Assembly: GCF_014206975.1 (NCBI RefSeq)
Contig: NZ_JACHOU010000014.1
Coordinates: forward strand, 62,001 to 126,000
Origin: Aminobacter aganoensis
GTDB lineage: Bacteria > Pseudomonadota > Alphaproteobacteria > Rhizobiales > Rhizobiaceae
DNA length: 64,000 bases
Reading direction: 5' to 3'
Positions 1-64,000 of the stretch are shown here, one piece after another (the stretch's first letter is position 1; the number at the start of each line of letters is the position of its first letter). The notes below the pieces were generated by a model. The model made no database searches, had not been told where the DNA came from, and saw only the letters and a program-made list of their open reading frames with translations. A program made the position numbers and the translations under genes.

Positions 1-1002
1 GAGCTTGCGCACGATCTGGCCGACGATCAGGTTCATCAGCACCGGTTCCGGGCTGCCCTGAAGTGGAGCGCCCGACTTCATCGAGATTGTCTGGGCGACG
101 CAGCCGAAGATCGCCGGTGCTCCCTTTCGGATGATCTGCGAATAGGCCATGCCGGTCAGCGCCTCGGCGATGATCATGGCGCAGGCGCCGACCGTCGAGA
201 CCGGCGAACTCGCTCCACCCATGATGAAGGGAGTGCAGATCACCGCCTGGTTGGCACGCGAATAGATCTCAAGCGCGTTGACCATCGTCTCGTCCCAGAC
301 GAGCGGCGTGTTGCAGTTGACCAGCGAGCCGACGACCGTGTTGGTGTCGACGAATTCCTCGCCGAACACCAGTTGCGACAGCTTCACCGTGTCGTTGGCC
401 GCGGTCCGCGAGGTGACCGCGCCCATATAGGGCTTATCGGACAGCAGCAGCGGCTCGCCGACCAGATACAGATGGCGCAGGCGCACATCGACATCCTGCG
501 GCTCTGCCAGTACACCGCCATTGATCTGGATCGTCTTGGCCTGATGCGCCAGCTTGGCGAAGTTCCGCAGGTGCTCGAGCGTGCTCGACTTCCTGACATT
601 GTCGAAGTCGAGCACGTGCGGCGCGCCATAGGAGCCGCTGAAAGCGGTGCGTGGCCCGCCAAGCGTCACCGTGCGTTCAGGGTTGCGGGCATTGAGCGTG
701 ATCTCGGACGGCACGGTCTCGATCAGCTTGAGCAACAGGTCGCGCTTGATGCGGACGCGCGCGCCATCGACGTCGGCGCCGACACCGCGCCAGATCCTGG
801 GCGCCTCGGGGTGACGGAACTCGATACCGATCTTCTCCAGGATGGTGAAGGCCAACTCGAGCACGCGCTCGCTGCGTTCGTCATTGAGGATCGAATAGGC
901 CGGCAACTCGTTTTGGAGCGCCGGGCGCTGCACGTTGCCCCGCCTGGCCAATGCCTCGCGACGATTTGCAGCGCCGCCGCGCCTGCTGGTTGGACTGTCC
1001 AT
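1..1002 (-). CDS. MttB-family (trimethylamine methyltransferase-like) protein, 3' end outside window
   Basis: Reading leftward from an ATG at 1002 gives 334 codons open to the window edge. The N-terminus is Arg/Ala-rich (RGGAANRREALARRG), followed by a continuous match in character to MttB/MtgB methyltransferases: FTILEKIGIEFRHPEA near residue 52, TVTLGGPRTAFSGSYG near 110 and the Ala/Gly-rich barrel segment GGASSPVSTVGACAMI near 265. The family transfers a methyl group from trimethylamine or quaternary amines to a corrinoid protein. Rhizobial members are usually the non-pyrrolysine type. No in-frame TAG occurs in the visible part, but the position that carries pyrrolysine in archaeal MttB lies near the cut edge, so it cannot be judged here. 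The GntR gene just upstream on the same strand is probably its regulator. Substrate is not visible; betaine-like compounds are an inference. Confidence 0.88.
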   Translation of the reverse strand, partial: MDSPTSRRGGAANRREALARRGNVQRPALQNELPAYSILNDERSERVLELAFTILEKIGIEFRHPEAPRIWRGVGADVDGARVRIKRDLLLKLIETVPSEITLNARNPERTVTLGGPRTAFSGSYGAPHVLDFDNVRKSSTLEHLRNFAKLAHQAKTIQINGGVLAEPQDVDVRLRHLYLVGEPLLLSDKPYMGAVTSRTAANDTVKLSQLVFGEEFVDTNTVVGSLVNCNTPLVWDETMVNALEIYSRANQAVICTPFIMGGASSPVSTVGACAMIIAEALTGMAYSQIIRKGAPAIFGCVAQTISMKSGAPLQGSPEPVLMNLIVGQIVRKL

Positions 1003-1218
1003 CTTTGCTTCCCGCCATTGCTGCGGCTCCTGGATGCGGAGCACTGGATGACTGCAGCGGCAGGCGAGCAAATGTACCCGATATATGCCGCGCAGTTTCA
1101 AGCGCGACATTGCGAGAGCGAGGCCGCTCTCAATAGTCCAATTTGGCACCGGGCTGAGCCCGTCAGCGCCTTGCTCTCTTCAGGTTGAAGAAGCAGCCGA
1201 CTTCGCTGCCGGAGAGCG

Positions 1219-1968
1219 TCAGCCGCGGCTCGACGACAGGAGACGGTCGTGCAGCGAGCGGATGTGCTCGCGCATGGCGGCACTCGCACGCTCGGGGTCG
1301 CGCGCCAGCAAGGCATCGTAGATCGCCTCGTGCTCGCCCTCGGTCAGGGCGAAATCCTGCGGCGACCATTGCGGCTGGAACCATAGGCGGTTCAGGCGCT
1401 CGTGCACGGGCTGCAGGAAATCGGCGATCAGCGGGTTGCCGGCGGCACCGGTGACGATGGAATGGAAACGCCGGTCACGAACCATCAGCGCGTCCTTCGA
1501 AGCGGTTTTCGTGGCCTTGATCGTTTCGTCGAGGATCTGGCGCAGTTCGGCGAGTTCCGCAGGCGTTAGCCGGGCGGCTGCTTTCGCCGCGCAATGCGGT
1601 TCGAGCACGCTGCGGATTTCCAGCGCCATCATGATCTCATTGAGCGAATCCAACCGGATCAATATGCCCTTGCGCGGGATGACTTCGAGCAGGTCTTCCT
1701 GCATCAGGCGCTGCAACGCCTGGTGCACCGGCGTCCGGCCGATGCCGATGTCGTCGCAAATCGCATTCTCTTGCAGGAACTGGCCCGGCTCGTATTGCGC
1801 AGTCAGGATGCGGCTCTTGATCTCCTGGTAGGCGCGCTCGGTCAGCGAGTTCTTGCGGGCACCTATCTTCGGATGATTCCCTGCATCCGAACCCGCCTGG
1901 TCCGGGGCCTGGCTGGCCGGCGCAGCCGACCGTTTCCCGGCCTTGAGGCCACGCTTTGCATCAGTCAT
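1219..1968 (-). CDS. GntR/FadR-type regulator with FCD domain
   Basis: A 249-residue transcription factor. A low-complexity N-terminus of about 40 residues precedes a winged helix (about 42-105, recognition helix around GIGRTPVHQAL). An all-helical FCD ligand domain (about 110-245) follows. The FCD metal-site residues are visible as D165, H169, H213 and H235, so a metal-assisted carboxylate-type ligand is plausible. It starts at the ATG at 1968. It lies about 216 bases upstream of the MttB-like gene on the same strand, suggesting local control of methylamine/betaine use. The target genes are inferred from position only. Confidence 0.9.
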   Translation of the reverse strand: MTDAKRGLKAGKRSAAPASQAPDQAGSDAGNHPKIGARKNSLTERAYQEIKSRILTAQYEPGQFLQENAICDDIGIGRTPVHQALQRLMQEDLLEVIPRKGILIRLDSLNEIMMALEIRSVLEPHCAAKAAARLTPAELAELRQILDETIKATKTASKDALMVRDRRFHSIVTGAAGNPLIADFLQPVHERLNRLWFQPQWSPQDFALTEGEHEAIYDALLARDPERASAAMREHIRSLHDRLLSSSRG

Positions 1969-2065
1969 CGATGATAGGGCCCATATTGATCCGGTTCGAG
2001 CGACGCCTCATTGGTTAGCGCTTGTGCGGAAATTTGCAACCAACAGCAAGCCCGGAACCAGGACC

Positions 2066-3145
2066 TCAAGTCGACGCGGCACTGACCTGCCTGACATCGG
2101 ACGGTCGGCAAGCATATGCATCGCGGAACGATTTGGAGAACTGCGAGGTGCTGGCGAAACCCGAGGCGATCGCCACTTCGGTGACCGGGATCTTGGTCTG
2201 GCGCAGCAGGTCGCGCGCCCAGTCGAGCCGCAACGCCAGATAGTAGTGATGCGGCGTGCTGCCAAGATGCTGCTTGAACAGCCGCTCGAGCTGGCGCCGC
2301 GACAACCCGGCCTGCGAGGCAATCTCGCTCATCGTCCTGGGTGTCGCGATGTTGCTTTCCATCAGCGCTATTGCGCGAATCATAGGGTCGCTCGGCGAAC
2401 GGTATTTCAACGTCTGCGGCAGCCTTTGCCGGTCGTTGGGCGCGCGCGCAATATCGGCGACGAAGTGATTGCTGACACGCTGGCCGGTGTCATGGCCGAC
2501 AGCGCGGTTGATCATGCCGATCGACATGTCGAAGGCAGCCATCTCGCCCGCGCAGGTGTGGATGTTGTCGTCCTGCTGGATCAGCCGGTTTTCGATCCGG
2601 GCATCGCGGAACTTTTCGGCGAAGGCCGGGATCTTGCTCCAGTGGATGGTGCAGTCGCGCCCCGCAAGAAGCCCTGCATCGGCGACCAGCCAGGCACCGG
2701 TGCCGACACCGCCGATCATGGCGCCATGCCGCCGCATCCGCTGGAGAAAAGAGCGGACCTGCCAGGCGGCGTGAATTTCGACCCCTTCGCCTGCACAGAC
2801 CAGCACCGTATCGGGCCGCGCCTGGATGTCGCCGGCGTGCAAGTCGCCAAGGCAGCCGTCCAGCCCGACGGAAATGCCGGATGACGAGGTCGCCTGGGCC
2901 TTTTCAATGCCGATCATCCGCCAGCGGAAATGCCCATGCCCGGTGACGTCGTTCGCCTGCTTAAGTGGCTCGACCAGACCAGACAGGCTCATCAGCGAGA
3001 AGCCGTCGACGACGAGGATAAGGACATTTGCGGTCGGCCTCCGCGTCTGTTGCTGGCCCCTCCCGTCCGATGGCTCGACGCAGCGCGTATCTGGCCAACC
3101 AAAGCTGTCCGGGGAGGTAGCATTCCGAATTCCGCTGACTTCCAT
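2066..3145 (-). CDS. GlxA/CdhR-type AraC regulator (DJ-1/PfpI-like plus AraC HTH)
   Basis: A 359-residue regulator. I place the start at the ATG at 3145, because GGTGGAG lies 7 bases upstream; an in-frame ATG at 3208 lacks that. Residues about 35-215 form a class I glutamine amidotransferase/DJ-1-like fold (ILVVDGFSLMSLSGLVEPL). At the usual nucleophile elbow the sequence is GGVGTGAWLVADAGLL with no cysteine, so this domain should bind a ligand rather than catalyse. The C-terminal 100 residues hold two AraC helix-turn-helices (MSEIASQAGLSRRQLERLF and VTEVAIASGFASTSQFSKSF). Relatives GbdR, CdhR and ArgR-like regulators sense glycine betaine, carnitine or arginine products. Together with the MttB-like gene this points to quaternary-amine metabolism. 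Confidence 0.9.
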   Translation of the reverse strand: MEVSGIRNATSPDSFGWPDTRCVEPSDGRGQQQTRRPTANVLILVVDGFSLMSLSGLVEPLKQANDVTGHGHFRWRMIGIEKAQATSSSGISVGLDGCLGDLHAGDIQARPDTVLVCAGEGVEIHAAWQVRSFLQRMRRHGAMIGGVGTGAWLVADAGLLAGRDCTIHWSKIPAFAEKFRDARIENRLIQQDDNIHTCAGEMAAFDMSIGMINRAVGHDTGQRVSNHFVADIARAPNDRQRLPQTLKYRSPSDPMIRAIALMESNIATPRTMSEIASQAGLSRRQLERLFKQHLGSTPHHYYLALRLDWARDLLRQTKIPVTEVAIASGFASTSQFSKSFRDAYACRPSDVRQVSAAST

Positions 3146-3357
3146 CGTCGATCTCCACCCTTCTGATGGATCGGATGGCACGCGTGCTGGCGACGGCCAC
3201 ATATCCACGGGGCGCAGTCATCCCGCATGCCGGAAAGCGGCAGAAGTCCAAAATGGCACTGCGACGCGTCCCTCGCATCTCAGGCCGACGGGCTGGCGCA
3301 ATGTTCGCGATGCAAGCAATCGCCCCTGCCGCGACCAGCCACTAGCCGCATCGTCCA

Positions 3358-5061
3358 TCACCCGAGCAAGTCTCGCCGCGTAGCATTCATGAGCGCCATG
3401 TCGACAGCATCCATGCGGCCCGTCGAATCCTGTTCGATGGTCATCATGATGTCCCGCGTCGACAACGGTTCTGTTTCCGCCAGGGGGGCAAAACGGATGG
3501 CAAGACGTTCAACATCGATGCCATTCAGCCAGCAGGTCTGCGCCAGGCTGGAATGACCATGGAGGCCTGGCGCGCATTGCAAGAACCCCTGTTCGGCGTA
3601 GCCGGGATAGGCCTCGAACGTGCTTGCATAGATGCGCATCGCCTGCGGTGACCCGACAGCCATTTGGTCGCCGACCAACAACCTTGCATATTGATGGCCA
3701 AAGCCTTGATCGGCGAACAGCAAGGAACCGGTTCGGCAAACCGCCTGGACATCGGGCCAGCCAAACCCAACCATCGTGACAGGCTTGTCCGGCCGGATAC
3801 GCAGGACAAGATCGAATTCCTTACCGCTAGCCTCAACCTGCGAGGCACACGCGGAAATCTTGTAGTGCATCTTGGCGGAATTTGAGAAGGCCGAGAACCG
3901 CTCTGCCTTGTCGTCCTCGACATACACATTGTCGGTGCCGAAAAAAGCGCCAACCTCGCCGGCCGTGATCATTCCCGTGCTGGCCAGCTTCGCAAAGAGC
4001 GAGGCGTAGCGGCAGCGCATTTCCTCCACGCCAACCCGCGTGCAGTGCTCGCGATAGGCCTCGGCGAAATGTACACCGGCAAAAGGCAGGACCTTGCGGA
4101 ACGGCTCGGCACCCGAACGGCCGATATCCTGCCATGTATCGACGAAAATCTCATGATCGGTTCCTGGCAGAAGGAACTGCTGGAGGCTCGGAAAGGCTTT
4201 GCGGAAGCCACGCAACTGGCCCGAGATGCACACCGCAACGCGCGGCTTGCGGCGCCCCGGCACCTTGAATCGCCCGCGCAAGACGGCTTTTGCGGCATGG
4301 AAAGCCTGGTAGGGCTTGGCCTGCATCAATTTCAGCCGGGGCGTCGATACGGCGTTGCCATGCCTGGCGCGCCTGTGAGACAGCGATTTCGCTGCCGCCA
4401 GATCCTGCTCGCGGCCCCTGCCGGCGAGTGCGTCGTCGATCGCGCCTTGGCCGATCTCGAAGTCCTGTCCCGTGATCCAATTGAACAGCACGACCTGAAA
4501 CAAGCGGAACCGATCCATGTCTTCTTGCTTGAGGCTGGCGACGTCCGCGACATTGCGAGCGAAGCTCACCGGGTCGAACATCGAATTGTAGGGCAATGCC
4601 ATGTCAGCAAGCGTGAACTCGGGCAGTGCCTCCAGGTGGGTTCGTGAGAGCTCCGCCTGATCCAGCCACGGCCCGAGAAGATGCCGCAGTTGCAAGAACA
4701 ACAGGACAGCACTTTTCGGCAGCGGCTTCTGCGACCAGGCCTCGCGGAGGAATGGATCGAGCCGACGGGCAACGGTTGGCATTACATGGGACAAATTGGC
4801 CGAATGCGCCTCCGCCAGACGCGCAACGAATTGCGAGGACGTGTTCGTTGCAAGCTCGCCCAAGATCACCGCATGGAAAAAGGCGTGTCGTACCTCTTCA
4901 GGCCAATCCGTGTCTTCGGAGCCCTCGAGGATCGCTTGCAGCAGCACTTTCGCTGCCTCCGCATAGTCGCGAGTTCCTTCCGGTTCCGCGAGAAAATGAT
5001 CTGCGAACTGGCGCAGCGATGTGGTCACAGGTTCAGTCAAGATATTCGGCCCATTATCCAA
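3358..5061 (-). CDS. Orphan polysaccharide-locus protein, possible glycosyltransferase-like
   Basis: A 567-residue cytosolic protein with no signal peptide. The first 240 residues look mostly helical and unrecognised. From about residue 272 a second domain begins with PRVAVCISGQLRGFRKAF, a phrase seen in uncharacterised glycan-locus proteins, then HEIFVDTW, LRIRPDKP and LLFADQGFGHQYARLLVGD. Those elements resemble the core of retaining glycosyltransferase-like proteins, but I cannot assign a family. The start is uncertain: the reading frame opens with TTG at 5061 and no clear ribosome site. It diverges from the HAD-kinase-nucleotidyltransferase operon across 71 bases and marks the left edge of the polysaccharide island. 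Confidence 0.7.
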   Translation of the reverse strand: MDNGPNILTEPVTTSLRQFADHFLAEPEGTRDYAEAAKVLLQAILEGSEDTDWPEEVRHAFFHAVILGELATNTSSQFVARLAEAHSANLSHVMPTVARRLDPFLREAWSQKPLPKSAVLLFLQLRHLLGPWLDQAELSRTHLEALPEFTLADMALPYNSMFDPVSFARNVADVASLKQEDMDRFRLFQVVLFNWITGQDFEIGQGAIDDALAGRGREQDLAAAKSLSHRRARHGNAVSTPRLKLMQAKPYQAFHAAKAVLRGRFKVPGRRKPRVAVCISGQLRGFRKAFPSLQQFLLPGTDHEIFVDTWQDIGRSGAEPFRKVLPFAGVHFAEAYREHCTRVGVEEMRCRYASLFAKLASTGMITAGEVGAFFGTDNVYVEDDKAERFSAFSNSAKMHYKISACASQVEASGKEFDLVLRIRPDKPVTMVGFGWPDVQAVCRTGSLLFADQGFGHQYARLLVGDQMAVGSPQAMRIYASTFEAYPGYAEQGFLQCAPGLHGHSSLAQTCWLNGIDVERLAIRFAPLAETEPLSTRDIMMTIEQDSTGRMDAVDMALMNATRRDLLG

Positions 5062-5132
5062 ATATAAGGAACTGTCGACTACTGAAATAAAACAGAACCC
5101 ATCGTCACACCTATCGCAAAGAGGTTGATAAA
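5062..5132. promoter_or_regulatory. Divergent intergenic region at left edge of polysaccharide island
   Basis: Seventy-one bases separate the leftward orphan gene from the rightward HAD gene and must carry both promoters unless one lies inside a gene. An AAAGAGG ribosome site sits 8 bases before the TTG at 5133. I did not find convincing -35/-10 pairs. Confidence 0.4.
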
Positions 5133-5786
5133 TTGCGCCTCCGCTCCGCAGAAAAGGCCGCCGGCGCCGACGCTCCTTCGGTCGGCAGGTTGCTGTCTGC
5201 GGTTCAACTTCACGACTACGATGCGCTGCTTTTCGACCTCGACGGAACGCTGGTCGACACGATGCCCCTGCATCACCGCGCTTATGCCGAGGTGTTCGCA
5301 GCGCGCGGGGCAGAACTCAGCCTGGTGGATTACATGGCATCTGTCGGCGCACCCGCACGCGCGGCGATACCGCTGATGGCGCAGGCCGCCGGCATGCTGC
5401 CTGCAACGCCGGAGGAGGTGCTCGCCATCCATCGCGCCAAGAAAATAGCTTTCACGCAAATTCTTCGAACCAGTGCGCCGCAGGCCCTCGCCGCATCGAG
5501 ATTGATCGAAGCCGCCGGCGAAAGGAAGCTAGCGCTCGTGTCGTCGGGAAACCGCGACGGGGTAATGGCCATACTGGAAACGATGGGCTGGACGGCGGTG
5601 TTCGGCGCTGTCGTCAGCGGCGACGATGTCGTCAACGGCAAACCGGACCCGGAACCGTATCTCAAGGCCGCTGCAATGCTTGGCGTTGTGCCGGCGCGCT
5701 GCCTGGTACTGGAAGATGCCGAGGCTGGCCTGGCGTCCGGCCGTGCCGCGGGCATGTCCGTCATCGACGTCACGCAGTTCAGCTAG
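5133..5786 (+). CDS. HAD-superfamily phosphatase/phosphomutase (beta-phosphoglucomutase-like)
   Basis: A 217-residue HAD hydrolase with cap type C1. Motif I is FDLDGTLVDTMP (nucleophile D35, acid D37), motif II LVSSGN, motif III the lysine in NGKPDPEPYL, motif IV LEDAEAG. It starts at a TTG with AAAGAGG 8 bases upstream. It is first of three closely packed genes with a phosphotransferase and a nucleotidyltransferase. This set resembles capsule-locus pathways that build a nucleotide-activated non-sugar group, or make a sugar-1-phosphate. The HAD would dephosphorylate or isomerise a phospho-intermediate. Substrate is not deducible from sequence. Confidence 0.88.
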   Translation: MRLRSAEKAAGADAPSVGRLLSAVQLHDYDALLFDLDGTLVDTMPLHHRAYAEVFAARGAELSLVDYMASVGAPARAAIPLMAQAAGMLPATPEEVLAIHRAKKIAFTQILRTSAPQALAASRLIEAAGERKLALVSSGNRDGVMAILETMGWTAVFGAVVSGDDVVNGKPDPEPYLKAAAMLGVVPARCLVLEDAEAGLASGRAAGMSVIDVTQFS

Positions 5787-5792
5787 CGGCCG

Positions 5793-6707
5793 ATGATCGC
5801 GCCAACAGATCACCCGGCATTCTCCGAATTCTCCGAAGTGATCCCGCTTTCGGGGTTTTCCGGCGCGACGGTGGCTTTGCTGCGGACCAGTTCCGGCAAT
5901 CCCTTCGTCCGCAAAGCGGCAAACAGCCCAGCCGCCAACGCGGGGATCGTCGCGCAATCCGCGCGACAGGCATGGCTGCGGACAGCCATCGATGGCATCG
6001 CGACTGTGCCGCGCGTCATTGGCGAGGACGAGGCACAGGGCTTGCGCTTCTACGACATGGAGTTCGCACCTGCCCGCGATGCCATCAACTACCTTTCGAC
6101 AGCCACTTTCGAGCAGGTGGCCATGTTCTCCGACCGTGTCGAACAGCTGATGCGGGCGCTTGCTGCCGCCAGCCCTCGCGCGCCGGCAACCCCGCCCAGC
6201 CGTGCGACGATCGAGGCCAAGCTCACGCAAATCGCCGAGCGGAGTGGCGGCACCTACGCGAAAGAACTGGCGACACTCCACGAAGCCCTTTCTCTCATGG
6301 GCGAAATCACCGACTCCGACCTGCCGACGGCGTCTCATGGCGACCTGACATTCGAGAACATACTTGTCGGACGGCGCGGCGATCTTTGCCTGATCGACCC
6401 CATCGAATCTCCCTTTGATCATTACTGGTTCGACTGGTCCAAGCTCTTCCAGGAATGCGAAGGTCACTGGCATGCCCATCGTGGCCGCTCGATCGCTACC
6501 AGCGTGACCTGGTGGCTGCGCGACCGCTGGATGAAGGCTGCCGCGGGCCAGTCGCCACTCTATCCGGCACGGCACTACTTCTATCTCGGGCTGACCTTTG
6601 CCCGCATTCTCCCCTATGCGCGCAACGAGGCCGACAGCGCCTTCGTCGCGCGCCGCGTCGTGAGCTTCGGCAGCGCCGCCATCGAAGCCATAAGGAGCCA
6701 GCGATGA
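5793..6707 (+). CDS. Choline kinase/aminoglycoside phosphotransferase-like small-molecule kinase
   Basis: A 304-residue protein with the eukaryotic-kinase-like APH/ChoK fold. SHGDLTFENILV holds the catalytic D184 and metal-site N189. LCLIDP (D202) replaces the DFG motif. K41 (NPFVRKAA) is the candidate ATP lysine. It starts 6 bases after the HAD stop, with no obvious ribosome site, so translation is probably coupled. Its stop overlaps the next start as ATGA. Kinases of this class paired with a nucleotidyltransferase phosphorylate choline (LicA), glycerol-like alcohols or free sugars before activation. Which substrate applies here is unknown. Confidence 0.85.
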   Translation: MIAPTDHPAFSEFSEVIPLSGFSGATVALLRTSSGNPFVRKAANSPAANAGIVAQSARQAWLRTAIDGIATVPRVIGEDEAQGLRFYDMEFAPARDAINYLSTATFEQVAMFSDRVEQLMRALAAASPRAPATPPSRATIEAKLTQIAERSGGTYAKELATLHEALSLMGEITDSDLPTASHGDLTFENILVGRRGDLCLIDPIESPFDHYWFDWSKLFQECEGHWHAHRGRSIATSVTWWLRDRWMKAAAGQSPLYPARHYFYLGLTFARILPYARNEADSAFVARRVVSFGSAAIEAIRSQR

Positions 6708-7759
6708 AGATCATCGTACCATGCGCGGGCCGTTCCTCGCGCTTTCCCAACATGCTGCCCAAATGGATGCTGCCGGACAATGACGGCTTGCCCATGGTCT
6801 ACAAAGCCATTCGTGGACTCAACGCGCCTGTCGAGGATCTCGTCGTCACCATCCTTGCGGAGCATCAACAGCGGTTCAACGCCATCGAAGGCCTGAAGCG
6901 CGCCTTTGGCCAGCCAGTGCATTGCGTGGTGCTTGATGAACCGACATCCAGCCAGTCGGAGACCGTTGTCGAGACGCTGCGCCGAACCGGCATCGATGAG
7001 CCATTCCTGGTCAAAGACAGCGACAATTACTTCGAGCTTGGCGCGATCGAGGAGAAATTCAGTTACGTCTCGGTGGCTTCACTTGAAGACTTCGACCAGG
7101 TCAACCCGCAGAACAAGAGCTACGTGCAGGTTGACCAGGAAGACATCATCATCAATTTCCGCGAAAAAAAGGTGATCTCCGACCTGTTCAGCGTAGGCGG
7201 CTATTTTTTCACCGAACCGAAGGCATTCCTCGCCGCCTATGACGAGATGTTGCGCGGAACTCGGCTCGCCGGAGGCGAACTCTATCTGTCCGAGATCATC
7301 GCCTTCATGGCCCTCAACGGCCACATCTTCAAGGCACGCAAGGCGAAGAGCTACGAAGATTGGGGTACGGTCACCGAATGGCGGCGACGGCTGGAAAGAC
7401 AGCGCGTCTTCCTGGTCAGCGTCGACGGCTTCCTGTTTCAGCGCGGCTCGCTGTATTTCGAACCCTATTTCGACAAGGTAGAGGCCAACGCCGCCGCGGT
7501 CGAAGCGGTCCGCAAGATGGCTTCAGCGGGTCACGCCGTACGCTACATCTCCATCCGTCCTTCCCACCTCGAACCCTTGACGCGGTCGCAACTGAAGGCC
7601 CAGCAGCTTCCGGAAGCGCCGATCCTGTTCGATTGCGACGTGGCACAATGGGCACTGCTGACCGCGCCGCATCCGACATTGCCTTTCAAGACCTCCGATG
7701 CGATCGAAGTCGACCCGGCTGACCACAACCTGTCCGAGAGGCTCGGCATTGCTGGATAA
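6704..7759 (+). CDS. Nucleotidyltransferase with HAD-like C-terminal domain
   Basis: A 351-residue protein. The start is the ATG overlapping the upstream TGA (ATGA), with AAGGAG just before; the reading frame stays open further upstream but that part lies inside the kinase gene. Residues 1-225 are a sugar-phosphate/phosphocholine nucleotidyltransferase: PCAGRSSRFPNMLPKWML carries the nucleotide loop with P19-K20, VKDSDNYF holds the metal aspartates near D105/D107, and SYEDWGTVTEW resembles the DWGT element. Residues 234-351 (VFLVSVDGFLF onward) look like a small HAD-fold domain with a degenerate first motif. The HAD-kinase-NTase order suggests CDP- or UDP-activation of a phosphorylated decoration for the glycan. 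Confidence 0.85.
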   Translation: MKIIVPCAGRSSRFPNMLPKWMLPDNDGLPMVYKAIRGLNAPVEDLVVTILAEHQQRFNAIEGLKRAFGQPVHCVVLDEPTSSQSETVVETLRRTGIDEPFLVKDSDNYFELGAIEEKFSYVSVASLEDFDQVNPQNKSYVQVDQEDIIINFREKKVISDLFSVGGYFFTEPKAFLAAYDEMLRGTRLAGGELYLSEIIAFMALNGHIFKARKAKSYEDWGTVTEWRRRLERQRVFLVSVDGFLFQRGSLYFEPYFDKVEANAAAVEAVRKMASAGHAVRYISIRPSHLEPLTRSQLKAQQLPEAPILFDCDVAQWALLTAPHPTLPFKTSDAIEVDPADHNLSERLGIAG

Positions 7760-7940
7760 CGCCTGAGCTCCATGAGGGCGGCCATTATCTGGCATCCAGC
7801 TTGGACGAACGGTCTGTCCCAAGACCCGCATTGCTTTGGAAACACAATAAAAATCCCTACTCTGGCTGCCGTCCAGTTGCGATCGGCGTCTTTGCATATT
7901 CAGTCGGCTCGAAGGACTTTGCGCGTCTATGAGCTTCCAC

Positions 7941-7955
7941 GAACTGGGCCAGTTC
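7941..7955. promoter_or_regulatory. Palindrome GAACTG-GGC-CAGTTC
   Basis: Perfect 6-base arms around a 3-base centre, 117 bases before the methyltransferase start. It is compact enough for a dimeric regulator site. No known regulator is assigned, and a chance palindrome is possible. Confidence 0.35.
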
Positions 7956-7984
7956 AGTCCCACGGAGGTGGACTAAGCTTTCAA

Positions 7985-7999
7985 TTAACCAATCGTTAA
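7985..7999 (+). promoter_or_regulatory. Candidate CtrA box (TTAA-N7-TTAA)
   Basis: TTAACCAATCGTTAA matches the alphaproteobacterial CtrA consensus TTAA-N7-TTAA exactly and also contains the TTAACC half-site. It lies 73 bases before the methyltransferase start. CtrA is the cell-cycle response regulator and controls envelope and polysaccharide genes in several alphaproteobacteria. Binding here is inferred from the motif alone. Confidence 0.5.
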
Positions 8000-8071
8000 C
8001 AATTTCCTACATTCGCTAACGATATTTGCTACATCAACCCTGACGAGTGCTTAGTGCCGGGGGTGTGTCGT

Positions 8072-8782
8072 ATGGACGATGCGAATACAAAAGAAGCGAT
8101 TGAACGAACTGCGACGGGACGTGCAGACCCCTATGCGAACCGCAACAGCCGGGAGAGCCGGTTCCGCGCCAACCGCTTCAAGCTGGTCCAGGAAATCATG
8201 CAATCGGTCCTGCGCGAAAAGGGCCGTTGCACCGTTCTCGACCTCGGCGGAACGGAACGATATTGGGATATCGGCGCCGACTTCATCCGCGGAAATGAAG
8301 ACAAGCTGCAAATTACCTTGCTCAACACCGACCCCATCGACGTCAAGAACTCGCGCGTCTTTGCCTCGATTCAAGGCAGCGCCACCGACAAAACCCTGCT
8401 TCAGGGACAGCAGTTCGATTTCGTACACTCCAATTCGGTGATCGAACATGTCGGGCAATTCGCCGACATGAAGCTCTTTGCCGACAATGTGCGGCGACTG
8501 GCTGCCCGCTATTACATCCAGACCCCCAACTACTGGTTCCCCTACGAACCGCATTTCCGCTTCCTGGGTTTTCAGTATTTGCCGGAACGCCTGCGCATCG
8601 AAATGCTGCACCGTTTCGCGCTCGGCTTCTTCAGCCGGCAGCGCGACTGGAACGATGCATCCTGGCTTGTCCGACACCATCGCTTGCTCTCTGCAAGCCA
8701 GATGAAGTCCTTGTTTCCGGATGCGGAAATAGCGTTCGAAAAAGTTATGTCGTTCAATAAATCGATAATTGCCGTCCGATAG
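8072..8782 (+). CDS. SAM-dependent methyltransferase (class I)
   Basis: A 236-residue protein. I use the ATG at 8072, because GGGGGTG lies just upstream; an in-frame GTG at 8054 is less likely. Motif I is CTVLDLGGTERYW, the acidic strand-2 end is LLNTDPID, and FDFVHSNSVIEHVGQF is the strand-4 region typical of Methyltransf_11/23 enzymes. The later segment TPNYWFPYEPHFRF is common in glycan-cluster methyltransferases. It probably methylates a sugar or a nucleotide-activated group. The GT4 gene follows 30 bases later on the same strand. Confidence 0.85.
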   Translation: MDDANTKEAIERTATGRADPYANRNSRESRFRANRFKLVQEIMQSVLREKGRCTVLDLGGTERYWDIGADFIRGNEDKLQITLLNTDPIDVKNSRVFASIQGSATDKTLLQGQQFDFVHSNSVIEHVGQFADMKLFADNVRRLAARYYIQTPNYWFPYEPHFRFLGFQYLPERLRIEMLHRFALGFFSRQRDWNDASWLVRHHRLLSASQMKSLFPDAEIAFEKVMSFNKSIIAVR

Positions 8783-8812
8783 TCCTGCACTGAGCAATAC
8801 AAGGAGCGCAGG

Positions 8813-10081
8813 GTGAAGATCGCTTATCTTCTCAATACATATCCGATACCAAGCACGACCTTCATCCGCGGGGAAATCGAGGCGCTGGAAGAGCTCGGCC
8901 TCGATATCGGCAGGCTTTCCGTTCGTCGTTTCGGCGGAACGCTGGTCGACCGCTCCGACCGGGCCGAGACGGAGGCCACACGCTATCTGCTCAGCGGCAA
9001 TGCAGTCGGGCTCTTTGTTGCATTCGGGCGCGAAGCGATTACCAATCCGCGCGCACTGCTGCGCACCCTTCCCGTCTTGCGGCAGATGCGCGGCAGGGCC
9101 TATTCCGGGCTTGTCCACCACATCGCCTACCTGATGCAGGCTTGTTATCTGCGCCAGGAGGCCCGCAGGCAGGGCATCGCCCATATCCATGCGCATTTTG
9201 GTACGAACCCGGCCGCCGTGGCGTTGCTGTCGAGATTGCTTGGCGGACCGAGCTACAGCTTCACCGCGCATGGCCCTGACGAATTCACTGACGCCGCCTA
9301 TCTGAGCTTCGACCTCAAGATCAGACATGCCGCTTTCGTCGTGGCGATCTCGGATTACTGCAGCAACCTGCTCGCCTCGCTCGCCGACCAAGGCGATGCG
9401 CGCAAGATCGTCATCGCGCGATGTGGACTCAAGCTCGACGACTTTGAGCCGACGCCGGTCCCCGCCGACGATCGCACCCTGGTCTGCGTCGGCAGGCTCT
9501 GCCCACAGAAGGGCCAGGTCCATATCCCCGCCGCGGTCGCGGCATTGCGAGACGAATTCCCCGACATGAAGGTGTTGCTGGTCGGCGACGGCGAAAGCCG
9601 CTCCGAAATCGAGGCCGAAATCAAACGCCATGATGTCGGTGCTCAGGTCTTGCTGCCGGGATGGGCATCCAACGACGAGGTTCGAGCGCTCTTGAAAGGG
9701 AGCCGCGCCATGCTGCTGCCGAGCTATGCCGAAGGCCTGCCGGTGGCAATCATGGAGGCGCTTGCGCTGACCAGGCCAGTAATCTCGACGACGATCGCCG
9801 GCATCCCTGAACTGGTGGACGAAGAGTGCGGATGGCTGGTCGAGCCAGGTAACCATATGCAACTTGTCACAGCGATGCGGATGGCGCTGTCTGCTCCGGC
9901 AGAGGTACTGGCGCGCATGGGCAAGGTCGGGCGCGAACGTGTCGAACGCCTGCATGACCGGCGGCGTCTGGCTCTCGAGTTGCAGCGGCTTTTCAAGGAA
10001 GCCACCGGCACCGGCCGCAACAGCAGCTCGGCGCAGAGCCCGCTCCAGGGCGGACCAAAATTCCAGCCGGCCGGCGAATAG
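8813..10081 (+). CDS. Glycosyltransferase family 4
   Basis: A 422-residue GT-B enzyme starting with GTG, with AAGGAG 6 bases upstream. The N-terminal domain has the GT4 acceptor-side pattern (LLNTYPIPSTTFIRGEIEAL; HIHAHFGTNPA; FTAHGPDEF). The C-terminal donor domain has VCVGRLCPQKGQ, VLLVGDGESR, LLPGWASNDEV and the EX7E motif in PSYAEGLPVAIMEALA. It transfers a sugar from a nucleotide donor to the lipid-linked glycan on the cytosolic face. Its stop lies 3 bases from that of the convergent GT2 gene. Confidence 0.93.
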   Translation: MKIAYLLNTYPIPSTTFIRGEIEALEELGLDIGRLSVRRFGGTLVDRSDRAETEATRYLLSGNAVGLFVAFGREAITNPRALLRTLPVLRQMRGRAYSGLVHHIAYLMQACYLRQEARRQGIAHIHAHFGTNPAAVALLSRLLGGPSYSFTAHGPDEFTDAAYLSFDLKIRHAAFVVAISDYCSNLLASLADQGDARKIVIARCGLKLDDFEPTPVPADDRTLVCVGRLCPQKGQVHIPAAVAALRDEFPDMKVLLVGDGESRSEIEAEIKRHDVGAQVLLPGWASNDEVRALLKGSRAMLLPSYAEGLPVAIMEALALTRPVISTTIAGIPELVDEECGWLVEPGNHMQLVTAMRMALSAPAEVLARMGKVGRERVERLHDRRRLALELQRLFKEATGTGRNSSSAQSPLQGGPKFQPAGE

Positions 10082-10099
10082 AATTCACTTGTATTCTAT
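10078..10099. terminator. Weak AT-rich hairpin between convergent genes
   Basis: ATAGAAT (10078-10084) and ATTCTAT (10093-10099) pair perfectly over an 8-base loop, spanning the stop codons of the convergent GT4 and GT2 genes. A bidirectional terminator is possible, but the stem is AT-rich and lacks a long T run. Confidence 0.3.
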
Positions 10100-11068
10100 C
10101 AGCCGCTGGCGTCTGCCCATCAGCCGATTCAGCGCATATTGCGCAACGCCCTGCATCTCGGGAAACTTGGCCAGCAGAGCGAAGGTTGCGTAGAGCCATG
10201 CGGTGCGCCCGCCTCCCTCACGCATGGCGATGCGAGCGATCTGCAGCGGGTAGGCGGCGAACAGCAGCAGGAATGCAGGAGTCCATGCCACCGCGCCGAA
10301 CAGCGCAACCAACGGCAATACACAGCCCCAGAACACCGCCCTCAGCACATTGCGTCCCCAGATGCCTTCGGGCAATCCGAGGTGGCGATGCGCCACTTCC
10401 GCGAAGGCATGGCCGGCGCGTTTCGATCTGCTCCACCATTGGCCAAGGCGCCTGATGTTCGCATCGTGGAGCGTCATCTCCGCATCCAGCCGATGGATCT
10501 TCCAGCCAGCGGCGCGCAGGCGCACGCACATTTCCGGTTCCTCGCCGGCAATCAGGTCTGCCGCATAGGCACCTACGGAGGCAAGCGCATCGACCCGCGC
10601 CAGGCAATCGCCGCCACAGGCGAGTGCGTCGCCAACAGGCGTGTCCCATTCGCGGTCGCATAGGGCATTGTAGATCGTTGCATCCGGAAAGCGTTCACGG
10701 CGGCGTCCGCAGACGATCGCGTGAACTCGGTTCTCGGAGAGAAAACCGGCAGCCTTCGCCAGCCAGCCGGCAGCGATCTGGCAGTCGCCATCGACGAACT
10801 GCACCAACTCGATGCCCGGAACCAAGCGGCGGAGTTCGGCAAATCCGGCATTGCGAGCACGCGCCGCAGTGAATGGAACCGTCATGTCGAGCTGGACGAC
10901 CGCCGCACCCAGCCTTTCCGCAACCTCGGCGCTGCCGTCGGTCGAACCGGAATCGACGTAGACAGCCTTGGCGATCAGCCCGCCGAGGCTCTCGAGACAG
11001 GCGAAAAGGCGTGGACCCTCGTTGCGGCCGATCACCACCACGCCAACTGTCGGGGCTGCAGCATTCAT
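10085..11068 (-). CDS. Glycosyltransferase family 2
   Basis: A 327-residue GT-A enzyme. VVVIGRNEGPRLFACLESL and YVDSGSTDGSAE form the nucleotide-binding start, FVDGDCQIAAGW holds the DXD-like motif, and GEEPEMCVRLRAAGW is the acceptor-side ED motif. Two hydrophobic stretches (about 245-285) suggest membrane anchoring near the C-terminus. Its start overlaps the flippase stop by 4 bases (11065-11068), making it the last gene of the Wzy-Wza-Wzz-Wzx operon. It probably adds one residue of the repeat unit. Confidence 0.93.
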   Translation of the reverse strand: MNAAAPTVGVVVIGRNEGPRLFACLESLGGLIAKAVYVDSGSTDGSAEVAERLGAAVVQLDMTVPFTAARARNAGFAELRRLVPGIELVQFVDGDCQIAAGWLAKAAGFLSENRVHAIVCGRRRERFPDATIYNALCDREWDTPVGDALACGGDCLARVDALASVGAYAADLIAGEEPEMCVRLRAAGWKIHRLDAEMTLHDANIRRLGQWWSRSKRAGHAFAEVAHRHLGLPEGIWGRNVLRAVFWGCVLPLVALFGAVAWTPAFLLLFAAYPLQIARIAMREGGGRTAWLYATFALLAKFPEMQGVAQYALNRLMGRRQRLIEYK

Positions 11069-12411
11069 GTGCGGAACGCCTCCAGCGCGCCGTCGAATGC
11101 CGTGCCGTAGCCGGCCTCATAACGAACGACGGAAAAGACCAGGATGAACAGAATGAGCAACGCAGTCATTGCCACGTCTTGCCGGAAAAAGGCGATCCGC
11201 TCGCGGTACTGGCCGAACAGGATGGGCATGTAGCGGCAGAGGTCACTGGCAGCGATCATCAGGATCGCGCCAGCGATGCCATAAAACTGCAGGCCGAGCG
11301 GAATGGCGACGACCATGAACGCCAGCTTCGCCATGTTACCCGCCGCACCATAGAGCGGGCGTCCAATGCCCAGCAGCGAGTATTCCGAAATCGTGCAAAG
11401 CAGAGAACACCAGACGCCGAGGAGCAGGATCGGCAGTATCCAGCCGGCATCATGGTAGCGCTGGTCGTAGATAAGCCAGACGGCGAAGTCCGAAACCGAA
11501 ATTCCAAAGCCGATGCACACGGCGAACGCCAGCAAGAGCTTCAGGCGCAGTGGCCGCATCTCGGCGCGGAGCGCACCCACATCCTGATCCTTGCGCGATG
11601 AAACCACCGGAAAGATCAAGGAATAGCTTAGCCTGCCGACCAAGGCCGCCGGGAGGTCCGCAATCGTGCGCGCAATGCCGTAGACGCCAAGCACGGCAAG
11701 CGGCACCGCATGGCCGAGGTAGAGCTTGTCGAAGCTCGCGCAGAGAAAGGACAGCAGCGAAGAGAGAAATATCCATTTGCCGAACGACAGGATCTCACGA
11801 GCGTAGGACGCCTGCCACGCCAGCCATGTTCGGCCATAGGGCAAGAGATAGCTCGCTGCCGTCCGCACCACGATGGTCAGGATATTGGCAACCAGCAGCG
11901 ACCAGATCGTCGGACTGTACAGCGCCAGCGCGATGACGAAACAGGCATTCACGAACTCGACCATGAGGTCGAACAAGTTGAGCTTCACGAATTGAAGCTG
12001 GCGCTGCAGCATGTAGATGGAGACAGATGCACTGCCCATCAGAACGAGGCCGAACGCCGACAGCTGGATCGCCGAGGCTGGGAGCGAGTAGAGCTGCCCA
12101 AGCGGCGCGGCCAGGGCGAACATCAGACTAAACAGGATCGCGCCGCGGACCAGCTGGATGGTCCAGGCCGTGTCGCGGAACCTTTGTTCTTCGCCCTTGC
12201 TGTTGTGGACGATGTTCTGGCCGATGCCGACGTCGGAGACGAGTTCGATGCCGTTACGCAAGGTGCTGATGATCAGCATCGTGCCAAACACTTCCGGCAT
12301 GACCAGCCGTGACAGAACCACGTTCGACCCGAAGCGCAGCACGATCGAGACGAAATAGGCGCCAGTGGTCCAGATTGCCCCGTGAAGGAGGCGTTTAGAC
12401 GAAATAGCCAT
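11065..12411 (-). CDS. Wzx-type polysaccharide flippase
   Basis: A 448-residue polytopic membrane protein with 12-14 predicted helices and the Polysacc_synt/MATE-like start (LLHGAIWTTGAYFVSIVLRFGSNVVLSRL), typical of Wzx translocases. It would flip lipid-linked repeat units across the inner membrane. It lies 42 bases downstream of the Wzz/kinase-like gene and overlaps the GT2 start. This is the export partner of the Wzy polymerase at 15378-16757. Confidence 0.9.
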   Translation of the reverse strand: MAISSKRLLHGAIWTTGAYFVSIVLRFGSNVVLSRLVMPEVFGTMLIISTLRNGIELVSDVGIGQNIVHNSKGEEQRFRDTAWTIQLVRGAILFSLMFALAAPLGQLYSLPASAIQLSAFGLVLMGSASVSIYMLQRQLQFVKLNLFDLMVEFVNACFVIALALYSPTIWSLLVANILTIVVRTAASYLLPYGRTWLAWQASYAREILSFGKWIFLSSLLSFLCASFDKLYLGHAVPLAVLGVYGIARTIADLPAALVGRLSYSLIFPVVSSRKDQDVGALRAEMRPLRLKLLLAFAVCIGFGISVSDFAVWLIYDQRYHDAGWILPILLLGVWCSLLCTISEYSLLGIGRPLYGAAGNMAKLAFMVVAIPLGLQFYGIAGAILMIAASDLCRYMPILFGQYRERIAFFRQDVAMTALLILFILVFSVVRYEAGYGTAFDGALEAFRT

Positions 12412-12453
12412 CAGGCTCGTACCAATCCTGTTGCCTGAGAGCAGAGAACGAGC

Positions 12454-13941
12454 CTAGCGCCCGAAAGCCGGCAGCCACTTGAACACCCGTTCGGGATCGC
12501 ACCGATTAAGGATCGTCCCAACGAGTTTTTCCCAAACGGGCGGCGCTGCCGACAATGCCGCCGACAGCGCCTCGTCCGAGACCCGTCCGGCTTCGACAAC
12601 GAGGACGAAAGAATCGATGAAGCGTGCAGATGCACGGAGATCGCCAGCGGCATCGAGCGGCGGCAGGTCGAAAACCACCAGATCGTACGCCGCCAACTGG
12701 CTCAGGACTTGTTCCATTTGCCCTGCCCACAGCATCGCCGGGGTCTTTCCGGCCTGGCCATAGGGCAAGATGTCCAGTCCCGTTTTCGTGTCCTTGACGA
12801 TCAAAGCCTTCAGGTCGCCTTCGCGTCCCTCGAGATAATCGAGGAGGCCCCGCCGGTTCGCATGCTCCATGGCTTTCGACAGTTCCGGCCGATAGGACTG
12901 GGCATCGACGAGCAGTGCTCGTTTGCCCATCTGAACCGCATGAAGCGCAAGGTTGGCGGCCAGCAAGGTCTTGCCTTCGCCCGGGAGTGCCGAGGTGACG
13001 CCCAGCGACCGCACATGAGGGCTGCCGGTCAGGGGCAGTATGCTGACGGCGGCGAGCCTCAGCGTCTGCCATTCCGGTGTTCCGGGACGGCGGGAAATCT
13101 CCGACAGGTGCAGAGCAGCACTATTTGAAGAAGCGCGATCGCGAACCAGGTTCGGAATCACGCCGAAGCATTCCACTCCAGCAACCGAGGCGAGCCGGTC
13201 AGGCCGACGGAAACTGCGATCGAGAAACGCCAGCAGCAGCGCGACGACGAAACCCGCGGCGGCGCCGACAATTCCCGCCAGCGCGATGATGATCAAGCCG
13301 CGCGGATTGCTCTTCTCGACCGGCGGTGTGGCGGCCGACATCACTTGCGCCTTCGGCCCTGCCTCGCGAAGCCGGTCTCGCAGCCATCCGCTGGCCGACT
13401 GAACGGCTTCGGCGCGATCCGACTCCTGCTTGGCCATGTAGGCTCGCGCCACCTCGTTGGCGACAGTAGCGGCATTCTGAGGCGTCCCTGAAGTATAGCG
13501 GATCTCCACGAGATTGCTCTGGCCAAGGCGGTGAATGGCCAGACCACCACGCAGTGCCTTTAGCGCTCCCTGATGATCGGATGCGTCGGGACCACCAAGC
13601 TTCAGCGTCTGCATGACATTGGAGAGAACCGGGGTCGAGCCTATCGTCTCAATCTGTGTCTCAAGGAATGTCGGGTCGAATTGCGACTCGGTGAAAAACG
13701 CGTCCTCGCCGCTCGTCGTCAAGCGCAAGTTGGTGATGTTGAGGACAGCGGAGGCCGTGTATTGCGATGGACGAAGCGCGACATAGGCTACAGCAATCGC
13801 TCCGCACAGCAGACCGCCGGCGAGGATAAGCCAGAGCCCATTCAGGGCCGAACGAACCATCCAGCGCCAGTCGTAGAGACTGGCATCCGGCGCGACGCCC
13901 TGCTGGATCGGCAATTCCTGGGGGTGTCGCGATTCAAGCAT
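12454..13941 (-). CDS. Wzz/BY-kinase-like polysaccharide co-polymerase
   Basis: A 495-residue fusion. Residues 25-240 are a Wzz chain-length module with membrane helices at about 35-57 and 215-240. Its periplasmic part is short (about 155 residues). Residues 285-495 are a P-loop tyrosine-kinase-like domain: SALPGEGKT (321-325) is Walker A, RALLVDAQSYRP is Walker A' with glutamine where the second aspartate usually sits, and LVVFDLPPLD is Walker B. The C-terminus ends at KWLPAFGR with no tyrosine cluster, so autophosphorylation control is doubtful. It would set chain length and link to the outer-membrane protein encoded just upstream. Confidence 0.9.
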   Translation of the reverse strand: MLESRHPQELPIQQGVAPDASLYDWRWMVRSALNGLWLILAGGLLCGAIAVAYVALRPSQYTASAVLNITNLRLTTSGEDAFFTESQFDPTFLETQIETIGSTPVLSNVMQTLKLGGPDASDHQGALKALRGGLAIHRLGQSNLVEIRYTSGTPQNAATVANEVARAYMAKQESDRAEAVQSASGWLRDRLREAGPKAQVMSAATPPVEKSNPRGLIIIALAGIVGAAAGFVVALLLAFLDRSFRRPDRLASVAGVECFGVIPNLVRDRASSNSAALHLSEISRRPGTPEWQTLRLAAVSILPLTGSPHVRSLGVTSALPGEGKTLLAANLALHAVQMGKRALLVDAQSYRPELSKAMEHANRRGLLDYLEGREGDLKALIVKDTKTGLDILPYGQAGKTPAMLWAGQMEQVLSQLAAYDLVVFDLPPLDAAGDLRASARFIDSFVLVVEAGRVSDEALSAALSAAPPVWEKLVGTILNRCDPERVFKWLPAFGR

Positions 13942-13974
13942 ATTGAAGCCTACGGTAAGTCAGTGCTGCGATGG

Positions 13975-15252
13975 TCAGGGGCGCTTCGTCGTCGTTTCGT
14001 CCCCCAGCGCGCCGGTCATCTCCGTCGTTACGCGGAAAACCTTGACGATGTCGCCGGGCTGTACGCGCGTCGTTTCGACCGCATCGAACTCGGATGTGCC
14101 GTTGTCGTCGGTCCGCACAATTCTGAAGCGCAACTGCGGAGCAGTCTCGGACTCGGCAAGGCGGGCGAGATTCGACGAATAGTAGGCAGCGCTATCCAGG
14201 ATCCGGGCAGAGGTGTCGTTTGCTTCGGCGATGGCGCGGAGATCGACGGCAATGCGCTGGATGCCGGCGAGAGCCGTCGCACGGCGCTGCTCGTCCAAAG
14301 CAGCGATCTCGCGCGTCGCCGTATTGATCTCCTGGCGCGCCCGCAGCTTGCCTATCTCCAGGTCCTGCTGCTCGCGCTGCACATCACTCATGCTGCGTTC
14401 CAGCGGACCAAGGCGATGAACGGCGAGATCCTGCTTGGCCAGTCGTCGGATCTTCTCAAGTTCACCTTTCGTCGATTCCAGCTTAAGCGCGACGTCGGCA
14501 AGCTGCCGGTCAAGCGCCTCGAGCTCCTGCTCTCGCATGGTTATCGACGCTTCAAGACTGCGTCTTTCGGCGCGATGGCGCCCAAGTTCAGTGGCAAAGA
14601 GACGGCCCTGTTCCTCGACAGCCTTCGCATATTCGGGGGGTGCATCGCCGGGCGCTGCGCCAATGCCCTCTGCGCCATCCAGTTGCGCCTGCCAACGTTG
14701 CTGTTCGGCCAACAGATCCGAACGGCGAGCCTCGTTGAGTTTCAGATCGCCGCGGCTCGATATCGCCACGCGCTCGAGGTCCCATTGCGAGCCTTGCTCC
14801 GGCCGATAGGCACCACCGCCGAGGCTCAGGGCATTGAGAATCATCATGCCGGGACGATAGGCGTATTCGCCTGGGGTGGTCACACTGCCGAGGATGTAGA
14901 AGGGACGATAAGTGACGATGTCCACCGTCGCGTCCGGCATCTGCTGAAGATTGGCCTTTTCCTGCAGCCGCGCTGCGATCGAGGCCGCGAGTTCGGGCGT
15001 GCTCAAACCCTTTGCCGGGATCTGACCAAGCATCGGCATCAATATGTCGCCGCCGGCGCCGACGGTAAGCTCGCCGGTCAGCGCTGGCCATTCGGAGATA
15101 TGGATGCGCAACCGGTCCTGCGGACCAAGCTCATACTCGGCCGTATCGGCCAGGGACTTGCCGGACAGGCCAAGCAAGGCCAGCGAGGCGAGGCCAGCCA
15201 CGACAGCGCCATTTCCCCTCTGCAGCTTTCTCAGTGCACCAAGCAAATTCAT
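13975..15252 (-). CDS. Wza/ExoF-type polysaccharide export protein with long coiled coil
   Basis: A 425-residue exported protein. An N-terminal signal (about 1-36, ending near SLADTAEYELGP) precedes a Poly_export domain (LRIHISEWPALTGELTVGAGG) and an SLBB-like domain (YILGSVTTPGEYAYRPGMM). Residues about 175-350 are rich in heptads (LLAEQQRWQAQL, EKIRRLAKQDL), a long coiled coil. Rhizobial ExoF has this layout rather than the classic Wza barrel. The coiled coil may replace the long periplasmic part that the partner Wzz module lacks. It is encoded 33 bases upstream of that gene. Confidence 0.9.
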   Translation of the reverse strand: MNLLGALRKLQRGNGAVVAGLASLALLGLSGKSLADTAEYELGPQDRLRIHISEWPALTGELTVGAGGDILMPMLGQIPAKGLSTPELAASIAARLQEKANLQQMPDATVDIVTYRPFYILGSVTTPGEYAYRPGMMILNALSLGGGAYRPEQGSQWDLERVAISSRGDLKLNEARRSDLLAEQQRWQAQLDGAEGIGAAPGDAPPEYAKAVEEQGRLFATELGRHRAERRSLEASITMREQELEALDRQLADVALKLESTKGELEKIRRLAKQDLAVHRLGPLERSMSDVQREQQDLEIGKLRARQEINTATREIAALDEQRRATALAGIQRIAVDLRAIAEANDTSARILDSAAYYSSNLARLAESETAPQLRFRIVRTDDNGTSEFDAVETTRVQPGDIVKVFRVTTEMTGALGDETTTKRP

Positions 15253-15377
15253 CGAACCGCTCCAACAACATCTGGCAACAACCCAAGGCTGTTACCGTAC
15301 AACTCCTGAAATAGGCTGAAGACGTTCAGCGAAACGCGATGCGCCGGTCATATCGCCGCAACTTTCGTGTTTCATGG

Positions 15378-16757
15378 TTAACGCAATCCTGATTGTGCAT
15401 TCAATTGCATGGCCTGGATTGACCGGGGCTGCCTCGCGCGATCGCGCACCCTGAGGCGCAGCGCAATGCCGAAGACCATGCCCATGGTCATGGTCAGGAG
15501 GTACTGGATCTCTCTCGCAAAGATCACCCACTCGTAGAAGGAATGGAGATAGACGACGAGAAGCGCGACTCCGAAACCGAGCAACAGGTTGCCCTCCAGG
15601 GTGCGACGCATGCGCCAGCCGGTCCTGATTGCGACGAACAGTGGCACGACGAGCATGATGCAGAACGCGATCACACCCGGGTACCCCGCCTCAGCGGCAG
15701 TCAGCCAATAGGCATTATGGACGATGTTGTTGCGGTTGCCCTCGAAGCCGATGACGCCGCCGCGCTCCGAATAGCCAAGGTCACGCGCAACATGCACATA
15801 GTGATTGATCCCGACGCCAAGCGGGTAATCCTCGAGAATGAAGGACGCAGCCCGATTGAAAGCTGCACGTTCGTCATATTGGCTTTCTCCAAGCGGACTG
15901 AGCTCGAACCGGTTGGAAAACGTGGAAACAGCCAACGGCGCCACGATGAGAAGCGAGGCGAGCGCTGCAAGGCCGACCGCCATCTTGCGCTGCGTCAGGC
16001 CGGCAAGCGCCTGCGTCACGAAAAGCGTCCCCAGCCCGATCACCGCAAAGCCGACGGCCGCGCGCGAGGCGGTGAAGACGACCACGACGATCGTCGCCAG
16101 AACCGTGCCGACCAGGTAGCGAACGTTGCGATAGCCCGCCAGCAACAGGGCGAGATGCGGGAAGAGCACGAAATGGGCTGCCATGCCGAGCGTATTCTGA
16201 TGGATGAACAGACCCATCGTCTGCGGCAGCTGAAGCTGGAACCGCTGATGGAGGACGGCAACGAAATGCGCCGCCATGCCGATCGCCATTCCTTTCAGCA
16301 TCAGGAACGGCACATCCGGATCGGCGCAGGCACGAGCCACGACCACCATGACCAGGTAGATGCGGGCGAATTGCAGCAGGCCGAAGCTGGCGGCTACCGG
16401 CTCGGCGGCCTGCAGCAGCGAAAGCGCGGTGGCGAGGAGGTAGAGAAGAAATGGCAGCTTGCACCACCACGGCAGCTTGCCGCGTGGCATTGCGAACAGA
16501 GCCGCTGCGGCAAGGATATCGACAATCGAAATCTGAAGGCCGTAGACGAAGCCTACCCAGCGACCGGCCCAGGAGAGCAGGCCGACATCGAACAGTGGGA
16601 TGGCTGCGGCAAAGAATGGCAGGGCGCCGAAGACGATCCAGAATGGCTTGCGCAGCACGGGCGTGCTTCTTAGCAGCAAGCCGAGCGGGAAAATCGCAAG
16701 CAAAGCGAGAAAAAGCACCCCGAACTTCAAAGAACGATAACCCTTGTGGCTCGACAT
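15378..16757 (-). CDS. Wzy/O-antigen ligase-like polymerase
   Basis: A 459-residue integral membrane protein with about 10-12 helices. It has a large periplasmic loop containing FNRAASFILEDYPLGVGINHY and GNRNNIVHNAYWLTAAEAGYPG, the Wzy_C/O-antigen ligase hallmark. It would polymerise, or ligate, flipped repeat units in the periplasm. It appears to be the first gene of the leftward assembly operon (polymerase, export protein, Wzz/kinase, flippase, GT2). Confidence 0.9.
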   Translation of the reverse strand: MSSHKGYRSLKFGVLFLALLAIFPLGLLLRSTPVLRKPFWIVFGALPFFAAAIPLFDVGLLSWAGRWVGFVYGLQISIVDILAAAALFAMPRGKLPWWCKLPFLLYLLATALSLLQAAEPVAASFGLLQFARIYLVMVVVARACADPDVPFLMLKGMAIGMAAHFVAVLHQRFQLQLPQTMGLFIHQNTLGMAAHFVLFPHLALLLAGYRNVRYLVGTVLATIVVVVFTASRAAVGFAVIGLGTLFVTQALAGLTQRKMAVGLAALASLLIVAPLAVSTFSNRFELSPLGESQYDERAAFNRAASFILEDYPLGVGINHYVHVARDLGYSERGGVIGFEGNRNNIVHNAYWLTAAEAGYPGVIAFCIMLVVPLFVAIRTGWRMRRTLEGNLLLGFGVALLVVYLHSFYEWVIFAREIQYLLTMTMGMVFGIALRLRVRDRARQPRSIQAMQLNAQSGLR

Positions 16758-16830
16758 GCGTGCAATAACATGGCGCCTGGGAACTGCAGGTTAACGCCCG
16801 AGAACAACCCGACGGAAGGTTAACGACAAC
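16758..16830. promoter_or_regulatory. Divergent promoter region with two AGGTTAACG repeats
   Basis: The region lies between the leftward polymerase operon and the rightward GH9-like gene. AGGTTAACG occurs at 16788-16796 and again at 16817-16825 in the same orientation. GTTAAC is itself palindromic, and GGTTAA is the complement of the CtrA half-site TTAACC. The repeats are not at the canonical CtrA spacing, so the regulator is uncertain. Confidence 0.45.
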
Positions 16831-19569
16831 GTGGTCTTCGTATTTCGAGTCCTTCTCATGGCGTTGCTGGTCCTGCCGGCCAGCGCTCGCGCCGGTTCGC
16901 CTGCGATCGAAATCGCGGAGATCGCAATGGCGGCACCTGATATCATCGCTGTCGAACTGCGCGATCCGCAGTTCGTGCATGGACGTATCGTGACTTTGCC
17001 CAAGCCGATGCCTGATATGCGCGGGCGGTGGACTGACGTCGATGGGGTACCCGGACTGGTCATCGGACCGAAAGCCGACAATGTCCGGCTCTCGGACACG
17101 CCCCCGGGTAGATTTCTCGATCGAAAAAGCATCGACGACGCCGGCCTTTACGGCGATATCGGCGGACGCCGCGTCATCTCGGTTTACCGCAAGTCCATGC
17201 CCTACGATTCCGGGCTCTATCCAGGCCCCAATGGCGACACACGCACTGGCGCTGCCTTCAAGCACCAGGTCTACCTCAGGCTCGATGGCCCCTTGCCGCA
17301 AGGCACTCATGTCATCCGCTGGCCGAACGGCGTGCTTGCCGACCAAAGCTTCACCTTCGACGACCGGGCAACCCGGGCCATGGCGATCCGCTCGACACTG
17401 CTTGGTCATGCGACAAAGGACACGGCGAAGACCGGCTTTCTCGCGCTCTGGCTGCCCGGCGGCAACGACGATGGTGCGGTCGATTTCAGAGATTACGGCA
17501 TCGACAGCTTCGACATCGTCGATCCCAAAGGCAGGACCGTCTTTTCTGGCGCCATAAGCCTGCGCAAGAGCCCTGGCGACCCCGAACCAGGCAATGGCCT
17601 GCCCAAGCCGCTGATCAACTACACCAACGCGATCGCACCACGTATCGCCATCCGGTCACTCGATCCGAATTCCAGGCGCGTGACGACGGTTGTGCGACAT
17701 AACCTGGTTGACGGCCAGCGCGTCGGACTCGAGCGCCTGGGCGGCGACCAGGATGCCAGTGCGATCTTCGCCATCGTATCCGAGGTCAAGGGCAGTGCAT
17801 TCACACTGGCCGAACCAACCGGGCCGCTGCCGGCGACCCTATCCCCACAGGCAACCGTCACCCCCGCCTACAGCGCCAACCGCGCCGGGACCTTCGTCTT
17901 TGAACTCGACTACTCCGCGTGGGCGCCACAAGCGGGCGGGCCATACCGGCTGCGCATTCGAGGCCTCGGCGTTTCGGACCCGTTTCGGGTCGACCCGGAC
18001 ACCTGGCTGAATGCCGCGCGCAATTCCATGACCGGCCTCTACCATCAGCGCAGCGGCATCGCGATCGACGGGCGCTTCGGCTACAGCCGGCCTGTCGCCT
18101 TCCGCCCCGGCGCCGATATGTCGATCGTCGAAAGCCGACTGCCACTGGCCTGGTCGTCCAATTTCGATACCGGTTTCATTGCTTTCGAGGAGGGGGTGAA
18201 GCCGCGCTGGCGCACCGACAGAAAGGCGCCGGACAGCTATTGGGGCGGCTACATGGATGCAGGCGACTGGGACCGCCGCATCCAGCATGTCGAGGTAGCG
18301 TCCCTCCTGTTGGAAACTTTCGAGGCTCTGCCTGAAGGACAGCCCGCAACCAGCTTCAATCTGCCGAAATCAAGCACCCTGCTGACCAACCCAGCCTATC
18401 GCGACACCGACGACCTGCCTGACCTCATCCATGAAGCGATCTGGGTGATGGACTTCTTCCGACGGCTGCAGACCGACGACGGCAGCATTCGCGGCGGCAT
18501 CGAAAGTGCAGCCCATCCCATGCTGGGCGAGCCAAGCTATCTCGAGCGACAGGAGGTCTACGCCTACGCGCCCGACCACATTTCGACCTACAAATATGCC
18601 GCTGTCGCCGCGAAGCTGGCGCGCATCCTGAAAACGCTGGGCAAGTCCGACGCCGCCAAGCTGTTCGAAGACAGCGCCCGCGCAGCGTGGGCTGCCGCGG
18701 AACCCGGCTTCGCCGATCCCGACACCTATTATCGCGACGCGATCCTTGCCGCCACGGCGAGCGGCTCATTCGGACCAGGCGGCTGGCCGGCACGGCGCGA
18801 ACAGTTGCAAGCGATCGCTCGCGAATATCGAGGCGCAGCCGCAGCGGCACTCTACAGGCTGCTCGACAGTCCGGAACACCGCGACATCTTCGAAGCGTAC
18901 TGGCGCGAGGATCAGGGGCTTTTTGCGCACAAGGGCGACGCTGCCTGGGACTATCTCAAGACTGCGGGCTCGGATGCGGAAATAGGCGAGGAGATAACAG
19001 CGCGGTTCGCTGCGGAAGCGGCAATCATCACCGGCGCCCAGCAACATGCCGCCTATCCCAACATGAAGCATCCCGATGCACCTGCCGGCTGGGGAGAAGG
19101 CGGCGCACCGGACTACAACCAGACGCAGACGCTGATCCGCGCGCATCTGCTATCTGCCAATCCGCAGATCCTGCAGGTCATGGAGCAGGGATACCAGGCC
19201 ATGGTCGGGGTCAATCAGGTGGGCCTGAGCTTCGTGACCGGGATCGGCGCACGACAGATCCTGCATCCGCTGCACGAAGACCATCGCGCCATGGGGGTAG
19301 ACGCGCCGAGCGGCATCACCATTTTCGGGTTCGCGTCCCAGTCGGCTACCGCCTATAGCTGGGTGTTCGGCCCGGCATGGTCGCCGTTGGCGGAGTCAGG
19401 CACCGCCGAAAACGCAGCGCAGCGCCGCATCGAGCCGCCACGGTTTTCCCTGCCCTACCATGAATATCTGGTCGAGCACCCCGCGGTCATCATGCAGCAG
19501 GAATTTACGGTGCACCAGTCGATCGCCACGATGGCCGCGCTGGCGCTCTACCTGCATGGCCGGCAGTAG
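16831..19569 (+). CDS. Secreted GH9-like glycoside hydrolase
   Basis: A 912-residue protein with a signal peptide (about 1-22, ending ASARA). The first 400 residues hold beta-rich modules, including a CelD-type N-terminal domain (GTFVFELDYSAWAPQAGGPYR). The catalytic (alpha/alpha)6 region follows: YMDAGDWDRR gives the GH9 DAGD pair D476/D479, LPDLIHEAIWVMDFF is the conserved helix, and SFVTGIG...HEDHR is the C-terminal histidine signature. In canonical GH9 the proton-donor glutamate sits four residues before the DYN aspartate. Here that position is glycine and E756 lies five before D761. A possible role is trimming or releasing the locus polysaccharide. The GTG start has only a distant GGAAGG. 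Confidence 0.85.
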   Translation: MVFVFRVLLMALLVLPASARAGSPAIEIAEIAMAAPDIIAVELRDPQFVHGRIVTLPKPMPDMRGRWTDVDGVPGLVIGPKADNVRLSDTPPGRFLDRKSIDDAGLYGDIGGRRVISVYRKSMPYDSGLYPGPNGDTRTGAAFKHQVYLRLDGPLPQGTHVIRWPNGVLADQSFTFDDRATRAMAIRSTLLGHATKDTAKTGFLALWLPGGNDDGAVDFRDYGIDSFDIVDPKGRTVFSGAISLRKSPGDPEPGNGLPKPLINYTNAIAPRIAIRSLDPNSRRVTTVVRHNLVDGQRVGLERLGGDQDASAIFAIVSEVKGSAFTLAEPTGPLPATLSPQATVTPAYSANRAGTFVFELDYSAWAPQAGGPYRLRIRGLGVSDPFRVDPDTWLNAARNSMTGLYHQRSGIAIDGRFGYSRPVAFRPGADMSIVESRLPLAWSSNFDTGFIAFEEGVKPRWRTDRKAPDSYWGGYMDAGDWDRRIQHVEVASLLLETFEALPEGQPATSFNLPKSSTLLTNPAYRDTDDLPDLIHEAIWVMDFFRRLQTDDGSIRGGIESAAHPMLGEPSYLERQEVYAYAPDHISTYKYAAVAAKLARILKTLGKSDAAKLFEDSARAAWAAAEPGFADPDTYYRDAILAATASGSFGPGGWPARREQLQAIAREYRGAAAAALYRLLDSPEHRDIFEAYWREDQGLFAHKGDAAWDYLKTAGSDAEIGEEITARFAAEAAIITGAQQHAAYPNMKHPDAPAGWGEGGAPDYNQTQTLIRAHLLSANPQILQVMEQGYQAMVGVNQVGLSFVTGIGARQILHPLHEDHRAMGVDAPSGITIFGFASQSATAYSWVFGPAWSPLAESGTAENAAQRRIEPPRFSLPYHEYLVEHPAVIMQQEFTVHQSIATMAALALYLHGRQ

Positions 19570-19581
19570 CACGGCAGGAGG

Positions 19582-20688
19582 TCAATCGCTGAAGGCATTG
19601 CGCAGGTTCCAGCCGAAGCGGGCCGTATCCCGCATGCGCTGGATCGCTGCACGCGGCCAGGAGAAGTCGGCACGGTAGATCTTGTTGGCGTAACCGGCAT
19701 AGGCCCAGGCAAAGGACGGCGCAACGCCGCCGGAGCACGCCTCAAACGGCTGGGCAGCGCGATAGCGGCTCAGGAAATCCGCTGCGAAAATCTTCAGCGT
19801 CTGCGCTTGCGCCTCGCTCACGCCCGCCGGCATGCGCGCGGTCTGCGCGTCCAGCCCATCGATCGTCGCCAGCACGATCAGCGCGACAAAGGCCTCGCCG
19901 AGTTCAGTCGGATGGACGCTGTCGGTAAAAAGCGCCCGAACGACATCGCCCGGTGTCATGTTCTCGAAGCCTTGGCGGGGCGCACTTACGAGATGGTCGA
20001 CCAGTTCGGCCAGGGCCAGGCTCGCCGGGATGAAGCCTATGCCGGAAGCGCTCTCGCCGCCCGATGCAGCGCTCCCGCCGGCAGCTTGCACCGCGCATCG
20101 CCAGACCGGCAAGGCAAGCCGCTCATAGGCGATCCAGTCGCTGGGATCCTCCTTGTCCGAGATATCCAGCCACGGCGCCATGAACCACATCGACCCCGCA
20201 GAACTAGCCTCGAGGAAACGACGCTTGTACTCGGCGAGATAACGCACCGTGCCCTGTCGCATCACCGTGTCGAGCAGGGAGTGCAACTCCGTCACGAGCA
20301 GAAGATCATAGGCACTGTCCCCTACGGACGGTCGGCGGAACTCGACGAGAACATCGACCGAACCGCCACTGCGATCGGTGCCGTCCGCGAAACCCGACCA
20401 TGGTCGCGCGGGATCGGTCCCCATGGAGCGCCGTTCGAGCGACGAACCGCCAATGTTCTGCATGTTCCAGAGAATAGGCCGGCCCGAGGCGGCGGCCATT
20501 TCCGCAAGCTTGTCGAGCATCGGCCGGTCGGTGAGACTGTGGCCGGAAACGAACAGGCTTCGGGGGGCGGCTGTTGTCACGGGAGGCTGCTCAGGCTGGG
20601 ACGCCGACTTCGCTGCATCTGGTGACATGGAACCTGCCAGGACAAGAACACAAAGAAATAGGACAAGCCAACGACGGGTGAAACGCAT
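19582..20688 (-). CDS. Secreted SGNH/GDSL-like hydrolase
   Basis: A 368-residue protein starting at the ATG at 20688, which overlaps the glf stop by one base (TGATG). Residues 1-27 form a signal peptide (RRWLVLFLCVLVLAGSM). FVSGHSLTDRPML places the candidate nucleophile at S51 in a GDSL-like block. TDSVHPTELGEAF supplies D256 and H259 of the SGNH triad. It is probably an esterase or acyltransferase acting on the exported glycan, for example removing or moving acyl groups. Last gene of the NRPS-PPTase-GT-Glf operon, convergent with the GH9-like gene 12 bases away. Confidence 0.75.
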   Translation of the reverse strand: MRFTRRWLVLFLCVLVLAGSMSPDAAKSASQPEQPPVTTAAPRSLFVSGHSLTDRPMLDKLAEMAAASGRPILWNMQNIGGSSLERRSMGTDPARPWSGFADGTDRSGGSVDVLVEFRRPSVGDSAYDLLLVTELHSLLDTVMRQGTVRYLAEYKRRFLEASSAGSMWFMAPWLDISDKEDPSDWIAYERLALPVWRCAVQAAGGSAASGGESASGIGFIPASLALAELVDHLVSAPRQGFENMTPGDVVRALFTDSVHPTELGEAFVALIVLATIDGLDAQTARMPAGVSEAQAQTLKIFAADFLSRYRAAQPFEACSGGVAPSFAWAYAGYANKIYRADFSWPRAAIQRMRDTARFGWNLRNAFSD

Positions 20689-21815
20689 CACGCGGGTGCG
20701 CCCGCATCCTCGGGTCGGCTCTCCCTCGCTGCAGCCATCCGGCGAAAGGTCGCCAGCGCCTGGCCGACGACCTGATCCATGTTGTAGTAGCGATATGTCG
20801 CCAGCCTGCCGACGAACCACACATCCGGCGTCTCGCCCGCAAGCCGCTCATACTGCTTGTACAACTGTTCGTTCTCGGCTTTGGGAATAGGGTAATACGG
20901 GTCGCCCTCCGCCGAAGGGTATTCATAGGTTACCGTGGTCTGCGGATGATCCTGGCCGGTCATGTGCTTGTATTCCGAGATGCGGGTGTAGTCCTGCGTC
21001 ATCGGAAAATTGACCGTGCCGACCTCCTGGAAGCGGCGCGTGTTCAGCGTGACATGCTCGAATTTAAGCGACCGGTAGGGAAGCCTGCCAAAGCGAAAGT
21101 TGAAGTATTCGTCGATTTGCCCGGTATAGATTAGCCGCCGATGCGGAATCTTTGTCCGTACATCCTGATAGTCCGTCTGCAGCATCACCTCGATGTTCGG
21201 GTGATCGAGCATCTTCTCGAAGAGCTTGGTGTAGCCGCCCTTCGGCATGAACTGGAACTCGTCGGTAAAGTAGCGGTCGTCCCGGTTGGTGCGGGTGGGG
21301 ACACGGGCGGTGACAGACCTGTCGAGTTCCGACGGATCCATGCCCCACTGCTTGCGCGTGTATCCGCGGAAGAACTTCTCATAGAGTTCGCGGCCGACCT
21401 TCGAGACGACGACATCCTCCGATGTCTTCACCTCATCCACGGCCTCGGCGCGTTCGGCGAACCAGCCCTCCAACTGTTCCGATGTGAGATCGAGCCCGTA
21501 GAGCCTGTTGACGGTATCCAGATTGATGGGAATCGGCACGCGCAGCCCATCAACCTCCGCCAATACCCTGTGTTCGTAAGGGCGCCACTCGGTAAAGCGC
21601 GACAGGTAGTCGAAGATCTGCTGCGAATTGGTATGAAAAATGTGTGGCCCGTAGCGATGCATCAGCACGCCAGCCTGGTCATGCATGTCGTAGGCATTGC
21701 CACCAATGTGGTCGCGTCGATCGACGACCAAGACCCTTTCGTTGAGCTGGCTCGCTATCCGCTCGGCCAGGACGGAGCCGGCAAATCCGGCGCCCACGAT
21801 CAACCAGTCATACAT
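20688..21815 (-). CDS. glf: UDP-galactopyranose mutase
   Basis: A 375-residue flavoenzyme starting at the ATG at 21815, just after the upstream stop. The FAD fold is WLIVGAGFAGSVLAERIA. RRDHIGGNAYD, YGPHIFHTN, FRGYTRKQWGMDPSEL, NRDDRYFTDEFQFMPKGGY and the C-terminal FVGRLATYRYYNMDQVVGQ are signature blocks of Glf. It interconverts UDP-galactopyranose and UDP-galactofuranose, so the glycan made here very likely contains galactofuranose. It sits in a tight operon with a PPTase and an NRPS, which is an unusual setting. Confidence 0.97.
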   Translation of the reverse strand: MYDWLIVGAGFAGSVLAERIASQLNERVLVVDRRDHIGGNAYDMHDQAGVLMHRYGPHIFHTNSQQIFDYLSRFTEWRPYEHRVLAEVDGLRVPIPINLDTVNRLYGLDLTSEQLEGWFAERAEAVDEVKTSEDVVVSKVGRELYEKFFRGYTRKQWGMDPSELDRSVTARVPTRTNRDDRYFTDEFQFMPKGGYTKLFEKMLDHPNIEVMLQTDYQDVRTKIPHRRLIYTGQIDEYFNFRFGRLPYRSLKFEHVTLNTRRFQEVGTVNFPMTQDYTRISEYKHMTGQDHPQTTVTYEYPSAEGDPYYPIPKAENEQLYKQYERLAGETPDVWFVGRLATYRYYNMDQVVGQALATFRRMAAARESRPEDAGAPA

Positions 21816-21819
21816 CGAG

Positions 21820-23109
21820 CTACCCTGCAGCCGGAGGGAACGTAACGGACAAGCCTGCCGACGCCGGCGCTTTCTCACGCCGGACGGCCGAAGTCTCGCT
21901 TGGGATCAACCTTGCCATGAGCTCAGAGAATTCGCGCAGGAACCACTCTTCGGTCAGGCCATTCAGGAGCGTCGAACGCGCCCTCGATGCGAGGGCCGCC
22001 CTCTCTGCTTCATTCTCCAGATAGAAAGCGCACTTTTCCTCAAGGTCGGAATAGTCCCAGTTGACCGGAATATAGGTGGAGTGCGGAACGAAAATGTTCG
22101 GCTTTGTCGTGATGTGGTCCATGCTGGGCTTCACCAGCAGGCATCCCGAAAGAATCGCTTCGAAATCGCGCCAGCAAAGTTCGCCGTAGCCGATGGGGCT
22201 GACGCATATGCGACTCCGGGTCAGCTCCAGATTGTATTCTTCCTGCGACACGCGCGATCGCGGCGCCAGCACGTTGAACCGGCTGGACAGTCTGGTCACC
22301 GCCTCAATCGCAGAACTGCGCATCGGCGCGATCCAGGCTTCTGGCGGAACATGGGCGCGGCAGAGAATATCGATGGATCGAACTTGCGCCCCAGCTTCGC
22401 CCGGCCGGGCGACAAGCTGCTCGATCTTGTCGTCAAGCGCGATGTTCCAACCTACGTGCAGCTTGCCCAGGCATTCATCGCCGACCGGCACCGACGTGAC
22501 GGTCTGGTCAGGCACATCGTCTCCGGCGAGCCGAGCGACATAGTCGGTCAGGTTGTTGATCTTGGTCTCATTTGCAGTTGCACGATATGCCTTGCGATAC
22601 GCGGAGATGTCAGCGAAGCCATGCTTCTTGACATACAAGTCGACTGCTTCGCAGACATTCGGCCATTGCATGCTCTGATCGTCGTCACCGTCGAAATAGA
22701 CCAGTTTCGTCGTTGTCCGGTCGACCACCTTGCGAAGATGGGCAAGCGCCTTTTCGACATCCCCTGGCTTGGATCTGAACGACAGCTTCAGCCCAACGAC
22801 ATCATAGTCAAGAAAGAAGGCGCCCGGCCTGGCGAGGGCCGCCTCCTGTGAAATCATGCGGAAAACAATTCCCAGCTCCCTGCGCAACGCACGCTGGTGC
22901 CGTATCAAGGGCGCAAACTGCTGCTCGCTTGTATACTCGGCCCCGTCGCTGACCAGCAGCAGCCGAACCACAGGTTTGCGCTTGCTTACCGCACCGACGA
23001 CGGCACGCTCCGCAACTCCGTATCGGTAGGACGCGGCGCTGCGCGCCCAGCGGCGGCGCAGCCCTCGCAACAATCGCTGGATCGCTTGCCGACCTGTCAC
23101 GCGCGTCAT
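21820..23109 (-). CDS. Exostosin-like glycosyltransferase
   Basis: A 429-residue protein with a basic N-terminus (GLRRRWARSAASYRYG). The N-terminal half contains RLLLVSDGAEYTSEQQF and FFLDYDVVGL. TKLVYFDGDDDQSMQW follows, an acidic stretch typical of these proteins. The C-terminal part (SRICVSPIGYGELCWRDFEAILSG...LVKPSMDH) matches the exostosin/GT-B donor domain. It overlaps the PPTase stop by 4 bases (23106-23109) and ends 4 bases before the glf start. It is a good candidate for a galactofuranosyltransferase, inferred only from adjacency to glf. Confidence 0.75.
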   Translation of the reverse strand: MTRVTGRQAIQRLLRGLRRRWARSAASYRYGVAERAVVGAVSKRKPVVRLLLVSDGAEYTSEQQFAPLIRHQRALRRELGIVFRMISQEAALARPGAFFLDYDVVGLKLSFRSKPGDVEKALAHLRKVVDRTTTKLVYFDGDDDQSMQWPNVCEAVDLYVKKHGFADISAYRKAYRATANETKINNLTDYVARLAGDDVPDQTVTSVPVGDECLGKLHVGWNIALDDKIEQLVARPGEAGAQVRSIDILCRAHVPPEAWIAPMRSSAIEAVTRLSSRFNVLAPRSRVSQEEYNLELTRSRICVSPIGYGELCWRDFEAILSGCLLVKPSMDHITTKPNIFVPHSTYIPVNWDYSDLEEKCAFYLENEAERAALASRARSTLLNGLTEEWFLREFSELMARLIPSETSAVRREKAPASAGLSVTFPPAAG

Positions 23110-23804
23110 TGCATTCTCCCATGTCCGCCGGTCGAAGAGTTGGCCATGCGCCTTGACAGGATCATCGCTGTCGAGATGAAGCCCGATGCAATGCGAATGC
23201 GGCCTTCCAGTATCTGACCAGCCAGGAAGGGCGCCACGTTGACCTCAAGACGCGCTTCGAAGCGGCCCCTCGCCACGTCCGGCAGGATGGTCACTGCTTG
23301 GAAGTCGATGAGCGTTTTCGACAGCGGGTACTGGCTTTTGTAGAAGGACTCCTTGGCACTGAAGATCGCCTTGGCGAGCATCAGGCGCTGCCCCGCCGGC
23401 TGCCGTCCGAGCCAGCGAAGCTCGGCGTCGGTGCAGATCACATCCAGCAAATCGTCGTCCAGCGGTATCGCCGGTTCGACATCTATGCCGATCGAGCTGC
23501 ACTCCTGGCTTTCGCGCGCCACGGCGGCGACGCACCAGTCGGAACAATGGCTGATGCTTCCGACGATGCCGGTCGGCCAGACCGGCGCTCGATCGGCCGC
23601 TGCGGGGATCGCGGCCTGCGCTACGCCCAGCGACGCCATGGCCTGCCGCGCCAGCGCGCGGCCTGCCGCAAATTCGCGGCGACGGGGTTCCGTGGCGCGC
23701 GACACATAGGATCGCTCGACGGGGTACATCACCGCGGCAAGCGACCGGGGATCACCCTGCGCTGTCGCCACGTCCGCATGAAAGAGCCCGGCAAGCAGGC
23801 CCAT
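23106..23804 (-). CDS. 4'-phosphopantetheinyl transferase (Sfp/EntD type)
   Basis: A 232-residue enzyme. IGIDVE (D108, E110) and FSAKESFYKSQYP (E152, K156) form the magnesium and CoA sites of Sfp-type transferases, with ISHCSDW in the family position. It would convert apo carrier domains of the adjacent NRPS and PKS to the holo form. The ATG overlaps the NRPS stop by one base (TGATG), and its own stop overlaps the next start as ATGA, so expression is coupled both ways. Confidence 0.93.
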   Translation of the reverse strand: MGLLAGLFHADVATAQGDPRSLAAVMYPVERSYVSRATEPRRREFAAGRALARQAMASLGVAQAAIPAAADRAPVWPTGIVGSISHCSDWCVAAVARESQECSSIGIDVEPAIPLDDDLLDVICTDAELRWLGRQPAGQRLMLAKAIFSAKESFYKSQYPLSKTLIDFQAVTILPDVARGRFEARLEVNVAPFLAGQILEGRIRIASGFISTAMILSRRMANSSTGGHGRMQ

Positions 23805-26800
23805 CAATTTTCTCGCATCCGTTGCATCGCGGCGCGGCGGTCGCCGAGCGCGGCACGGCGCATGGCGGCGCGGTCTGCAACCTGGCTTAGCCGTTCATCG
23901 GACTTGCCGCGGTCGGCAAGATGCCCGGACAGTGCCGCCACCGTCGGGAAGCGGAACAGGTCGGTGATGGCGATATCGGGTGCGACCGATGCCTTCAGCT
24001 CCCGGTGCGCCTGCACCGCCAGCAGCGAGTGGCCCCCGAGCGCAAAGAAGCTGTCGTTGAGCCCGACACGCTCGACGCCGAGGATACGGCGGAAAGTCTC
24101 GGCGATCTCGCGCTGCACGTTGTCGACCGGTGCGACGTAGATCTCGGCTTCAGCTTCGCGCCTGGCCTCCGGTTTGGGCAGCGCCTTGCGGTCGACCTTG
24201 GCATTTGGTGTCAACGGGAAGGCATTGAGCACCACGAAATGTGCCGGGACCATGTACTCCGGCAGTGACTTGGCCAGATGGGTACGCAAGGCACTTTCGT
24301 CGAGCTTGCCGTCCCTGAGCCGCAGATAGGCGACGATGCGCACGTCGGCGGCCCGATCTTCGCGGGCCATCACGACGGTCTCGGCGATGCCGGGGAACTC
24401 AGCGATCCGCGATTCGATTTCGCCGAGTTCGATGCGATAGCCGCGCACCTTGACCTGATGGTCAGTGCGGCCAAGGAACTGCAGCACGCCGTCGGTCGTA
24501 TAGCGCACGAGATCGCCGGTGCGATACATCCTGCCGTCGGCGAAGGGATTTGCCACGAAACGCTCGCGGGTCAGGTCGTCACGGCCGAAATAACCGCGCG
24601 CCACGCCCTCGCCGCCGATGACGAGTTCACCGGCCATGCCGGGCGCGACTGGACGAAGCGAAGCATCGAGCACGTAGAGTTGCGTGTTGGCGATCGGCTT
24701 GCCAAGCGGCACGACGCCCTCGCCGATGTCGGCGGTCATCGTCGAGGACCAGATGGTCGTCTCCGTCGGGCCATACATGTTTTCGACCGGCGCCGACGTC
24801 ACCTTGCGCAGTTCGGACAGCAAGGACGCCGGCAATGCCTCTCCGCCGACGAGCAAATGGCGGACCTGCCCGAGGGCCTGCCGGTCCTCGTCATTGACCA
24901 GGAACATGCGCGCCATCGAAGGCGTACATTGCAGATGGGTCACGCCGTGGGCGGCGATATCGGCTGCGAGCGCGCTCTGCGGCATCGACTCGCTCGTATC
25001 GCTCTCGCGCGACCGCGCGACCACCTCGGCGAGCGGCTTCAACCGCTCCAGAACGATGTCGCTGGGGATGCCATAATCGATCAGGCAAGCAACCTCGTCG
25101 ACGCCGATGGCCGCGATCTGGTCGACGCGGTCGAGCGCATCATCTACGGTGCCGAACAGGCCGCTGTCTTCGAAGTAACGCAGGAAGGCAAATTCCAGGA
25201 TTGCGTCGAGTTCATCCGGCTGCAGCGACTGCAGGTCGATGTCCATCGGCTGGACCACGCCCTGCGGCTTCTTGAATGCCGGGAAGGCCCAGGCATATTG
25301 CTTGATCAGTGCCGCGGCGCTGCGCAGATAGTCTTTCATCGGACCGCGGGCGCGCTCCCGCACCTCCTCGCGATCCTCGCCGAGCAGCGTGTGCAGCATC
25401 AGCGTGACCTTGTGCGCGCTCGGATCGTGGCCCGCCTCGGCCAGCGCCTCGCGGTAGACGCGGATCTTGCCGGCCAGTTCGTCGATCGACTGGCCGAGCA
25501 GATGGGTCAGCACATTCGCGCCCAGTCGACCGGCTTCGCGATAGGTATCGGTGTTGCCGGCGGTGGTGATCCAGACCGGCAGTTCCTTTTGCACCGGACG
25601 CGGCTGCGTGACGACAGCCAGCTTGCCCGTGCCGAAGTCGAACTCGACCTTGTCGCCGCGCCAGAGACGGCGGACGGTCTCGATGTCGCGCAGCATGGCC
25701 GCCTTGTTGTGCGGCGGCGCATTCTCCGGCCGCAGCACGAAATCCTCAGGCATCCAGCCGGAGGCGAAGGCGAGACCGACGCGACCATTGCTGATATTGT
25801 CGAGGATGGCCCACTCTTCCGCGACGCGCGCGGGATGATGCAGCGGCAGGACGCATGAACCGGCGCGGATCGACAGGTTCTTCGTCACGGCAGCGACGGC
25901 AGCTCCCGTCACCGCCGGGTTCGGATAGGGACCACCGAAGGCATGGAAATGCCGCTCCGGTGTCCACAGTGCCTGGAAGCCATGCTCGTCGGCAAACTTC
26001 GCACCTTCCAGCAGCAGCCGGTATTTCGCCGGCCCTGCCCCGTCGTCATTGCCCCAGTAGAACAGGCCGAAATCCATCGGCGCCTTGCCGTTGGCGCGGC
26101 GGCGCGGCGCTGCCTCGCTCTTGTGCTCATGCACATCGCTGGCATGAATGACCACCTTGAAGCCACGCGCCAGCGTCCAGAACAACTCCAGCACGGAGAT
26201 GTCGAAGGACAAGCTCGTGACGGCGAGCCAAACAGGCTGCCCGGCTTCGTCAATGGTGATGCGGTCATCCATGCCGACGAAGAAATTCGCGACATTGCGA
26301 TGCTCAACCATCACGCCCTTCGGCCGCCCTGTCGAACCCGACGTGTAGATCATGTAGGCGAGATTGGCCGCCGTGACCCCGCTGCGGGGGCGCTCGGCAT
26401 TGCCGGGTGTCGCAAGAATGTCCTCGATGTTTAAACGCCGGGCACCGTCCGCGGCCAGCACGCCATCGAGCGCGCGTTCGCTCAGCACCACCGGCGCGCC
26501 ACTGTCTTCGACCATCAGCGCAAGGCGCTCGGCCGGAAACATCGGGTCGAGCGGCACATAAGCGCCGCCTGCCTTCTGGATCGCCAGTGCGCCGATCACC
26601 AGCTCCGGCGAACGCGAGACATGGAGGCCGACCAGCGTGTCAGGCTTCACGCCGAGCTCGATCAGCCGGTGTGCGACCCGATTGGCCTTTTCGTCGAGTT
26701 CGCGATAGCTCAGCGACCGCTCGCGGAAGGCGACTGCGATCGCGTCCGGTGTCAGTTCGGCCTGACGTTCGACCAGCGTATGCACGCAAGCCGTGCGATC

Positions 26801-28435
26801 ATGGTCGCGTGCAGTCTCGTTCCAGCCGTAGAGCACGCGCTGGCGCTCGTCATCGGACATCAGCGGCAGGTCTGAAACCCCCTTGTCGCCGGCCGCAAAT
26901 GCAGCGGCGAATATGCCCAGCCGGGACAGCATGTCGGCAAGGTCGCGCGCCCCAATCCGCGCTTGGTCCGCCAATACCGCGGTCTCGTCCGCACCGAGCA
27001 CGAATGTCAGGGCCGACCCTTCGACAAGGCTGGCCTGGGACGGTGAAACGGCTTCCACCAGCCCGACGGTCAGCCGCGGAACAACAAGCCCGGGAACGCG
27101 CTCCGCGAGGTCGGCCACATAGATGCCGCGCTCGCGCTGCTTGCCCAGGGCTTCGTTTGTCCGCGCCGCGAAAGCCTGGGCCGTTTCACCGTCAAGAGCC
27201 TCGACACGGAACGGAACCGACTTGGCGAAATACCCGGGGAACTGGCTGTCCAGCACTGCGAAGGCATCCGTCGCATAGGCGATGTCGAGCGAATCCTGGC
27301 CGGAGAATCGAGCCAGGAAGGCGGCAATCGCGGCCGCGCGCGAGTCCGCCGGAACCGCCATTTGCAGCGGCTGCGCGAGTATCTGCACCTGACTGTCCGG
27401 CGTCCATGCCTTGACGTCGGGCAGATCGACATCGCGCACAGCGGCAAGCGCCTTGCGATGACGCGCTTCATGGCGGGCGGCCCGCGCAACTGCCTCGTCC
27501 AGCGCCTGTCCTTCTGCGTCGGCCATCGGCGGCAGGCGCATTCCCTGGCTGAGGCAGGAACTCAGCGTCTTGCCGGCATTCCGTCCAAGACCGATTCCCT
27601 GAACCAGCACATGCCGGTCCGCCGCAGCAATGACGGCGCCCTCATCCGAAACGGAGATCACCGTGCCTGCGGCCTGGCCGTCGGCGTGCTCCATAGTCTC
27701 GAACCTGGTAACGACGAAAAGGCCGCCATCCGTGCTCACCTTGGTGCGGGCCAGCGGGTTGGCGTAGCCCGAGCCAAAATCGAGCCCGCGCGCCGCGCGC
27801 GACAATGTCTGCGCATCGCGGTCGAAACGCAGCGTTCCGGCGGCCGCCGGGCGGCGGTCCCTGGCGTAGTAGGTACGCTGCGACAGATCCTGCGGCTGCG
27901 GCGCGAGCGTCCGCTCATCGATGGCGGTCAGCATGTCCTCGAATGTCGAAATGCCCGCTTCGAAGCATTTCGTATTGAGGGTCAGCGCCGTCTCGTCTTG
28001 ACCGATCTCGACCATGCGCTGGGCATAGATGCCGCCCTCGTCGACGTGCGCCGTCAGCGCATGCCAGGTGACGCCGTGACGGGTCTCGCCCTCCATGATC
28101 GCCCAGGCCGGGGCATTGAGGCCGGCATAGCGGGGCAACGGACCGTCATGGAAATTCGCCGCACCCTGTCGCGCATTGCGCCACAGCGCATCCGGGATGA
28201 TGCGCAGGTTGGCCGCGCTGAAAAGCCAATCATAGGAGACCGACGCAAGCCGGGGCTCGACGTCGCCGTCGAATGCGCAGACCGGGAGGCCGAGGCCTTC
28301 CGCCCAGTTCCGGATCGATGTGTTGTCCGTCACGATCATCGCCACTGCATGGCCATGGGCCCGCACGATCTCGGCGCATTGCACAAGAAGCGACTCGTCC
28401 CCGATCAGAACGCATTCCAATTGCCCTGATGGCAT
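23804..28435 (-). CDS. NRPS: formyltransferase / half-C / A with inserted FMN monooxygenase / T
   Basis: A 1543-residue single module. Residues 1-300 are a formyltransferase (ANFHDGPLPRYAG with N94 and H96; HVDEGG with D132). Residues about 355-520 match only the C-terminal half of a condensation domain (FSGQ...FPGYFAKSVPFRVE), with no HHxxxDG. The adenylation domain runs 545-775 and 1150-1420: YTSGSTGRPKG, FDISVLELFW, NMYGPTETT, YRTGDLV and NAKVDRKAL. A luciferase-like monooxygenase of the MupA/Atu3671 type is inserted at about 786-1135. The carrier domain carries S1470 (LGGHSL). My reading of the specificity residues is D-I-L-Q-L-G-M-I-W, one change from the glycine code. The layout recalls the formylating F-A-T starter module of linear gramicidin. 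It diverges from the PKS gene. Confidence 0.93.
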   Translation of the reverse strand: MPSGQLECVLIGDESLLVQCAEIVRAHGHAVAMIVTDNTSIRNWAEGLGLPVCAFDGDVEPRLASVSYDWLFSAANLRIIPDALWRNARQGAANFHDGPLPRYAGLNAPAWAIMEGETRHGVTWHALTAHVDEGGIYAQRMVEIGQDETALTLNTKCFEAGISTFEDMLTAIDERTLAPQPQDLSQRTYYARDRRPAAAGTLRFDRDAQTLSRAARGLDFGSGYANPLARTKVSTDGGLFVVTRFETMEHADGQAAGTVISVSDEGAVIAAADRHVLVQGIGLGRNAGKTLSSCLSQGMRLPPMADAEGQALDEAVARAARHEARHRKALAAVRDVDLPDVKAWTPDSQVQILAQPLQMAVPADSRAAAIAAFLARFSGQDSLDIAYATDAFAVLDSQFPGYFAKSVPFRVEALDGETAQAFAARTNEALGKQRERGIYVADLAERVPGLVVPRLTVGLVEAVSPSQASLVEGSALTFVLGADETAVLADQARIGARDLADMLSRLGIFAAAFAAGDKGVSDLPLMSDDERQRVLYGWNETARDHDRTACVHTLVERQAELTPDAIAVAFRERSLSYRELDEKANRVAHRLIELGVKPDTLVGLHVSRSPELVIGALAIQKAGGAYVPLDPMFPAERLALMVEDSGAPVVLSERALDGVLAADGARRLNIEDILATPGNAERPRSGVTAANLAYMIYTSGSTGRPKGVMVEHRNVANFFVGMDDRITIDEAGQPVWLAVTSLSFDISVLELFWTLARGFKVVIHASDVHEHKSEAAPRRRANGKAPMDFGLFYWGNDDGAGPAKYRLLLEGAKFADEHGFQALWTPERHFHAFGGPYPNPAVTGAAVAAVTKNLSIRAGSCVLPLHHPARVAEEWAILDNISNGRVGLAFASGWMPEDFVLRPENAPPHNKAAMLRDIETVRRLWRGDKVEFDFGTGKLAVVTQPRPVQKELPVWITTAGNTDTYREAGRLGANVLTHLLGQSIDELAGKIRVYREALAEAGHDPSAHKVTLMLHTLLGEDREEVRERARGPMKDYLRSAAALIKQYAWAFPAFKKPQGVVQPMDIDLQSLQPDELDAILEFAFLRYFEDSGLFGTVDDALDRVDQIAAIGVDEVACLIDYGIPSDIVLERLKPLAEVVARSRESDTSESMPQSALAADIAAHGVTHLQCTPSMARMFLVNDEDRQALGQVRHLLVGGEALPASLLSELRKVTSAPVENMYGPTETTIWSSTMTADIGEGVVPLGKPIANTQLYVLDASLRPVAPGMAGELVIGGEGVARGYFGRDDLTRERFVANPFADGRMYRTGDLVRYTTDGVLQFLGRTDHQVKVRGYRIELGEIESRIAEFPGIAETVVMAREDRAADVRIVAYLRLRDGKLDESALRTHLAKSLPEYMVPAHFVVLNAFPLTPNAKVDRKALPKPEARREAEAEIYVAPVDNVQREIAETFRRILGVERVGLNDSFFALGGHSLLAVQAHRELKASVAPDIAITDLFRFPTVAALSGHLADRGKSDERLSQVADRAAMRRAALGDRRAAMQRMREN

Positions 28436-28742
28436 GTGCCCGACCCCATGAACTGCGATTGCTGCCGTATCTATATACGAATTGATCTAAACAAGAATGA
28501 GAATACCCTCCTTGTTTTCCATCAGGACTTCAATGTTTGGTTAAGGCTGTAGCGCGACAGTGGCATCAATATCGTCGCAGGGGCTGCGGGTCTGACCTGA
28601 CAGCGGAAAGCTTAACGCCGTTTTCATTCTACGTGTTTCTTAGAATGAGCCTATCGGCAGGACGATTGGATATCGGCTACTGTGCTACCCGTATCCAGGC
28701 TTGGCTTGCCAACGGAATAATAGGCTCTCGGGGCATTACGCG
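28436..28742. promoter_or_regulatory. Bidirectional NRPS/PKS promoter region
   Basis: These 307 bases separate the divergent NRPS and PKS genes and contain no credible gene. They are AT-richer than their surroundings. AGAATGAG occurs twice in the same orientation (28494-28501 and 28642-28649). AAACAAG/CTTGTTT form a 7-base inverted repeat (28489-28495, 28511-28517), and a second dyad lies at 28624-28648. GGTTAAGGC at 28539-28547 recurs upstream of the TolC-like gene. Shared control of both megasynthases is likely. Confidence 0.5.
28624..28648. promoter_or_regulatory. Dyad TCATTCTA-N9-TAGAATGA
   Basis: Perfect 8-base arms (28624-28631 and 28641-28648) with a 9-base spacer, 95 bases before the PKS start. 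The inner TTCTTAGAA (28637-28645) is also palindromic. The form resembles metalloregulator operators, but I cannot assign Fur, Irr or RirA from sequence alone. Confidence 0.4.
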
Positions 28743-31700
28743 ATGTATGAAACCGATCAGGTGTCTCCGAACGACATCGCCATTGTCGGCATGGCGCTTC
28801 GCGTGCCGGGCGCCCGCAATGTCCGAGAATTCTGGGAAAACCTGCGCGGCGGCGTGGAGTCGATCCGCGACCTGACGGAAGACGAACTGCTGGCTGCCGG
28901 CGAGTCGGCCGCGCGCATGCATCTGCCCAACTATGTGCGCCGCACCTCCGAACTTCCCGGCATGGAGATGTTCGATGCCGACTTCTTCGGGCTCAGCCCC
29001 AAGGAAGCGGCGATCATGGATCCGCAGCACCGGCACTTCCTCGAATGTGCCTGGGAGGCGATGGAAGACGCCGGGCGCACGCCCGATTCCAGCGCCGGTC
29101 CCGTCGGCGTCTTCGCCGGCTGCGGTATGGGCTCCTATTTCTACTTCAACGTCTGCAGCAATCGCCAACTTGTCGACCAGGTCGGCATGTTCCTGCTGCG
29201 TCACACGGGCAACGACAAGGACTTCCTCGCCACGCGCGCCTCGTTCGCCTTCGACCTGCGTGGACCGAGCGTCAATATCCAGACGGCGTGCTCGACCTCG
29301 CTCGTCGCAATCCACACCGCTTGCCAGAGCCTGCTTGCCGGCGAATGCGAAATGGCGCTGGCCGGCGGCGTCACGATCGAATTGCCGCATCGCCGCGGCT
29401 ACCTGTTCCAGGACGGCGAAATTCTCTCGACCGACGGCCACTGCCGCGCGTTCGACCACCGCGCCGACGGCACCGTCTTCGGCAGCGGCGCTGGTGTGGT
29501 CGTCCTGCGCCGCCTGTCCGACGCGATTGCCGATGGCGACATCATCCACGCCGTCATCAAGGCGACGGCCGTCAACAACGACGGCAACAGCAAGGCCGGC
29601 TATCTGGCGCCAAGCGTCACCGGCCAGGCCGAGGCCATCATCGAGGCGCAAGGCCTTGCTGGTGTTTCCGCCGACGAGATCCAGTATGTCGAGTGCCACG
29701 GGACCGGCACCTATCTTGGCGACCCGATCGAGATCGAGGCGCTGACCCAGGCCTTCCGGCAAAGCACCGCCCGCACCGGCTTTTGCCGCGTCGGCTCGGT
29801 GAAGTCGAACATCGGCCACCTCGACACCGCTGCCGGCGTTGTCAGCCTGATCAAGACCACCTTGGCGCTCAAGCACGGCGAGATGCCGCCGACCTTGAAT
29901 TTCGAGAAGCCCAATCCGGCAATCGACTTCGCGCGCAGTCCGTTCGTCGTCAACGACAAGCTGACCCCGTGGCCGGCAGTTTCCGGACCGCGGCGCGCGG
30001 CCGTGAACTCGCTGGGCGTCGGTGGAACGAATGCCCATGCCATCCTCGAGGCCGCACCCAAGTCGATAGCCGCCGCAGCCAGGGGCGACAGCGAGCCGCA
30101 GCTCTTCCTTTTTGCCACCAAGAACCGCAAGGCGCTGGACCGCGCCATGGACCAGATCGGCGAGGAAATCACGCGACGGCCGGCGCTGCCGCTCACCGAT
30201 GTCTCGCACACCTTGTTTACCGGCCGAAAGCACTTCGAGCACCGCCGCGCCGTCGCAGCACGCGGACGCGACGAGGCCGTAGCGCTTCTCTCCGGTTCCG
30301 AACCGAGGCGCGTCCACACCCACAGCACGATCGAGGCTGCCAACGCTGTGTTCCTGTTCCCGGGCGGCGGCGCACAGCATGTCGGCATGACGCGCAGCCT
30401 GTACGCCGAGGACGCTGGTTTCCGTGCGACAGTCGATGAGGGGTTGAACTATCTCACCCCGGAAGCCGCAACCGAGATCCGCCGCGTCTGGCTCGCGGCC
30501 GATACTGACCCATCCCGGGCGGCGAGCGACTTCTTGCGGCCTTCGGTGCAGCTTCCCGCCATCCTGATCGTCGAAATCGCCACTGCCCGTATGTGGATGC
30601 GCTGGGGCGTCAAGCCGTCGGCGCTGATCGGTCACTCCATGGGCGAAAATGCCGCCGCCTGCATCGCAGGCGTCATGAGCTTCCGCGATGTCGTCAATCT
30701 CGTGCGCCTGCGCGGCGAACTGTTCGACACGGTCGAGGCTGGCGGCATGCTGTCCGTGCCGCTGTCGCCCGAAGCACTTTCCGAGCACATGAACCCTGCG
30801 CTCGACCTCGCCTCGGTGAACGCGCCGGAACTCTGCGTCGTTTCGGGCCGCAACGAAGACCTTGAGGCGCTGGGCCTCAGGCTGGCCGAACGCGGCATCG
30901 ACGCATCACGCATCGCAATCGACATCGCCGCCCATTCGCAGATGCTGGATCCGATCCTCGGGCGCTTCGAAGCGTTCCTGCACAGCATCGACCTGCGCGC
31001 GCCGTCAATCCCGATCGTCTCCAACCTCACCGGCGAGTGGCTCAGCGACGCGCAGGCCCGCGACCCGCTCTACTGGGTCCGCCATCTCCGCTCGACGGTC
31101 CATTTCGCCAAGGGTCTCGCCGCGGTCTCGGCGCAGCCGGGGCGGGTCTACATCGAAGTCGGACCGAGCCGCGCCTTGTCGTCGCTGGTCAAGCTTCAGC
31201 CGGGCGTCGAGGCAAACCAGGTCATCAACAGCCTGCCGCATCCCGACGAGGCGACCGACGACCGGGTCCACTTCCTCGCCGCCCTGGGCCGTGCCTGGGC
31301 GACCGGTCTCGACGTGAGCATTGCCAAGCTGTGGGAAGGCAGCGGTGCGCGGCGCGTGTCGCTGCCAACCTATCCGTTCCAGCACCAGCGCTACTTCATC
31401 GAGCGCAGCGTCGCGGCGGTGACAAATGAGAACGAGCAGGACTTCATCGGCAAGCTGCCCGACATGACGGACTGGGGTTTCCAGCCCAGCTGGAAACAGG
31501 CCTTGGCCGACGTGACGATCGACGCCGATGCCCGGCCGGAATCCTGGCTGGTCTTCATGGACGATACCGGTCTTGGTACGGCGCTGGTCGAACGGCTTCG
31601 CGCCAAGGATCATCGCGTTGCGACCGTCAAGGCCGGCGACAGCTTCGTCAGGCACGACAGTGGCAACTATACACTGTGCGCCGAACAGGAACGGCCGGGC

Positions 31701-34700
31701 TATGATGCGCTGTTCTCAGGTCTCGCTGGCGACGGCGGCATCCCCGAGCGGATCGTGCACCTCTGGCTCACGACGGGCGAGGAAACATTCCGCCCGGGTT
31801 CGAACTTCTTCAACCGCAACCAGGAACGCGGCTTCCAGAGCCTGTTCTTCATCGCCCAGGCGCTTGGCGACATCGAGGGCTTCGAGCCGCAGATCACCGT
31901 GGTGACCAACGGCATGCAGCGGGTCGGTGCCGAACCCCTGCCCTATCCGGAAAAGGCAACCATCGTCGGTCCAGCCCTGGTCATGCCGAAAGAAATGGCG
32001 GGGGCCACGGTCCGCCTCGTCGATCTTGAACATTCTGCGCCGTCTCGGCCAGGCACGAGCGGCTTCATGCGAACGCGGAAGCCTGCAGGCGACCTGGATA
32101 CCGCGCTGCAGGGCCAGCAACTCGACCAGTTGTGGGACGACATCTTCGCTGCGCCCGCTTCTGAAACGGTTGCCCACCGCAAGGGCAAGCGCTGGATACG
32201 CAGCTACAAGAAACTGGCGCTCGCCGAAGCCAATGCCGACAGTGCCTTGCTACGCAAAGGCGGCGTCTATCTGATCACCGGTGGTCTCGGCGATCTCGCT
32301 CAGGTCGTCGCCGGCGAACTCGCATCGCGTTTCCAGGCAAAGCTGGTCCTGGCCGGGCGGCTCGAATTGCCGCCTCGGGAGAAATGGGCGACCCTGACCC
32401 TCCCGCTCTCGCGCAACGACCGGACGCGCCGCGCCATCGAAGCGATCCAGGCGCTGGAGGCCAAGGGCGCGGAAGTGCTCTACGTCACCGCCGACGTGGG
32501 CAACCTCGAAGACATGACTGCAGTGGCCGACCAGGCACGCGCCGCATTCGGCGGCATCAATGGCGTGTTCCACGCGGCCGGTCTCGTCGACGACAACCTG
32601 ATCCAGTTGAAGTCTCTGGAAGAGATGGAGACTGTGCTGTCGCCCAAGCTGCGCGGCACCGTGGTTCTCGACGAGGTCTTCCGCGACAGGCCTCTCGATC
32701 TTTTCGTCCTGTTCTCGTCGACCAGTACCGACACGGCTCCCGCCGGGCAGGTCGACTACGTCGCCGCCAATGCCTACCTCAACGCCTATGCCGATAGCCG
32801 TTTTGGCGACGGCTCGCGCAAGACCGTAGCACTCCACTGGGGCGTCTGGAACGCTGTCGGACTGGCGGCGCGCGCCACCGGCCAGGCCGGGCAAGCCGAC
32901 GCGCCAAGCCCGCATCGCGGCAAAGCTCAGGGACCATTCTTCACCGACTGGGTGGAAGACGCGCAAGGCGATGTGTGGCTCGAGGCGCGCATTTCACCGC
33001 GCAGCCACTGGATGCTCGACGAGCACCGGCTGGTCTCCGGCCAGGCCATCCTTCCGGGTACCGGCACGATAGAAATCATTGCCCAGGCTATGAAGGAGTA
33101 TGGCATCGACCAGGGCAGCGATATTGCCGATCTCTTCTTCCTGCGCCCGCTCGAAGTGGATGACGGGCGCGACAAGATCCTGCGCGTACGGCTTGCCAAC
33201 GATGGTGATCGTCAGCACGCGCTCGTCACCGCAGCGGACGCCGAACTCATGTCGGAAGGCTTCACCGTTCATGCCGAAGCGAGCCTGCGCAAGCGTCTCG
33301 CCAAGCCGCATGCCGCTGCCGATGTCGCCGCCGCCTCGGCGCGGCTGATCGCCGGGCAACGCGCCGAGGGTAAGGCTGCCCTTCCCTCGGTACAGGAAGA
33401 TCACATCCGCTTCGGTCCACGCTGGAAGGTGTTGCGCTCGCTGGCCCGCGGGGATCGGGAGGCCCTTGCCGAACTCAGGCTCGACGAGGCCTATCGCGGC
33501 GACATCGCCGGCTTCATAGCCCATCCGGCGCTGCTCGACATCGCTACCGGCTTTGCGCTCGACCTCGCCCCCGGCCATGCAACATCCCACGCCCTGTGGG
33601 CGCCGATGTCCTATGGCAGCATCGCGTTCTACATGAGGCTGCCCGAGGCGATCGTCAGCTGGGCAAGGCTGAGCGAGGCATCGGATCTCGGTGACGGCTT
33701 CGCGACCTTCGACATCACCATCGCCACACCAGACGGCAACATCGTCGCTGAGATCGAACGTTTCGTCATGAAGCGGCTGGACGACGACCTTGCCCTGGCT
33801 TCGGCCCAGCGCGTTGACCGCGCACGCAAGCCTGCGGGCGACGACAAGGAGCCATTGTCGCCGGCCGCGTTGCAGCTTGCCGCACAGGTGAGCCAAGGCA
33901 TCCTGCCGGCCGAGGGTTTCGACGCCATGCTGCGCGCGCTCGCCACCGGCCAGCCGCAACCGATCGTCAGCTCGATGGACCTCGGCGCGCTACGCAAGCG
34001 CGCGGCCCAACCGCGCGCCGAAGTGCAGGGTTCGGGCGAGGTCTTCGAACGCCCCGATCTCGACAACGACTATGTCGCGCCCCGGGATGAGATCGAGCGC
34101 ACGCTCGCCGGTTTCTGGAGCGAATTGCTCGGCGTCGAGAAGATCGGCGTCCACGACAGCTTCTTCGACATTGGCGGCCATTCGCTGATTGCGGTGCGGC
34201 TATTCCGCATGATCAGGAAGCAATTCGCACTCGACCTGCCGATCTCGGTGCTGTTTGAGGCGCCGACCATTGCCGAATGCGCGGCGCTGATCGGAAAGCA
34301 GGTCACGCCTATGGATGCTGGCACCACAGGTTCCGCCACCTCCGACAACGACACAGCCAGGATCGAAAAGGCCACGCACCTGGTCACGATGAGCGCGGGT
34401 CGGGCGAGCGGAGCTACACCGTTCTTCCTCTGCGCCGGCATGTTCGGCAACGTGCTCAATCTGCGCCAGCTGGCCATGCAGCTCGGCACCGACCGGCCGG
34501 TCTATGGACTCCAGGCACGCGGTCTCTATGGCGACCAGGAACCTCACGACAACTTCGTCGAGATGGCGCGCGACAATCTCAGGGAAGTTCGCGCCATCCA
34601 GCCGCACGGGCCCTATCTGCTGGGCGGCTTCTCCGGCGGTGGCCTCGTCGCCTACGAGATGGCGCTGCAGCTACGCGACGAAGGCGAAGAGGTCGCGCAA

Positions 34701-35213
34701 TTGATCCTGCTGGACACGCCCTTGCCAACACAGCCGCCACTGTCGGTGCTTGACCGGTTCTCGATGAAGCTTCAGGATCTACGCCGGGAGCGGCACAATT
34801 TCATTGCCAACTGGATCGACAATCGCCGCCGCTGGAAAGAGAAAGTCGCGGGCCGCGCCGATGCCGAGGACGCCGAACAGGCCTCCGAGCAGTTCCACAA
34901 CCTGGCGATCGAAAACGCCTTCCGCGCCGCATTGCCACGCTACGAGCTCAAGCCCTATGCGGGCAGCGTGCTGTTGCTTCGACCGAAGCTCAACGTCATC
35001 TATCGCCTGAGCGGTGGCCGCATGCTGCAGGACGGCCGCAACGTCGCGATGGAAGACAATGGCTGGACGCCCTTTGCCGCCGACCTGACCGTGCAGGAGG
35101 TACCCGGCGACCACGACAGCATGGTGCTCGAGCCCTTCGTGCGCATTCTCGCCGACCGGATCCGGAAGCGGCTCAAGGAACCGGCGCGCGCCTACGGCAT
35201 GGCGGCGGAATAG
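28743..35213 (+). CDS. Type I polyketide synthase, KS-AT-KR-DH-ACP-TE
   Basis: A 2156-residue single-module PKS. I use the ATG at 28743; an in-frame TTG at 28701 would add 14 residues. KS: C183 in TACSTSLVAIHTAC, H319 in CHGTGT, H359 in NIGHLD. AT: S632 in GHSMGE; the specificity loop reads IAAHS, not clearly malonyl or methylmalonyl. KR: ITGGLGD near 1178 and Y1339 in DYVAANAYL. DH: H1428 in DEHRLVSGQAILPGTG and D1599 in HPALLDIA. ACP: S1814 in IGGHSL. TE: S1964 in GGFSGGG and H2124 in GDHDS. KR lies before DH, the reverse of the common order. It should accept the NRPS-bound unit, extend once, reduce, dehydrate and release. Its stop abuts that of the TolC-like gene. Confidence 0.95.
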   Translation: MYETDQVSPNDIAIVGMALRVPGARNVREFWENLRGGVESIRDLTEDELLAAGESAARMHLPNYVRRTSELPGMEMFDADFFGLSPKEAAIMDPQHRHFLECAWEAMEDAGRTPDSSAGPVGVFAGCGMGSYFYFNVCSNRQLVDQVGMFLLRHTGNDKDFLATRASFAFDLRGPSVNIQTACSTSLVAIHTACQSLLAGECEMALAGGVTIELPHRRGYLFQDGEILSTDGHCRAFDHRADGTVFGSGAGVVVLRRLSDAIADGDIIHAVIKATAVNNDGNSKAGYLAPSVTGQAEAIIEAQGLAGVSADEIQYVECHGTGTYLGDPIEIEALTQAFRQSTARTGFCRVGSVKSNIGHLDTAAGVVSLIKTTLALKHGEMPPTLNFEKPNPAIDFARSPFVVNDKLTPWPAVSGPRRAAVNSLGVGGTNAHAILEAAPKSIAAAARGDSEPQLFLFATKNRKALDRAMDQIGEEITRRPALPLTDVSHTLFTGRKHFEHRRAVAARGRDEAVALLSGSEPRRVHTHSTIEAANAVFLFPGGGAQHVGMTRSLYAEDAGFRATVDEGLNYLTPEAATEIRRVWLAADTDPSRAASDFLRPSVQLPAILIVEIATARMWMRWGVKPSALIGHSMGENAAACIAGVMSFRDVVNLVRLRGELFDTVEAGGMLSVPLSPEALSEHMNPALDLASVNAPELCVVSGRNEDLEALGLRLAERGIDASRIAIDIAAHSQMLDPILGRFEAFLHSIDLRAPSIPIVSNLTGEWLSDAQARDPLYWVRHLRSTVHFAKGLAAVSAQPGRVYIEVGPSRALSSLVKLQPGVEANQVINSLPHPDEATDDRVHFLAALGRAWATGLDVSIAKLWEGSGARRVSLPTYPFQHQRYFIERSVAAVTNENEQDFIGKLPDMTDWGFQPSWKQALADVTIDADARPESWLVFMDDTGLGTALVERLRAKDHRVATVKAGDSFVRHDSGNYTLCAEQERPGYDALFSGLAGDGGIPERIVHLWLTTGEETFRPGSNFFNRNQERGFQSLFFIAQALGDIEGFEPQITVVTNGMQRVGAEPLPYPEKATIVGPALVMPKEMAGATVRLVDLEHSAPSRPGTSGFMRTRKPAGDLDTALQGQQLDQLWDDIFAAPASETVAHRKGKRWIRSYKKLALAEANADSALLRKGGVYLITGGLGDLAQVVAGELASRFQAKLVLAGRLELPPREKWATLTLPLSRNDRTRRAIEAIQALEAKGAEVLYVTADVGNLEDMTAVADQARAAFGGINGVFHAAGLVDDNLIQLKSLEEMETVLSPKLRGTVVLDEVFRDRPLDLFVLFSSTSTDTAPAGQVDYVAANAYLNAYADSRFGDGSRKTVALHWGVWNAVGLAARATGQAGQADAPSPHRGKAQGPFFTDWVEDAQGDVWLEARISPRSHWMLDEHRLVSGQAILPGTGTIEIIAQAMKEYGIDQGSDIADLFFLRPLEVDDGRDKILRVRLANDGDRQHALVTAADAELMSEGFTVHAEASLRKRLAKPHAAADVAAASARLIAGQRAEGKAALPSVQEDHIRFGPRWKVLRSLARGDREALAELRLDEAYRGDIAGFIAHPALLDIATGFALDLAPGHATSHALWAPMSYGSIAFYMRLPEAIVSWARLSEASDLGDGFATFDITIATPDGNIVAEIERFVMKRLDDDLALASAQRVDRARKPAGDDKEPLSPAALQLAAQVSQGILPAEGFDAMLRALATGQPQPIVSSMDLGALRKRAAQPRAEVQGSGEVFERPDLDNDYVAPRDEIERTLAGFWSELLGVEKIGVHDSFFDIGGHSLIAVRLFRMIRKQFALDLPISVLFEAPTIAECAALIGKQVTPMDAGTTGSATSDNDTARIEKATHLVTMSAGRASGATPFFLCAGMFGNVLNLRQLAMQLGTDRPVYGLQARGLYGDQEPHDNFVEMARDNLREVRAIQPHGPYLLGGFSGGGLVAYEMALQLRDEGEEVAQLILLDTPLPTQPPLSVLDRFSMKLQDLRRERHNFIANWIDNRRRWKEKVAGRADAEDAEQASEQFHNLAIENAFRAALPRYELKPYAGSVLLLRPKLNVIYRLSGGRMLQDGRNVAMEDNGWTPFAADLTVQEVPGDHDSMVLEPFVRILADRIRKRLKEPARAYGMAAE

Positions 35214-36554
35214 CTATTCGGCGTCCGCCGTCTGCTGGACGCCCGGCACGCCGAACAGTTCGCCGACCAGCCCCGTTTCCGCCGCGATCGTGTATTCGGC
35301 GGCGATCAGGTCGTAGCGCGCATTGTTGAGGTTGATTTCCGAGCTGGCGAGGTCGGCAATCGCCCTGATCTCGTCGAAAGTCGAGCGCTCGCCGACCTTG
35401 CGTTCGGCCCGCACGCCCTCGAGGGCCGACGCGGCATTGCGCCGTTCCGCCTGGGCGAGGGTCTGCATGCGCTTTGCCAGAACGCGGCGGTCGAAGGCGG
35501 ACCGGATCGCGGCGGTTACACCGATTCGCGCGGCATCGGCTTCGAACACCGCCGCGCGGTTTTCATCGTTGCGCTGCCTGATGCCGGCGCTGACGCGGCC
35601 ACCCGTGTAGATCGGCATGGAGAACCGGACTTCGCCACGACCCGCGACATGGCGGTCGACGCCGGGAAGCGTATCCTCGCCACCCCGCACGCTCAGACCG
35701 GCTGACACCGTCGGCAGCAGGTCGCCCTTCGCCTGGCTGACCCGGGCCTTCGCCGCATCGGCGCGGGCATCGCGCTCCTTGACGCGCGGATTGTTGTTGA
35801 CGGCCAGTTCGATCAGATCCTGCTCTTCGCTCGGCAGCTGGAGCCTGGAGACTTCCGGCAGCTTCGTCTCGGGCGCGATCCCGAGCCGGAGCGCGGTGCG
35901 GCTTGCCTGGGCAATCAGCAGCCTGGCGCGCTCACGCTCGACCGACAGGCGCGACAGCTGGCGCCCAACGTCATCGACGTCGACACGGCTCGCCGCGCCA
36001 GCCTTCAATTCAGTTTCGATACCGCGTTTGAGGCTGCCTAGAATGGCTGCCTGCTTGCCCAGTATCTCCACGGCGCCCTTCTGGCGGTGGACCTCGATCA
36101 GCGCCAGTGCCAGTTCATAGGCGGCCGAGACGCGCCGATCATTGGCGACCTCGCCGCTGGCACGGTAGTCCGCCTTGGCCGCGGCCACCGCCGATTGTCC
36201 CCTGCCGCCCTGGTAGAGCGGGATGTCGACCGTCAGCGCGTAGGAATAGGCATTGCCGGTCGTGCGGGAGTCGAATTCGTCGCCATCGCCGGCGGCAACT
36301 CCGGCGCTCGCCTCGATGCCAGCGTTTGGCAGCAAGGTCGACCGCGCGCGTGCAATCTCCTCGCCGGCTGCATCGCGCCGCGCATCGGCGGCCAATATTT
36401 CCGGATGGGTATTGATCGACGCCAAATTGCTGACGGTACCGGTCACGACCTTGGCGGGCTCGGGAGCAGACGCCTGGCGAGCAGCGCCGCTGGCGCAGCC
36501 GGCAAGGGCAACGCAGGCACTCAAAACCGCTACAGCCGTTCTGTAGTAGGACAT
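35214..36554 (-). CDS. TolC-family outer-membrane efflux lipoprotein
   Basis: A 446-residue protein with a lipobox (LAGC, Cys near residue 20), so it is probably a lipoprotein of the OMF class. Two related halves each contain long helices and beta-barrel strands (YALTVDIPLYQGGRGQSAV; EVRFSMPIYTGGRVSAGI), as in TolC/OprM. No periplasmic adaptor or inner-membrane pump is encoded nearby, so it must pair with one elsewhere. It converges on the PKS with no gap (stop codons back to back in TAGCTA). It could export the PKS product or serve type I secretion of matrix proteins. Confidence 0.9.
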   Translation of the reverse strand: MSYYRTAVAVLSACVALAGCASGAARQASAPEPAKVVTGTVSNLASINTHPEILAADARRDAAGEEIARARSTLLPNAGIEASAGVAAGDGDEFDSRTTGNAYSYALTVDIPLYQGGRGQSAVAAAKADYRASGEVANDRRVSAAYELALALIEVHRQKGAVEILGKQAAILGSLKRGIETELKAGAASRVDVDDVGRQLSRLSVERERARLLIAQASRTALRLGIAPETKLPEVSRLQLPSEEQDLIELAVNNNPRVKERDARADAAKARVSQAKGDLLPTVSAGLSVRGGEDTLPGVDRHVAGRGEVRFSMPIYTGGRVSAGIRQRNDENRAAVFEADAARIGVTAAIRSAFDRRVLAKRMQTLAQAERRNAASALEGVRAERKVGERSTFDEIRAIADLASSEINLNNARYDLIAAEYTIAAETGLVGELFGVPGVQQTADAE

Positions 36555-37232
36555 CAGCTATCGCCAACCCGTTTTCTTAGACCAGTTCATGCACGCGGGG
36601 CGGGTCGAGGGACCACGCCGTAATGATAACCAGGTGGTAAACAAACACGGTTAAGGCATGGTAAACACATGATGGCCGAGGTCAACGACAGCTTGCAACA
36701 TTCCTTTGGGCTCCCACTGGAAGTTGACAACATCTTGAGGTCATTTCAGCGTCGCAAGAGCTGCGCGCCCTCTATTGTTCGGTTCCCTGAGTGGTGCCAC
36801 GAAGAACCGATGATACGCGCAAACGCCCGGAATTCAGCCTTTTCCGTCGCAAGGAACAATATCGGAAAGCCATCCATGCATTACCCGAACGCGTCTTCTG
36901 AACGACGCCAATAGACGGATAAGAACCCTGAAATTGCCCTCATCAATTGCGCGACATTTTTTTCGAAATTAGCTTCAAATATTCTTTATCGCAGGCCGTT
37001 TCGAATCTATCGGCTTGATTGACAGGCTGAAACAGCTACCAATAAGACATGAAATTCATGCCGTTCTTACGAACTGAGCCAGGGAAGCTCAAAGCAGGAA
37101 CCTAGCCCGGACGTCGACGAACCCCTGGCCGGGCGTCCGGGAGAGCCAGGCCCCCATTCCCGTTCCCTTTGAGTCTGTCGGCGCTGCAACTCGCGTGCTG
37201 CACGACGCTGGCAAGTACGCACGGAGGCCGCC
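36555..37232. other. Intergenic region between TolC-like gene and EIIA gene
   Basis: No convincing gene in 678 bases; an 81-codon frame at 36669-36914 has no ribosome site or recognisable features. TGGTAAACA is repeated directly at 36635-36643 and 36659-36667, with GGTTAAGGC between them (36649-36657), probably the control region of the leftward TolC-like gene. A GC-rich inverted repeat CCCGGACG/CGTCCGGG (37106-37113, 37134-37141) precedes the EIIA gene. The part around 36930-37060 is AT-rich. Confidence 0.45.
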
Positions 37233-37856
37233 ATGCAACTCCAAGAGATCCTTGCGGAAGACGGCATCGACTTGGCCTTTGTCGCCAAGGAAAAGCATTC
37301 TGCATTGGCCAAGCTTGCGGTCATGCTCGCAACCAAAGCGGGCATCGACGACAAGCCCATCCGCCTCGAACTTTTGGCGCGCGAGCGCCTGGGAGCGACG
37401 GGAGTCGGATGGGGTATCGCAATTCCACACGCATTAATGGATGGGCTTTCCAAGCCGGTCGCCTGCATGGCGCGCCTGAAAGAGCCAATCGATTTTGGCG
37501 CGATCGACGACGCTCCGGTAGACATCCTGTTCGGCTTGCTTTGGCCACGCAGCAACCTGGGCACTTTCCTGCCGGCCCTGTCCTACGTGGCTCGCACCTT
37601 CCGCGACCAGACAACGCGACACCTCATCCGGCAAGCGACAACGCCCGCCGCGGTGCTGAGCTGTTTCGACCGTTGCGAAGAAGTGCCGGTCGTCACTCAC
37701 GACTGTCCCTCTCCGATGCCCGACATGGAGACTGTGCTCCCCAGGGAGCCAGGCACTCCAGATGGCGGGCGCGACGGCGCATCTCGCGAGACAACGGCAG
37801 CCGCTCAACAGGCTGCCGTCATGTCATGGCTCAGGAAACAAACAGCAGGACGCTGA
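37233..37856 (+). CDS. PTS EIIA (Ntr-like, type-2) domain protein
   Basis: A 207-residue protein with ACGGAGG before its ATG. Residues 1-150 are the EIIA type-2 fold, with the phosphorylatable H66 in GWGIAIPHAL, as in PtsN. The last 50 residues are low in structure (PREPGTPDGGRDGASRETT) and unlike PtsN. No rpoN or hpf neighbours are present, so this is not the standard PtsN locus. PtsN-type proteins regulate potassium and other cation transport by direct contact. The adjacent cation exchanger, whose 3' end it overlaps by 26 bases, is a natural candidate partner by position. Confidence 0.85.
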   Translation: MQLQEILAEDGIDLAFVAKEKHSALAKLAVMLATKAGIDDKPIRLELLARERLGATGVGWGIAIPHALMDGLSKPVACMARLKEPIDFGAIDDAPVDILFGLLWPRSNLGTFLPALSYVARTFRDQTTRHLIRQATTPAAVLSCFDRCEEVPVVTHDCPSPMPDMETVLPREPGTPDGGRDGASRETTAAAQQAAVMSWLRKQTAGR

Positions 37857-39021
37857 ACACCGCGAACAACATCAGGTGCATCAGGCCCTGCACGGCCGAA
37901 GTCCGCTGCCCGAGGAATGTAAAGGCTGTCAGGCCGATCGTCAGGAGCAGCAGCACCGTCTCCGTCGGGGTGATGCCCAAGACGACGGTCTTCCCGGTGA
38001 CAAGCCCGACCACCAGCACCGCCGGAACCGTAAGGCCGACAGTCGAGACGAACGCACCGAGGCAAAGATTGACGGCACGTTGCATTTCGTTGCGCAGGGC
38101 CGCCTTGATCGCCGTGATCGACTCGGGCGTGAAGACGATGATCGCGATCAAGACTCCACCGAGAGCCACAGGCGCACCCGCGAGCTCTATGCCGTGGTCG
38201 ATCAGGATCGCCAGATCATGGGCCAGCAGGATGATCGGAAGCATCATGCCGACCAGGGTGATCGACCGGATTATGTTGCCTCGGGTGTCCAGAACGGATT
38301 TCGGATGCGCTGCGCCGGCATCCTGCCCACTGCCCTTCTGGACAGATATCGACAGCGCCCCCGGCTCGGGCTGCATGAAAAGCCGGCGATAGCCGCGCAT
38401 CTGCATCAGCAAGAACGCGCCATAGAGGACGACGGTAAAGGCAGCAAAGGCGACTGCCTGAGCCGGCCAAAAAGTGCCGTTCCCGGTGCTCAGCGTGTTC
38501 GGCAGCACGAGTGCCGTTCCCGTAAGCAGCACCGTCATCGAAACATAGGCCAGCGCGCCCTGGGCATTGTACTCCTGCTCGCCATAGCGAAGACCGCCCA
38601 CCAGCAGGCAGATGCCAGTCACCAGATTAAGGATGATCATCATCACGGCGAAGATCGAATCCCGGCCGATCGTGGGTGCCTCGCCTGGCCCCAGCATGAC
38701 GGCTGCGATCAGGATCACTTCGATCGACACGATCGACAGGGTCAGGATCAACGTGCCGTAAGGCTCGCCAAGCTGGTGGGCGAGGTGATCGGCCTCACGC
38801 ACAACTCCGAAAGCCGCAGTCAGGATCGTGGCAAACAGCACCACGAAACAGACGATGGCGACGACAGGCGAGATCGGTTCGGCAAGCCAGGAAGCCCCCC
38901 CGATCTGGAACGCGATCACGACCGCCCAGGCGATCAGAAGCCGGGCTATGGTCACCTTGGGGAACAACTCACCTAGAGATGCGGGCGAAGGAGAGGTGTT
39001 GGCTATTGCAGGAGAGGACAT
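37831..39021 (-). CDS. chaA: ChaA-type calcium/sodium:proton antiporter
   Basis: A 396-residue membrane protein with about 11 helices. I use the ATG at 39021, preceded by AGGGGT 8 bases upstream; an upstream in-frame ATG lies in non-homologous sequence. The two acidic alpha-repeats of the CaCA family are LSIVSIEVILIAAVML and FTPESITAIKAALRNEMQ, each with the key glutamate. ChaA exchanges calcium, sodium or potassium for protons and aids alkaline-pH and salt tolerance. It is convergent with the EIIA-like gene and overlaps it by 26 bases. Confidence 0.88.
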   Translation of the reverse strand: MSSPAIANTSPSPASLGELFPKVTIARLLIAWAVVIAFQIGGASWLAEPISPVVAIVCFVVLFATILTAAFGVVREADHLAHQLGEPYGTLILTLSIVSIEVILIAAVMLGPGEAPTIGRDSIFAVMMIILNLVTGICLLVGGLRYGEQEYNAQGALAYVSMTVLLTGTALVLPNTLSTGNGTFWPAQAVAFAAFTVVLYGAFLLMQMRGYRRLFMQPEPGALSISVQKGSGQDAGAAHPKSVLDTRGNIIRSITLVGMMLPIILLAHDLAILIDHGIELAGAPVALGGVLIAIIVFTPESITAIKAALRNEMQRAVNLCLGAFVSTVGLTVPAVLVVGLVTGKTVVLGITPTETVLLLLTIGLTAFTFLGQRTSAVQGLMHLMLFAVFSVLLFVS

Positions 39022-39205
39022 CACGTTGACCCCTGTCGGGGTCGTCCCCTCAATGCTAGGTCGCAACGGGTCGTCCCTGTTGCGTAAGCAACCGACACCC
39101 GGCTGCTGCGCAGGAGATAGCACCGGGCCCTACCGGTGTCCAGCTACGCGGCAGGTGCAACCGCGTTGCCCGCTAACGCCCTGATCCGGGATGCTCAACC
39201 AAGCG

Positions 39206-39988
39206 TCAGTCGACGGCGTGCTGGAGCACACTCAAGCCCCCGTCGACGACGAGGCTGGCGGCATTCATGAACGGGCATTCGTCGGAGATCATGAACACCG
39301 CGGCCTTGGCAATCTCGGTCGTGGAGGCGATGCGCTTGCCCGGATGCAGCGCCATCGTCTCGGCGCGCGCCTTTGCCGGATCGGGAAAGCTGTTCCAGTA
39401 GTCGATGTTCTTCTGCGTCTCGACATAACCGGGCGCCAGCGCATTCACGCGCACGCCGGCGGCCGCATATTCGAGCGCCAGCGACTTGGTCATTCCGAGC
39501 AAGGCGTGCTTGGCGAGGGGATAGGGAAAGGTGTGCGGAATGACGGTGAAGGAGTGGGTCGAGGCGATGTTGAGAATCGCTCCGCCGCCGCCGGCGATCA
39601 TGCCCGGCAACGCCGCCTTGCAGCAGTTCCATGCACCCTTGAGATTGACGTCGAAGCAGCGCTGCCATTCGTCGTCGGTGGTTTCCAGCGGTGTGTTGAA
39701 GACGTTGATGCCGGCATTGTTGATCAGCGCATTGACCGGACCAATGGCGTTGCCGGCCGCGGCCATCGCGGCGGCGATCGCCTGGGCGTCAGCAATGTCT
39801 GCCTCGGCATGGGCCAACATGCCCTCGCCTGCCCCGAGCCGCGCCATGGCCTCGCGCAACAGGGTGCCATCTCGGTCGACCACGAAAAGTCGCGCGCCTT
39901 CTTTCAGGCACTCCTCGGCGATGGCAAGGCCGATGCCTTGTGCCGCGCCTGTGAGGAAGATGCGCTTACCAGCAAGACGTTGGCTCAT
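39206..39988 (-). CDS. SDR-family sugar dehydrogenase
   Basis: A 260-residue short-chain dehydrogenase. LTGAAQGIG is the nucleotide loop, ALINNAGIN the NNAG motif, NIAS the catalytic serine strand, and YPLAK the YxxxK pair. It lies in one leftward operon with an aldose epimerase (4-base overlap) and an AraFGH-like importer. A role as an aldose 1-dehydrogenase (galactose, arabinose or fucose) producing the lactone is the best inference, since a galactonate dehydratase is encoded nearby. The exact sugar is not visible. Confidence 0.88.
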   Translation of the reverse strand: MSQRLAGKRIFLTGAAQGIGLAIAEECLKEGARLFVVDRDGTLLREAMARLGAGEGMLAHAEADIADAQAIAAAMAAAGNAIGPVNALINNAGINVFNTPLETTDDEWQRCFDVNLKGAWNCCKAALPGMIAGGGGAILNIASTHSFTVIPHTFPYPLAKHALLGMTKSLALEYAAAGVRVNALAPGYVETQKNIDYWNSFPDPAKARAETMALHPGKRIASTTEIAKAAVFMISDECPFMNAASLVVDGGLSVLQHAVD

Positions 39989-40863
39989 GGGACGACCTCT
40001 AGGTTCGAAACGGTGATCGAGAAGCCCCCAGACAGTGCCTCGCCGGGCGCAAGCATGTGCAGCGCCGCCGGTCCGGCAAGCGTCAGCGCGTTGGGGGTGT
40101 GGGACATCGGCTCCAGGCAGAAGAAGCTCGTATCGTCTTCGGGCGCGTAGAGCATGTATCTGGAGAAGACTGGATCGGCCGCAATGTCGGCGGCAAGCCC
40201 AACCTCCGGCCAGACGATCCTGGCTTCACCGCTCCAGCCTTCGAAGCAATTGTTCAGCCTGCGACGCGGAAAGCGGTGCGGGGCAGAGAAGTCGGCCAAG
40301 ACGGGGATCGGCGTGCGTACTCCGGGCAGATAGCCCTCGCGTTCTGTCCACCATGTCGCCGCCGGAGCCATGAGGCTCGTGGCCTCGGTGCGCGGAAAAT
40401 AGGGATGGAACCCGATGCCGAATGGCAGTGCTTCCTTGCCTCGGTTTGTCACTGAAAGCTCCAGCCGCACCGTCGCTCCATCGATGGCAACGGTCTGGAC
40501 CGCACGATAGGCATGAGGCGAGTTGGCTGGCCGCAGTTGCTGCAAGGCGAACCTCACATGCACGGACGACGTGTCCTCGACGCTCCACTCCGCGAGCCAG
40601 CCGTCGCCATGGATATAGCTTGGCTCGGCGGTGTTGGGCTGGAAGCGATAGCATTTGCCGCGGAGTTCGAACCCATTGCCTTCGACGCGGTTGCCGATCG
40701 GAACCAACGGGAAGCAGGCCGAACGCAGCACGTCGAACGCGCCACCCGCGTAGGGCCGCAGAAATGGACGGCCGTCTTGGGTCACCCCGTCGAGGACTGC
40801 TCCGCCTTGCGCACAGACACGCAAGGCCAGGCGATCATTTTCGAGCGTGATGAAATCGGGCAT
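39985..40863 (-). CDS. Aldose 1-epimerase (mutarotase) family protein
   Basis: A 292-residue beta-sandwich epimerase. The substrate-site histidines lie in YIHGDGWLAEW and GIGFHPYFP, and the later block FCLEPMSHTPNAL holds the candidate glutamate. It would interconvert anomers of the imported sugar so that the SDR can oxidise the right form. It overlaps the SDR start by four bases (39985-39988) and follows the permease gene by 8 bases. Confidence 0.88.
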   Translation of the reverse strand: MPDFITLENDRLALRVCAQGGAVLDGVTQDGRPFLRPYAGGAFDVLRSACFPLVPIGNRVEGNGFELRGKCYRFQPNTAEPSYIHGDGWLAEWSVEDTSSVHVRFALQQLRPANSPHAYRAVQTVAIDGATVRLELSVTNRGKEALPFGIGFHPYFPRTEATSLMAPAATWWTEREGYLPGVRTPIPVLADFSAPHRFPRRRLNNCFEGWSGEARIVWPEVGLAADIAADPVFSRYMLYAPEDDTSFFCLEPMSHTPNALTLAGPAALHMLAPGEALSGGFSITVSNLEVVP

Positions 40864-40871
40864 CGGGCAAC

Positions 40872-41822
40872 TTAACGCCGTCCGAGCGCATTCGAACGAA
40901 GATTGTCGAGCAGCACGGCCAGCAGCAGGATCACGCCGCGAACGATGTACTGGTAGAAGGCCGGAATGTTGAGCAGGTTCATGACATTCTCGGCGATGCC
41001 CATGATCATCACGCCGACGATGACACCGGCAATCGCGGCCCGGCCACCGGCCAGCGACACGCCGCCGAGCACGCAGGCCGAGATGACCGACAGTTCCAGG
41101 CCGACAGCCGCATTGGGTTGCCCTGAGGTAATGCGCGAGGCGAGCAGGATGCCGGCTATGGCGCAGACGGCCCCCTGCAGCGTGAAGATCCAGATACGAG
41201 TGCGATCGACATTGACGCCGGCGAGGCGCGAAGCCTCCGGATTGCCGCCGATGGCCAATGTGTTCTTGCCGAAGACGGTTCGATTGAGCACGAAGCCGAA
41301 AACCACGAACAGTACCAGCAGCACCCAGATCGGCGTCGGCACGCCGAGCAACTTGGACAGGGCGAGCTGGTAGAAATTAGGATCGTTGATCCCGACAGCG
41401 CGGCCATCCGACGAGATCAGCGCCAGGCCTCGAACGATCTGCATCGTCGCAAGCGTGGTGATCAGCGCATTGATCCGGAACTTGGCAATGACGACGCCAT
41501 TGATCAAGCCGACGGTAGCACCGCAAAGGAGCGCGGCCAGTATGCCTATGGTGATCGATCCCGTCGCATTCGACGCCATCACCGCGACCATGCCCGCGAA
41601 AGCGACGATAGAACCGACCGACAGGTCGAAATCGCGCGCCGCCAGGCAGAACATCATGGTGCAGGCGACTATGCCGACGGTCACGACCGACTGCAGCAGA
41701 CCCAGCATGTTGCGTTCGGTCAGGAAGTTGGGGACGAAGATCGACACCAGAACGAAGGCGAGTACGAAAATGACAACCAGCCCCTGGTCGCCGAGCAAGA
41801 TCTTCTTGAAGGAATTTGTCAT
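40872..41822 (-). CDS. araH: Sugar ABC transporter permease (AraH/RbsC family)
   Basis: A 316-residue permease with 8-10 membrane helices and the BPD_transp_2 fold (GSIVAFAGMVAVMASNATGSI; KNTLAIGGNPEASRLAGV, the EAA-like loop contacting the ATPase). It follows the ATPase gene by 12 bases. Given the AraF-like binding protein, L-arabinose or D-galactose-type sugars are likely substrates; the symbol reflects family resemblance. Confidence 0.9.
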   Translation of the reverse strand: MTNSFKKILLGDQGLVVIFVLAFVLVSIFVPNFLTERNMLGLLQSVVTVGIVACTMMFCLAARDFDLSVGSIVAFAGMVAVMASNATGSITIGILAALLCGATVGLINGVVIAKFRINALITTLATMQIVRGLALISSDGRAVGINDPNFYQLALSKLLGVPTPIWVLLVLFVVFGFVLNRTVFGKNTLAIGGNPEASRLAGVNVDRTRIWIFTLQGAVCAIAGILLASRITSGQPNAAVGLELSVISACVLGGVSLAGGRAAIAGVIVGVMIMGIAENVMNLLNIPAFYQYIVRGVILLLAVLLDNLRSNALGRR

Positions 41823-41834
41823 GCCGCGGTCCCT

Positions 41835-43346
41835 CTAGGATGCGATTGCGTCTGGCGTTTTCTTGTCGGGCAGGGCCGCGGCCAGGATGGCCCGCTCGCT
41901 GAACTGCTCGCGGTCGATATGCGCAGAGATGCGGCCGCCGCACATCACCAGGATGCGGTCGCAGATCCCCATCACCTCGGGAAGCTCGCTCGAGACGACG
42001 ACGATCGCCATGCCGTCTTCCGCAAGCTGGTAGAGGATCTCGTAGATCTCGGACTTGGCACCGACGTCGATGCCGCGGGTCGGCTCGTCGATGATCAGGA
42101 CGCGCACGCCCTGCTCGGACAGCCAGCGGCCGAGAATGACCTTCTGCTGGTTGCCGCCCGACAGGTTGACGATATCCTGCTTGCGCGAGGGCGTCCGCAC
42201 CTTGAGCTTCTTGATGAAGGTTTCGGCGATCTCGACTTCCTTGCGCAGGTCGAGGATGCCGAACCTCGCATGGTGGCGCCGCGAGGAGATATTTATGTTC
42301 TCCTCCAGCGAACGGCCCTGGACGATACCGTCGTGCTTGCGGTCTTCCGAGCAGAGTACGATCCCGGCGCGGATCGCCTGGCGCGGATCGGCAATCTCCA
42401 CATGCTGGCCATCGATCGCCATCGAGCCGCCACGACGCCCATCGGCGCCATAGACGAGACGCATCAGCTCTGAACGCCCGGCCCCGATGAGGCCGAAGAA
42501 ACCGAGGATCTCTCCGGCGCGCGCCTCGAAGCTGGCTGGCACGGGCAGCTTCTCGCCCGACATGCCTTCGACCTTCAGGCGCACCTTGCCCAGTTCGCGC
42601 GGCCGCCAGCCCCAGACATTGGATATCTCGCGGCCGACCATCTCGGCCACGACCTGTTCGCGCGTGACGTCCTTGAGGCTCGGGTGATGGGCGGCAAGCT
42701 TGCCGTCGCGCAACACCGTCAGGCTGTCGCAAAGGCGAAACACCTCGTCGAGCCGGTGCGAAATGTAGAGGATGACCTTGCCCTCGGCGCGCAGGCGCTC
42801 GATCAACGCAAACAGGATTTCGCTTTCGCGCGACGACAGCGACGAGGTCGGCTCGTCGAGCGCGATCACCCTGGCGTCGAGCATGATCGCCTTGGCGATC
42901 TCGACCATCTGGCGTTCGCCGATCGAAAGCGTCTTGACCTTGCGGCGCGGATCGATGTCAATGCCGGCCGATTTCAGCTTCTCGCCGACCTCGGTGAACA
43001 TCTGCCTCGCCTGGATGACACCGGCGTTTGCGGGAAAGCGGCCAAGCCGCAAATTCTCGGCGACCGTCAGTTCCGGCACCAGTTGCAGTTCCTGGTGGAT
43101 GACGATGACGCCGGCATGAAACGCATCGCGCGTCGAAGAATATTTCTGGACCTGGCCGTCGATCTTGATCTCGCCGGTGTCGGAGTGCTGGTCGCCCGAC
43201 AGGATGCGGATCAGGGTCGACTTGCCGGCCCCGTTCTCACCCATCAGGCCATGCACGGCGCCCTTTGCGACATCGAACGACACGTCCGACAAGGCCTGCA
43301 CGCCGGGATAGGATTTCGAGATATGCGAAAATTCGAGAAACGACAT
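41835..43346 (-). CDS. araG: Sugar ABC transporter ATP-binding protein (AraG family)
   Basis: A 503-residue double ABC ATPase starting at the ATG at 43346 (GGAGGA upstream). The first cassette has GENGAGKSTL, TLSIGERQMVEIAKAI and VIALDEPTSSLS. The second has the degenerate P-loop FFGLIGAGRSELMRL, then NLSGGNQQKVILGRWL and LIIDEPTRGIDVGAKSEI, the standard pattern of AraG/RbsA/MglA. It sits between the binding protein and permease genes in one operon. Confidence 0.95.
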   Translation of the reverse strand: MSFLEFSHISKSYPGVQALSDVSFDVAKGAVHGLMGENGAGKSTLIRILSGDQHSDTGEIKIDGQVQKYSSTRDAFHAGVIVIHQELQLVPELTVAENLRLGRFPANAGVIQARQMFTEVGEKLKSAGIDIDPRRKVKTLSIGERQMVEIAKAIMLDARVIALDEPTSSLSSRESEILFALIERLRAEGKVILYISHRLDEVFRLCDSLTVLRDGKLAAHHPSLKDVTREQVVAEMVGREISNVWGWRPRELGKVRLKVEGMSGEKLPVPASFEARAGEILGFFGLIGAGRSELMRLVYGADGRRGGSMAIDGQHVEIADPRQAIRAGIVLCSEDRKHDGIVQGRSLEENINISSRRHHARFGILDLRKEVEIAETFIKKLKVRTPSRKQDIVNLSGGNQQKVILGRWLSEQGVRVLIIDEPTRGIDVGAKSEIYEILYQLAEDGMAIVVVSSELPEVMGICDRILVMCGGRISAHIDREQFSERAILAAALPDKKTPDAIAS

Positions 43347-43410
43347 CGACGGTCCTCCAAAATGTCCGGCAACAGTGAACCCCGCCGCCGGACACCGTTC
43401 AATGGTGCGA

Positions 43411-44403
43411 TTACTCGATGCCGAGTTCCGCACGGACCTTCTCGAAGTCGTCACGCTTGGCAAGGGCACCAGCGGTCAGGATCAGCTTTTCCGGCTCCTT
43501 GTTGTTGGCGACCCAGTCATACATGTTGAGCGCCGTCTCGTAGCCGTGCCGCTTCGGCGAAATGATCACCGATCCGATGAACCCGGTGGCTGCCGGCTTC
43601 TTGAACTCGTTGATGGCCGAGTCCGCACCGCCGATGCCGACGCCGATCACGCCGTCTGCCGGGATTCCCACGCTTTCGGACGCGCGCACGGCACCCAGGA
43701 CCGCTTCGTCGTTGAGACCGAAGGCGACCCACTTCTTGACGCCTGCGTTCTTGTTGAGGACGACGGTCGCGGCATTGAGCGCGGCTTCCGTGTCAGTCTT
43801 GGCCTGCGGGGCGTCGAAGATGTTCTCGGCCTTGAAGCCATTCGCCTTCAGCACCGAAATTGCACCCTCGACACGGTCGACGGCCGTCGGCAGCTGGTCA
43901 TAGGAGACGCGGATGGCACCAACTTCCTCGGCCTTCCAGCCGCGCGCCTTCATCTCGTCCACGATGGCCTGGCCGACCGCCTCGCCGATCTTGGTTGCCG
44001 AAATGCCCATATGCGGCACTTCTTCGATCGGCTTGCCGTCGGCACTGACCAGTCGGTCATCCACGGTCATCAGCTTGAGGTTGTTGGCGGCAGCCTTGGC
44101 GACGATGCCAGGTCCGAGCTTCACGTCAGGCGTGCAGACAATGAAACCCTGGGCGCCTTGCGCGCCGAGATTGTCGATGGCCGACATCAGCTTTTCGCCG
44201 TCCTCGGCGCCGATCTTCACCAGCGTGAAGCCTTTTTCCTTGGCGGCCTGGTCGGCAAACTTCCACTCGTCCTGGAACCACGGCTCCTCGGGCTGCTTCA
44301 CGATGAAGCCGATCTTGGTTTCCTGCGCATAGGCAGAAGCAATGGTGGTGACGGACAGGACGGCAAGGGCGCCCGCAACGAGCGCCTTCTTCACAAATCG
44401 CAT
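43411..44403 (-). CDS. araF: AraF-type periplasmic sugar-binding protein
   Basis: A 330-residue exported protein with signal peptide (KKALVAGALAVLSVTTIASAYA). The mature start KIGFIVKQPEEPWFQDEWKF is the arabinose-binding protein hallmark and closely resembles E. coli AraF, as do FIVCTPDVKLG and VGIGGADSAINEF. AraF-type proteins bind L-arabinose, D-galactose and D-fucose. It is the first gene of the leftward operon; a strong dyad lies upstream. Confidence 0.93.
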   Translation of the reverse strand: MRFVKKALVAGALAVLSVTTIASAYAQETKIGFIVKQPEEPWFQDEWKFADQAAKEKGFTLVKIGAEDGEKLMSAIDNLGAQGAQGFIVCTPDVKLGPGIVAKAAANNLKLMTVDDRLVSADGKPIEEVPHMGISATKIGEAVGQAIVDEMKARGWKAEEVGAIRVSYDQLPTAVDRVEGAISVLKANGFKAENIFDAPQAKTDTEAALNAATVVLNKNAGVKKWVAFGLNDEAVLGAVRASESVGIPADGVIGVGIGGADSAINEFKKPAATGFIGSVIISPKRHGYETALNMYDWVANNKEPEKLILTAGALAKRDDFEKVRAELGIE

Positions 44404-44600
44404 GGTTTCCTCCCAAAAACGCGCCGGGCAGGCAGCCCGGATGACAAAAGCTAGCGTTATTCATCATACCAGTCAATTGCCTTGGTATGATGAATGAGCT
44501 AGTTTCTTTTCGGAGGAGATGTGTTGCGTGCGGTGACGGAGGATTGTCCGGCCTGTGGGGCACACATAAGAACAACGAACTGACCATCAGGGAGGAATGC
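44404..44600. promoter_or_regulatory. Divergent araF / GntR promoter region
   Basis: The 197-base gap between the leftward sugar operon and the rightward FCD regulator contains the dyad at 44459-44495. GGGAGGAATGC before 44601 fixes the regulator start. Autoregulation with control of the importer operon is the simplest reading. Confidence 0.6.
44459..44495. promoter_or_regulatory. 13-base perfect inverted repeat, probable GntR operator
   Basis: ATTCATCATACCA (44459-44471) and its exact complement TGGTATGATGAAT (44483-44495) flank an 11-base spacer. TGGTAT is typical of FCD-type GntR half-sites. The position between araF and the regulator gene supports an operator role. The arms could also be two separate sites one helical turn or more apart. 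Confidence 0.65.
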
Positions 44601-45350
44601 ATGGACAGCGCCAGGGCTGGTACGATGGGCACCGCGTCGAAAGCGCGCCGTCCGCGTGTGATGCCGGACGTGGTGCGGGCAATAGCCGCCGACATCCTGT
44701 CCGGCCGTTATCCCTCCGGCGCAAACCTGCCGAGCGAAAACGACCTTGGCGTCGAACACGGCGTCAGCCGTACCGTCATCCGCGAAGCCTTGAAGATACT
44801 GGCTGCCAAAGGACTGGTGCTCAGCCGCTCGCGGATCGGCACCGTCGTATGCGAGAGGGAAAACTGGAACATCATTGACCCCCAGGTCCTGGAATGGCAC
44901 CGGCCGAATACCCTCGATCCGAAGCTGTTCGATTCCATCCTCGAGACGCGGCGCGCCATCGAGCCGCTGGTCGCCGAGCTCGCGGCGCAGCGCGCTTCCC
45001 TGCATGAAATCGCCGACCTGGAAGTGGCCTGGAAAGGCATGGAGGCGGCCGGCAGCGACGTTGCAAGTTTTGCCCGTTCGGACGCCGCTTTCCACCAGGT
45101 CCTCTATGGCGCTTGCCACAATCCGATCTTCCGGCAGATCGGCGGTCTGATCGAAACCGCGCTGAACTTCGCCCTCGAGGCGACAGCGAACTCCGTCGAC
45201 CGGCGCGATGAAGCCGTCAAGGTGCACTATGGCGTCGTCGAGGCACTGCGCATGCGCGACGGCCCGGCAGCGCGCAAGGCCGCCAACGAAATCCTGGACC
45301 TCGCGGCGCGCGACCTTGCGCGGGCCAAGGCCCAGAAGAACCCGAGCTGA
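44601..45350 (+). CDS. GntR/FadR-type regulator (DgoR/ExuR-like)
   Basis: A 249-residue regulator. The ATG at 44601 has GGGAGGA just upstream; an open frame begins earlier but has no such site. The winged helix spans about 20-90 (LPSENDLGVEHGVSRTVIREALKIL), and the FCD domain about 100-240 contains RSDAAFHQVLYGACHNPIF and VHYGVVEAL. DgoR-like FCD proteins respond to galactonate. It diverges from the sugar importer operon and is followed after 33 bases by the galactonate dehydratase gene. Confidence 0.9.
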   Translation: MDSARAGTMGTASKARRPRVMPDVVRAIAADILSGRYPSGANLPSENDLGVEHGVSRTVIREALKILAAKGLVLSRSRIGTVVCERENWNIIDPQVLEWHRPNTLDPKLFDSILETRRAIEPLVAELAAQRASLHEIADLEVAWKGMEAAGSDVASFARSDAAFHQVLYGACHNPIFRQIGGLIETALNFALEATANSVDRRDEAVKVHYGVVEALRMRDGPAARKAANEILDLAARDLARAKAQKNPS

Positions 45351-45383
45351 CACCGCGCGAGCATTGGAAAGAAGCGTCGAGCC

Positions 45384-46532
45384 ATGAAGATCACCGCGTT
45401 CAAGACCTACATCGTTCCGCCCCGCTGGATGTTCCTGAAGATCGAGACCGACGAAGGCGTCAGCGGCTGGGGCGAGCCGGTCATCGAAGGCCGCGCCCAC
45501 ACTGTGGAGGCGGCAGTGCACGAACTGTCCGACTATCTGATCGGCAAGGATCCCAGGCTCATCGAGGACCACTGGAACGTCATGTATCGCGGCGGCTTCT
45601 ACCGCGGCGGCCCGATCCTGATGAGCGCCATCGCCGGCATCGACCAGGCGCTGTGGGACATCAAGGGCCGGGCACTGGGCGTGCCGGTGCACGAGCTGCT
45701 GGGCGGAAAATGCCGCGACCGCATCAAAGTCTATTCCTGGATCGGCGGCGACCGGCCCTCCGACGTCGCCGACGGCGCCAGGGACGTGGTGGCGCGCGGC
45801 TTCACCGCGCTCAAGATGAATGGCACCGAGGAATTGCAGATCGTCGACAGCCACGACAAGATTGACGCCGCCGTCGAGCGCGTCGCCATGGTGCGCGAGG
45901 CCGTCGGCCCACATATCGGCATCGCCGTCGATTTCCATGGCCGCGTCCATCGGCCGATGGCGCGCGTGCTGGTCAAGGAGCTCGAACCCTACCGGCTGAT
46001 GTTCATCGAAGAGCCGGTGCTGAGCGAGAACCGCGAGGCGCTCAAGGAGATCGCCGCCCTGTCGTCGGCGCCGATCGCGCTCGGCGAGCGGCTCTACAGT
46101 CGCTGGGACTTCAAGAGCGTGCTGCAGGAAGGCGTGGTCGACATCATCCAGCCCGACCTGTCCCATGCCGGCGGCATCACCGAATGCCGCAAGATCGCGG
46201 CCATGGCCGAAGCCTATGACGTGGCGGTCGCACCGCACTGCCCGCTCGGGCCGATCGCGCTGGCTGCTTGCCTGCAGCTCGACGCGGTCAGCTACAATGC
46301 CTTCATCCAGGAGCAGAGCCTCGGCATCCACTATAACAAGTCCAACGACCTGATCGACTACGCCAGGAACAAGGACGTGTTTCGCTACGAGGACGGCTAC
46401 GTCACCATCCCCGATGGCCCCGGCCTCGGCGTCGATGTCGACGAGGACTACGTCAAGGAACGCGCCAAGGAAGGACACCGCTGGCGCAACCCGGTCTGGC
46501 GCCACGCCGACGGCTCCTTCGCCGAGTGGTGA
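45384..46532 (+). CDS. dgoD: D-galactonate dehydratase (enolase superfamily)
   Basis: A 382-residue enzyme closely similar to E. coli DgoD along its length: [15 protein letters not shown] near the start, [20 protein letters not shown], and the C-terminal [16 protein letters not shown]. Metal ligands lie in VDFHGR, IEEPVL and LGERLYS; the active-site histidine is in [15 protein letters not shown]. It dehydrates D-galactonate to 2-keto-3-deoxygalactonate. Together with the SDR, epimerase and importer it implies an oxidative galactose-type route; kinase and aldolase are not in the window. Confidence 0.95.
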
Positions 46533-46612
46533 CGGACGGCACGCATTCGCCCCACATCACAACCATACGACGGCAGACGGTGCTTTTCCGGCGAGCCGGT
46601 AACGGCTGTTCG

Positions 46613-47182
46613 TCAGAATTCACGCTTCAGCAAGGTGCGGTCGACCGATAGCGGACCGGCGCCGAAGGCGGCCAGGAACAGCGCAGCGACCGTCCACAAG
46701 GCCGACAACCCCTCCGCCTTGAACTGCACCTGATGCAGGAACATCGCGCCGCCGTCAGCAGCCAGGTTGCGGATGCCGTCGGCGGTGAAGAGCGCCTGGC
46801 CGGCAGCCTGGGCGGCCACAATGCCCTCCTGCGTCAAGGCCATGGCGCCATAGGGATTGCTCCAGTGGAACCAGAAGGTGACAGCCAGCATGAGCGCATT
46901 GGCCAGCGCGACGGGGCGGGTCAGGAAGCCGGCCAGGATCATCAGCCCGCCAACAAACTGCAACGCAGCCAGCACGGCTGACCAGAACCATCCGGGATAA
47001 AAGCCGATGGCCTCGGTGAAACCAGCCATGGCGAAAGGCGACTGGATCTTTGGCCAGCCTTCGATCACGAGCATGGCCCCCACTACCAGGCGCAACCCCA
47101 GGAAGGCGAACGGTTGGGCGACATGGCCATAGAACCTGCCCATGCCGGGCAGCACCAGCTTGGTGGCGGATTGGTCTTGCAT
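46613..47182 (-). CDS. DoxX-family membrane protein
   Basis: A 189-residue protein with four membrane helices (AFLGLRLVVGAMLVIEGWPKI; FWSAVLAALQFVGGLMILAGFL; ALANALMLAVTFWFHW; LWTVAALFLAAFGAGPL). I choose the ATG at 47182 with GGGAG 8 bases upstream; a GTG three codons earlier is possible. DoxX proteins have been tied to thiosulfate oxidation or thiol redox balance, but no specific function can be given here. It lies convergent to dgoD. Confidence 0.85.
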   Translation of the reverse strand: MQDQSATKLVLPGMGRFYGHVAQPFAFLGLRLVVGAMLVIEGWPKIQSPFAMAGFTEAIGFYPGWFWSAVLAALQFVGGLMILAGFLTRPVALANALMLAVTFWFHWSNPYGAMALTQEGIVAAQAAGQALFTADGIRNLAADGGAMFLHQVQFKAEGLSALWTVAALFLAAFGAGPLSVDRTLLKREF

Positions 47183-47260
47183 GATGGTCACTCCCGAAAT
47201 CCTTGGTTCAAAATCTCTGATTGCAGATCACGTGCGACGCTCCAGGCGTGTCAGTGCGCG

Positions 47261-48151
47261 TTAATCGCCGTCAGTCTTCTTGCCCTTTCCAGCGTGGTGA
47301 TGGGCGATACGAAAGGCGCGCCGGTCGACATGCTGGCCATAGAGCAGACTCGCCACGACGAGCAGCACGCCGACGCTCTGAATCATTGACGGCACCATTC
47401 CCCGGAACACTGCATCCAGCGAGAACGCGGTGAGCGGCGTCAGCAGGAAAAACGGTGCGATCGCGGCTGCGCCGGCCCCTTCGATGGCCTTGAACCAGAA
47501 TATGAATGCGACGGCGGTGATCAGGATCGCCAGGATGGCGAGGCCCAGCACGTTGGTGCCAGTCAATGTGGCGGGAACGTCGCCCAGCAGCGCGGCAACG
47601 ACCGACAATTCGACACCCGCCACCACCAATTGCCAACCGGTGAAGGCCAGCAGAGACTTCGGACGCCCCCATTTGTGCACCAGCAGGCCACCCAGTGCGA
47701 CCGACAGGGCCGCACCCAGTGCTGCCAACACACCAAGCAGGTCGATGCCGGCATTTCCTTTGAGAACGATCAGCGCAACACCAAAAACGCCAACGGCGAC
47801 GGCACCGACTTTCCGTGCGGAGGGGATGGCCCCGAGCAAGGGCCAAGCCAGCAGGATCATGAACAGCGGCCCCAGCGCCTGGAACGTCGCGGCGACACCA
47901 CCCGGCAAACGGATGGCGGCAACGAAGAGCAGCCCGAAGAACAGCCCGCTGTTCAACGTTCCGAGAATGACGAGCCGCCACCACCATCCTCGGGGTGGCA
48001 ATTCGCGCACGAACAGCAGCAGCGGAAGCCCGCCGCCAAGCGCCCTGACTGCGCCGATGAACATGGGGTTCTGCGGCAGCATCGTCGTGGTGATGATGTA
48101 GGTAAAGCCCCAGAGCATGGCCGCCATGGCGGCAAAAAGTCTCGGATTCAT
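47261..48151 (-). CDS. EamA/DMT-family transporter
   Basis: A 296-residue permease with two five-helix EamA repeats (start FAAMAAMLWGFTYIITTTML; second repeat around LAFTGWQLVVAGVELSVVAALL). DMT members export amino acids or metabolites. No neighbour clarifies the substrate. The DoxX gene follows on the same strand after 78 bases. Confidence 0.88.
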   Translation of the reverse strand: MNPRLFAAMAAMLWGFTYIITTTMLPQNPMFIGAVRALGGGLPLLLFVRELPPRGWWWRLVILGTLNSGLFFGLLFVAAIRLPGGVAATFQALGPLFMILLAWPLLGAIPSARKVGAVAVGVFGVALIVLKGNAGIDLLGVLAALGAALSVALGGLLVHKWGRPKSLLAFTGWQLVVAGVELSVVAALLGDVPATLTGTNVLGLAILAILITAVAFIFWFKAIEGAGAAAIAPFFLLTPLTAFSLDAVFRGMVPSMIQSVGVLLVVASLLYGQHVDRRAFRIAHHHAGKGKKTDGD

Positions 48152-48484
48152 GTCAGCTTCCTATCGATTCGTTGCTCGCGCCCAAGGCATTCGCCTCGAT
48201 GGAAGAAGGTATGTCCGGGACAAAGGAGGTGGTAGCCATCGAAATTGGGCTGCACCGTCCTGAAAACAGGACAATGCCCAAGCGTGAAGCGGTGCACCTC
48301 TTTCGGAAGCGCGGCGCGGCATGATGGTCAGGGCCCGAAGGCGCGCTCCACCATCACGACGGTGGCAATATCTGCACGGAAAATGCCGGTGGCCAACGAG
48401 GCCTGGCTTCGACAAAGAACGGCGCCGACGCGCCGCTCTTTTCGTTCCGGGACCACTCTTCGCAGTCAGCTCAAGCCCGCTGCA
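48152..48484. other. Intergenic region with no gene seen
   Basis: These 333 bases between the EamA gene and the 3' end of lpd hold only short overlapping frames without ribosome sites or family features. They presumably contain the leftward EamA promoter and the terminator of the pyruvate dehydrogenase operon, but I could not identify either. Confidence 0.4.
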
Positions 48485-50230
48485 TCAGCCACGCTTTCGC
48501 ATTGGCGGCAGGTCGGTGCAGACGCCTTCTGCGACCTCGGCGGCCATGCCGATGGTCTCGCCGAGAGTCGGGTGGGGATGAATGGTCTTGCCGATGTCGA
48601 CAGCATCCGCCCCCATCTCGATGGCCAGGCAGATCTCGCCGACCATGTCGCCGGCAGAAGGTCCGACGATGGCCCCGCCGATGATGCGGTGCGTCTCCTT
48701 GTCGAACACCAGCTTGGTCAGGCCGTAGTCGGCGCCGTTGGCGATGGCCCGACCGGACGCCGCCCACGGGAACTTGCCAACTTCGATGGCGCGCCCCGCA
48801 GCCTTGGCCGCGTCCTCGGTCACGCCGACCCAGGCGATCTCGGGATCGGTATAAGCGACCGACGGCACGATCTTGGCGTCCATGAAGCTCTTGAGCCCTG
48901 TCGCCGCCTCGGCGGCAACATGGCCCTGGTGCACGGCCTTGTGCGCCAGCATCGGATTTCCGGTGACGTCGCCAACGGCGAAGACGTTCTGGTTGCGCGT
49001 GCGCATCTGCGCGTCGACCTCGATGAAGCCCCTGGCATCGAGCGTGACGCCGGCCGCAGCGAGTTGCAGCGCCTCGGCTGCCGGTCGCCGGCCCGCCGCC
49101 TGCAGGATCAGGTCGTAGCGCCTGACGCCAGCGCCCTCGCCGCTCGTCGTCACCGCGAGCCCGTCCGTCTCCGCGACGACGCTTTCGACGCGCGCGCCGA
49201 GAAGCATGGCATCGAAGCGGTGGGCGTTTCGCTTGCGCCAGATCTCAACCACGTCGCGGTCGACGTCGGGCAGCAGCCTGTCAAGTTGCTCGACCACGTC
49301 GACGCGCGCGCCGAGCGCGCTGTAGACGGTGGCCATTTCGAGCCCGATGATGCCACCGCCGATGACCAGCATGCGTTCAGGGATGAAGGGCAGTTCGAGC
49401 GCGCCGGTGGAATCGACGATGCGCGGATCGTCCGGCAGGAACGGCAGCCGGACGGGCACAGAGCCGGCGGCGACGATCGCCTTGGCGAAGACGATCCTGC
49501 GGCTCGCGCCGTCGGACAGGGCAACGTCGACAGCGTTGGCGTCGGCAAATGTCGCCGTACCCCTGACCACCTCGACCTTGCGCAACCGCGCCATGCCCTT
49601 CAGCCCGTCGGTCAGTTTTGAGACGACACCGGCCTTGAAGTTGCGCAGCTTGTCCAGATCGAGGGTCGGCGTGTCGAAGGCAACGCCATGGTCGGCGAGG
49701 CGCTCGGCCTCCTCCTTGATCGCCGCGACGTGGAGCAGCGCCTTGGAGGGGATGCAGCCCACATTGAGGCAGACGCCACCCAGCGTCGGCTCGCGCTCGA
49801 CCAGGATCACGCGCTGGCCGAGGTCAGCAGCGCGGAAGGCGGCGGAATAGCCGCCCGGTCCGCCGCCGATCACCAGCACGTCGCAGTCGGGCGCCGCACC
49901 CGGGGCCGGCGACGGCGTGGCTGCCGGGGTCGGCGTGGCGTCGGTGGCCGGTACTTCCGGTTTCGCCGCCGGCCTGGTTTCGCCTGGGGCAGCTGCCGCT
50001 TCCACAGTAGCGATCAACGCGCCCTTGGAAACGCGCTGGCCGACGGCAAGCTCGACCGAAGCGATGCGTCCCGCAAAGGGCGCCGGCACGTCGATCGAAG
50101 CCTTGTCGGATTCGAGCACGATCAGCGTCTGCTCGACGGCGACGTCGTCGCCCGGCTTGATGTGCACCTCGATGACGGCGACATCCTTGAAGTCGCCCAT
50201 TTCGGGCACCCTGATTTCGGTGATGCTCAT
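48485..50230 (-). CDS. lpdA: Dihydrolipoyl dehydrogenase with N-terminal lipoyl domain (E3)
   Basis: A 581-residue protein starting at the ATG at 50230, 7 bases after the aceF stop. Residues 1-80 are a lipoyl domain with the modified lysine in ESDKASI. An Ala/Pro linker follows. The flavoprotein part begins DCDVLVIGGGPGGYSAAFRAAD, the redox disulfide is in GGVCLNVGCIPSKALL, and HPHPTLGE gives the catalytic His-Glu near the C-terminus. It reoxidises dihydrolipoamide for the complex encoded upstream. Lipoyl-E3 fusions occur in several bacterial AceE-type complexes. Confidence 0.95.
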   Translation of the reverse strand: MSITEIRVPEMGDFKDVAVIEVHIKPGDDVAVEQTLIVLESDKASIDVPAPFAGRIASVELAVGQRVSKGALIATVEAAAAPGETRPAAKPEVPATDATPTPAATPSPAPGAAPDCDVLVIGGGPGGYSAAFRAADLGQRVILVEREPTLGGVCLNVGCIPSKALLHVAAIKEEAERLADHGVAFDTPTLDLDKLRNFKAGVVSKLTDGLKGMARLRKVEVVRGTATFADANAVDVALSDGASRRIVFAKAIVAAGSVPVRLPFLPDDPRIVDSTGALELPFIPERMLVIGGGIIGLEMATVYSALGARVDVVEQLDRLLPDVDRDVVEIWRKRNAHRFDAMLLGARVESVVAETDGLAVTTSGEGAGVRRYDLILQAAGRRPAAEALQLAAAGVTLDARGFIEVDAQMRTRNQNVFAVGDVTGNPMLAHKAVHQGHVAAEAATGLKSFMDAKIVPSVAYTDPEIAWVGVTEDAAKAAGRAIEVGKFPWAASGRAIANGADYGLTKLVFDKETHRIIGGAIVGPSAGDMVGEICLAIEMGADAVDIGKTIHPHPTLGETIGMAAEVAEGVCTDLPPMRKRG

Positions 50231-50237
50231 CTCGGCC

Positions 50238-51551
50238 TCAAACGATCGCGCGGCGGAAGTCGCCCAGGAGGGCAGCGATGTGGCCAAGGAACCTGGCCGC
50301 GGCGACACCGTCGATGACGCGGTGATCCCACGACAACGAGACCGGCATGATCAGCTTCGGCTGGAAGGCCTTGCCGTCCCATATGGCTTCCATCGCCGAA
50401 CGGCCGGCACCGAGGATCGCAACTTCGGGCGCATTGATGATCGGCGTGAAACCTGCCCCACCTATGCCGCCGAGCGACGACACCGAGAAACAGCCGCCCT
50501 GCATGTCGGCGGCCGACAGACCGCCCCCGCGCGCCTTGTCGGCCAGCGCCCGCATCTCGGTGGCGATCTCGAGCACGCCCTTGCGGTCGCAATCGCGGAT
50601 CACCGGCACCATCAGCCCCTTCGGCGTGTCGGCGGCAAAGCCGACATGGACGTAGTTCTTGAGCACCAGCTCCTCGCCGTCGAGCGAGGCGTTGAAACGC
50701 GGATAGGCCTTGAGCGCCAGCGCCGACGCCTTGATCAGGAAGGCGACCATGGTCACCTTGGCGTCCTTGTTTGCCGCATTGAGTTCCTTGCGGAACTCCT
50801 CGAGCCCGGTCACGTCGGCCTTGTCGAAGTTGGTGACATGCGGAATGGTGAGCCAGTTGCGGGTGAGATTGCCGCCCGAGATCTTCTGGATGCGCGACAG
50901 CGGCTGGCGTTCGACGGGGCCGAACTTCTCATAGTCGACCGCAGGCCAGGCCGGCAGGCCGGCACCGATGCCGGAGCCCGACACCTGCACCGAGGATCCG
51001 CCCGCCAGGCGTTCCTTGATGTGCGCCGTAACGTCTTCGCGCAGGATCCTGCCCTTGGCGCCGGACGGTTTCACCGTGCCAAGGTCGACGCCGAGCTCAC
51101 GCGCAAAGGCGCGCACCGACGGCGTCGCATGGGCGCCTGCCGAGGTCTCCATGGCCACCGCCGGCCCACTGCTCACGGGCGCCGGCGCTGGTGCTGGCGC
51201 TGGTGACGCCTGCACCTGAGCCGGAGGCTCGGCCTTGACGGGCGGAGCTGCCGGAGCCGCTTCGGGCTTACTGGTTTCCGGCGCCAGTGCTGCAGGCGCC
51301 GTTGCCGGCGCCGTTGCATCGATCGTCAGCAACAGCGCGCCCTGCGACACGCGGGTGCCGATCGACACCGCAAACTCCCTGACGGTTCCGGCGAAAGGTG
51401 CCGGGATCTCCATCGTCGCCTTGTCGGATTCCACCGTCATCAGTGGGTCTTCCACCGCCACGACGTCTCCCGGCTTCACCAGGAACTCGACGACAGGGAC
51501 ATTCTTGTAGTCGCCGATGTCCGGCAACCTGACTTCCATTTGCTGGCTCAT
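50238..51551 (-). CDS. aceF: Dihydrolipoamide acetyltransferase (E2)
   Basis: A 437-residue E2. One lipoyl domain (1-80; ESDKATM), a long Ala/Pro linker (about 85-140), a peripheral subunit-binding domain (TPSVRAFARELGVDLGTV) and the catalytic core with SWDHRVIDGVAAARFLG near the C-terminus (His and Asp of the active site). E. coli AceF has three lipoyl domains; this has one, with a second lipoyl domain supplied on E3. It follows aceE by 33 bases. Confidence 0.95.
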   Translation of the reverse strand: MSQQMEVRLPDIGDYKNVPVVEFLVKPGDVVAVEDPLMTVESDKATMEIPAPFAGTVREFAVSIGTRVSQGALLLTIDATAPATAPAALAPETSKPEAAPAAPPVKAEPPAQVQASPAPAPAPAPVSSGPAVAMETSAGAHATPSVRAFARELGVDLGTVKPSGAKGRILREDVTAHIKERLAGGSSVQVSGSGIGAGLPAWPAVDYEKFGPVERQPLSRIQKISGGNLTRNWLTIPHVTNFDKADVTGLEEFRKELNAANKDAKVTMVAFLIKASALALKAYPRFNASLDGEELVLKNYVHVGFAADTPKGLMVPVIRDCDRKGVLEIATEMRALADKARGGGLSAADMQGGCFSVSSLGGIGGAGFTPIINAPEVAILGAGRSAMEAIWDGKAFQPKLIMPVSLSWDHRVIDGVAAARFLGHIAALLGDFRRAIV

Positions 51552-51584
51552 ATCAACTCTTTCAGAACTGGAACTCGACCCGGA

Positions 51585-54278
51585 TCAGCGCAGCCAGGGC
51601 GCATCGGCCGCGACGTCGAGGCCGTAGCGGGCGATGGCGTCGGCAACCGTCTGGCGCGTCACCGACCCTTCGGCGGCGAGTGAAGCCAGGGCTGCCACGG
51701 CGATGTGGCGGTGGTCGACCTCGAAGAAATCGCGCAGCGCCGAGCGCGTGTCGCTGCGGCCGAAGCCGTCGGTGCCGAGCGCGGTGAACGGCGCCTCGAC
51801 ATAGGACGCAATCAGCTGCGGATAGGCGCGGACATAGTCGGTGGCGGCGACGATCGGCGCCTTGCCGGGCAGGCAGTGGGCGAGATGGCTGACCACCGGC
51901 TCGCCGAGCGGGTTGTAGCGGTTGTGACGCTCCGCCTCGCGGGCATCGCGCGACAGCTCGGAGAAGCTGGTGGCGCTCCACACCTCGGAGGCGACGCCCC
52001 AATCATTGGCGAGCATCTGCGCCGCCTCGATCACTTGCGGCAGGATGGTGCCGGAACCGAGCAGGCGGACAAGGCCGGCACTCTTCTTGGGCTTGTGGCC
52101 GGCGATCTTGTACAGCCCCTTGATGATGTCGGCTTCCACGCCAGCCGGCATCGACGGCTGGGCGTAGTTCTCGTTCATCGCGGTGATGTAGTAGAACTCG
52201 TCCTTGCCCTGCTCCATCATGGCGCGGGCGCCGTGGTCGAGAATGACCGCCAGCTCATAGGCGAAGGTCGGATCGTAGGCGCGGCAGTTCGGAACGGTCG
52301 AGGCCACCAGCAGGCTCGAACCGTCCTGATGCTGCAGGCCCTCGCCCGCCAGCGTCGTCCGGCCTGCGGTCGCCCCGATGAGGAAACCGCGCGAGCGCTG
52401 GTCGGCGGCAGCCCAGATCAGGTCGCCGACGCGCTGGAAGCCGAACATCGAGTAGTAGATGTAGACCGGCAGCATGGCGAGGTTGTGCACGCTGTAGGAC
52501 GTCGCGGCGGCCACCCAGGACGAGATCGCACCTGCTTCGGTGATGCCTTCCTCGAGCAGCTGCCCGTTCTTGGTTTCCTTGTAGTAGAGCATCGAGCCGG
52601 CATCCTCTGGCTCGTAGAGCTGGCCGACCGGCGAATAGATACCGACCTGGCGGAACAGGTTGGCCATGCCGAAGGTACGCGCCTCGTCGGCGACGATCGG
52701 CACGATGCGCGGCCCGATCTCCTTGTCCTTGATCATGTTGCCGAGCAGTCGGACCGCAGCCATGGTCGTCGACATCTCCTTGCCTTCGGCATTGAGGGCG
52801 AAGTCGGCGTAGCTCTGGAGCGACGGTATCGCCACCGGATCCGCCGTGCGGCGGCGCGCCGGCAGGTAGCCGCCGAGCGCCTCGCGGCGCGAGCGGAGAT
52901 AGTTGAGCTCGGCGCTGTCCTCAGCTGGCTTATAGAACGCGACCTGCTCGGCCTGCTCGTTGCTGATCGGCAGCGAGAAGCGGTCGCGGAAGGTCAGCAG
53001 GGCGTCGACGTCGAGCTTCTTGGACTGGTGCACGGTCATGCGCGACTCGCCGGCAGCGCCCATGCCGAAACCCTTCTTGGTCTTGGCCAGGATGACGGTC
53101 GGACGCCCCTTGGTCGCCCTGGCCGCCTCGAAAGCTGCGAACAGCTTGCGGAAATCGTGGCCACCGCGCTTCAGGGCGTCGATGTCGTTGTCAGACATGT
53201 GGGCGACCAGCGCCTTGACTTCGGGATCCTCCTCGAAGAAGTGCGCCAGGTTGTAGGCGCCGTCCTTGGCGCCCAGCGTCTGGTACTTGCCGTCGACGGT
53301 GGCGGCAAAACGACGGAGCAGCGCGTGCTGGGTGTCGCGCGCAAACAGCGCATCCCACTCCGAGCCCCACAGCACCTTGATGACGTTCCAGCCGGCACCG
53401 CGGAAGGTGCTCTCCAGTTCCTGGATGATCTGGCCGTTGCCGCGCACAGGACCGTCGAGGCGCTGCAGGTTGCAGTTGATGATGAAGGTCAGGTTGTCGA
53501 GCTTTTCACGCGCTGCAATCGACAGGCCGGCGACCGATTCCGGCTCGTCCATCTCGCCGTCGCCGAACACGCCCCAGACATGGCGGCCTTCGGTGTTGGC
53601 GAGGCCCCGGTCGTTCAGGTAGCGCATGAAGCGGGCCTGGTAGACAGCAGTGATCGGGCCGATGCCCATCGACCCCGTCGGCACCTGCCAGAAGTCGGGC
53701 ATCAGCCAGGGATGCGGATAGGAGCACAGGCCGGTGCCGCCGATCTCCTGGCGGTAGTGCTGGAGATGCTCTTCCGAAAGCCGCCCTTCGAGATAGGCAC
53801 GGGCATAGACGCCGGGTGCCGAATGCGGCTGGAAAAAGACCACGTCGCCGTCGCCCTCGCCGGTGTCGGCACGGAAGAAGTGGTTGAAGCCGACCTCGAA
53901 GATCTCCGCCGCCGAAGCATAGCTGCCGATATGGCCGCCGAGCTCGCCATAGGCCTTGTTGGCCTTCACCACCATCGCCAGCGCGTTCCAGCGGATGATC
54001 GCAGTGATGCGCTCCTCCATGGCGAGGTCGCCGGGGAACGGCGGCTGCTTCTCTAGCGAAATGCTATTGCGGTAGGGCGAAAACGGCAGTGCCTCATGAA
54101 CGATGCCGAGCTCCTTGGCCTTGCGATCGAGCTCGCCGAGGATGAATTCGGCCCGCGTACCGCCCGAATTGAAGAACACCGACTCCAGCGAGGCCAGCCA
54201 GTCGGCCGTCTCCTGCGGGTCGCCGTCGTGTCCGGTGCTGGCCTCACCGAAAGGGGCGGACGGGGTCTTAGTGAGCAT
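51585..54278 (-). CDS. aceE: Pyruvate dehydrogenase E1, homodimeric type
   Basis: An 897-residue E1 starting at the ATG at 54278 (TGGAG upstream); the frame stays open for another 429 bases but that part overlaps the divergent regulator. The thiamine diphosphate motif is FGDGEMDEPES onward to NLTFIINCNLQ; GHIGSYASAAEIFEVGFNHFF and RTTLAGEGLQHQDGSS are AceE hallmarks. It decarboxylates pyruvate and acetylates the E2 lipoyl group. Many rhizobia use a heterotetrameric PdhAB E1 as the main enzyme, so this AceE-type complex may be a second, conditionally used one. Confidence 0.96.
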   Translation of the reverse strand: MLTKTPSAPFGEASTGHDGDPQETADWLASLESVFFNSGGTRAEFILGELDRKAKELGIVHEALPFSPYRNSISLEKQPPFPGDLAMEERITAIIRWNALAMVVKANKAYGELGGHIGSYASAAEIFEVGFNHFFRADTGEGDGDVVFFQPHSAPGVYARAYLEGRLSEEHLQHYRQEIGGTGLCSYPHPWLMPDFWQVPTGSMGIGPITAVYQARFMRYLNDRGLANTEGRHVWGVFGDGEMDEPESVAGLSIAAREKLDNLTFIINCNLQRLDGPVRGNGQIIQELESTFRGAGWNVIKVLWGSEWDALFARDTQHALLRRFAATVDGKYQTLGAKDGAYNLAHFFEEDPEVKALVAHMSDNDIDALKRGGHDFRKLFAAFEAARATKGRPTVILAKTKKGFGMGAAGESRMTVHQSKKLDVDALLTFRDRFSLPISNEQAEQVAFYKPAEDSAELNYLRSRREALGGYLPARRRTADPVAIPSLQSYADFALNAEGKEMSTTMAAVRLLGNMIKDKEIGPRIVPIVADEARTFGMANLFRQVGIYSPVGQLYEPEDAGSMLYYKETKNGQLLEEGITEAGAISSWVAAATSYSVHNLAMLPVYIYYSMFGFQRVGDLIWAAADQRSRGFLIGATAGRTTLAGEGLQHQDGSSLLVASTVPNCRAYDPTFAYELAVILDHGARAMMEQGKDEFYYITAMNENYAQPSMPAGVEADIIKGLYKIAGHKPKKSAGLVRLLGSGTILPQVIEAAQMLANDWGVASEVWSATSFSELSRDAREAERHNRYNPLGEPVVSHLAHCLPGKAPIVAATDYVRAYPQLIASYVEAPFTALGTDGFGRSDTRSALRDFFEVDHRHIAVAALASLAAEGSVTRQTVADAIARYGLDVAADAPWLR

Positions 54279-54423
54279 GATGGCGCTCCAGTTCCTTAGG
54301 TTTCCACTTGCGCGCGACAATAGCGGCAAGGCTCCGGCATTTCCTGCCGAAGGTGTTGCAAATTTCAGAGAATGCAGCAGATATGGCCGCGATAGATTTG
54401 AATTGAAGCAGGATATACCGCAG
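54279..54423. promoter_or_regulatory. aceE / Lrp divergent promoter region
   Basis: The 145-base gap carries the promoters for the leftward aceE operon and the rightward Lrp-type gene. An AT-richer stretch lies near 54355-54420. Lrp proteins commonly act on such divergent regions. No specific operator was recognised. Confidence 0.45.
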
Positions 54424-54912
54424 ATGAATCTTGACGCGATAGACATGCGCATCCTGGCGGAGATCCAGGAAGACGCCAGCCTGACCAATGTCGAGCTTGC
54501 TGCGCGCGTCGGCCTGTCGGCTTCGCCGTGCCTTGCCCGCGTACGCACTCTCGAAGAGGCGGGCGTCATCACGCGCCGTGTTGCCCTGCTCGATCCGGTG
54601 ATGCTGGGCGCCAATGTCAGCGTCTTCATCCAGGTCACGCTGGAAAAGCAGACCGAGACGCTGCTCGAGGTTTTCGAGGCGGCGATGGGGCGTTTTCCCG
54701 AAGTCATGGAATGCTACCTGATGACCGGCGATTCCGACTACCTGCTGCGCGTAGTGGTGCGCGACACCGTCGCGCTCCAGCACTTCATCGTCGACCGCCT
54801 GTCCAAGACCCGCGGCGTCTCCAACATACGCTCGAGCTTTGCCCTCAAGCAGGTCAAGTACAAGACCGCCCTGCCGCTCGAGGACCTCGCCAGCCCGCAG
54901 GCGCGCCGATAG
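54424..54912 (+). CDS. Lrp/AsnC-family regulator
   Basis: A 162-residue regulator; I use the ATG at 54424 (AGGATAT upstream), because earlier in-frame sequence is the aceE 5' region. Residues 1-60 are the winged helix (ILAEIQEDASLTNVELAARVGLSASPCLARVR). Residues 65-145 form the RAM ligand domain (VSVFIQVTLEKQ; VMECYLMTGDSDYLLRVVVRD). It is probably the local activator or repressor of the aceEF-lpd operon, as with related BkdR/PdhR-like Lrp proteins. Confidence 0.92.
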   Translation: MNLDAIDMRILAEIQEDASLTNVELAARVGLSASPCLARVRTLEEAGVITRRVALLDPVMLGANVSVFIQVTLEKQTETLLEVFEAAMGRFPEVMECYLMTGDSDYLLRVVVRDTVALQHFIVDRLSKTRGVSNIRSSFALKQVKYKTALPLEDLASPQARR

Positions 54913-54950
54913 CGCGTGCGGGCCGGCGTCTATGTCGAGCATCGCTGCCA

Positions 54951-56252
54951 TCATCTGAAGGTCGCGGTCAGCTGCGGGAAAGCCACCAGCAGCAGGACCA
55001 GGAACACGGTGCAGGCGAGGTAGGGCAGCACGGCCAGGCTGACCTGTCCCAGCGTCGTGCCCTTGGGAGCGACGCCGAGCAGGACGAACAGCCCCATGCC
55101 GAATGGCGGCGTGGCGAGCCCGATTTCCAGCGAGATCAGCATGATGATGCCAAACCAGATCGGGTCATAGCCGAGGCCGAGCGCGAGCGGAAAGAAGATC
55201 GGCACGGTCAGCATCATGATCGACGCCGCTTCCATGAACAGCCCCAGGAACAGCAGCACGCCGAACATCGCCGCAAGCAGCACCACCGGCGCGACATCGA
55301 GCGATGTGGCCCAGGAAATGAGCCCCGGCGAGGCGCCGGAAAAGGCAAGCAACTGACTGAAGGTCGACGAGCCCATGATGATCAGGAACACCATGCCGCT
55401 GACCTTGGCTGAACCGACGATCGCCTTCTTGAACGCTATGACGCTGAGGCTGCGGAAGCAGGCAGCGACGATGACCACGCCGAGCACGCCGAATGCCGCA
55501 GACTCCGTCGGGGTCGCGAGGCCAAGCACGATCAGCCCGACGACGAGGAAGATGACGAACGCCATCGGCAACAGGTTGACGGCGACCAGTCGTGTGATCT
55601 CGCCCCAACTCGCCGGTTCGACGTCATAGCGCGGCGCGGCGTTCGGATCGATCCGCACCGAGATGAAGATCACCGCCGCATAGAGCAGCGCCAGCAGCAG
55701 GCCGGGCACCAGGCCGGCAAGCAGCAGCGCGCCGATGTCGAGATGGGCAAGGCTGCCGAGCAGGACCGCCAGACCCGACGGCGGAATGATGATCGCCAGG
55801 CCGCCGCAAGCGACGATCGGGCCCATCGAGAGATGGTCCTTGTAGCCGCGCCGTGTCATCTCCGGCAGCAGCGATGCGCCGAGCAGCGCCGTATTGGCCA
55901 TGCTCGACCCAGACAGCGCCGCAAACAGCGTGCCGCCCGACACGGTCATGTAGGAAAGCCGCCCCGGCAGGCGCCCGAACAGCTTGTCGAGAACGTCGAA
56001 GATGCGGTTCGAAACACCGGTGTGGAAGAACAGCTCGCCCATCAGGATGAACAGGGGGATCGTCACCAGCGTGAATGAGGTGATCGAGGTCGTCGCGTTG
56101 GCGACGAGTTGCTCCAGCCCCGCCTGGCCGCCGATGAAGACCAGGACGCCGATCATGTTGGCGAGCAGGAAGGCAAAGGCGACAGGCAGCGTCGAGGCCA
56201 TCGACACGATGATCAACCCGATGAGCAGCGTGCCCGAGAGATACCAGAGCAT
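54951..56252 (-). CDS. TRAP transporter large permease (DctM)
   Basis: A 433-residue protein with about 12 helices, starting at the ATG at 56252. TVSGGTLFAALSGSSMANTALLGASLLPEMTRRGY and IIPPSGLAVLLGSLA are the DctM family blocks, repeated in form near SLEIGLATPPFGMGLFVLLGVAP. It is the main sodium-driven permease of the three-gene DctP-Q-M operon and lies 2 bases downstream of the DctQ stop. Confidence 0.94.
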   Translation of the reverse strand: MLWYLSGTLLIGLIIVSMASTLPVAFAFLLANMIGVLVFIGGQAGLEQLVANATTSITSFTLVTIPLFILMGELFFHTGVSNRIFDVLDKLFGRLPGRLSYMTVSGGTLFAALSGSSMANTALLGASLLPEMTRRGYKDHLSMGPIVACGGLAIIIPPSGLAVLLGSLAHLDIGALLLAGLVPGLLLALLYAAVIFISVRIDPNAAPRYDVEPASWGEITRLVAVNLLPMAFVIFLVVGLIVLGLATPTESAAFGVLGVVIVAACFRSLSVIAFKKAIVGSAKVSGMVFLIIMGSSTFSQLLAFSGASPGLISWATSLDVAPVVLLAAMFGVLLFLGLFMEAASIMMLTVPIFFPLALGLGYDPIWFGIIMLISLEIGLATPPFGMGLFVLLGVAPKGTTLGQVSLAVLPYLACTVFLVLLLVAFPQLTATFR

Positions 56253-56254
56253 GG

Positions 56255-56767
56255 TCACAGCCCTCCCGTCGCATCGTGGGCTTCGACGTCGGTCGCCGGC
56301 GACAGGCCCTGACGCAGGAACTCGACCGCGCAGAGGCCGAAGCCTGCCGCGATCACCGCGAACAGCGCCCAGCGCGGCATCTCGATCGAGCGGATGTCGA
56401 GCTCGCCGCGGCCGTGGACGTCGATGCCCATGCGAACGGCGATGACCACCACCACCATGCAGACGCCGAAGCCGACGAGGCTCACGCCTCTGTGGAGAAA
56501 CGATTGTCCGGCGGCGGACAGTGTCCGGCTGAGGATTTCGATGCGCACATGGCCGTGGTGCCGCACCAGATAGGGAGCGATCGCCATGGTCAGAAGCAGC
56601 ATGGCGTATTCGGTCGCCGCACTCGTCCAGATCGGCGGCTGCAGGCCGGCAGCGCGCGCGCCGACGTCGTAGAGAACGGATACGCAGGTGAAGACCAGCG
56701 CTGCGCCCGCCAGGCCGACGCAGCATGCGTCGCTGATGGTGTCATAGGTCTTAGCAATGGAAGCCAC
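56255..56767 (-). CDS. TRAP transporter small permease (DctQ)
   Basis: A 170-residue protein with four helices (CVGLAGAALVFTCVSVLYDVGARA; YAMLLLTMAIAPYLVRHHGHVRIEIL, the DctQ hallmark). The start is uncertain: no ATG fits. A GTG at 56767 has GGAG 9 bases upstream and is preferred; another GTG at 56791 would add 8 residues. It lies between the binding protein and the large permease genes. Confidence 0.85.
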   Translation of the reverse strand: MASIAKTYDTISDACCVGLAGAALVFTCVSVLYDVGARAAGLQPPIWTSAATEYAMLLLTMAIAPYLVRHHGHVRIEILSRTLSAAGQSFLHRGVSLVGFGVCMVVVVIAVRMGIDVHGRGELDIRSIEMPRWALFAVIAAGFGLCAVEFLRQGLSPATDVEAHDATGGL

Positions 56768-56838
56768 GTTTTCTATCTCCAGATTTTTCACGGTCGTGCC
56801 GCCGACGCGTCCTTCGCGCCGACGGCACCCTGGGAGGA

Positions 56839-57816
56839 TTATCTGGAGAGCGCGCGACGCAGCGCGTCGGCGTTGTCGGGCGCATTGCGCGCCAGACGCT
56901 CCCAAACGAGTTGGTGGGCAAGTGCCTTGTACTTGGCCCCGGCATCGGTGCTCAGTTCTACGAACTGCACGCCCGACTTGGCGATTTCGGCCGCTTCTTC
57001 GTCGGCCTGGATGCGGTAGGCATCCATGGTCTGCGCTTCCTGCGCGATGGCTGCATCGACCAGCACCTTGCGGGCTGCCTCCGACAGGGCGTCGAACTTG
57101 CCGGCGTTCATCACGATCAGGGTATCGATCTGCCAGACGGACGGGCTGACACGGGCCTTGATGAATTTGGTGACGCCGACGTCGCGGAAGTTGATGGCGG
57201 TTGCTGCCAACCCATTGACCATGCCGCGCTCGAAGGCCGAGAAGGTCTCGGGCGGCGCCATCATGACATTGGTCGCGCCCATCGCCTCGAACCAGTCCTT
57301 GTAGGCCGAGGACGAACGCAGCTTCAGGCCGCGCAGATCGGGGACACCCTCTTCGGTCAGCTTCGGCGCTTCTGTCAGGTACAGGTAGAAACCGACGCCG
57401 CCGCTCATCCAGGCCAGCACCTCGGCATTCAGCTTCTTGCGCCAGATCCCGGACAGCAGTTCGATGGCACCCGCCTTGCGCGCCTCGACAGGCGTCAGCT
57501 CGGATGCTTTCAGCGCATCGGCTTCGGGCACCACGCCCGAATAATAGGAAGCGGCGCCGAACTGGATGTCGAACACGCCATTGCGGATCGCCGTGTCCTG
57601 CTGGTCGGCGGGCACGACTTCAGGGCCGCCGACATGCTCGATACGGACGACGCCCTTGCCGGCCTCATTCACTCGCTCGACAAAGCGCAGGTACTCCTTC
57701 ACCACGGCATAAGAACTCGGCCAGGTCGACACCGATTTGAGAACGATCTCGTCGGCAGCAGCGCCGAATGGCGCAAGAGCCACGATGGCAGCAATGCAAA
57801 TTCTGAAAAACTTCAT
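56839..57816 (-). CDS. TRAP transporter substrate-binding protein (DctP)
   Basis: A 325-residue exported protein starting at the ATG at 57816 (GGGAGG upstream). Signal peptide about 1-20 (FFRICIAAIVALAPFGAAA). DctP-type blocks are VGGPEVVPADQQDTAIRNG, LRGLKLRSSSAYKDWFEAMG and AFERGMVNGLAATAINFRDV. The arginine in LRGLKLR is the usual carboxylate-binding residue, so an organic acid is a likely substrate. Its start and 5' leader exist in a second, decayed copy at 60361-60570. Confidence 0.93.
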   Translation of the reverse strand: MKFFRICIAAIVALAPFGAAADEIVLKSVSTWPSSYAVVKEYLRFVERVNEAGKGVVRIEHVGGPEVVPADQQDTAIRNGVFDIQFGAASYYSGVVPEADALKASELTPVEARKAGAIELLSGIWRKKLNAEVLAWMSGGVGFYLYLTEAPKLTEEGVPDLRGLKLRSSSAYKDWFEAMGATNVMMAPPETFSAFERGMVNGLAATAINFRDVGVTKFIKARVSPSVWQIDTLIVMNAGKFDALSEAARKVLVDAAIAQEAQTMDAYRIQADEEAAEIAKSGVQFVELSTDAGAKYKALAHQLVWERLARNAPDNADALRRALSR

Positions 57817-57943
57817 CGATTTCCTCCCTTCGATGCGGCCTGCACCCCGGCGCGATGTCCTCCGGCACCCACCCTGATCAACGGCCAGGATCGGGTCCCT
57901 CCATCGAACCAATGCACGATCAATGCTCAGGCCGTATATTCAG

Positions 57944-57969
57944 ATTTGCGTATTATGATAATTTTGTAA
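57944..57969 (-). promoter_or_regulatory. Shared 26-base motif, TRAP operon copy
   Basis: The AT-rich element begins 128 bases upstream of the DctP start and contains the 11-base palindrome ATTATGATAAT at 57952-57962. It matches 20 of 26 positions of the copy at 60541-60566 and 19 of 26 of the copy at 59325-59350. TGATAATT is common to all three. Probably an operator or promoter core; the regulator is unknown. Confidence 0.55.
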
Positions 57970-58058
57970 ATAGCAAATACAGCTATTACCATTTTTTGGG
58001 ATTGAAGCCGCACGCATCTCGACGACCAGCACAACCCTGGCCATTCCAGAATGCAATA

Positions 58059-58082
58059 AGCCCGGCGGAATGCCGCCGGGCT
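58059..58082 (-). terminator. Rho-independent terminator of the porin gene
   Basis: AGCCCGGCGG (58059-58068), AATG loop, CCGCCGGGCT (58073-58082): a perfect 10-base GC-rich stem 24 bases beyond the porin stop. On the minus strand it is followed by TTATTG, a short T-containing tract. Confidence 0.85.
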
Positions 58083-58106
58083 TGCTCCAATCAATCCAGG
58101 ATTAGA

Positions 58107-59171
58107 TCAGAACGATGCGTCGAGGCGCAGGAAGCCGCTGAACGAGCCGTCAGTCGGATAGCTGTCGCCATCATTGTAGTTGACCGCCAGCTTGGTGCGC
58201 AGGTTTTCGACGATCTTGTAGTCGATGACGGCGCCGATCGCCCAATCGTCGGCATTGAGATCGACGGTCTGGCCCGTGGCGAAGTTGCCGATATGGCGGT
58301 CGCCAAAATACTGGCCGCCGACGCCGATCGAGAGCTGCTTGTTGACGGCGTATTTCAGATAGCCGCCGGCCGACCAGTCGTAGCCGGAGTACGGCGCAAG
58401 CAAGCCAAACCAGGTCGCGCCAGACTCATAGGTCGCGATCGCCTGGATGGTCAGCACGTCGGTCGCCTTGATGTTGGCGAGAGCCTTGAGGGCGAATTCC
58501 TCGAAGCGGTCGTCATAGGCGGCGTAAAGGTTGACCGAACCCCAGCCCTGCGACACCGACACCTTGCCGGTGATGAGCGGCACGTAGTCGAAGTTGTTGT
58601 CTTCTTCCTCCAGGCCGACCGACACGGCAATGCCGTTGCCGGCGTCGAACGAGTAGCGGATCTGGTTGATGAAGGTACCGCCGCCCTTGTCGAACTCGCC
58701 GTCGAGATTGCCGTCGAACAGCGTATCGTTGCGACCGACCATCAGGCCACCGAGTTCGAAGAAGGCATAGCGAATCTTCGAGGTTGTGGCGTCGGAATAG
58801 CGGAGATAACCAGCCGGATCAGCTGCATTGCGAGCGAACTCGCCGCCATCGTTGGCGAATTCGAGTTCCATGAAGCGGCGGAACGTGCCGTATTCGGTTT
58901 CCGAACGGGCGTCGAGATTGACGCGAGCCTTCGTCGACTTGATCCAGCCATCGTCGTTGTCCGAGACGTCGATCTGGTAACGAACGAGGCCGCCGACCTT
59001 CAGGCAGGTCTCGGTGCCCGGGATGTAATAGAAGCCCGCGCCATAGACGTCGCAGACACGGACGTATTCCATCGGCTCCGCCTCGGCAACGACGACAGCA
59101 TCGGCCGCATGGGCACCGGAGATCGAAAGCAAAGCCGCAGCCGAACCGAGAGAAATTCTCTTTATATTCAT
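58107..59171 (-). CDS. Rhizobiales general porin (Omp2b/RopA family)
   Basis: A 354-residue outer-membrane porin with signal peptide (ISLGSAAALLSISGAHA). The diagnostic block VCDVYGAGFYYIPGTETCLK with its two cysteines follows, then alternating strands to the terminal phenylalanine (RLDASF). This is the 16-stranded Porin_2 family of Brucella and rhizobia. The copy of the shared 26-base motif 154 bases upstream suggests it is co-regulated with the TRAP transporter. A strong terminator follows. Confidence 0.95.
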   Translation of the reverse strand: MNIKRISLGSAAALLSISGAHAADAVVVAEAEPMEYVRVCDVYGAGFYYIPGTETCLKVGGLVRYQIDVSDNDDGWIKSTKARVNLDARSETEYGTFRRFMELEFANDGGEFARNAADPAGYLRYSDATTSKIRYAFFELGGLMVGRNDTLFDGNLDGEFDKGGGTFINQIRYSFDAGNGIAVSVGLEEEDNNFDYVPLITGKVSVSQGWGSVNLYAAYDDRFEEFALKALANIKATDVLTIQAIATYESGATWFGLLAPYSGYDWSAGGYLKYAVNKQLSIGVGGQYFGDRHIGNFATGQTVDLNADDWAIGAVIDYKIVENLRTKLAVNYNDGDSYPTDGSFSGFLRLDASF

Positions 59172-59324
59172 GACCTAACCTCAAGTATCATTCTTGATGA
59201 TGGGCAAGGTATATTTGCCGATTACCAGCATCGACACCAAAACCCCCGAAGCGGAAAAATCTCTGTTCCTCCAATTTTCCCGCCAAGGCTTGGTATCTTA
59301 ATATGACCTAATCTACAAAAAGAA

Positions 59325-59350
59325 ATTCGCAAATTTTGATAATTATGAAC
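59325..59350 (-). promoter_or_regulatory. Shared 26-base motif, porin copy
   Basis: It matches 22 of 26 positions of the copy at 60541-60566. It contains TGATAATTATG, whose ATAATTAT core is palindromic. Sequence around it differs from the other copies, including the candidate -35 position, so the shared element is more likely a regulator site than a generic promoter. Confidence 0.55.
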
Positions 59351-59404
59351 TTATCGTGATATTAAAATCACAATATTTGAAACAAATAATACAATATGCA
59401 CAGA

Positions 59405-59448
59405 TGGCACGAATAATTATAAAGCAGTTTGTGCCAAATGTATTATTC
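59405..59448. other. Interleaved inverted repeats (pseudoknot-capable)
   Basis: TGGCAC (59405-59410) pairs with GTGCCA (59431-59436). GAATAAT (59411-59417) pairs with ATTATTC (59442-59448). The second 5' arm lies in the loop of the first, so a transcript could form an H-type pseudoknot. It lies just after the ParS-like gene. Function is unknown and chance is possible in AT-rich sequence. Confidence 0.3.
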
Positions 59449-59462
59449 TATCGGCTCGCATA

Positions 59463-60179
59463 TTAGATTTCTGCTTTAAATTTCGCGTATTCGTGAGCCG
59501 CCGACACGACGTCGTCCACCATATCCTGCCTAAGTAATTCAATCGGGACACGGCCATCGAGCAGGAGCGCCGGATGCACCATCCAGAACCAGGCAACCCG
59601 CGGATGCGCGATGTGGGCGAGCACCTCCCGAATCCCCGAAGCGGGCCTTCCGTCGACAAACTGGGCCAGCGGAAACACATGGCGCTGACGTCCCTTGCGC
59701 AGGGCAACGACCTCATTTCGCCGGTACCAGCGATGCAGGGTGGATCGCGGTATCCTCAGCTTCTCCTCGAGATACGTCGCTCCGGCCACGGGGCCCGCCC
59801 AATCTTCGAGAACCATCGCTTCGAGATCGCCGCGACGTTCGGCCCGTGTCGGGCCGGTGACCGTCGACATTGTCGTTTCGCCCGCAACGGGGCGCGACGC
59901 ATCCAGTTGGTCTTGCCCGGAGGCCTCTGCAGCAACGGCGTGGACAAACTGCGACGCCAGCCCAGCCAGGTCGGATCGCATGCCGCCGATGGCCCTGAGG
60001 TCGCAAAGGGAAAGGCGGGCAAGGGCGGCCGCTATCTCGGCAGCAAGTTTCCCTGCCGCGCAAATCAGGCCATCACAGACGTAGACATCGTCTCCGGCGA
60101 AAACCTTCCGGACCTCTTTGGAGATGATTTCGGCATACCTGCCGGAATTGGTGTCTTGCAGATGAATGTCGACATTCAT
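59463..60179 (-). CDS. Orphan DNA-binding protein with Xre/MbcA/ParS-like domain
   Basis: A 238-residue protein. I use the ATG at 60179 with GGGGGA 6 bases upstream; another ATG at 60185 abuts that site. Residues 1-100 are unrecognised. The middle (TYLEEKLRIPRSTLHRWYRRNEVVALRKG) looks like an excisionase/MerR-type helix-turn-helix. The last 60 residues (VAWFWMVHPALLLDGRVPIELLRQ) match the antitoxin Xre/MbcA/ParS toxin-binding (DUF2384-like) pattern. No RES-domain or other toxin gene lies beside it, so it may be an orphan regulator. It lies downstream of the decayed transporter leader, whose promoter reads toward it. Confidence 0.75.
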   Translation of the reverse strand: MNVDIHLQDTNSGRYAEIISKEVRKVFAGDDVYVCDGLICAAGKLAAEIAAALARLSLCDLRAIGGMRSDLAGLASQFVHAVAAEASGQDQLDASRPVAGETTMSTVTGPTRAERRGDLEAMVLEDWAGPVAGATYLEEKLRIPRSTLHRWYRRNEVVALRKGRQRHVFPLAQFVDGRPASGIREVLAHIAHPRVAWFWMVHPALLLDGRVPIELLRQDMVDDVVSAAHEYAKFKAEI

Positions 60180-60360
60180 TGTCATTCCCCCGGGTTGAGA
60201 CGATGGAGAACAGCAGGTAAGAGAATGCAGGCTCGGAAGGACGCCGGCTGGCTTGCCACGCCGCCCACACTTGGCCGAACCTCGGATGAGCCGGAACAAC
60301 AATCCAGTGCCTGGTTCCGGGCATGGACCTGCCGTCGCCGGTCGGCGAAGGCGTCCGCGC

Positions 60361-60460
60361 CTAGGTCGGCACGCCGCATGGCGCGGCAATATTGTTTCGC
60401 GACAACTTCATCGACTTCCTCCCTTCGATGCGATTTGCGCCGGACGTGACGTCCTCCGCC
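60361..60460 (-). pseudogene. Decayed duplicate of TRAP dctP start and leader
   Basis: On the minus strand a ribosome site GGGAGGAAGTCG precedes an ATG at 60411 and 16 codons (MKLSRNNIAAPCGVPT) ending in TAG at 60361. Both the leader and codons resemble the intact dctP start at 57816 (MKFFRICIAAIVA). The plus-strand block from about 60404 to 60432 (AACTTCATCGA, TTCCTCCCTTCGATGCG) is nearly identical to 57810-57838, and GTCCTCCG recurs further out. The shared motif lies at almost the same distance (130 versus 128 bases). It is a truncated paralogue or recombination scar; a leader peptide is the alternative. Confidence 0.7.
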
Positions 60461-60540
60461 GTCCCGCTTCCGGCCAAACCGACCCAGACGGCATAGCCGT
60501 CAAGCCGGCATCCGCCAGGCACGCAAATCATTTCAGCAGT

Positions 60541-60573
60541 ATTCGCATATATTGATAATTATGTATGTGTCAA
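60541..60573 (-). promoter_or_regulatory. Shared motif and candidate promoter of the relic leader
   Basis: The motif occupies 60541-60566. On the minus strand TTGACA (60568-60573) and TATATG (60546-60551) are separated by 16 bases, a reasonable sigma-70 promoter. It points toward the relic start at 60411 and, beyond it, the ParS-like gene. It may now drive that gene. Confidence 0.5.
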
Positions 60574-60678
60574 ACATCTAATTTACTGAATTTAGATATT
60601 AATGAGCAGTTGGAATGCCCTGGCACCGCAACCTCGGGCGCCGCTAGCCATCTTCACCTCACGGCTCCCTAATGGCCG

Positions 60679-62277
60679 TCAGGACCTCTCACCGCACGCG
60701 GCAAGCATGGCCTTGACCCTGTCGGCAAAGGCGGTGGGCGATCCGGTCGTCGCCGCAGCCACGTAGCGGTCGGGGCGCACGAGCATCAGCACGGTGCGGC
60801 CTTGCGGCATGATCCGGCCCATCAGCCCGTCCAGTTCACGCACGACTTCGATGTCGGCCGCGGCTTCGCGTTCCGGCAGCGTGGTCGAAGGCAGGATTGC
60901 CAGCGGCCGCCCGACATCGAAGCCCATCCACTGACTACGCGCCTCGTCGAGCACGCGCTGCGCGTCGTCACCGAAGGCGATGAGACGGAACCCCGGCCCC
61001 AACAGATCATCGAGCAGCACGCGCTGGCCACCGGCCGTCTCGACCATCGGCTGCAGCGCCATGCGGCCGGCGATGTTCAGCTCTTCGTCGTCGGTCCTGA
61101 TGAAGCCCTTGGTGTAGTGAGGCTTAGGCTTGTATTTCATCTGGGCAAAATAGGATTGCACGCTTGGTATGAGGCTGCTGACCCGGAAGGCCGTCTGGAC
61201 CAGCCAGGCGTGCAGCCGAGACGACGGCACCATCACCCCGCCAGAGCGGACCGCGAGCTGGATCAGCGCCGACGCATGCGGCCGCCTCTCCGCCTGGTAG
61301 GACTTCAGCAATCCCGCCCCGATCTCGCCCTTGACGACGGAGGCCAGCTTCCAGGCGATGTTGTGGGCGTCACGAACGCCGCTGTTCATGCCCTGCCCGG
61401 CAAATGGCGGCGACAGATGCGCGGCATCTCCGGCGAGGTAGACACGATCGGTATTCCAGCGGTCGGCGATGCGGGCATGGAAGGTGTAGATCTGCCTGCG
61501 CACCACTGGCTGGTCGGCGTCGGGTCCATAAGCCGAGAGCAGTCGGTGGATCGCCTCGTCGCTGGTCATCGAGCCATCGTTTTCATGGTCGTGCAGCAGG
61601 AATTCGTAGCGGCGGATGCCGCGCGGTCCGGGCAACGTGATGAACGGGCGCGCCGGATCGCACATGATGCGGGTCTGGCGCAGTCGCTCGCGGGTCGAGG
61701 CAAGGTCGACGATCAGCCAACGCTGCTTGTAGGTCGAGCCGTCGAACGTGGCGCCGACATGCTTGCGCGCCATCGAGCGCGCGCCATCGCTGCCGACGAG
61801 ATAGGCGGCACGCACAGTCGCCGCGCGGCCATCCCCAGCCTTTAGGTTGAGCACAACACCGTCGGCCTGTTCGTCGATCGCTTCGCACTCGTGTCCAAAC
61901 AGGGTTTCGACATTTGCGAAGCGGCCGAGGCCCCGGCACAGGGTCGCCTCGATGATTGGCTGCGAGAAGGCGTTGCGCTTGGGAAAGCCGTAGTCGCGGC
62001 TGCTGGGCGCAACGGCCAGGAAACGGGTTCCGCGCGCCGAATAATAGTAGGAGCCGTAATCCTGGGCGACGTCCTTGAGCACGTCGTCGACCAGCCCGGC
62101 CGCCTGCATCGTCCGCAGCGATTCATCGTCGATCGACACCGCGCGCGGCTCGCCGACAGTCGAGGCGTTGCGCTCGATCAGGATGACGCGGATGCCGGCC
62201 TGGCCAAGCAGGTTGGCCACGGTCAAACCGGTCGGCCCGGCGCCGAGCACCGCGACATCGCATTGATAATCGGCCAT
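60679..62277 (-). CDS. FAD-dependent aromatic-type monooxygenase (MhpA-like)
   Basis: A 532-residue flavoprotein hydroxylase starting at the ATG at 62277 (GGAAGG upstream). VAVLGAGPTGLTVANLLGQAG is the FAD/NADPH fold, GSDGARSMARKHVG the DG motif, and VYLAGDAAHLSPPFAGQGMNSGVRDAHNIAWKL, split as YLAGDAAH and GQGMNSG, the GD motif. The C-terminal 130 residues are a thioredoxin-like domain of this family. MhpA-type enzymes hydroxylate phenolic acids. It follows the IclR gene by 116 bases on the same strand. Confidence 0.92.
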   Translation of the reverse strand: MADYQCDVAVLGAGPTGLTVANLLGQAGIRVILIERNASTVGEPRAVSIDDESLRTMQAAGLVDDVLKDVAQDYGSYYYSARGTRFLAVAPSSRDYGFPKRNAFSQPIIEATLCRGLGRFANVETLFGHECEAIDEQADGVVLNLKAGDGRAATVRAAYLVGSDGARSMARKHVGATFDGSTYKQRWLIVDLASTRERLRQTRIMCDPARPFITLPGPRGIRRYEFLLHDHENDGSMTSDEAIHRLLSAYGPDADQPVVRRQIYTFHARIADRWNTDRVYLAGDAAHLSPPFAGQGMNSGVRDAHNIAWKLASVVKGEIGAGLLKSYQAERRPHASALIQLAVRSGGVMVPSSRLHAWLVQTAFRVSSLIPSVQSYFAQMKYKPKPHYTKGFIRTDDEELNIAGRMALQPMVETAGGQRVLLDDLLGPGFRLIAFGDDAQRVLDEARSQWMGFDVGRPLAILPSTTLPEREAAADIEVVRELDGLMGRIMPQGRTVLMLVRPDRYVAAATTGSPTAFADRVKAMLAACGERS

Positions 62278-62393
62278 CTCCGCCTTTCCTTCCATTGCTT
62301 CGCTGGCGGTCGCAAGACATGCGTCCAGCGGTTCCCGGAGGCACAACCCACGGGATCAAGACCTTTGCGGTCCTTGTTGCTATGCGCGCGGCG

Positions 62394-63179
62394 CTAGCCG
62401 ACGGCGATCTGGCCGGCGAGTTCGCTCTCTTCCGAGCGCCGCAGCTGTTCGGTCAGCAGGCTGGCCGACGAGACGAGCAGCAGCACCAGCCGGCGCTCCA
62501 GGTCCTCGTGGTTGATCTTCGCCTCGAGGATCAGGCTGATGCTCGCCGACAAGCCCATTTCCGGCACCGAAATCGGCGCAGCGATGGCGATCAGCGACGG
62601 ATCGATCTCGCCATATGAGATATGGTAGCCCTGCTTGCGGATGAAGCTGAACAGGTCACTCTTCTGGCTGAGTTCGGCGGCCTCCGCCGAACCGTTGCCG
62701 CTTCCGCCCGCCAGCAGCTTCTTGCGCTGCTGCGCCGGAAGCTGGGCCAGTATCACCTTCGACGTCGATCCCCTGGTCAGCGGGATCGGTCGGCCCCGCT
62801 CGAACAAGCTCCACTCGAACTCGACATTCTTCGCCGCCTCGTGGTCGATGCACATGACCATGTCGTTGCAAAGCCGTGACAGCAGCGCAACGCACGGCAC
62901 CCGAGCCTGCAGGACAACCTCGTGCAGCAGCGAGCTTCCGGCGCGCACCACCGGATCGGTATTGCGCGCCAGCCTGTCGTAGCGTGGAAACGCGGAGCCC
63001 AGCCGATAGCGGGCGCCGGTCGCCGGTTCGAGGAACGATGCCTTCACCAGGTCCCGCACGATGCGGTAGACGGTGCTTGCAGGCATGTCCAAGGCATTCG
63101 CCATCTCCTGGACGGACCAGACATCGGCGCTCTCGCTATAAAGCGACAGAACCGCAACGAACCGATCCAATCCCGACAT
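62394..63179 (-). CDS. IclR-family regulator
   Basis: A 261-residue regulator. Residues 5-60 are the winged helix (VQEMANALDMPASTVYRIVRDLVKAS). The effector domain follows (RVPCVALLSRLCNDMVMCIDHE; GSTSKVILAQLPAQQRKKLL; IAIAAPISVPEMGLSASISL). IclR proteins commonly control aromatic-acid operons. It begins 2 bases after the stop of the upstream hydrolase gene, so it is transcribed with the catabolic genes and probably regulates them. Confidence 0.92.
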   Translation of the reverse strand: MSGLDRFVAVLSLYSESADVWSVQEMANALDMPASTVYRIVRDLVKASFLEPATGARYRLGSAFPRYDRLARNTDPVVRAGSSLLHEVVLQARVPCVALLSRLCNDMVMCIDHEAAKNVEFEWSLFERGRPIPLTRGSTSKVILAQLPAQQRKKLLAGGSGNGSAEAAELSQKSDLFSFIRKQGYHISYGEIDPSLIAIAAPISVPEMGLSASISLILEAKINHEDLERRLVLLLVSSASLLTEQLRRSEESELAGQIAVG

Positions 63180-63181
63180 GA

Positions 63182-64000
63182 CTATCCCTTCGGCTGTTCC
63201 TCTGCGATTTCATTGCGTAATTGACCGACTTTATCAATCTCGACTTCAACAACATCGCCAGGTTTCATGTAAAGAGGCGGCGTGCGCTTGAAGCCGACAC
63301 CGCCCGGCGTGCCCGTGACCAGCACATCGCCGGGGGCAAGCGGGGTGAAGATCGAGATGTAGGTGATCAGCTCCTCGATCGAGAACAGCAGTTCCTCGAG
63401 TTTGGCCTGCTGGACGACGACGCCATTGAGCCGGGTCTCGATCTTGAGGTCACCAAGCGGGCCGACCTCATCGGGGGTCACCATGTCGGGGCCGAACGCG
63501 CCGGTACCGGGGAAGTTCTTGCCCGGCATGAACTGGTGCGTGTGGTTCTGGAAATCGCGCAGCGAAGCATCGTTGAAGCAGGAGTAACCGGCAACGAACG
63601 ATGCAGCCTCTTCCTTGGGGATGCGGAAGCCGCTGCGGCCGATGACCACAGCAAGCTCGCCCTCATAGTCGAGCGCCTCGGAAACCGGCGGCCGGCGGAT
63701 CGCCACGTTGTGACCGATCAGCGTGTCGGCAAAGCGCGCGAACAGCGTCGGATAGGTCTGCTTCGGCCGCCCTGTCTCCAGCCGATGGCCCTCATAGTTG
63801 AGGCCGACGCAGATGACCTTGCCCGGCTCGGTGACCGGCGGCAGGTAGGCGATGTCGCCAACCGCATAGTCGGCGGCAAGACCTGCCGTTGCAGCAGGAA
63901 CCAGCCCGAGCTCTGCCGCCTTGAGATAGGACTTCAGGTCCGGAACGACGGAACCGATACGGGCGCCGAGATCGTGGATACCCTTGCCGGTGACGATGCC
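63182..64000 (-). CDS. Fumarylacetoacetate hydrolase-family protein, 5' end outside window
   Basis: Open from the window edge for 272 codons. KVICVGLNYEGHRLE marks the start of the FAH fold. DYEGELAVVIGRSGF holds the metal acidic residues, VAGYSCFNDASLRDFQ is the conserved catalytic-loop region, and PLAPGDVLVTGTPGGVGFKR is the C-terminal signature. Family members hydrolyse or decarboxylate acylpyruvates and related products of aromatic ring cleavage. First visible gene of the FAH-IclR-monooxygenase operon. Confidence 0.92.
   Translation of the reverse strand, partial: GIVTGKGIHDLGARIGSVVPDLKSYLKAAELGLVPAATAGLAADYAVGDIAYLPPVTEPGKVICVGLNYEGHRLETGRPKQTYPTLFARFADTLIGHNVAIRRPPVSEALDYEGELAVVIGRSGFRIPKEEAASFVAGYSCFNDASLRDFQNHTHQFMPGKNFPGTGAFGPDMVTPDEVGPLGDLKIETRLNGVVVQQAKLEELLFSIEELITYISIFTPLAPGDVLVTGTPGGVGFKRTPPLYMKPGDVVEVEIDKVGQLRNEIAEEQPKG

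Follow-up and report, generated by a model that had tools for sequence, protein, structure and literature searches.

The usual reading of assembly-line genes is that they make free secondary metabolites. Linkage of NRPS or PKS products to surface glycans is known from the mycobacterial glycopeptidolipids and the PKS-acylated trehalose lipids. These differ from the system considered here in belonging to another phylum, in having lipid-sized products and in having no Wzx/Wzy/Wza locus. In the Dlt D-alanylation of teichoic acids, an SGNH-like protein works with adenylation and carrier proteins to form esters on a surface polymer. That system has no PKS or formyltransferase, both of which are present here, and no DltB-type MBOAT gene was noticed among the genes identified in the window locus. 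PKSs of the RkpA/WcbR type include an ER and lack a TE, whereas the PKS of our window (the whole 64,000-nucleotide stretch of Aminobacter aganoensis DNA that was analysed, taken from contig C14 of a genome of 5.76 Mb) gave no ER match in Pfam and ends in a TE. Like the window PKS, RkpA/WcbR is a type I PKS located among capsular polysaccharide genes (PMC3908369); the passages on it there describe no NRPS partner, unlike the window PKS, which has one.

The loading module CongA of conglobatin consists of a formyltransferase, an A domain predicted for glycine and a PCP, and the loading of formyl-glycine was proposed for it, formylation itself having been demonstrated for linear gramicidin (PMC4504003). 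The window locus is similar in that a formyltransferase, a glycine-type A domain and a PCP feed a PKS ending in a TE; it differs from CongA in the LLM inside the A domain, the single PKS module and the polysaccharide-locus setting. In myxothiazol-type systems, C-alpha is hydroxylated by monooxygenase domains that interrupt glycine A domains (PMC11342130), and the window NRPS was likened to the myxothiazol/melithiazol type by domain placement, a monooxygenase being inserted in a glycine-type A domain in both. In the latter, however, the amine is lost at the chain end, whereas the LLM of the window NRPS lies in a loading module after a formyltransferase. The orphan genes Inhi_1972 and Inhi_1974 of the roseobacter Phaeobacter inhibens are a PKS and an NRPS one locus tag apart (PMC4062626); this spacing would fit a PKS-GT2-NRPS order, their identity with the clade described below being a guess. 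A literature search covering open papers found no description of polysaccharide loci that carry NRPS-PKS genes in this manner.

Gene layout and domains of the assembly line

The gene structure, domains and conserved residues of the locus were computed, and the features are collected in Table 1. The earlier note on this DNA had described a leftward, overlapping series of NRPS, PPTase, glycosyltransferase (GT), glf and SGNH genes, from which the PKS diverges with 307 bases between the NRPS and PKS starts, and both descriptions were confirmed by the ORFs and translations. TGATG is common to the NRPS stop and the PPTase start (ATG at 23804), the PPTase stop and the GT start overlap as ATGA (23106-23109), a 4-base gap (21816-21819) separates the GT from the glf ATG at 21815, and TGATG is again common to the glf stop and the SGNH start (20690-20686). 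To the left of the assembly-line genes, outside the range 19582-35213, sits a complete polysaccharide export locus, with the flippase, polymerase/ligase-like, export and chain-length proteins of a Wzx/Wzy-type set together at 10-17 kb. An initiating sugar-phosphate transferase is absent from the window locus, the two PF02397 matches of the genome being found on contigs C4 and C6; by Pfam positions, the window's contig is without WecG-type and sugar-phosphate transferases, while GTA is present.

Table 1. Features of the assembly-line locus and the neighbouring export locus, in window positions. Start codons were picked from gene overlaps, and longer ORFs are possible for PPTase, glf, SGNH and PKS.
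Feature	Positions	Strand	Basis or remark
GT4-family glycosyltransferase	8813..10081	+	
GT2-family transferase (GTA)	10085..11068	-	homologs in many NRPS loci of the clade
Wzx-type flippase	11065..12411	-	Polysacc_synt_3
Wzz/BcsQ-like chain-length protein	12454..13941	-	
Wza-type polysaccharide export protein	13975..15252	-	Poly_export
Wzy/O-antigen-ligase-like protein	15378..16757	-	Wzy_C 31.4 bits, just below cut-off 31.7
GH9 glycoside hydrolase	16831..19569	+	
SGNH-hydrolase-like protein	19582..20688	-	N-terminal signal-like stretch (by eye)
Apparently swapped GT+glf module	20556..23292		no DNA similarity to collinear MSH1 locus
glf, UDP-galactopyranose mutase	20688..21815	-	TIGR00031
Glycosyltransferase (GT), GT-B-like	21820..23109	-	Glyco_trans_1_2
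Sfp-type 4'-phosphopantetheinyl transferase (PPTase)	23106..23804	-	4PPT_N + ACPS
NRPS, 1543 aa: formyltransferase, A domain interrupted by LLM, PCP	23804..28435	-	ORF + Pfam/TIGR04020
Gap of 307 bases between divergent NRPS/PKS starts	28436..28742		
Type I PKS, KS-AT-KR-DH-ACP-TE	28743..35213	+	ORF + Pfam
TolC-like outer-membrane efflux protein adjoining PKS	35214..36554	-	kept in MSH1, G006, G072

The NRPS matched the Pfam families Formyl_trans_N, AMP-binding (two stretches), Bac_luciferase and PP-binding, with no match to a condensation domain in its first 540 residues, and the LLM inside its A domain matched TIGR04020 (MupA/Atu3671-type) with 483.7 bits (cut-off 244.45). The Pfam matches of the PKS were KS, AT, KR, DH, PP-binding and Thioesterase. 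In the NRPS clade described below, the ten A-domain positions, read by motif, were DILQ-x-GMIWK in 32/32 rows with a complete A domain, one residue away from DILQLGLIWK, which we take to be the glycine code. The N/H/D residues of the formyltransferase were kept in 33/33 rows, and the two features of a formyl-glycine loading module, these residues and a glycine-type code, are found together. KS and AT residues were kept in 28 of the 29 clade PKS rows, the exception being the split RhBG6, and the KR, ACP and TE motifs occurred in 29/29; variation in DH and in parts of the KR motif leaves the reduction state of the product unsure. In Rhizobium sp. BG6, the PKS coding sequence is divided between two reading frames (L067 8285-14688).

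The SGNH-like protein gave no match in a Pfam search; GHSL and DxxH motifs were invariant in 18 aligned homologs, whose profile weakly matched the structure 4i8i_A (E=1.7e-4), and weak matches to DUF4886 were found for 7 of the 18 (best E 0.0033). The "exostosin-like" label of the window GT draws on weak RXYLT1_C matches in 6/10 members of its family and on exostosin chains among the generic GT-B fold matches of the GT model (mean pLDDT 76.3), with TM-scores <0.5 to the query. As a prediction, this model is useful for a probable GT-B class and not for the donor.

The NRPS clade and its glycan neighbourhoods

An alignment of the formyltransferase region from 20 NRPSs was used as query, and matches, clade and sisters mixed throughout, were obtained in 10/385 genomes of the class sample, 21/297 of the window's family, 86/248 of the family of G808 and 15/398 of the phylum sample, all 15 in the window's class. 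The family of G808 (f74) includes named Ruegeria, Paracoccus and Parasedimentitalea rows and on that ground was read as Rhodobacteraceae. In a tree of 43 NRPSs, 32 rows formed a single clade (SH-aLRT 100) separate from 11 sister rows, the clade and sister labels having been fixed before the tree from identity and neighbourhood. The trees were made without G054 and G946 (short or different); also outside the tree were G442, G246, G353 and G264, which have an LLM above the TIGR04020 cut-off without this NRPS type, and the A1 hits G784, G713, G728, G864 and G259 of the formyltransferase-region searches.

Both the single clade and its tie to glycan genes are computed results. The neighbourhoods were searched by BLAST with a library of six annotated glycan loci and the window, those loci matching themselves. 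In the 33 clade loci (the 32 and the truncated G946), which are related and give counts that are not independent, the following were found within 20 kb: glycosyltransferase (32 loci), PKS (31), PPTase (28), Wzx (23), sugar-phosphate transferase (23), WecG-type transferase (21), SGNH relative (18) and glf (1). The 11 sister loci all had the PKS, and none had any of the glycan gene classes, G341, G345 and G452 having been read only ~7 kb on each side and G205 having short or weak glycan-gene matches below the count filters. By Pfam, 21 of 23 clade genomes had PF03808, PF02397 or PF13440 (WecG-type transferase, sugar-phosphate transferase, flippase) no more than 20 kb from the NRPS, where random placement would give 1.72; the corresponding tail probability (1.9e-22) overstates the evidence because the genomes are related. 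In the two clade genomes with no nearby match, G320 and G946, the NRPS is on contigs of 18 and 24.5 kb. For the sisters, the values were 2/9 within 20 kb (0.70 expected) and 4/9 within 30 kb (0.99 expected).

A later sample took in 20 kb around 40 of the 86 Rhodobacteraceae-type matches, chosen by contig position and not at random. In the resulting tree of 83 rows the clade comprised 71 rows (SH-aLRT 100), including 39 of the 40 later rows, the remaining one falling with the sisters. A GT2 gene was present in the 20 kb read in 38/39 later clade members, of which 35 had another glycan gene as well, and the usual order was PKS-GT2-NRPS-PPTase, the GT2 gene lying mostly between PKS and NRPS. The clade member L182 had only an SGNH relative nearby, and in the sister-type L175 the 20 kb read showed no glycan genes. 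Among named Hyphomicrobiales and Rhodobacterales, surface-glycan genes surround this type of NRPS and its PKS, in most cases together with the PPTase, and part of the glycan may be shared, since the GTA, GT2b/GT2core and WecG transferase families recur in both orders. Judged from gene neighbourhoods, conservation of the tie between the NRPS clade and surface-glycan genes is well supported. The suggestion in the earlier note that the assembly line serves a surface glycan is well supported as a genomic association (21/23 and 38/39) and is a proposal as chemistry; its specific galactofuranose component is not supported.

Galactofuranose genes at the locus

The window glf scored 424.6 bits against TIGR00031 (cut-off 303.75) and was the sole match in its genome. 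The closest named relative of the locus was found on plasmid pUSP1 of Aminobacter sp. MSH1, whose NRPS is 92% identical. The two loci share one gene order from the arabinose-transport genes through the methyltransferase, with 73-99% protein identity, except in the PPTase-SGNH interval, where GT and glf in the window stand against one unrelated glycosyltransferase in MSH1. The G+C content of glf and GT is 0.59-0.60, compared with 0.64-0.66 in their neighbours. The congener G006 has the MSH1 arrangement (92-100% identity to MSH1 gene by gene), and both retain the NRPS, PPTase, PKS, SGNH and export genes, without glf at the PPTase-SGNH position. Separation of glf/GT from NRPS/PPTase in relatives, which the earlier note had named as evidence against its reading, is thus observed for glf and its GT in these two. 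A specific tie of the line to galactofuranose was likewise not supported, glf lying within 20 kb of the NRPS in 1 of the 33 clade loci, and galactofuranose as a fixed partner was rejected as a rule on this count and on the unrelated GT of MSH1 and G006. The arabinose-type ABC transporter, aldose epimerase and SDR genes (window 39206-44403) are 83-99% identical to those of MSH1 and broadly more conserved than the glycan genes (73-88%).

A search of 151 genomes for the window GT matched 2, the source genome and, weakly, G135; nine congeners gave no match. Relatives were located in 10 other loci of the searched genome contigs, with glf adjoining in 7, in 3 of them directly in tandem. These 7 loci are without this NRPS or PKS, the only NRPS-like match in the 10 being 23% over 274 residues in L034. 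Because its relatives adjoin glf in 7/10 loci, the window GT is suggested to be a galactofuranosyltransferase, a putative donor assignment. GT and glf together look like a strain-variable sugar module, locally swapped into a conserved chassis, and on this gene content the galactofuranose part is apparently incidental to this strain.

Genes for UbiA, GtrA, an FAD-oxidoreductase and an SDR were observed near the NRPS in Ruegeria sp. SCSIO 43209 (L047 25500-29414), and the first three also in G730 (L129). The set resembles decaprenylphosphoryl-arabinofuranose synthesis and may be another furanose module.

Proposed pathway and alternative readings

For the A-domain substrate, the reaction of the LLM, the extension number, and the identity and attachment of the product, we infer the following. 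The PPTase would activate both carrier domains, the A domain would load glycine onto the PCP, the N-terminal domain would formylate the bound glycine and the LLM may oxidise the glycyl alpha-carbon. The PKS would add probably one malonyl unit, processed by KR and perhaps DH, and the TE would release or transfer a short acyl unit, e.g., 4-formamido-3-hydroxybutyryl or an oxidised or dehydrated form. Partner transferases or the SGNH protein would place this unit on a sugar or repeat unit, and the glycan would exit via the Wzx/Wzy/Wza route, with GT and glf as an exchangeable sugar module. A short formamido (hydroxy)acyl unit would be the simplest product because of the A-domain code, the formyltransferase residues and the parallels with CongA and the myxothiazol type.

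That the NRPS-PKS line is dedicated to a surface polysaccharide or glycolipid is the reading towards which we lean, with modest confidence. Against it stand the sister pairs, which have the same A-domain code and lie mostly away from glycan genes, the locus L182 with its lone SGNH relative and the 4/9 sisters with a glycan gene within 30 kb; the TE and the neighbouring TolC-like gene would suit a free product too. Such a small molecule (signal, metallophore or antibiotic) would be co-regulated with the exopolysaccharide and chemically separate from it, their proximity reflecting a shared attachment or biofilm programme, and free products can be presumed for those sister pairs that have no glycan neighbours. 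Nevertheless, we consider a free molecule rather unlikely, since the glycan tie is a property of the whole clade and survives the exchange of neighbouring sugar genes, and since a GT2 gene stands between PKS and NRPS in most Rhodobacteraceae-type loci. The product could instead be an aglycone or primer glycosylated by the dedicated transferases that accompany the line, giving a lipopeptide-like surface compound and not a decorated polysaccharide, with the mycobacterial glycopeptidolipids as a parallel. This is improbable in our view, as the loci also contain Wzx, Wzy-like, Wza and chain-length genes, which indicate a polymer, and no lipid-loading domain was seen in the Pfam search of NRPS and PKS. 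A functional tie to galactofuranose, for which the overlapping genes of the window's genome speak, is refuted as a general rule and could hold in this strain alone; given the single glf among 33 loci, the unrelated GT in its place in MSH1 and G006, and the GT family that adjoins glf elsewhere without this NRPS or PKS (7/10), it is judged very improbable.

Dedication of the line to a surface glycan leads to a wider proposal, offered tentatively and with somewhat more doubt than belief: Alphaproteobacteria, among them roughly one in three genomes sampled from one roseobacter-type family, may carry an unrecognised class of surface glycan, in which the repeat unit bears an NRPS-PKS-made, N-formylglycine-derived acyl group and the line travels with partly conserved glycosyltransferases, sugar modules such as that for galactofuranose being exchanged around it. 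If a tie of the clade to polysaccharide loci truly holds across both orders, many orphan clusters, which are common in marine genomes of the roseobacter type, would make coat chemistry in place of free metabolites, and formamido-acyl substituents are predicted on environmental glycans.

Tandem sister NRPS-PKS pairs with the same formyltransferase-A-LLM-PCP layout were observed at L049 15004-28743, L050, L054, L070 15004-25798, L132-L133 and L138-L142, mostly away from glycan genes and with a PKS ORF of ~3080 aa in several; their product would reveal the output of the assembly line without a glycan. In L051 and L053 (G341 and G452), LLM-containing NRPSs that could not be aligned to the formyltransferase residues adjoin a PKS, with glycan genes ~10-50 kb away. 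Additionally, exosortase XrtD genes (VPLPA-CTERM system) were found near the NRPS in Ruegeria conchae (L046 146-1798) and in the sister-type Aliiroseovarius (L049 33410-34392).
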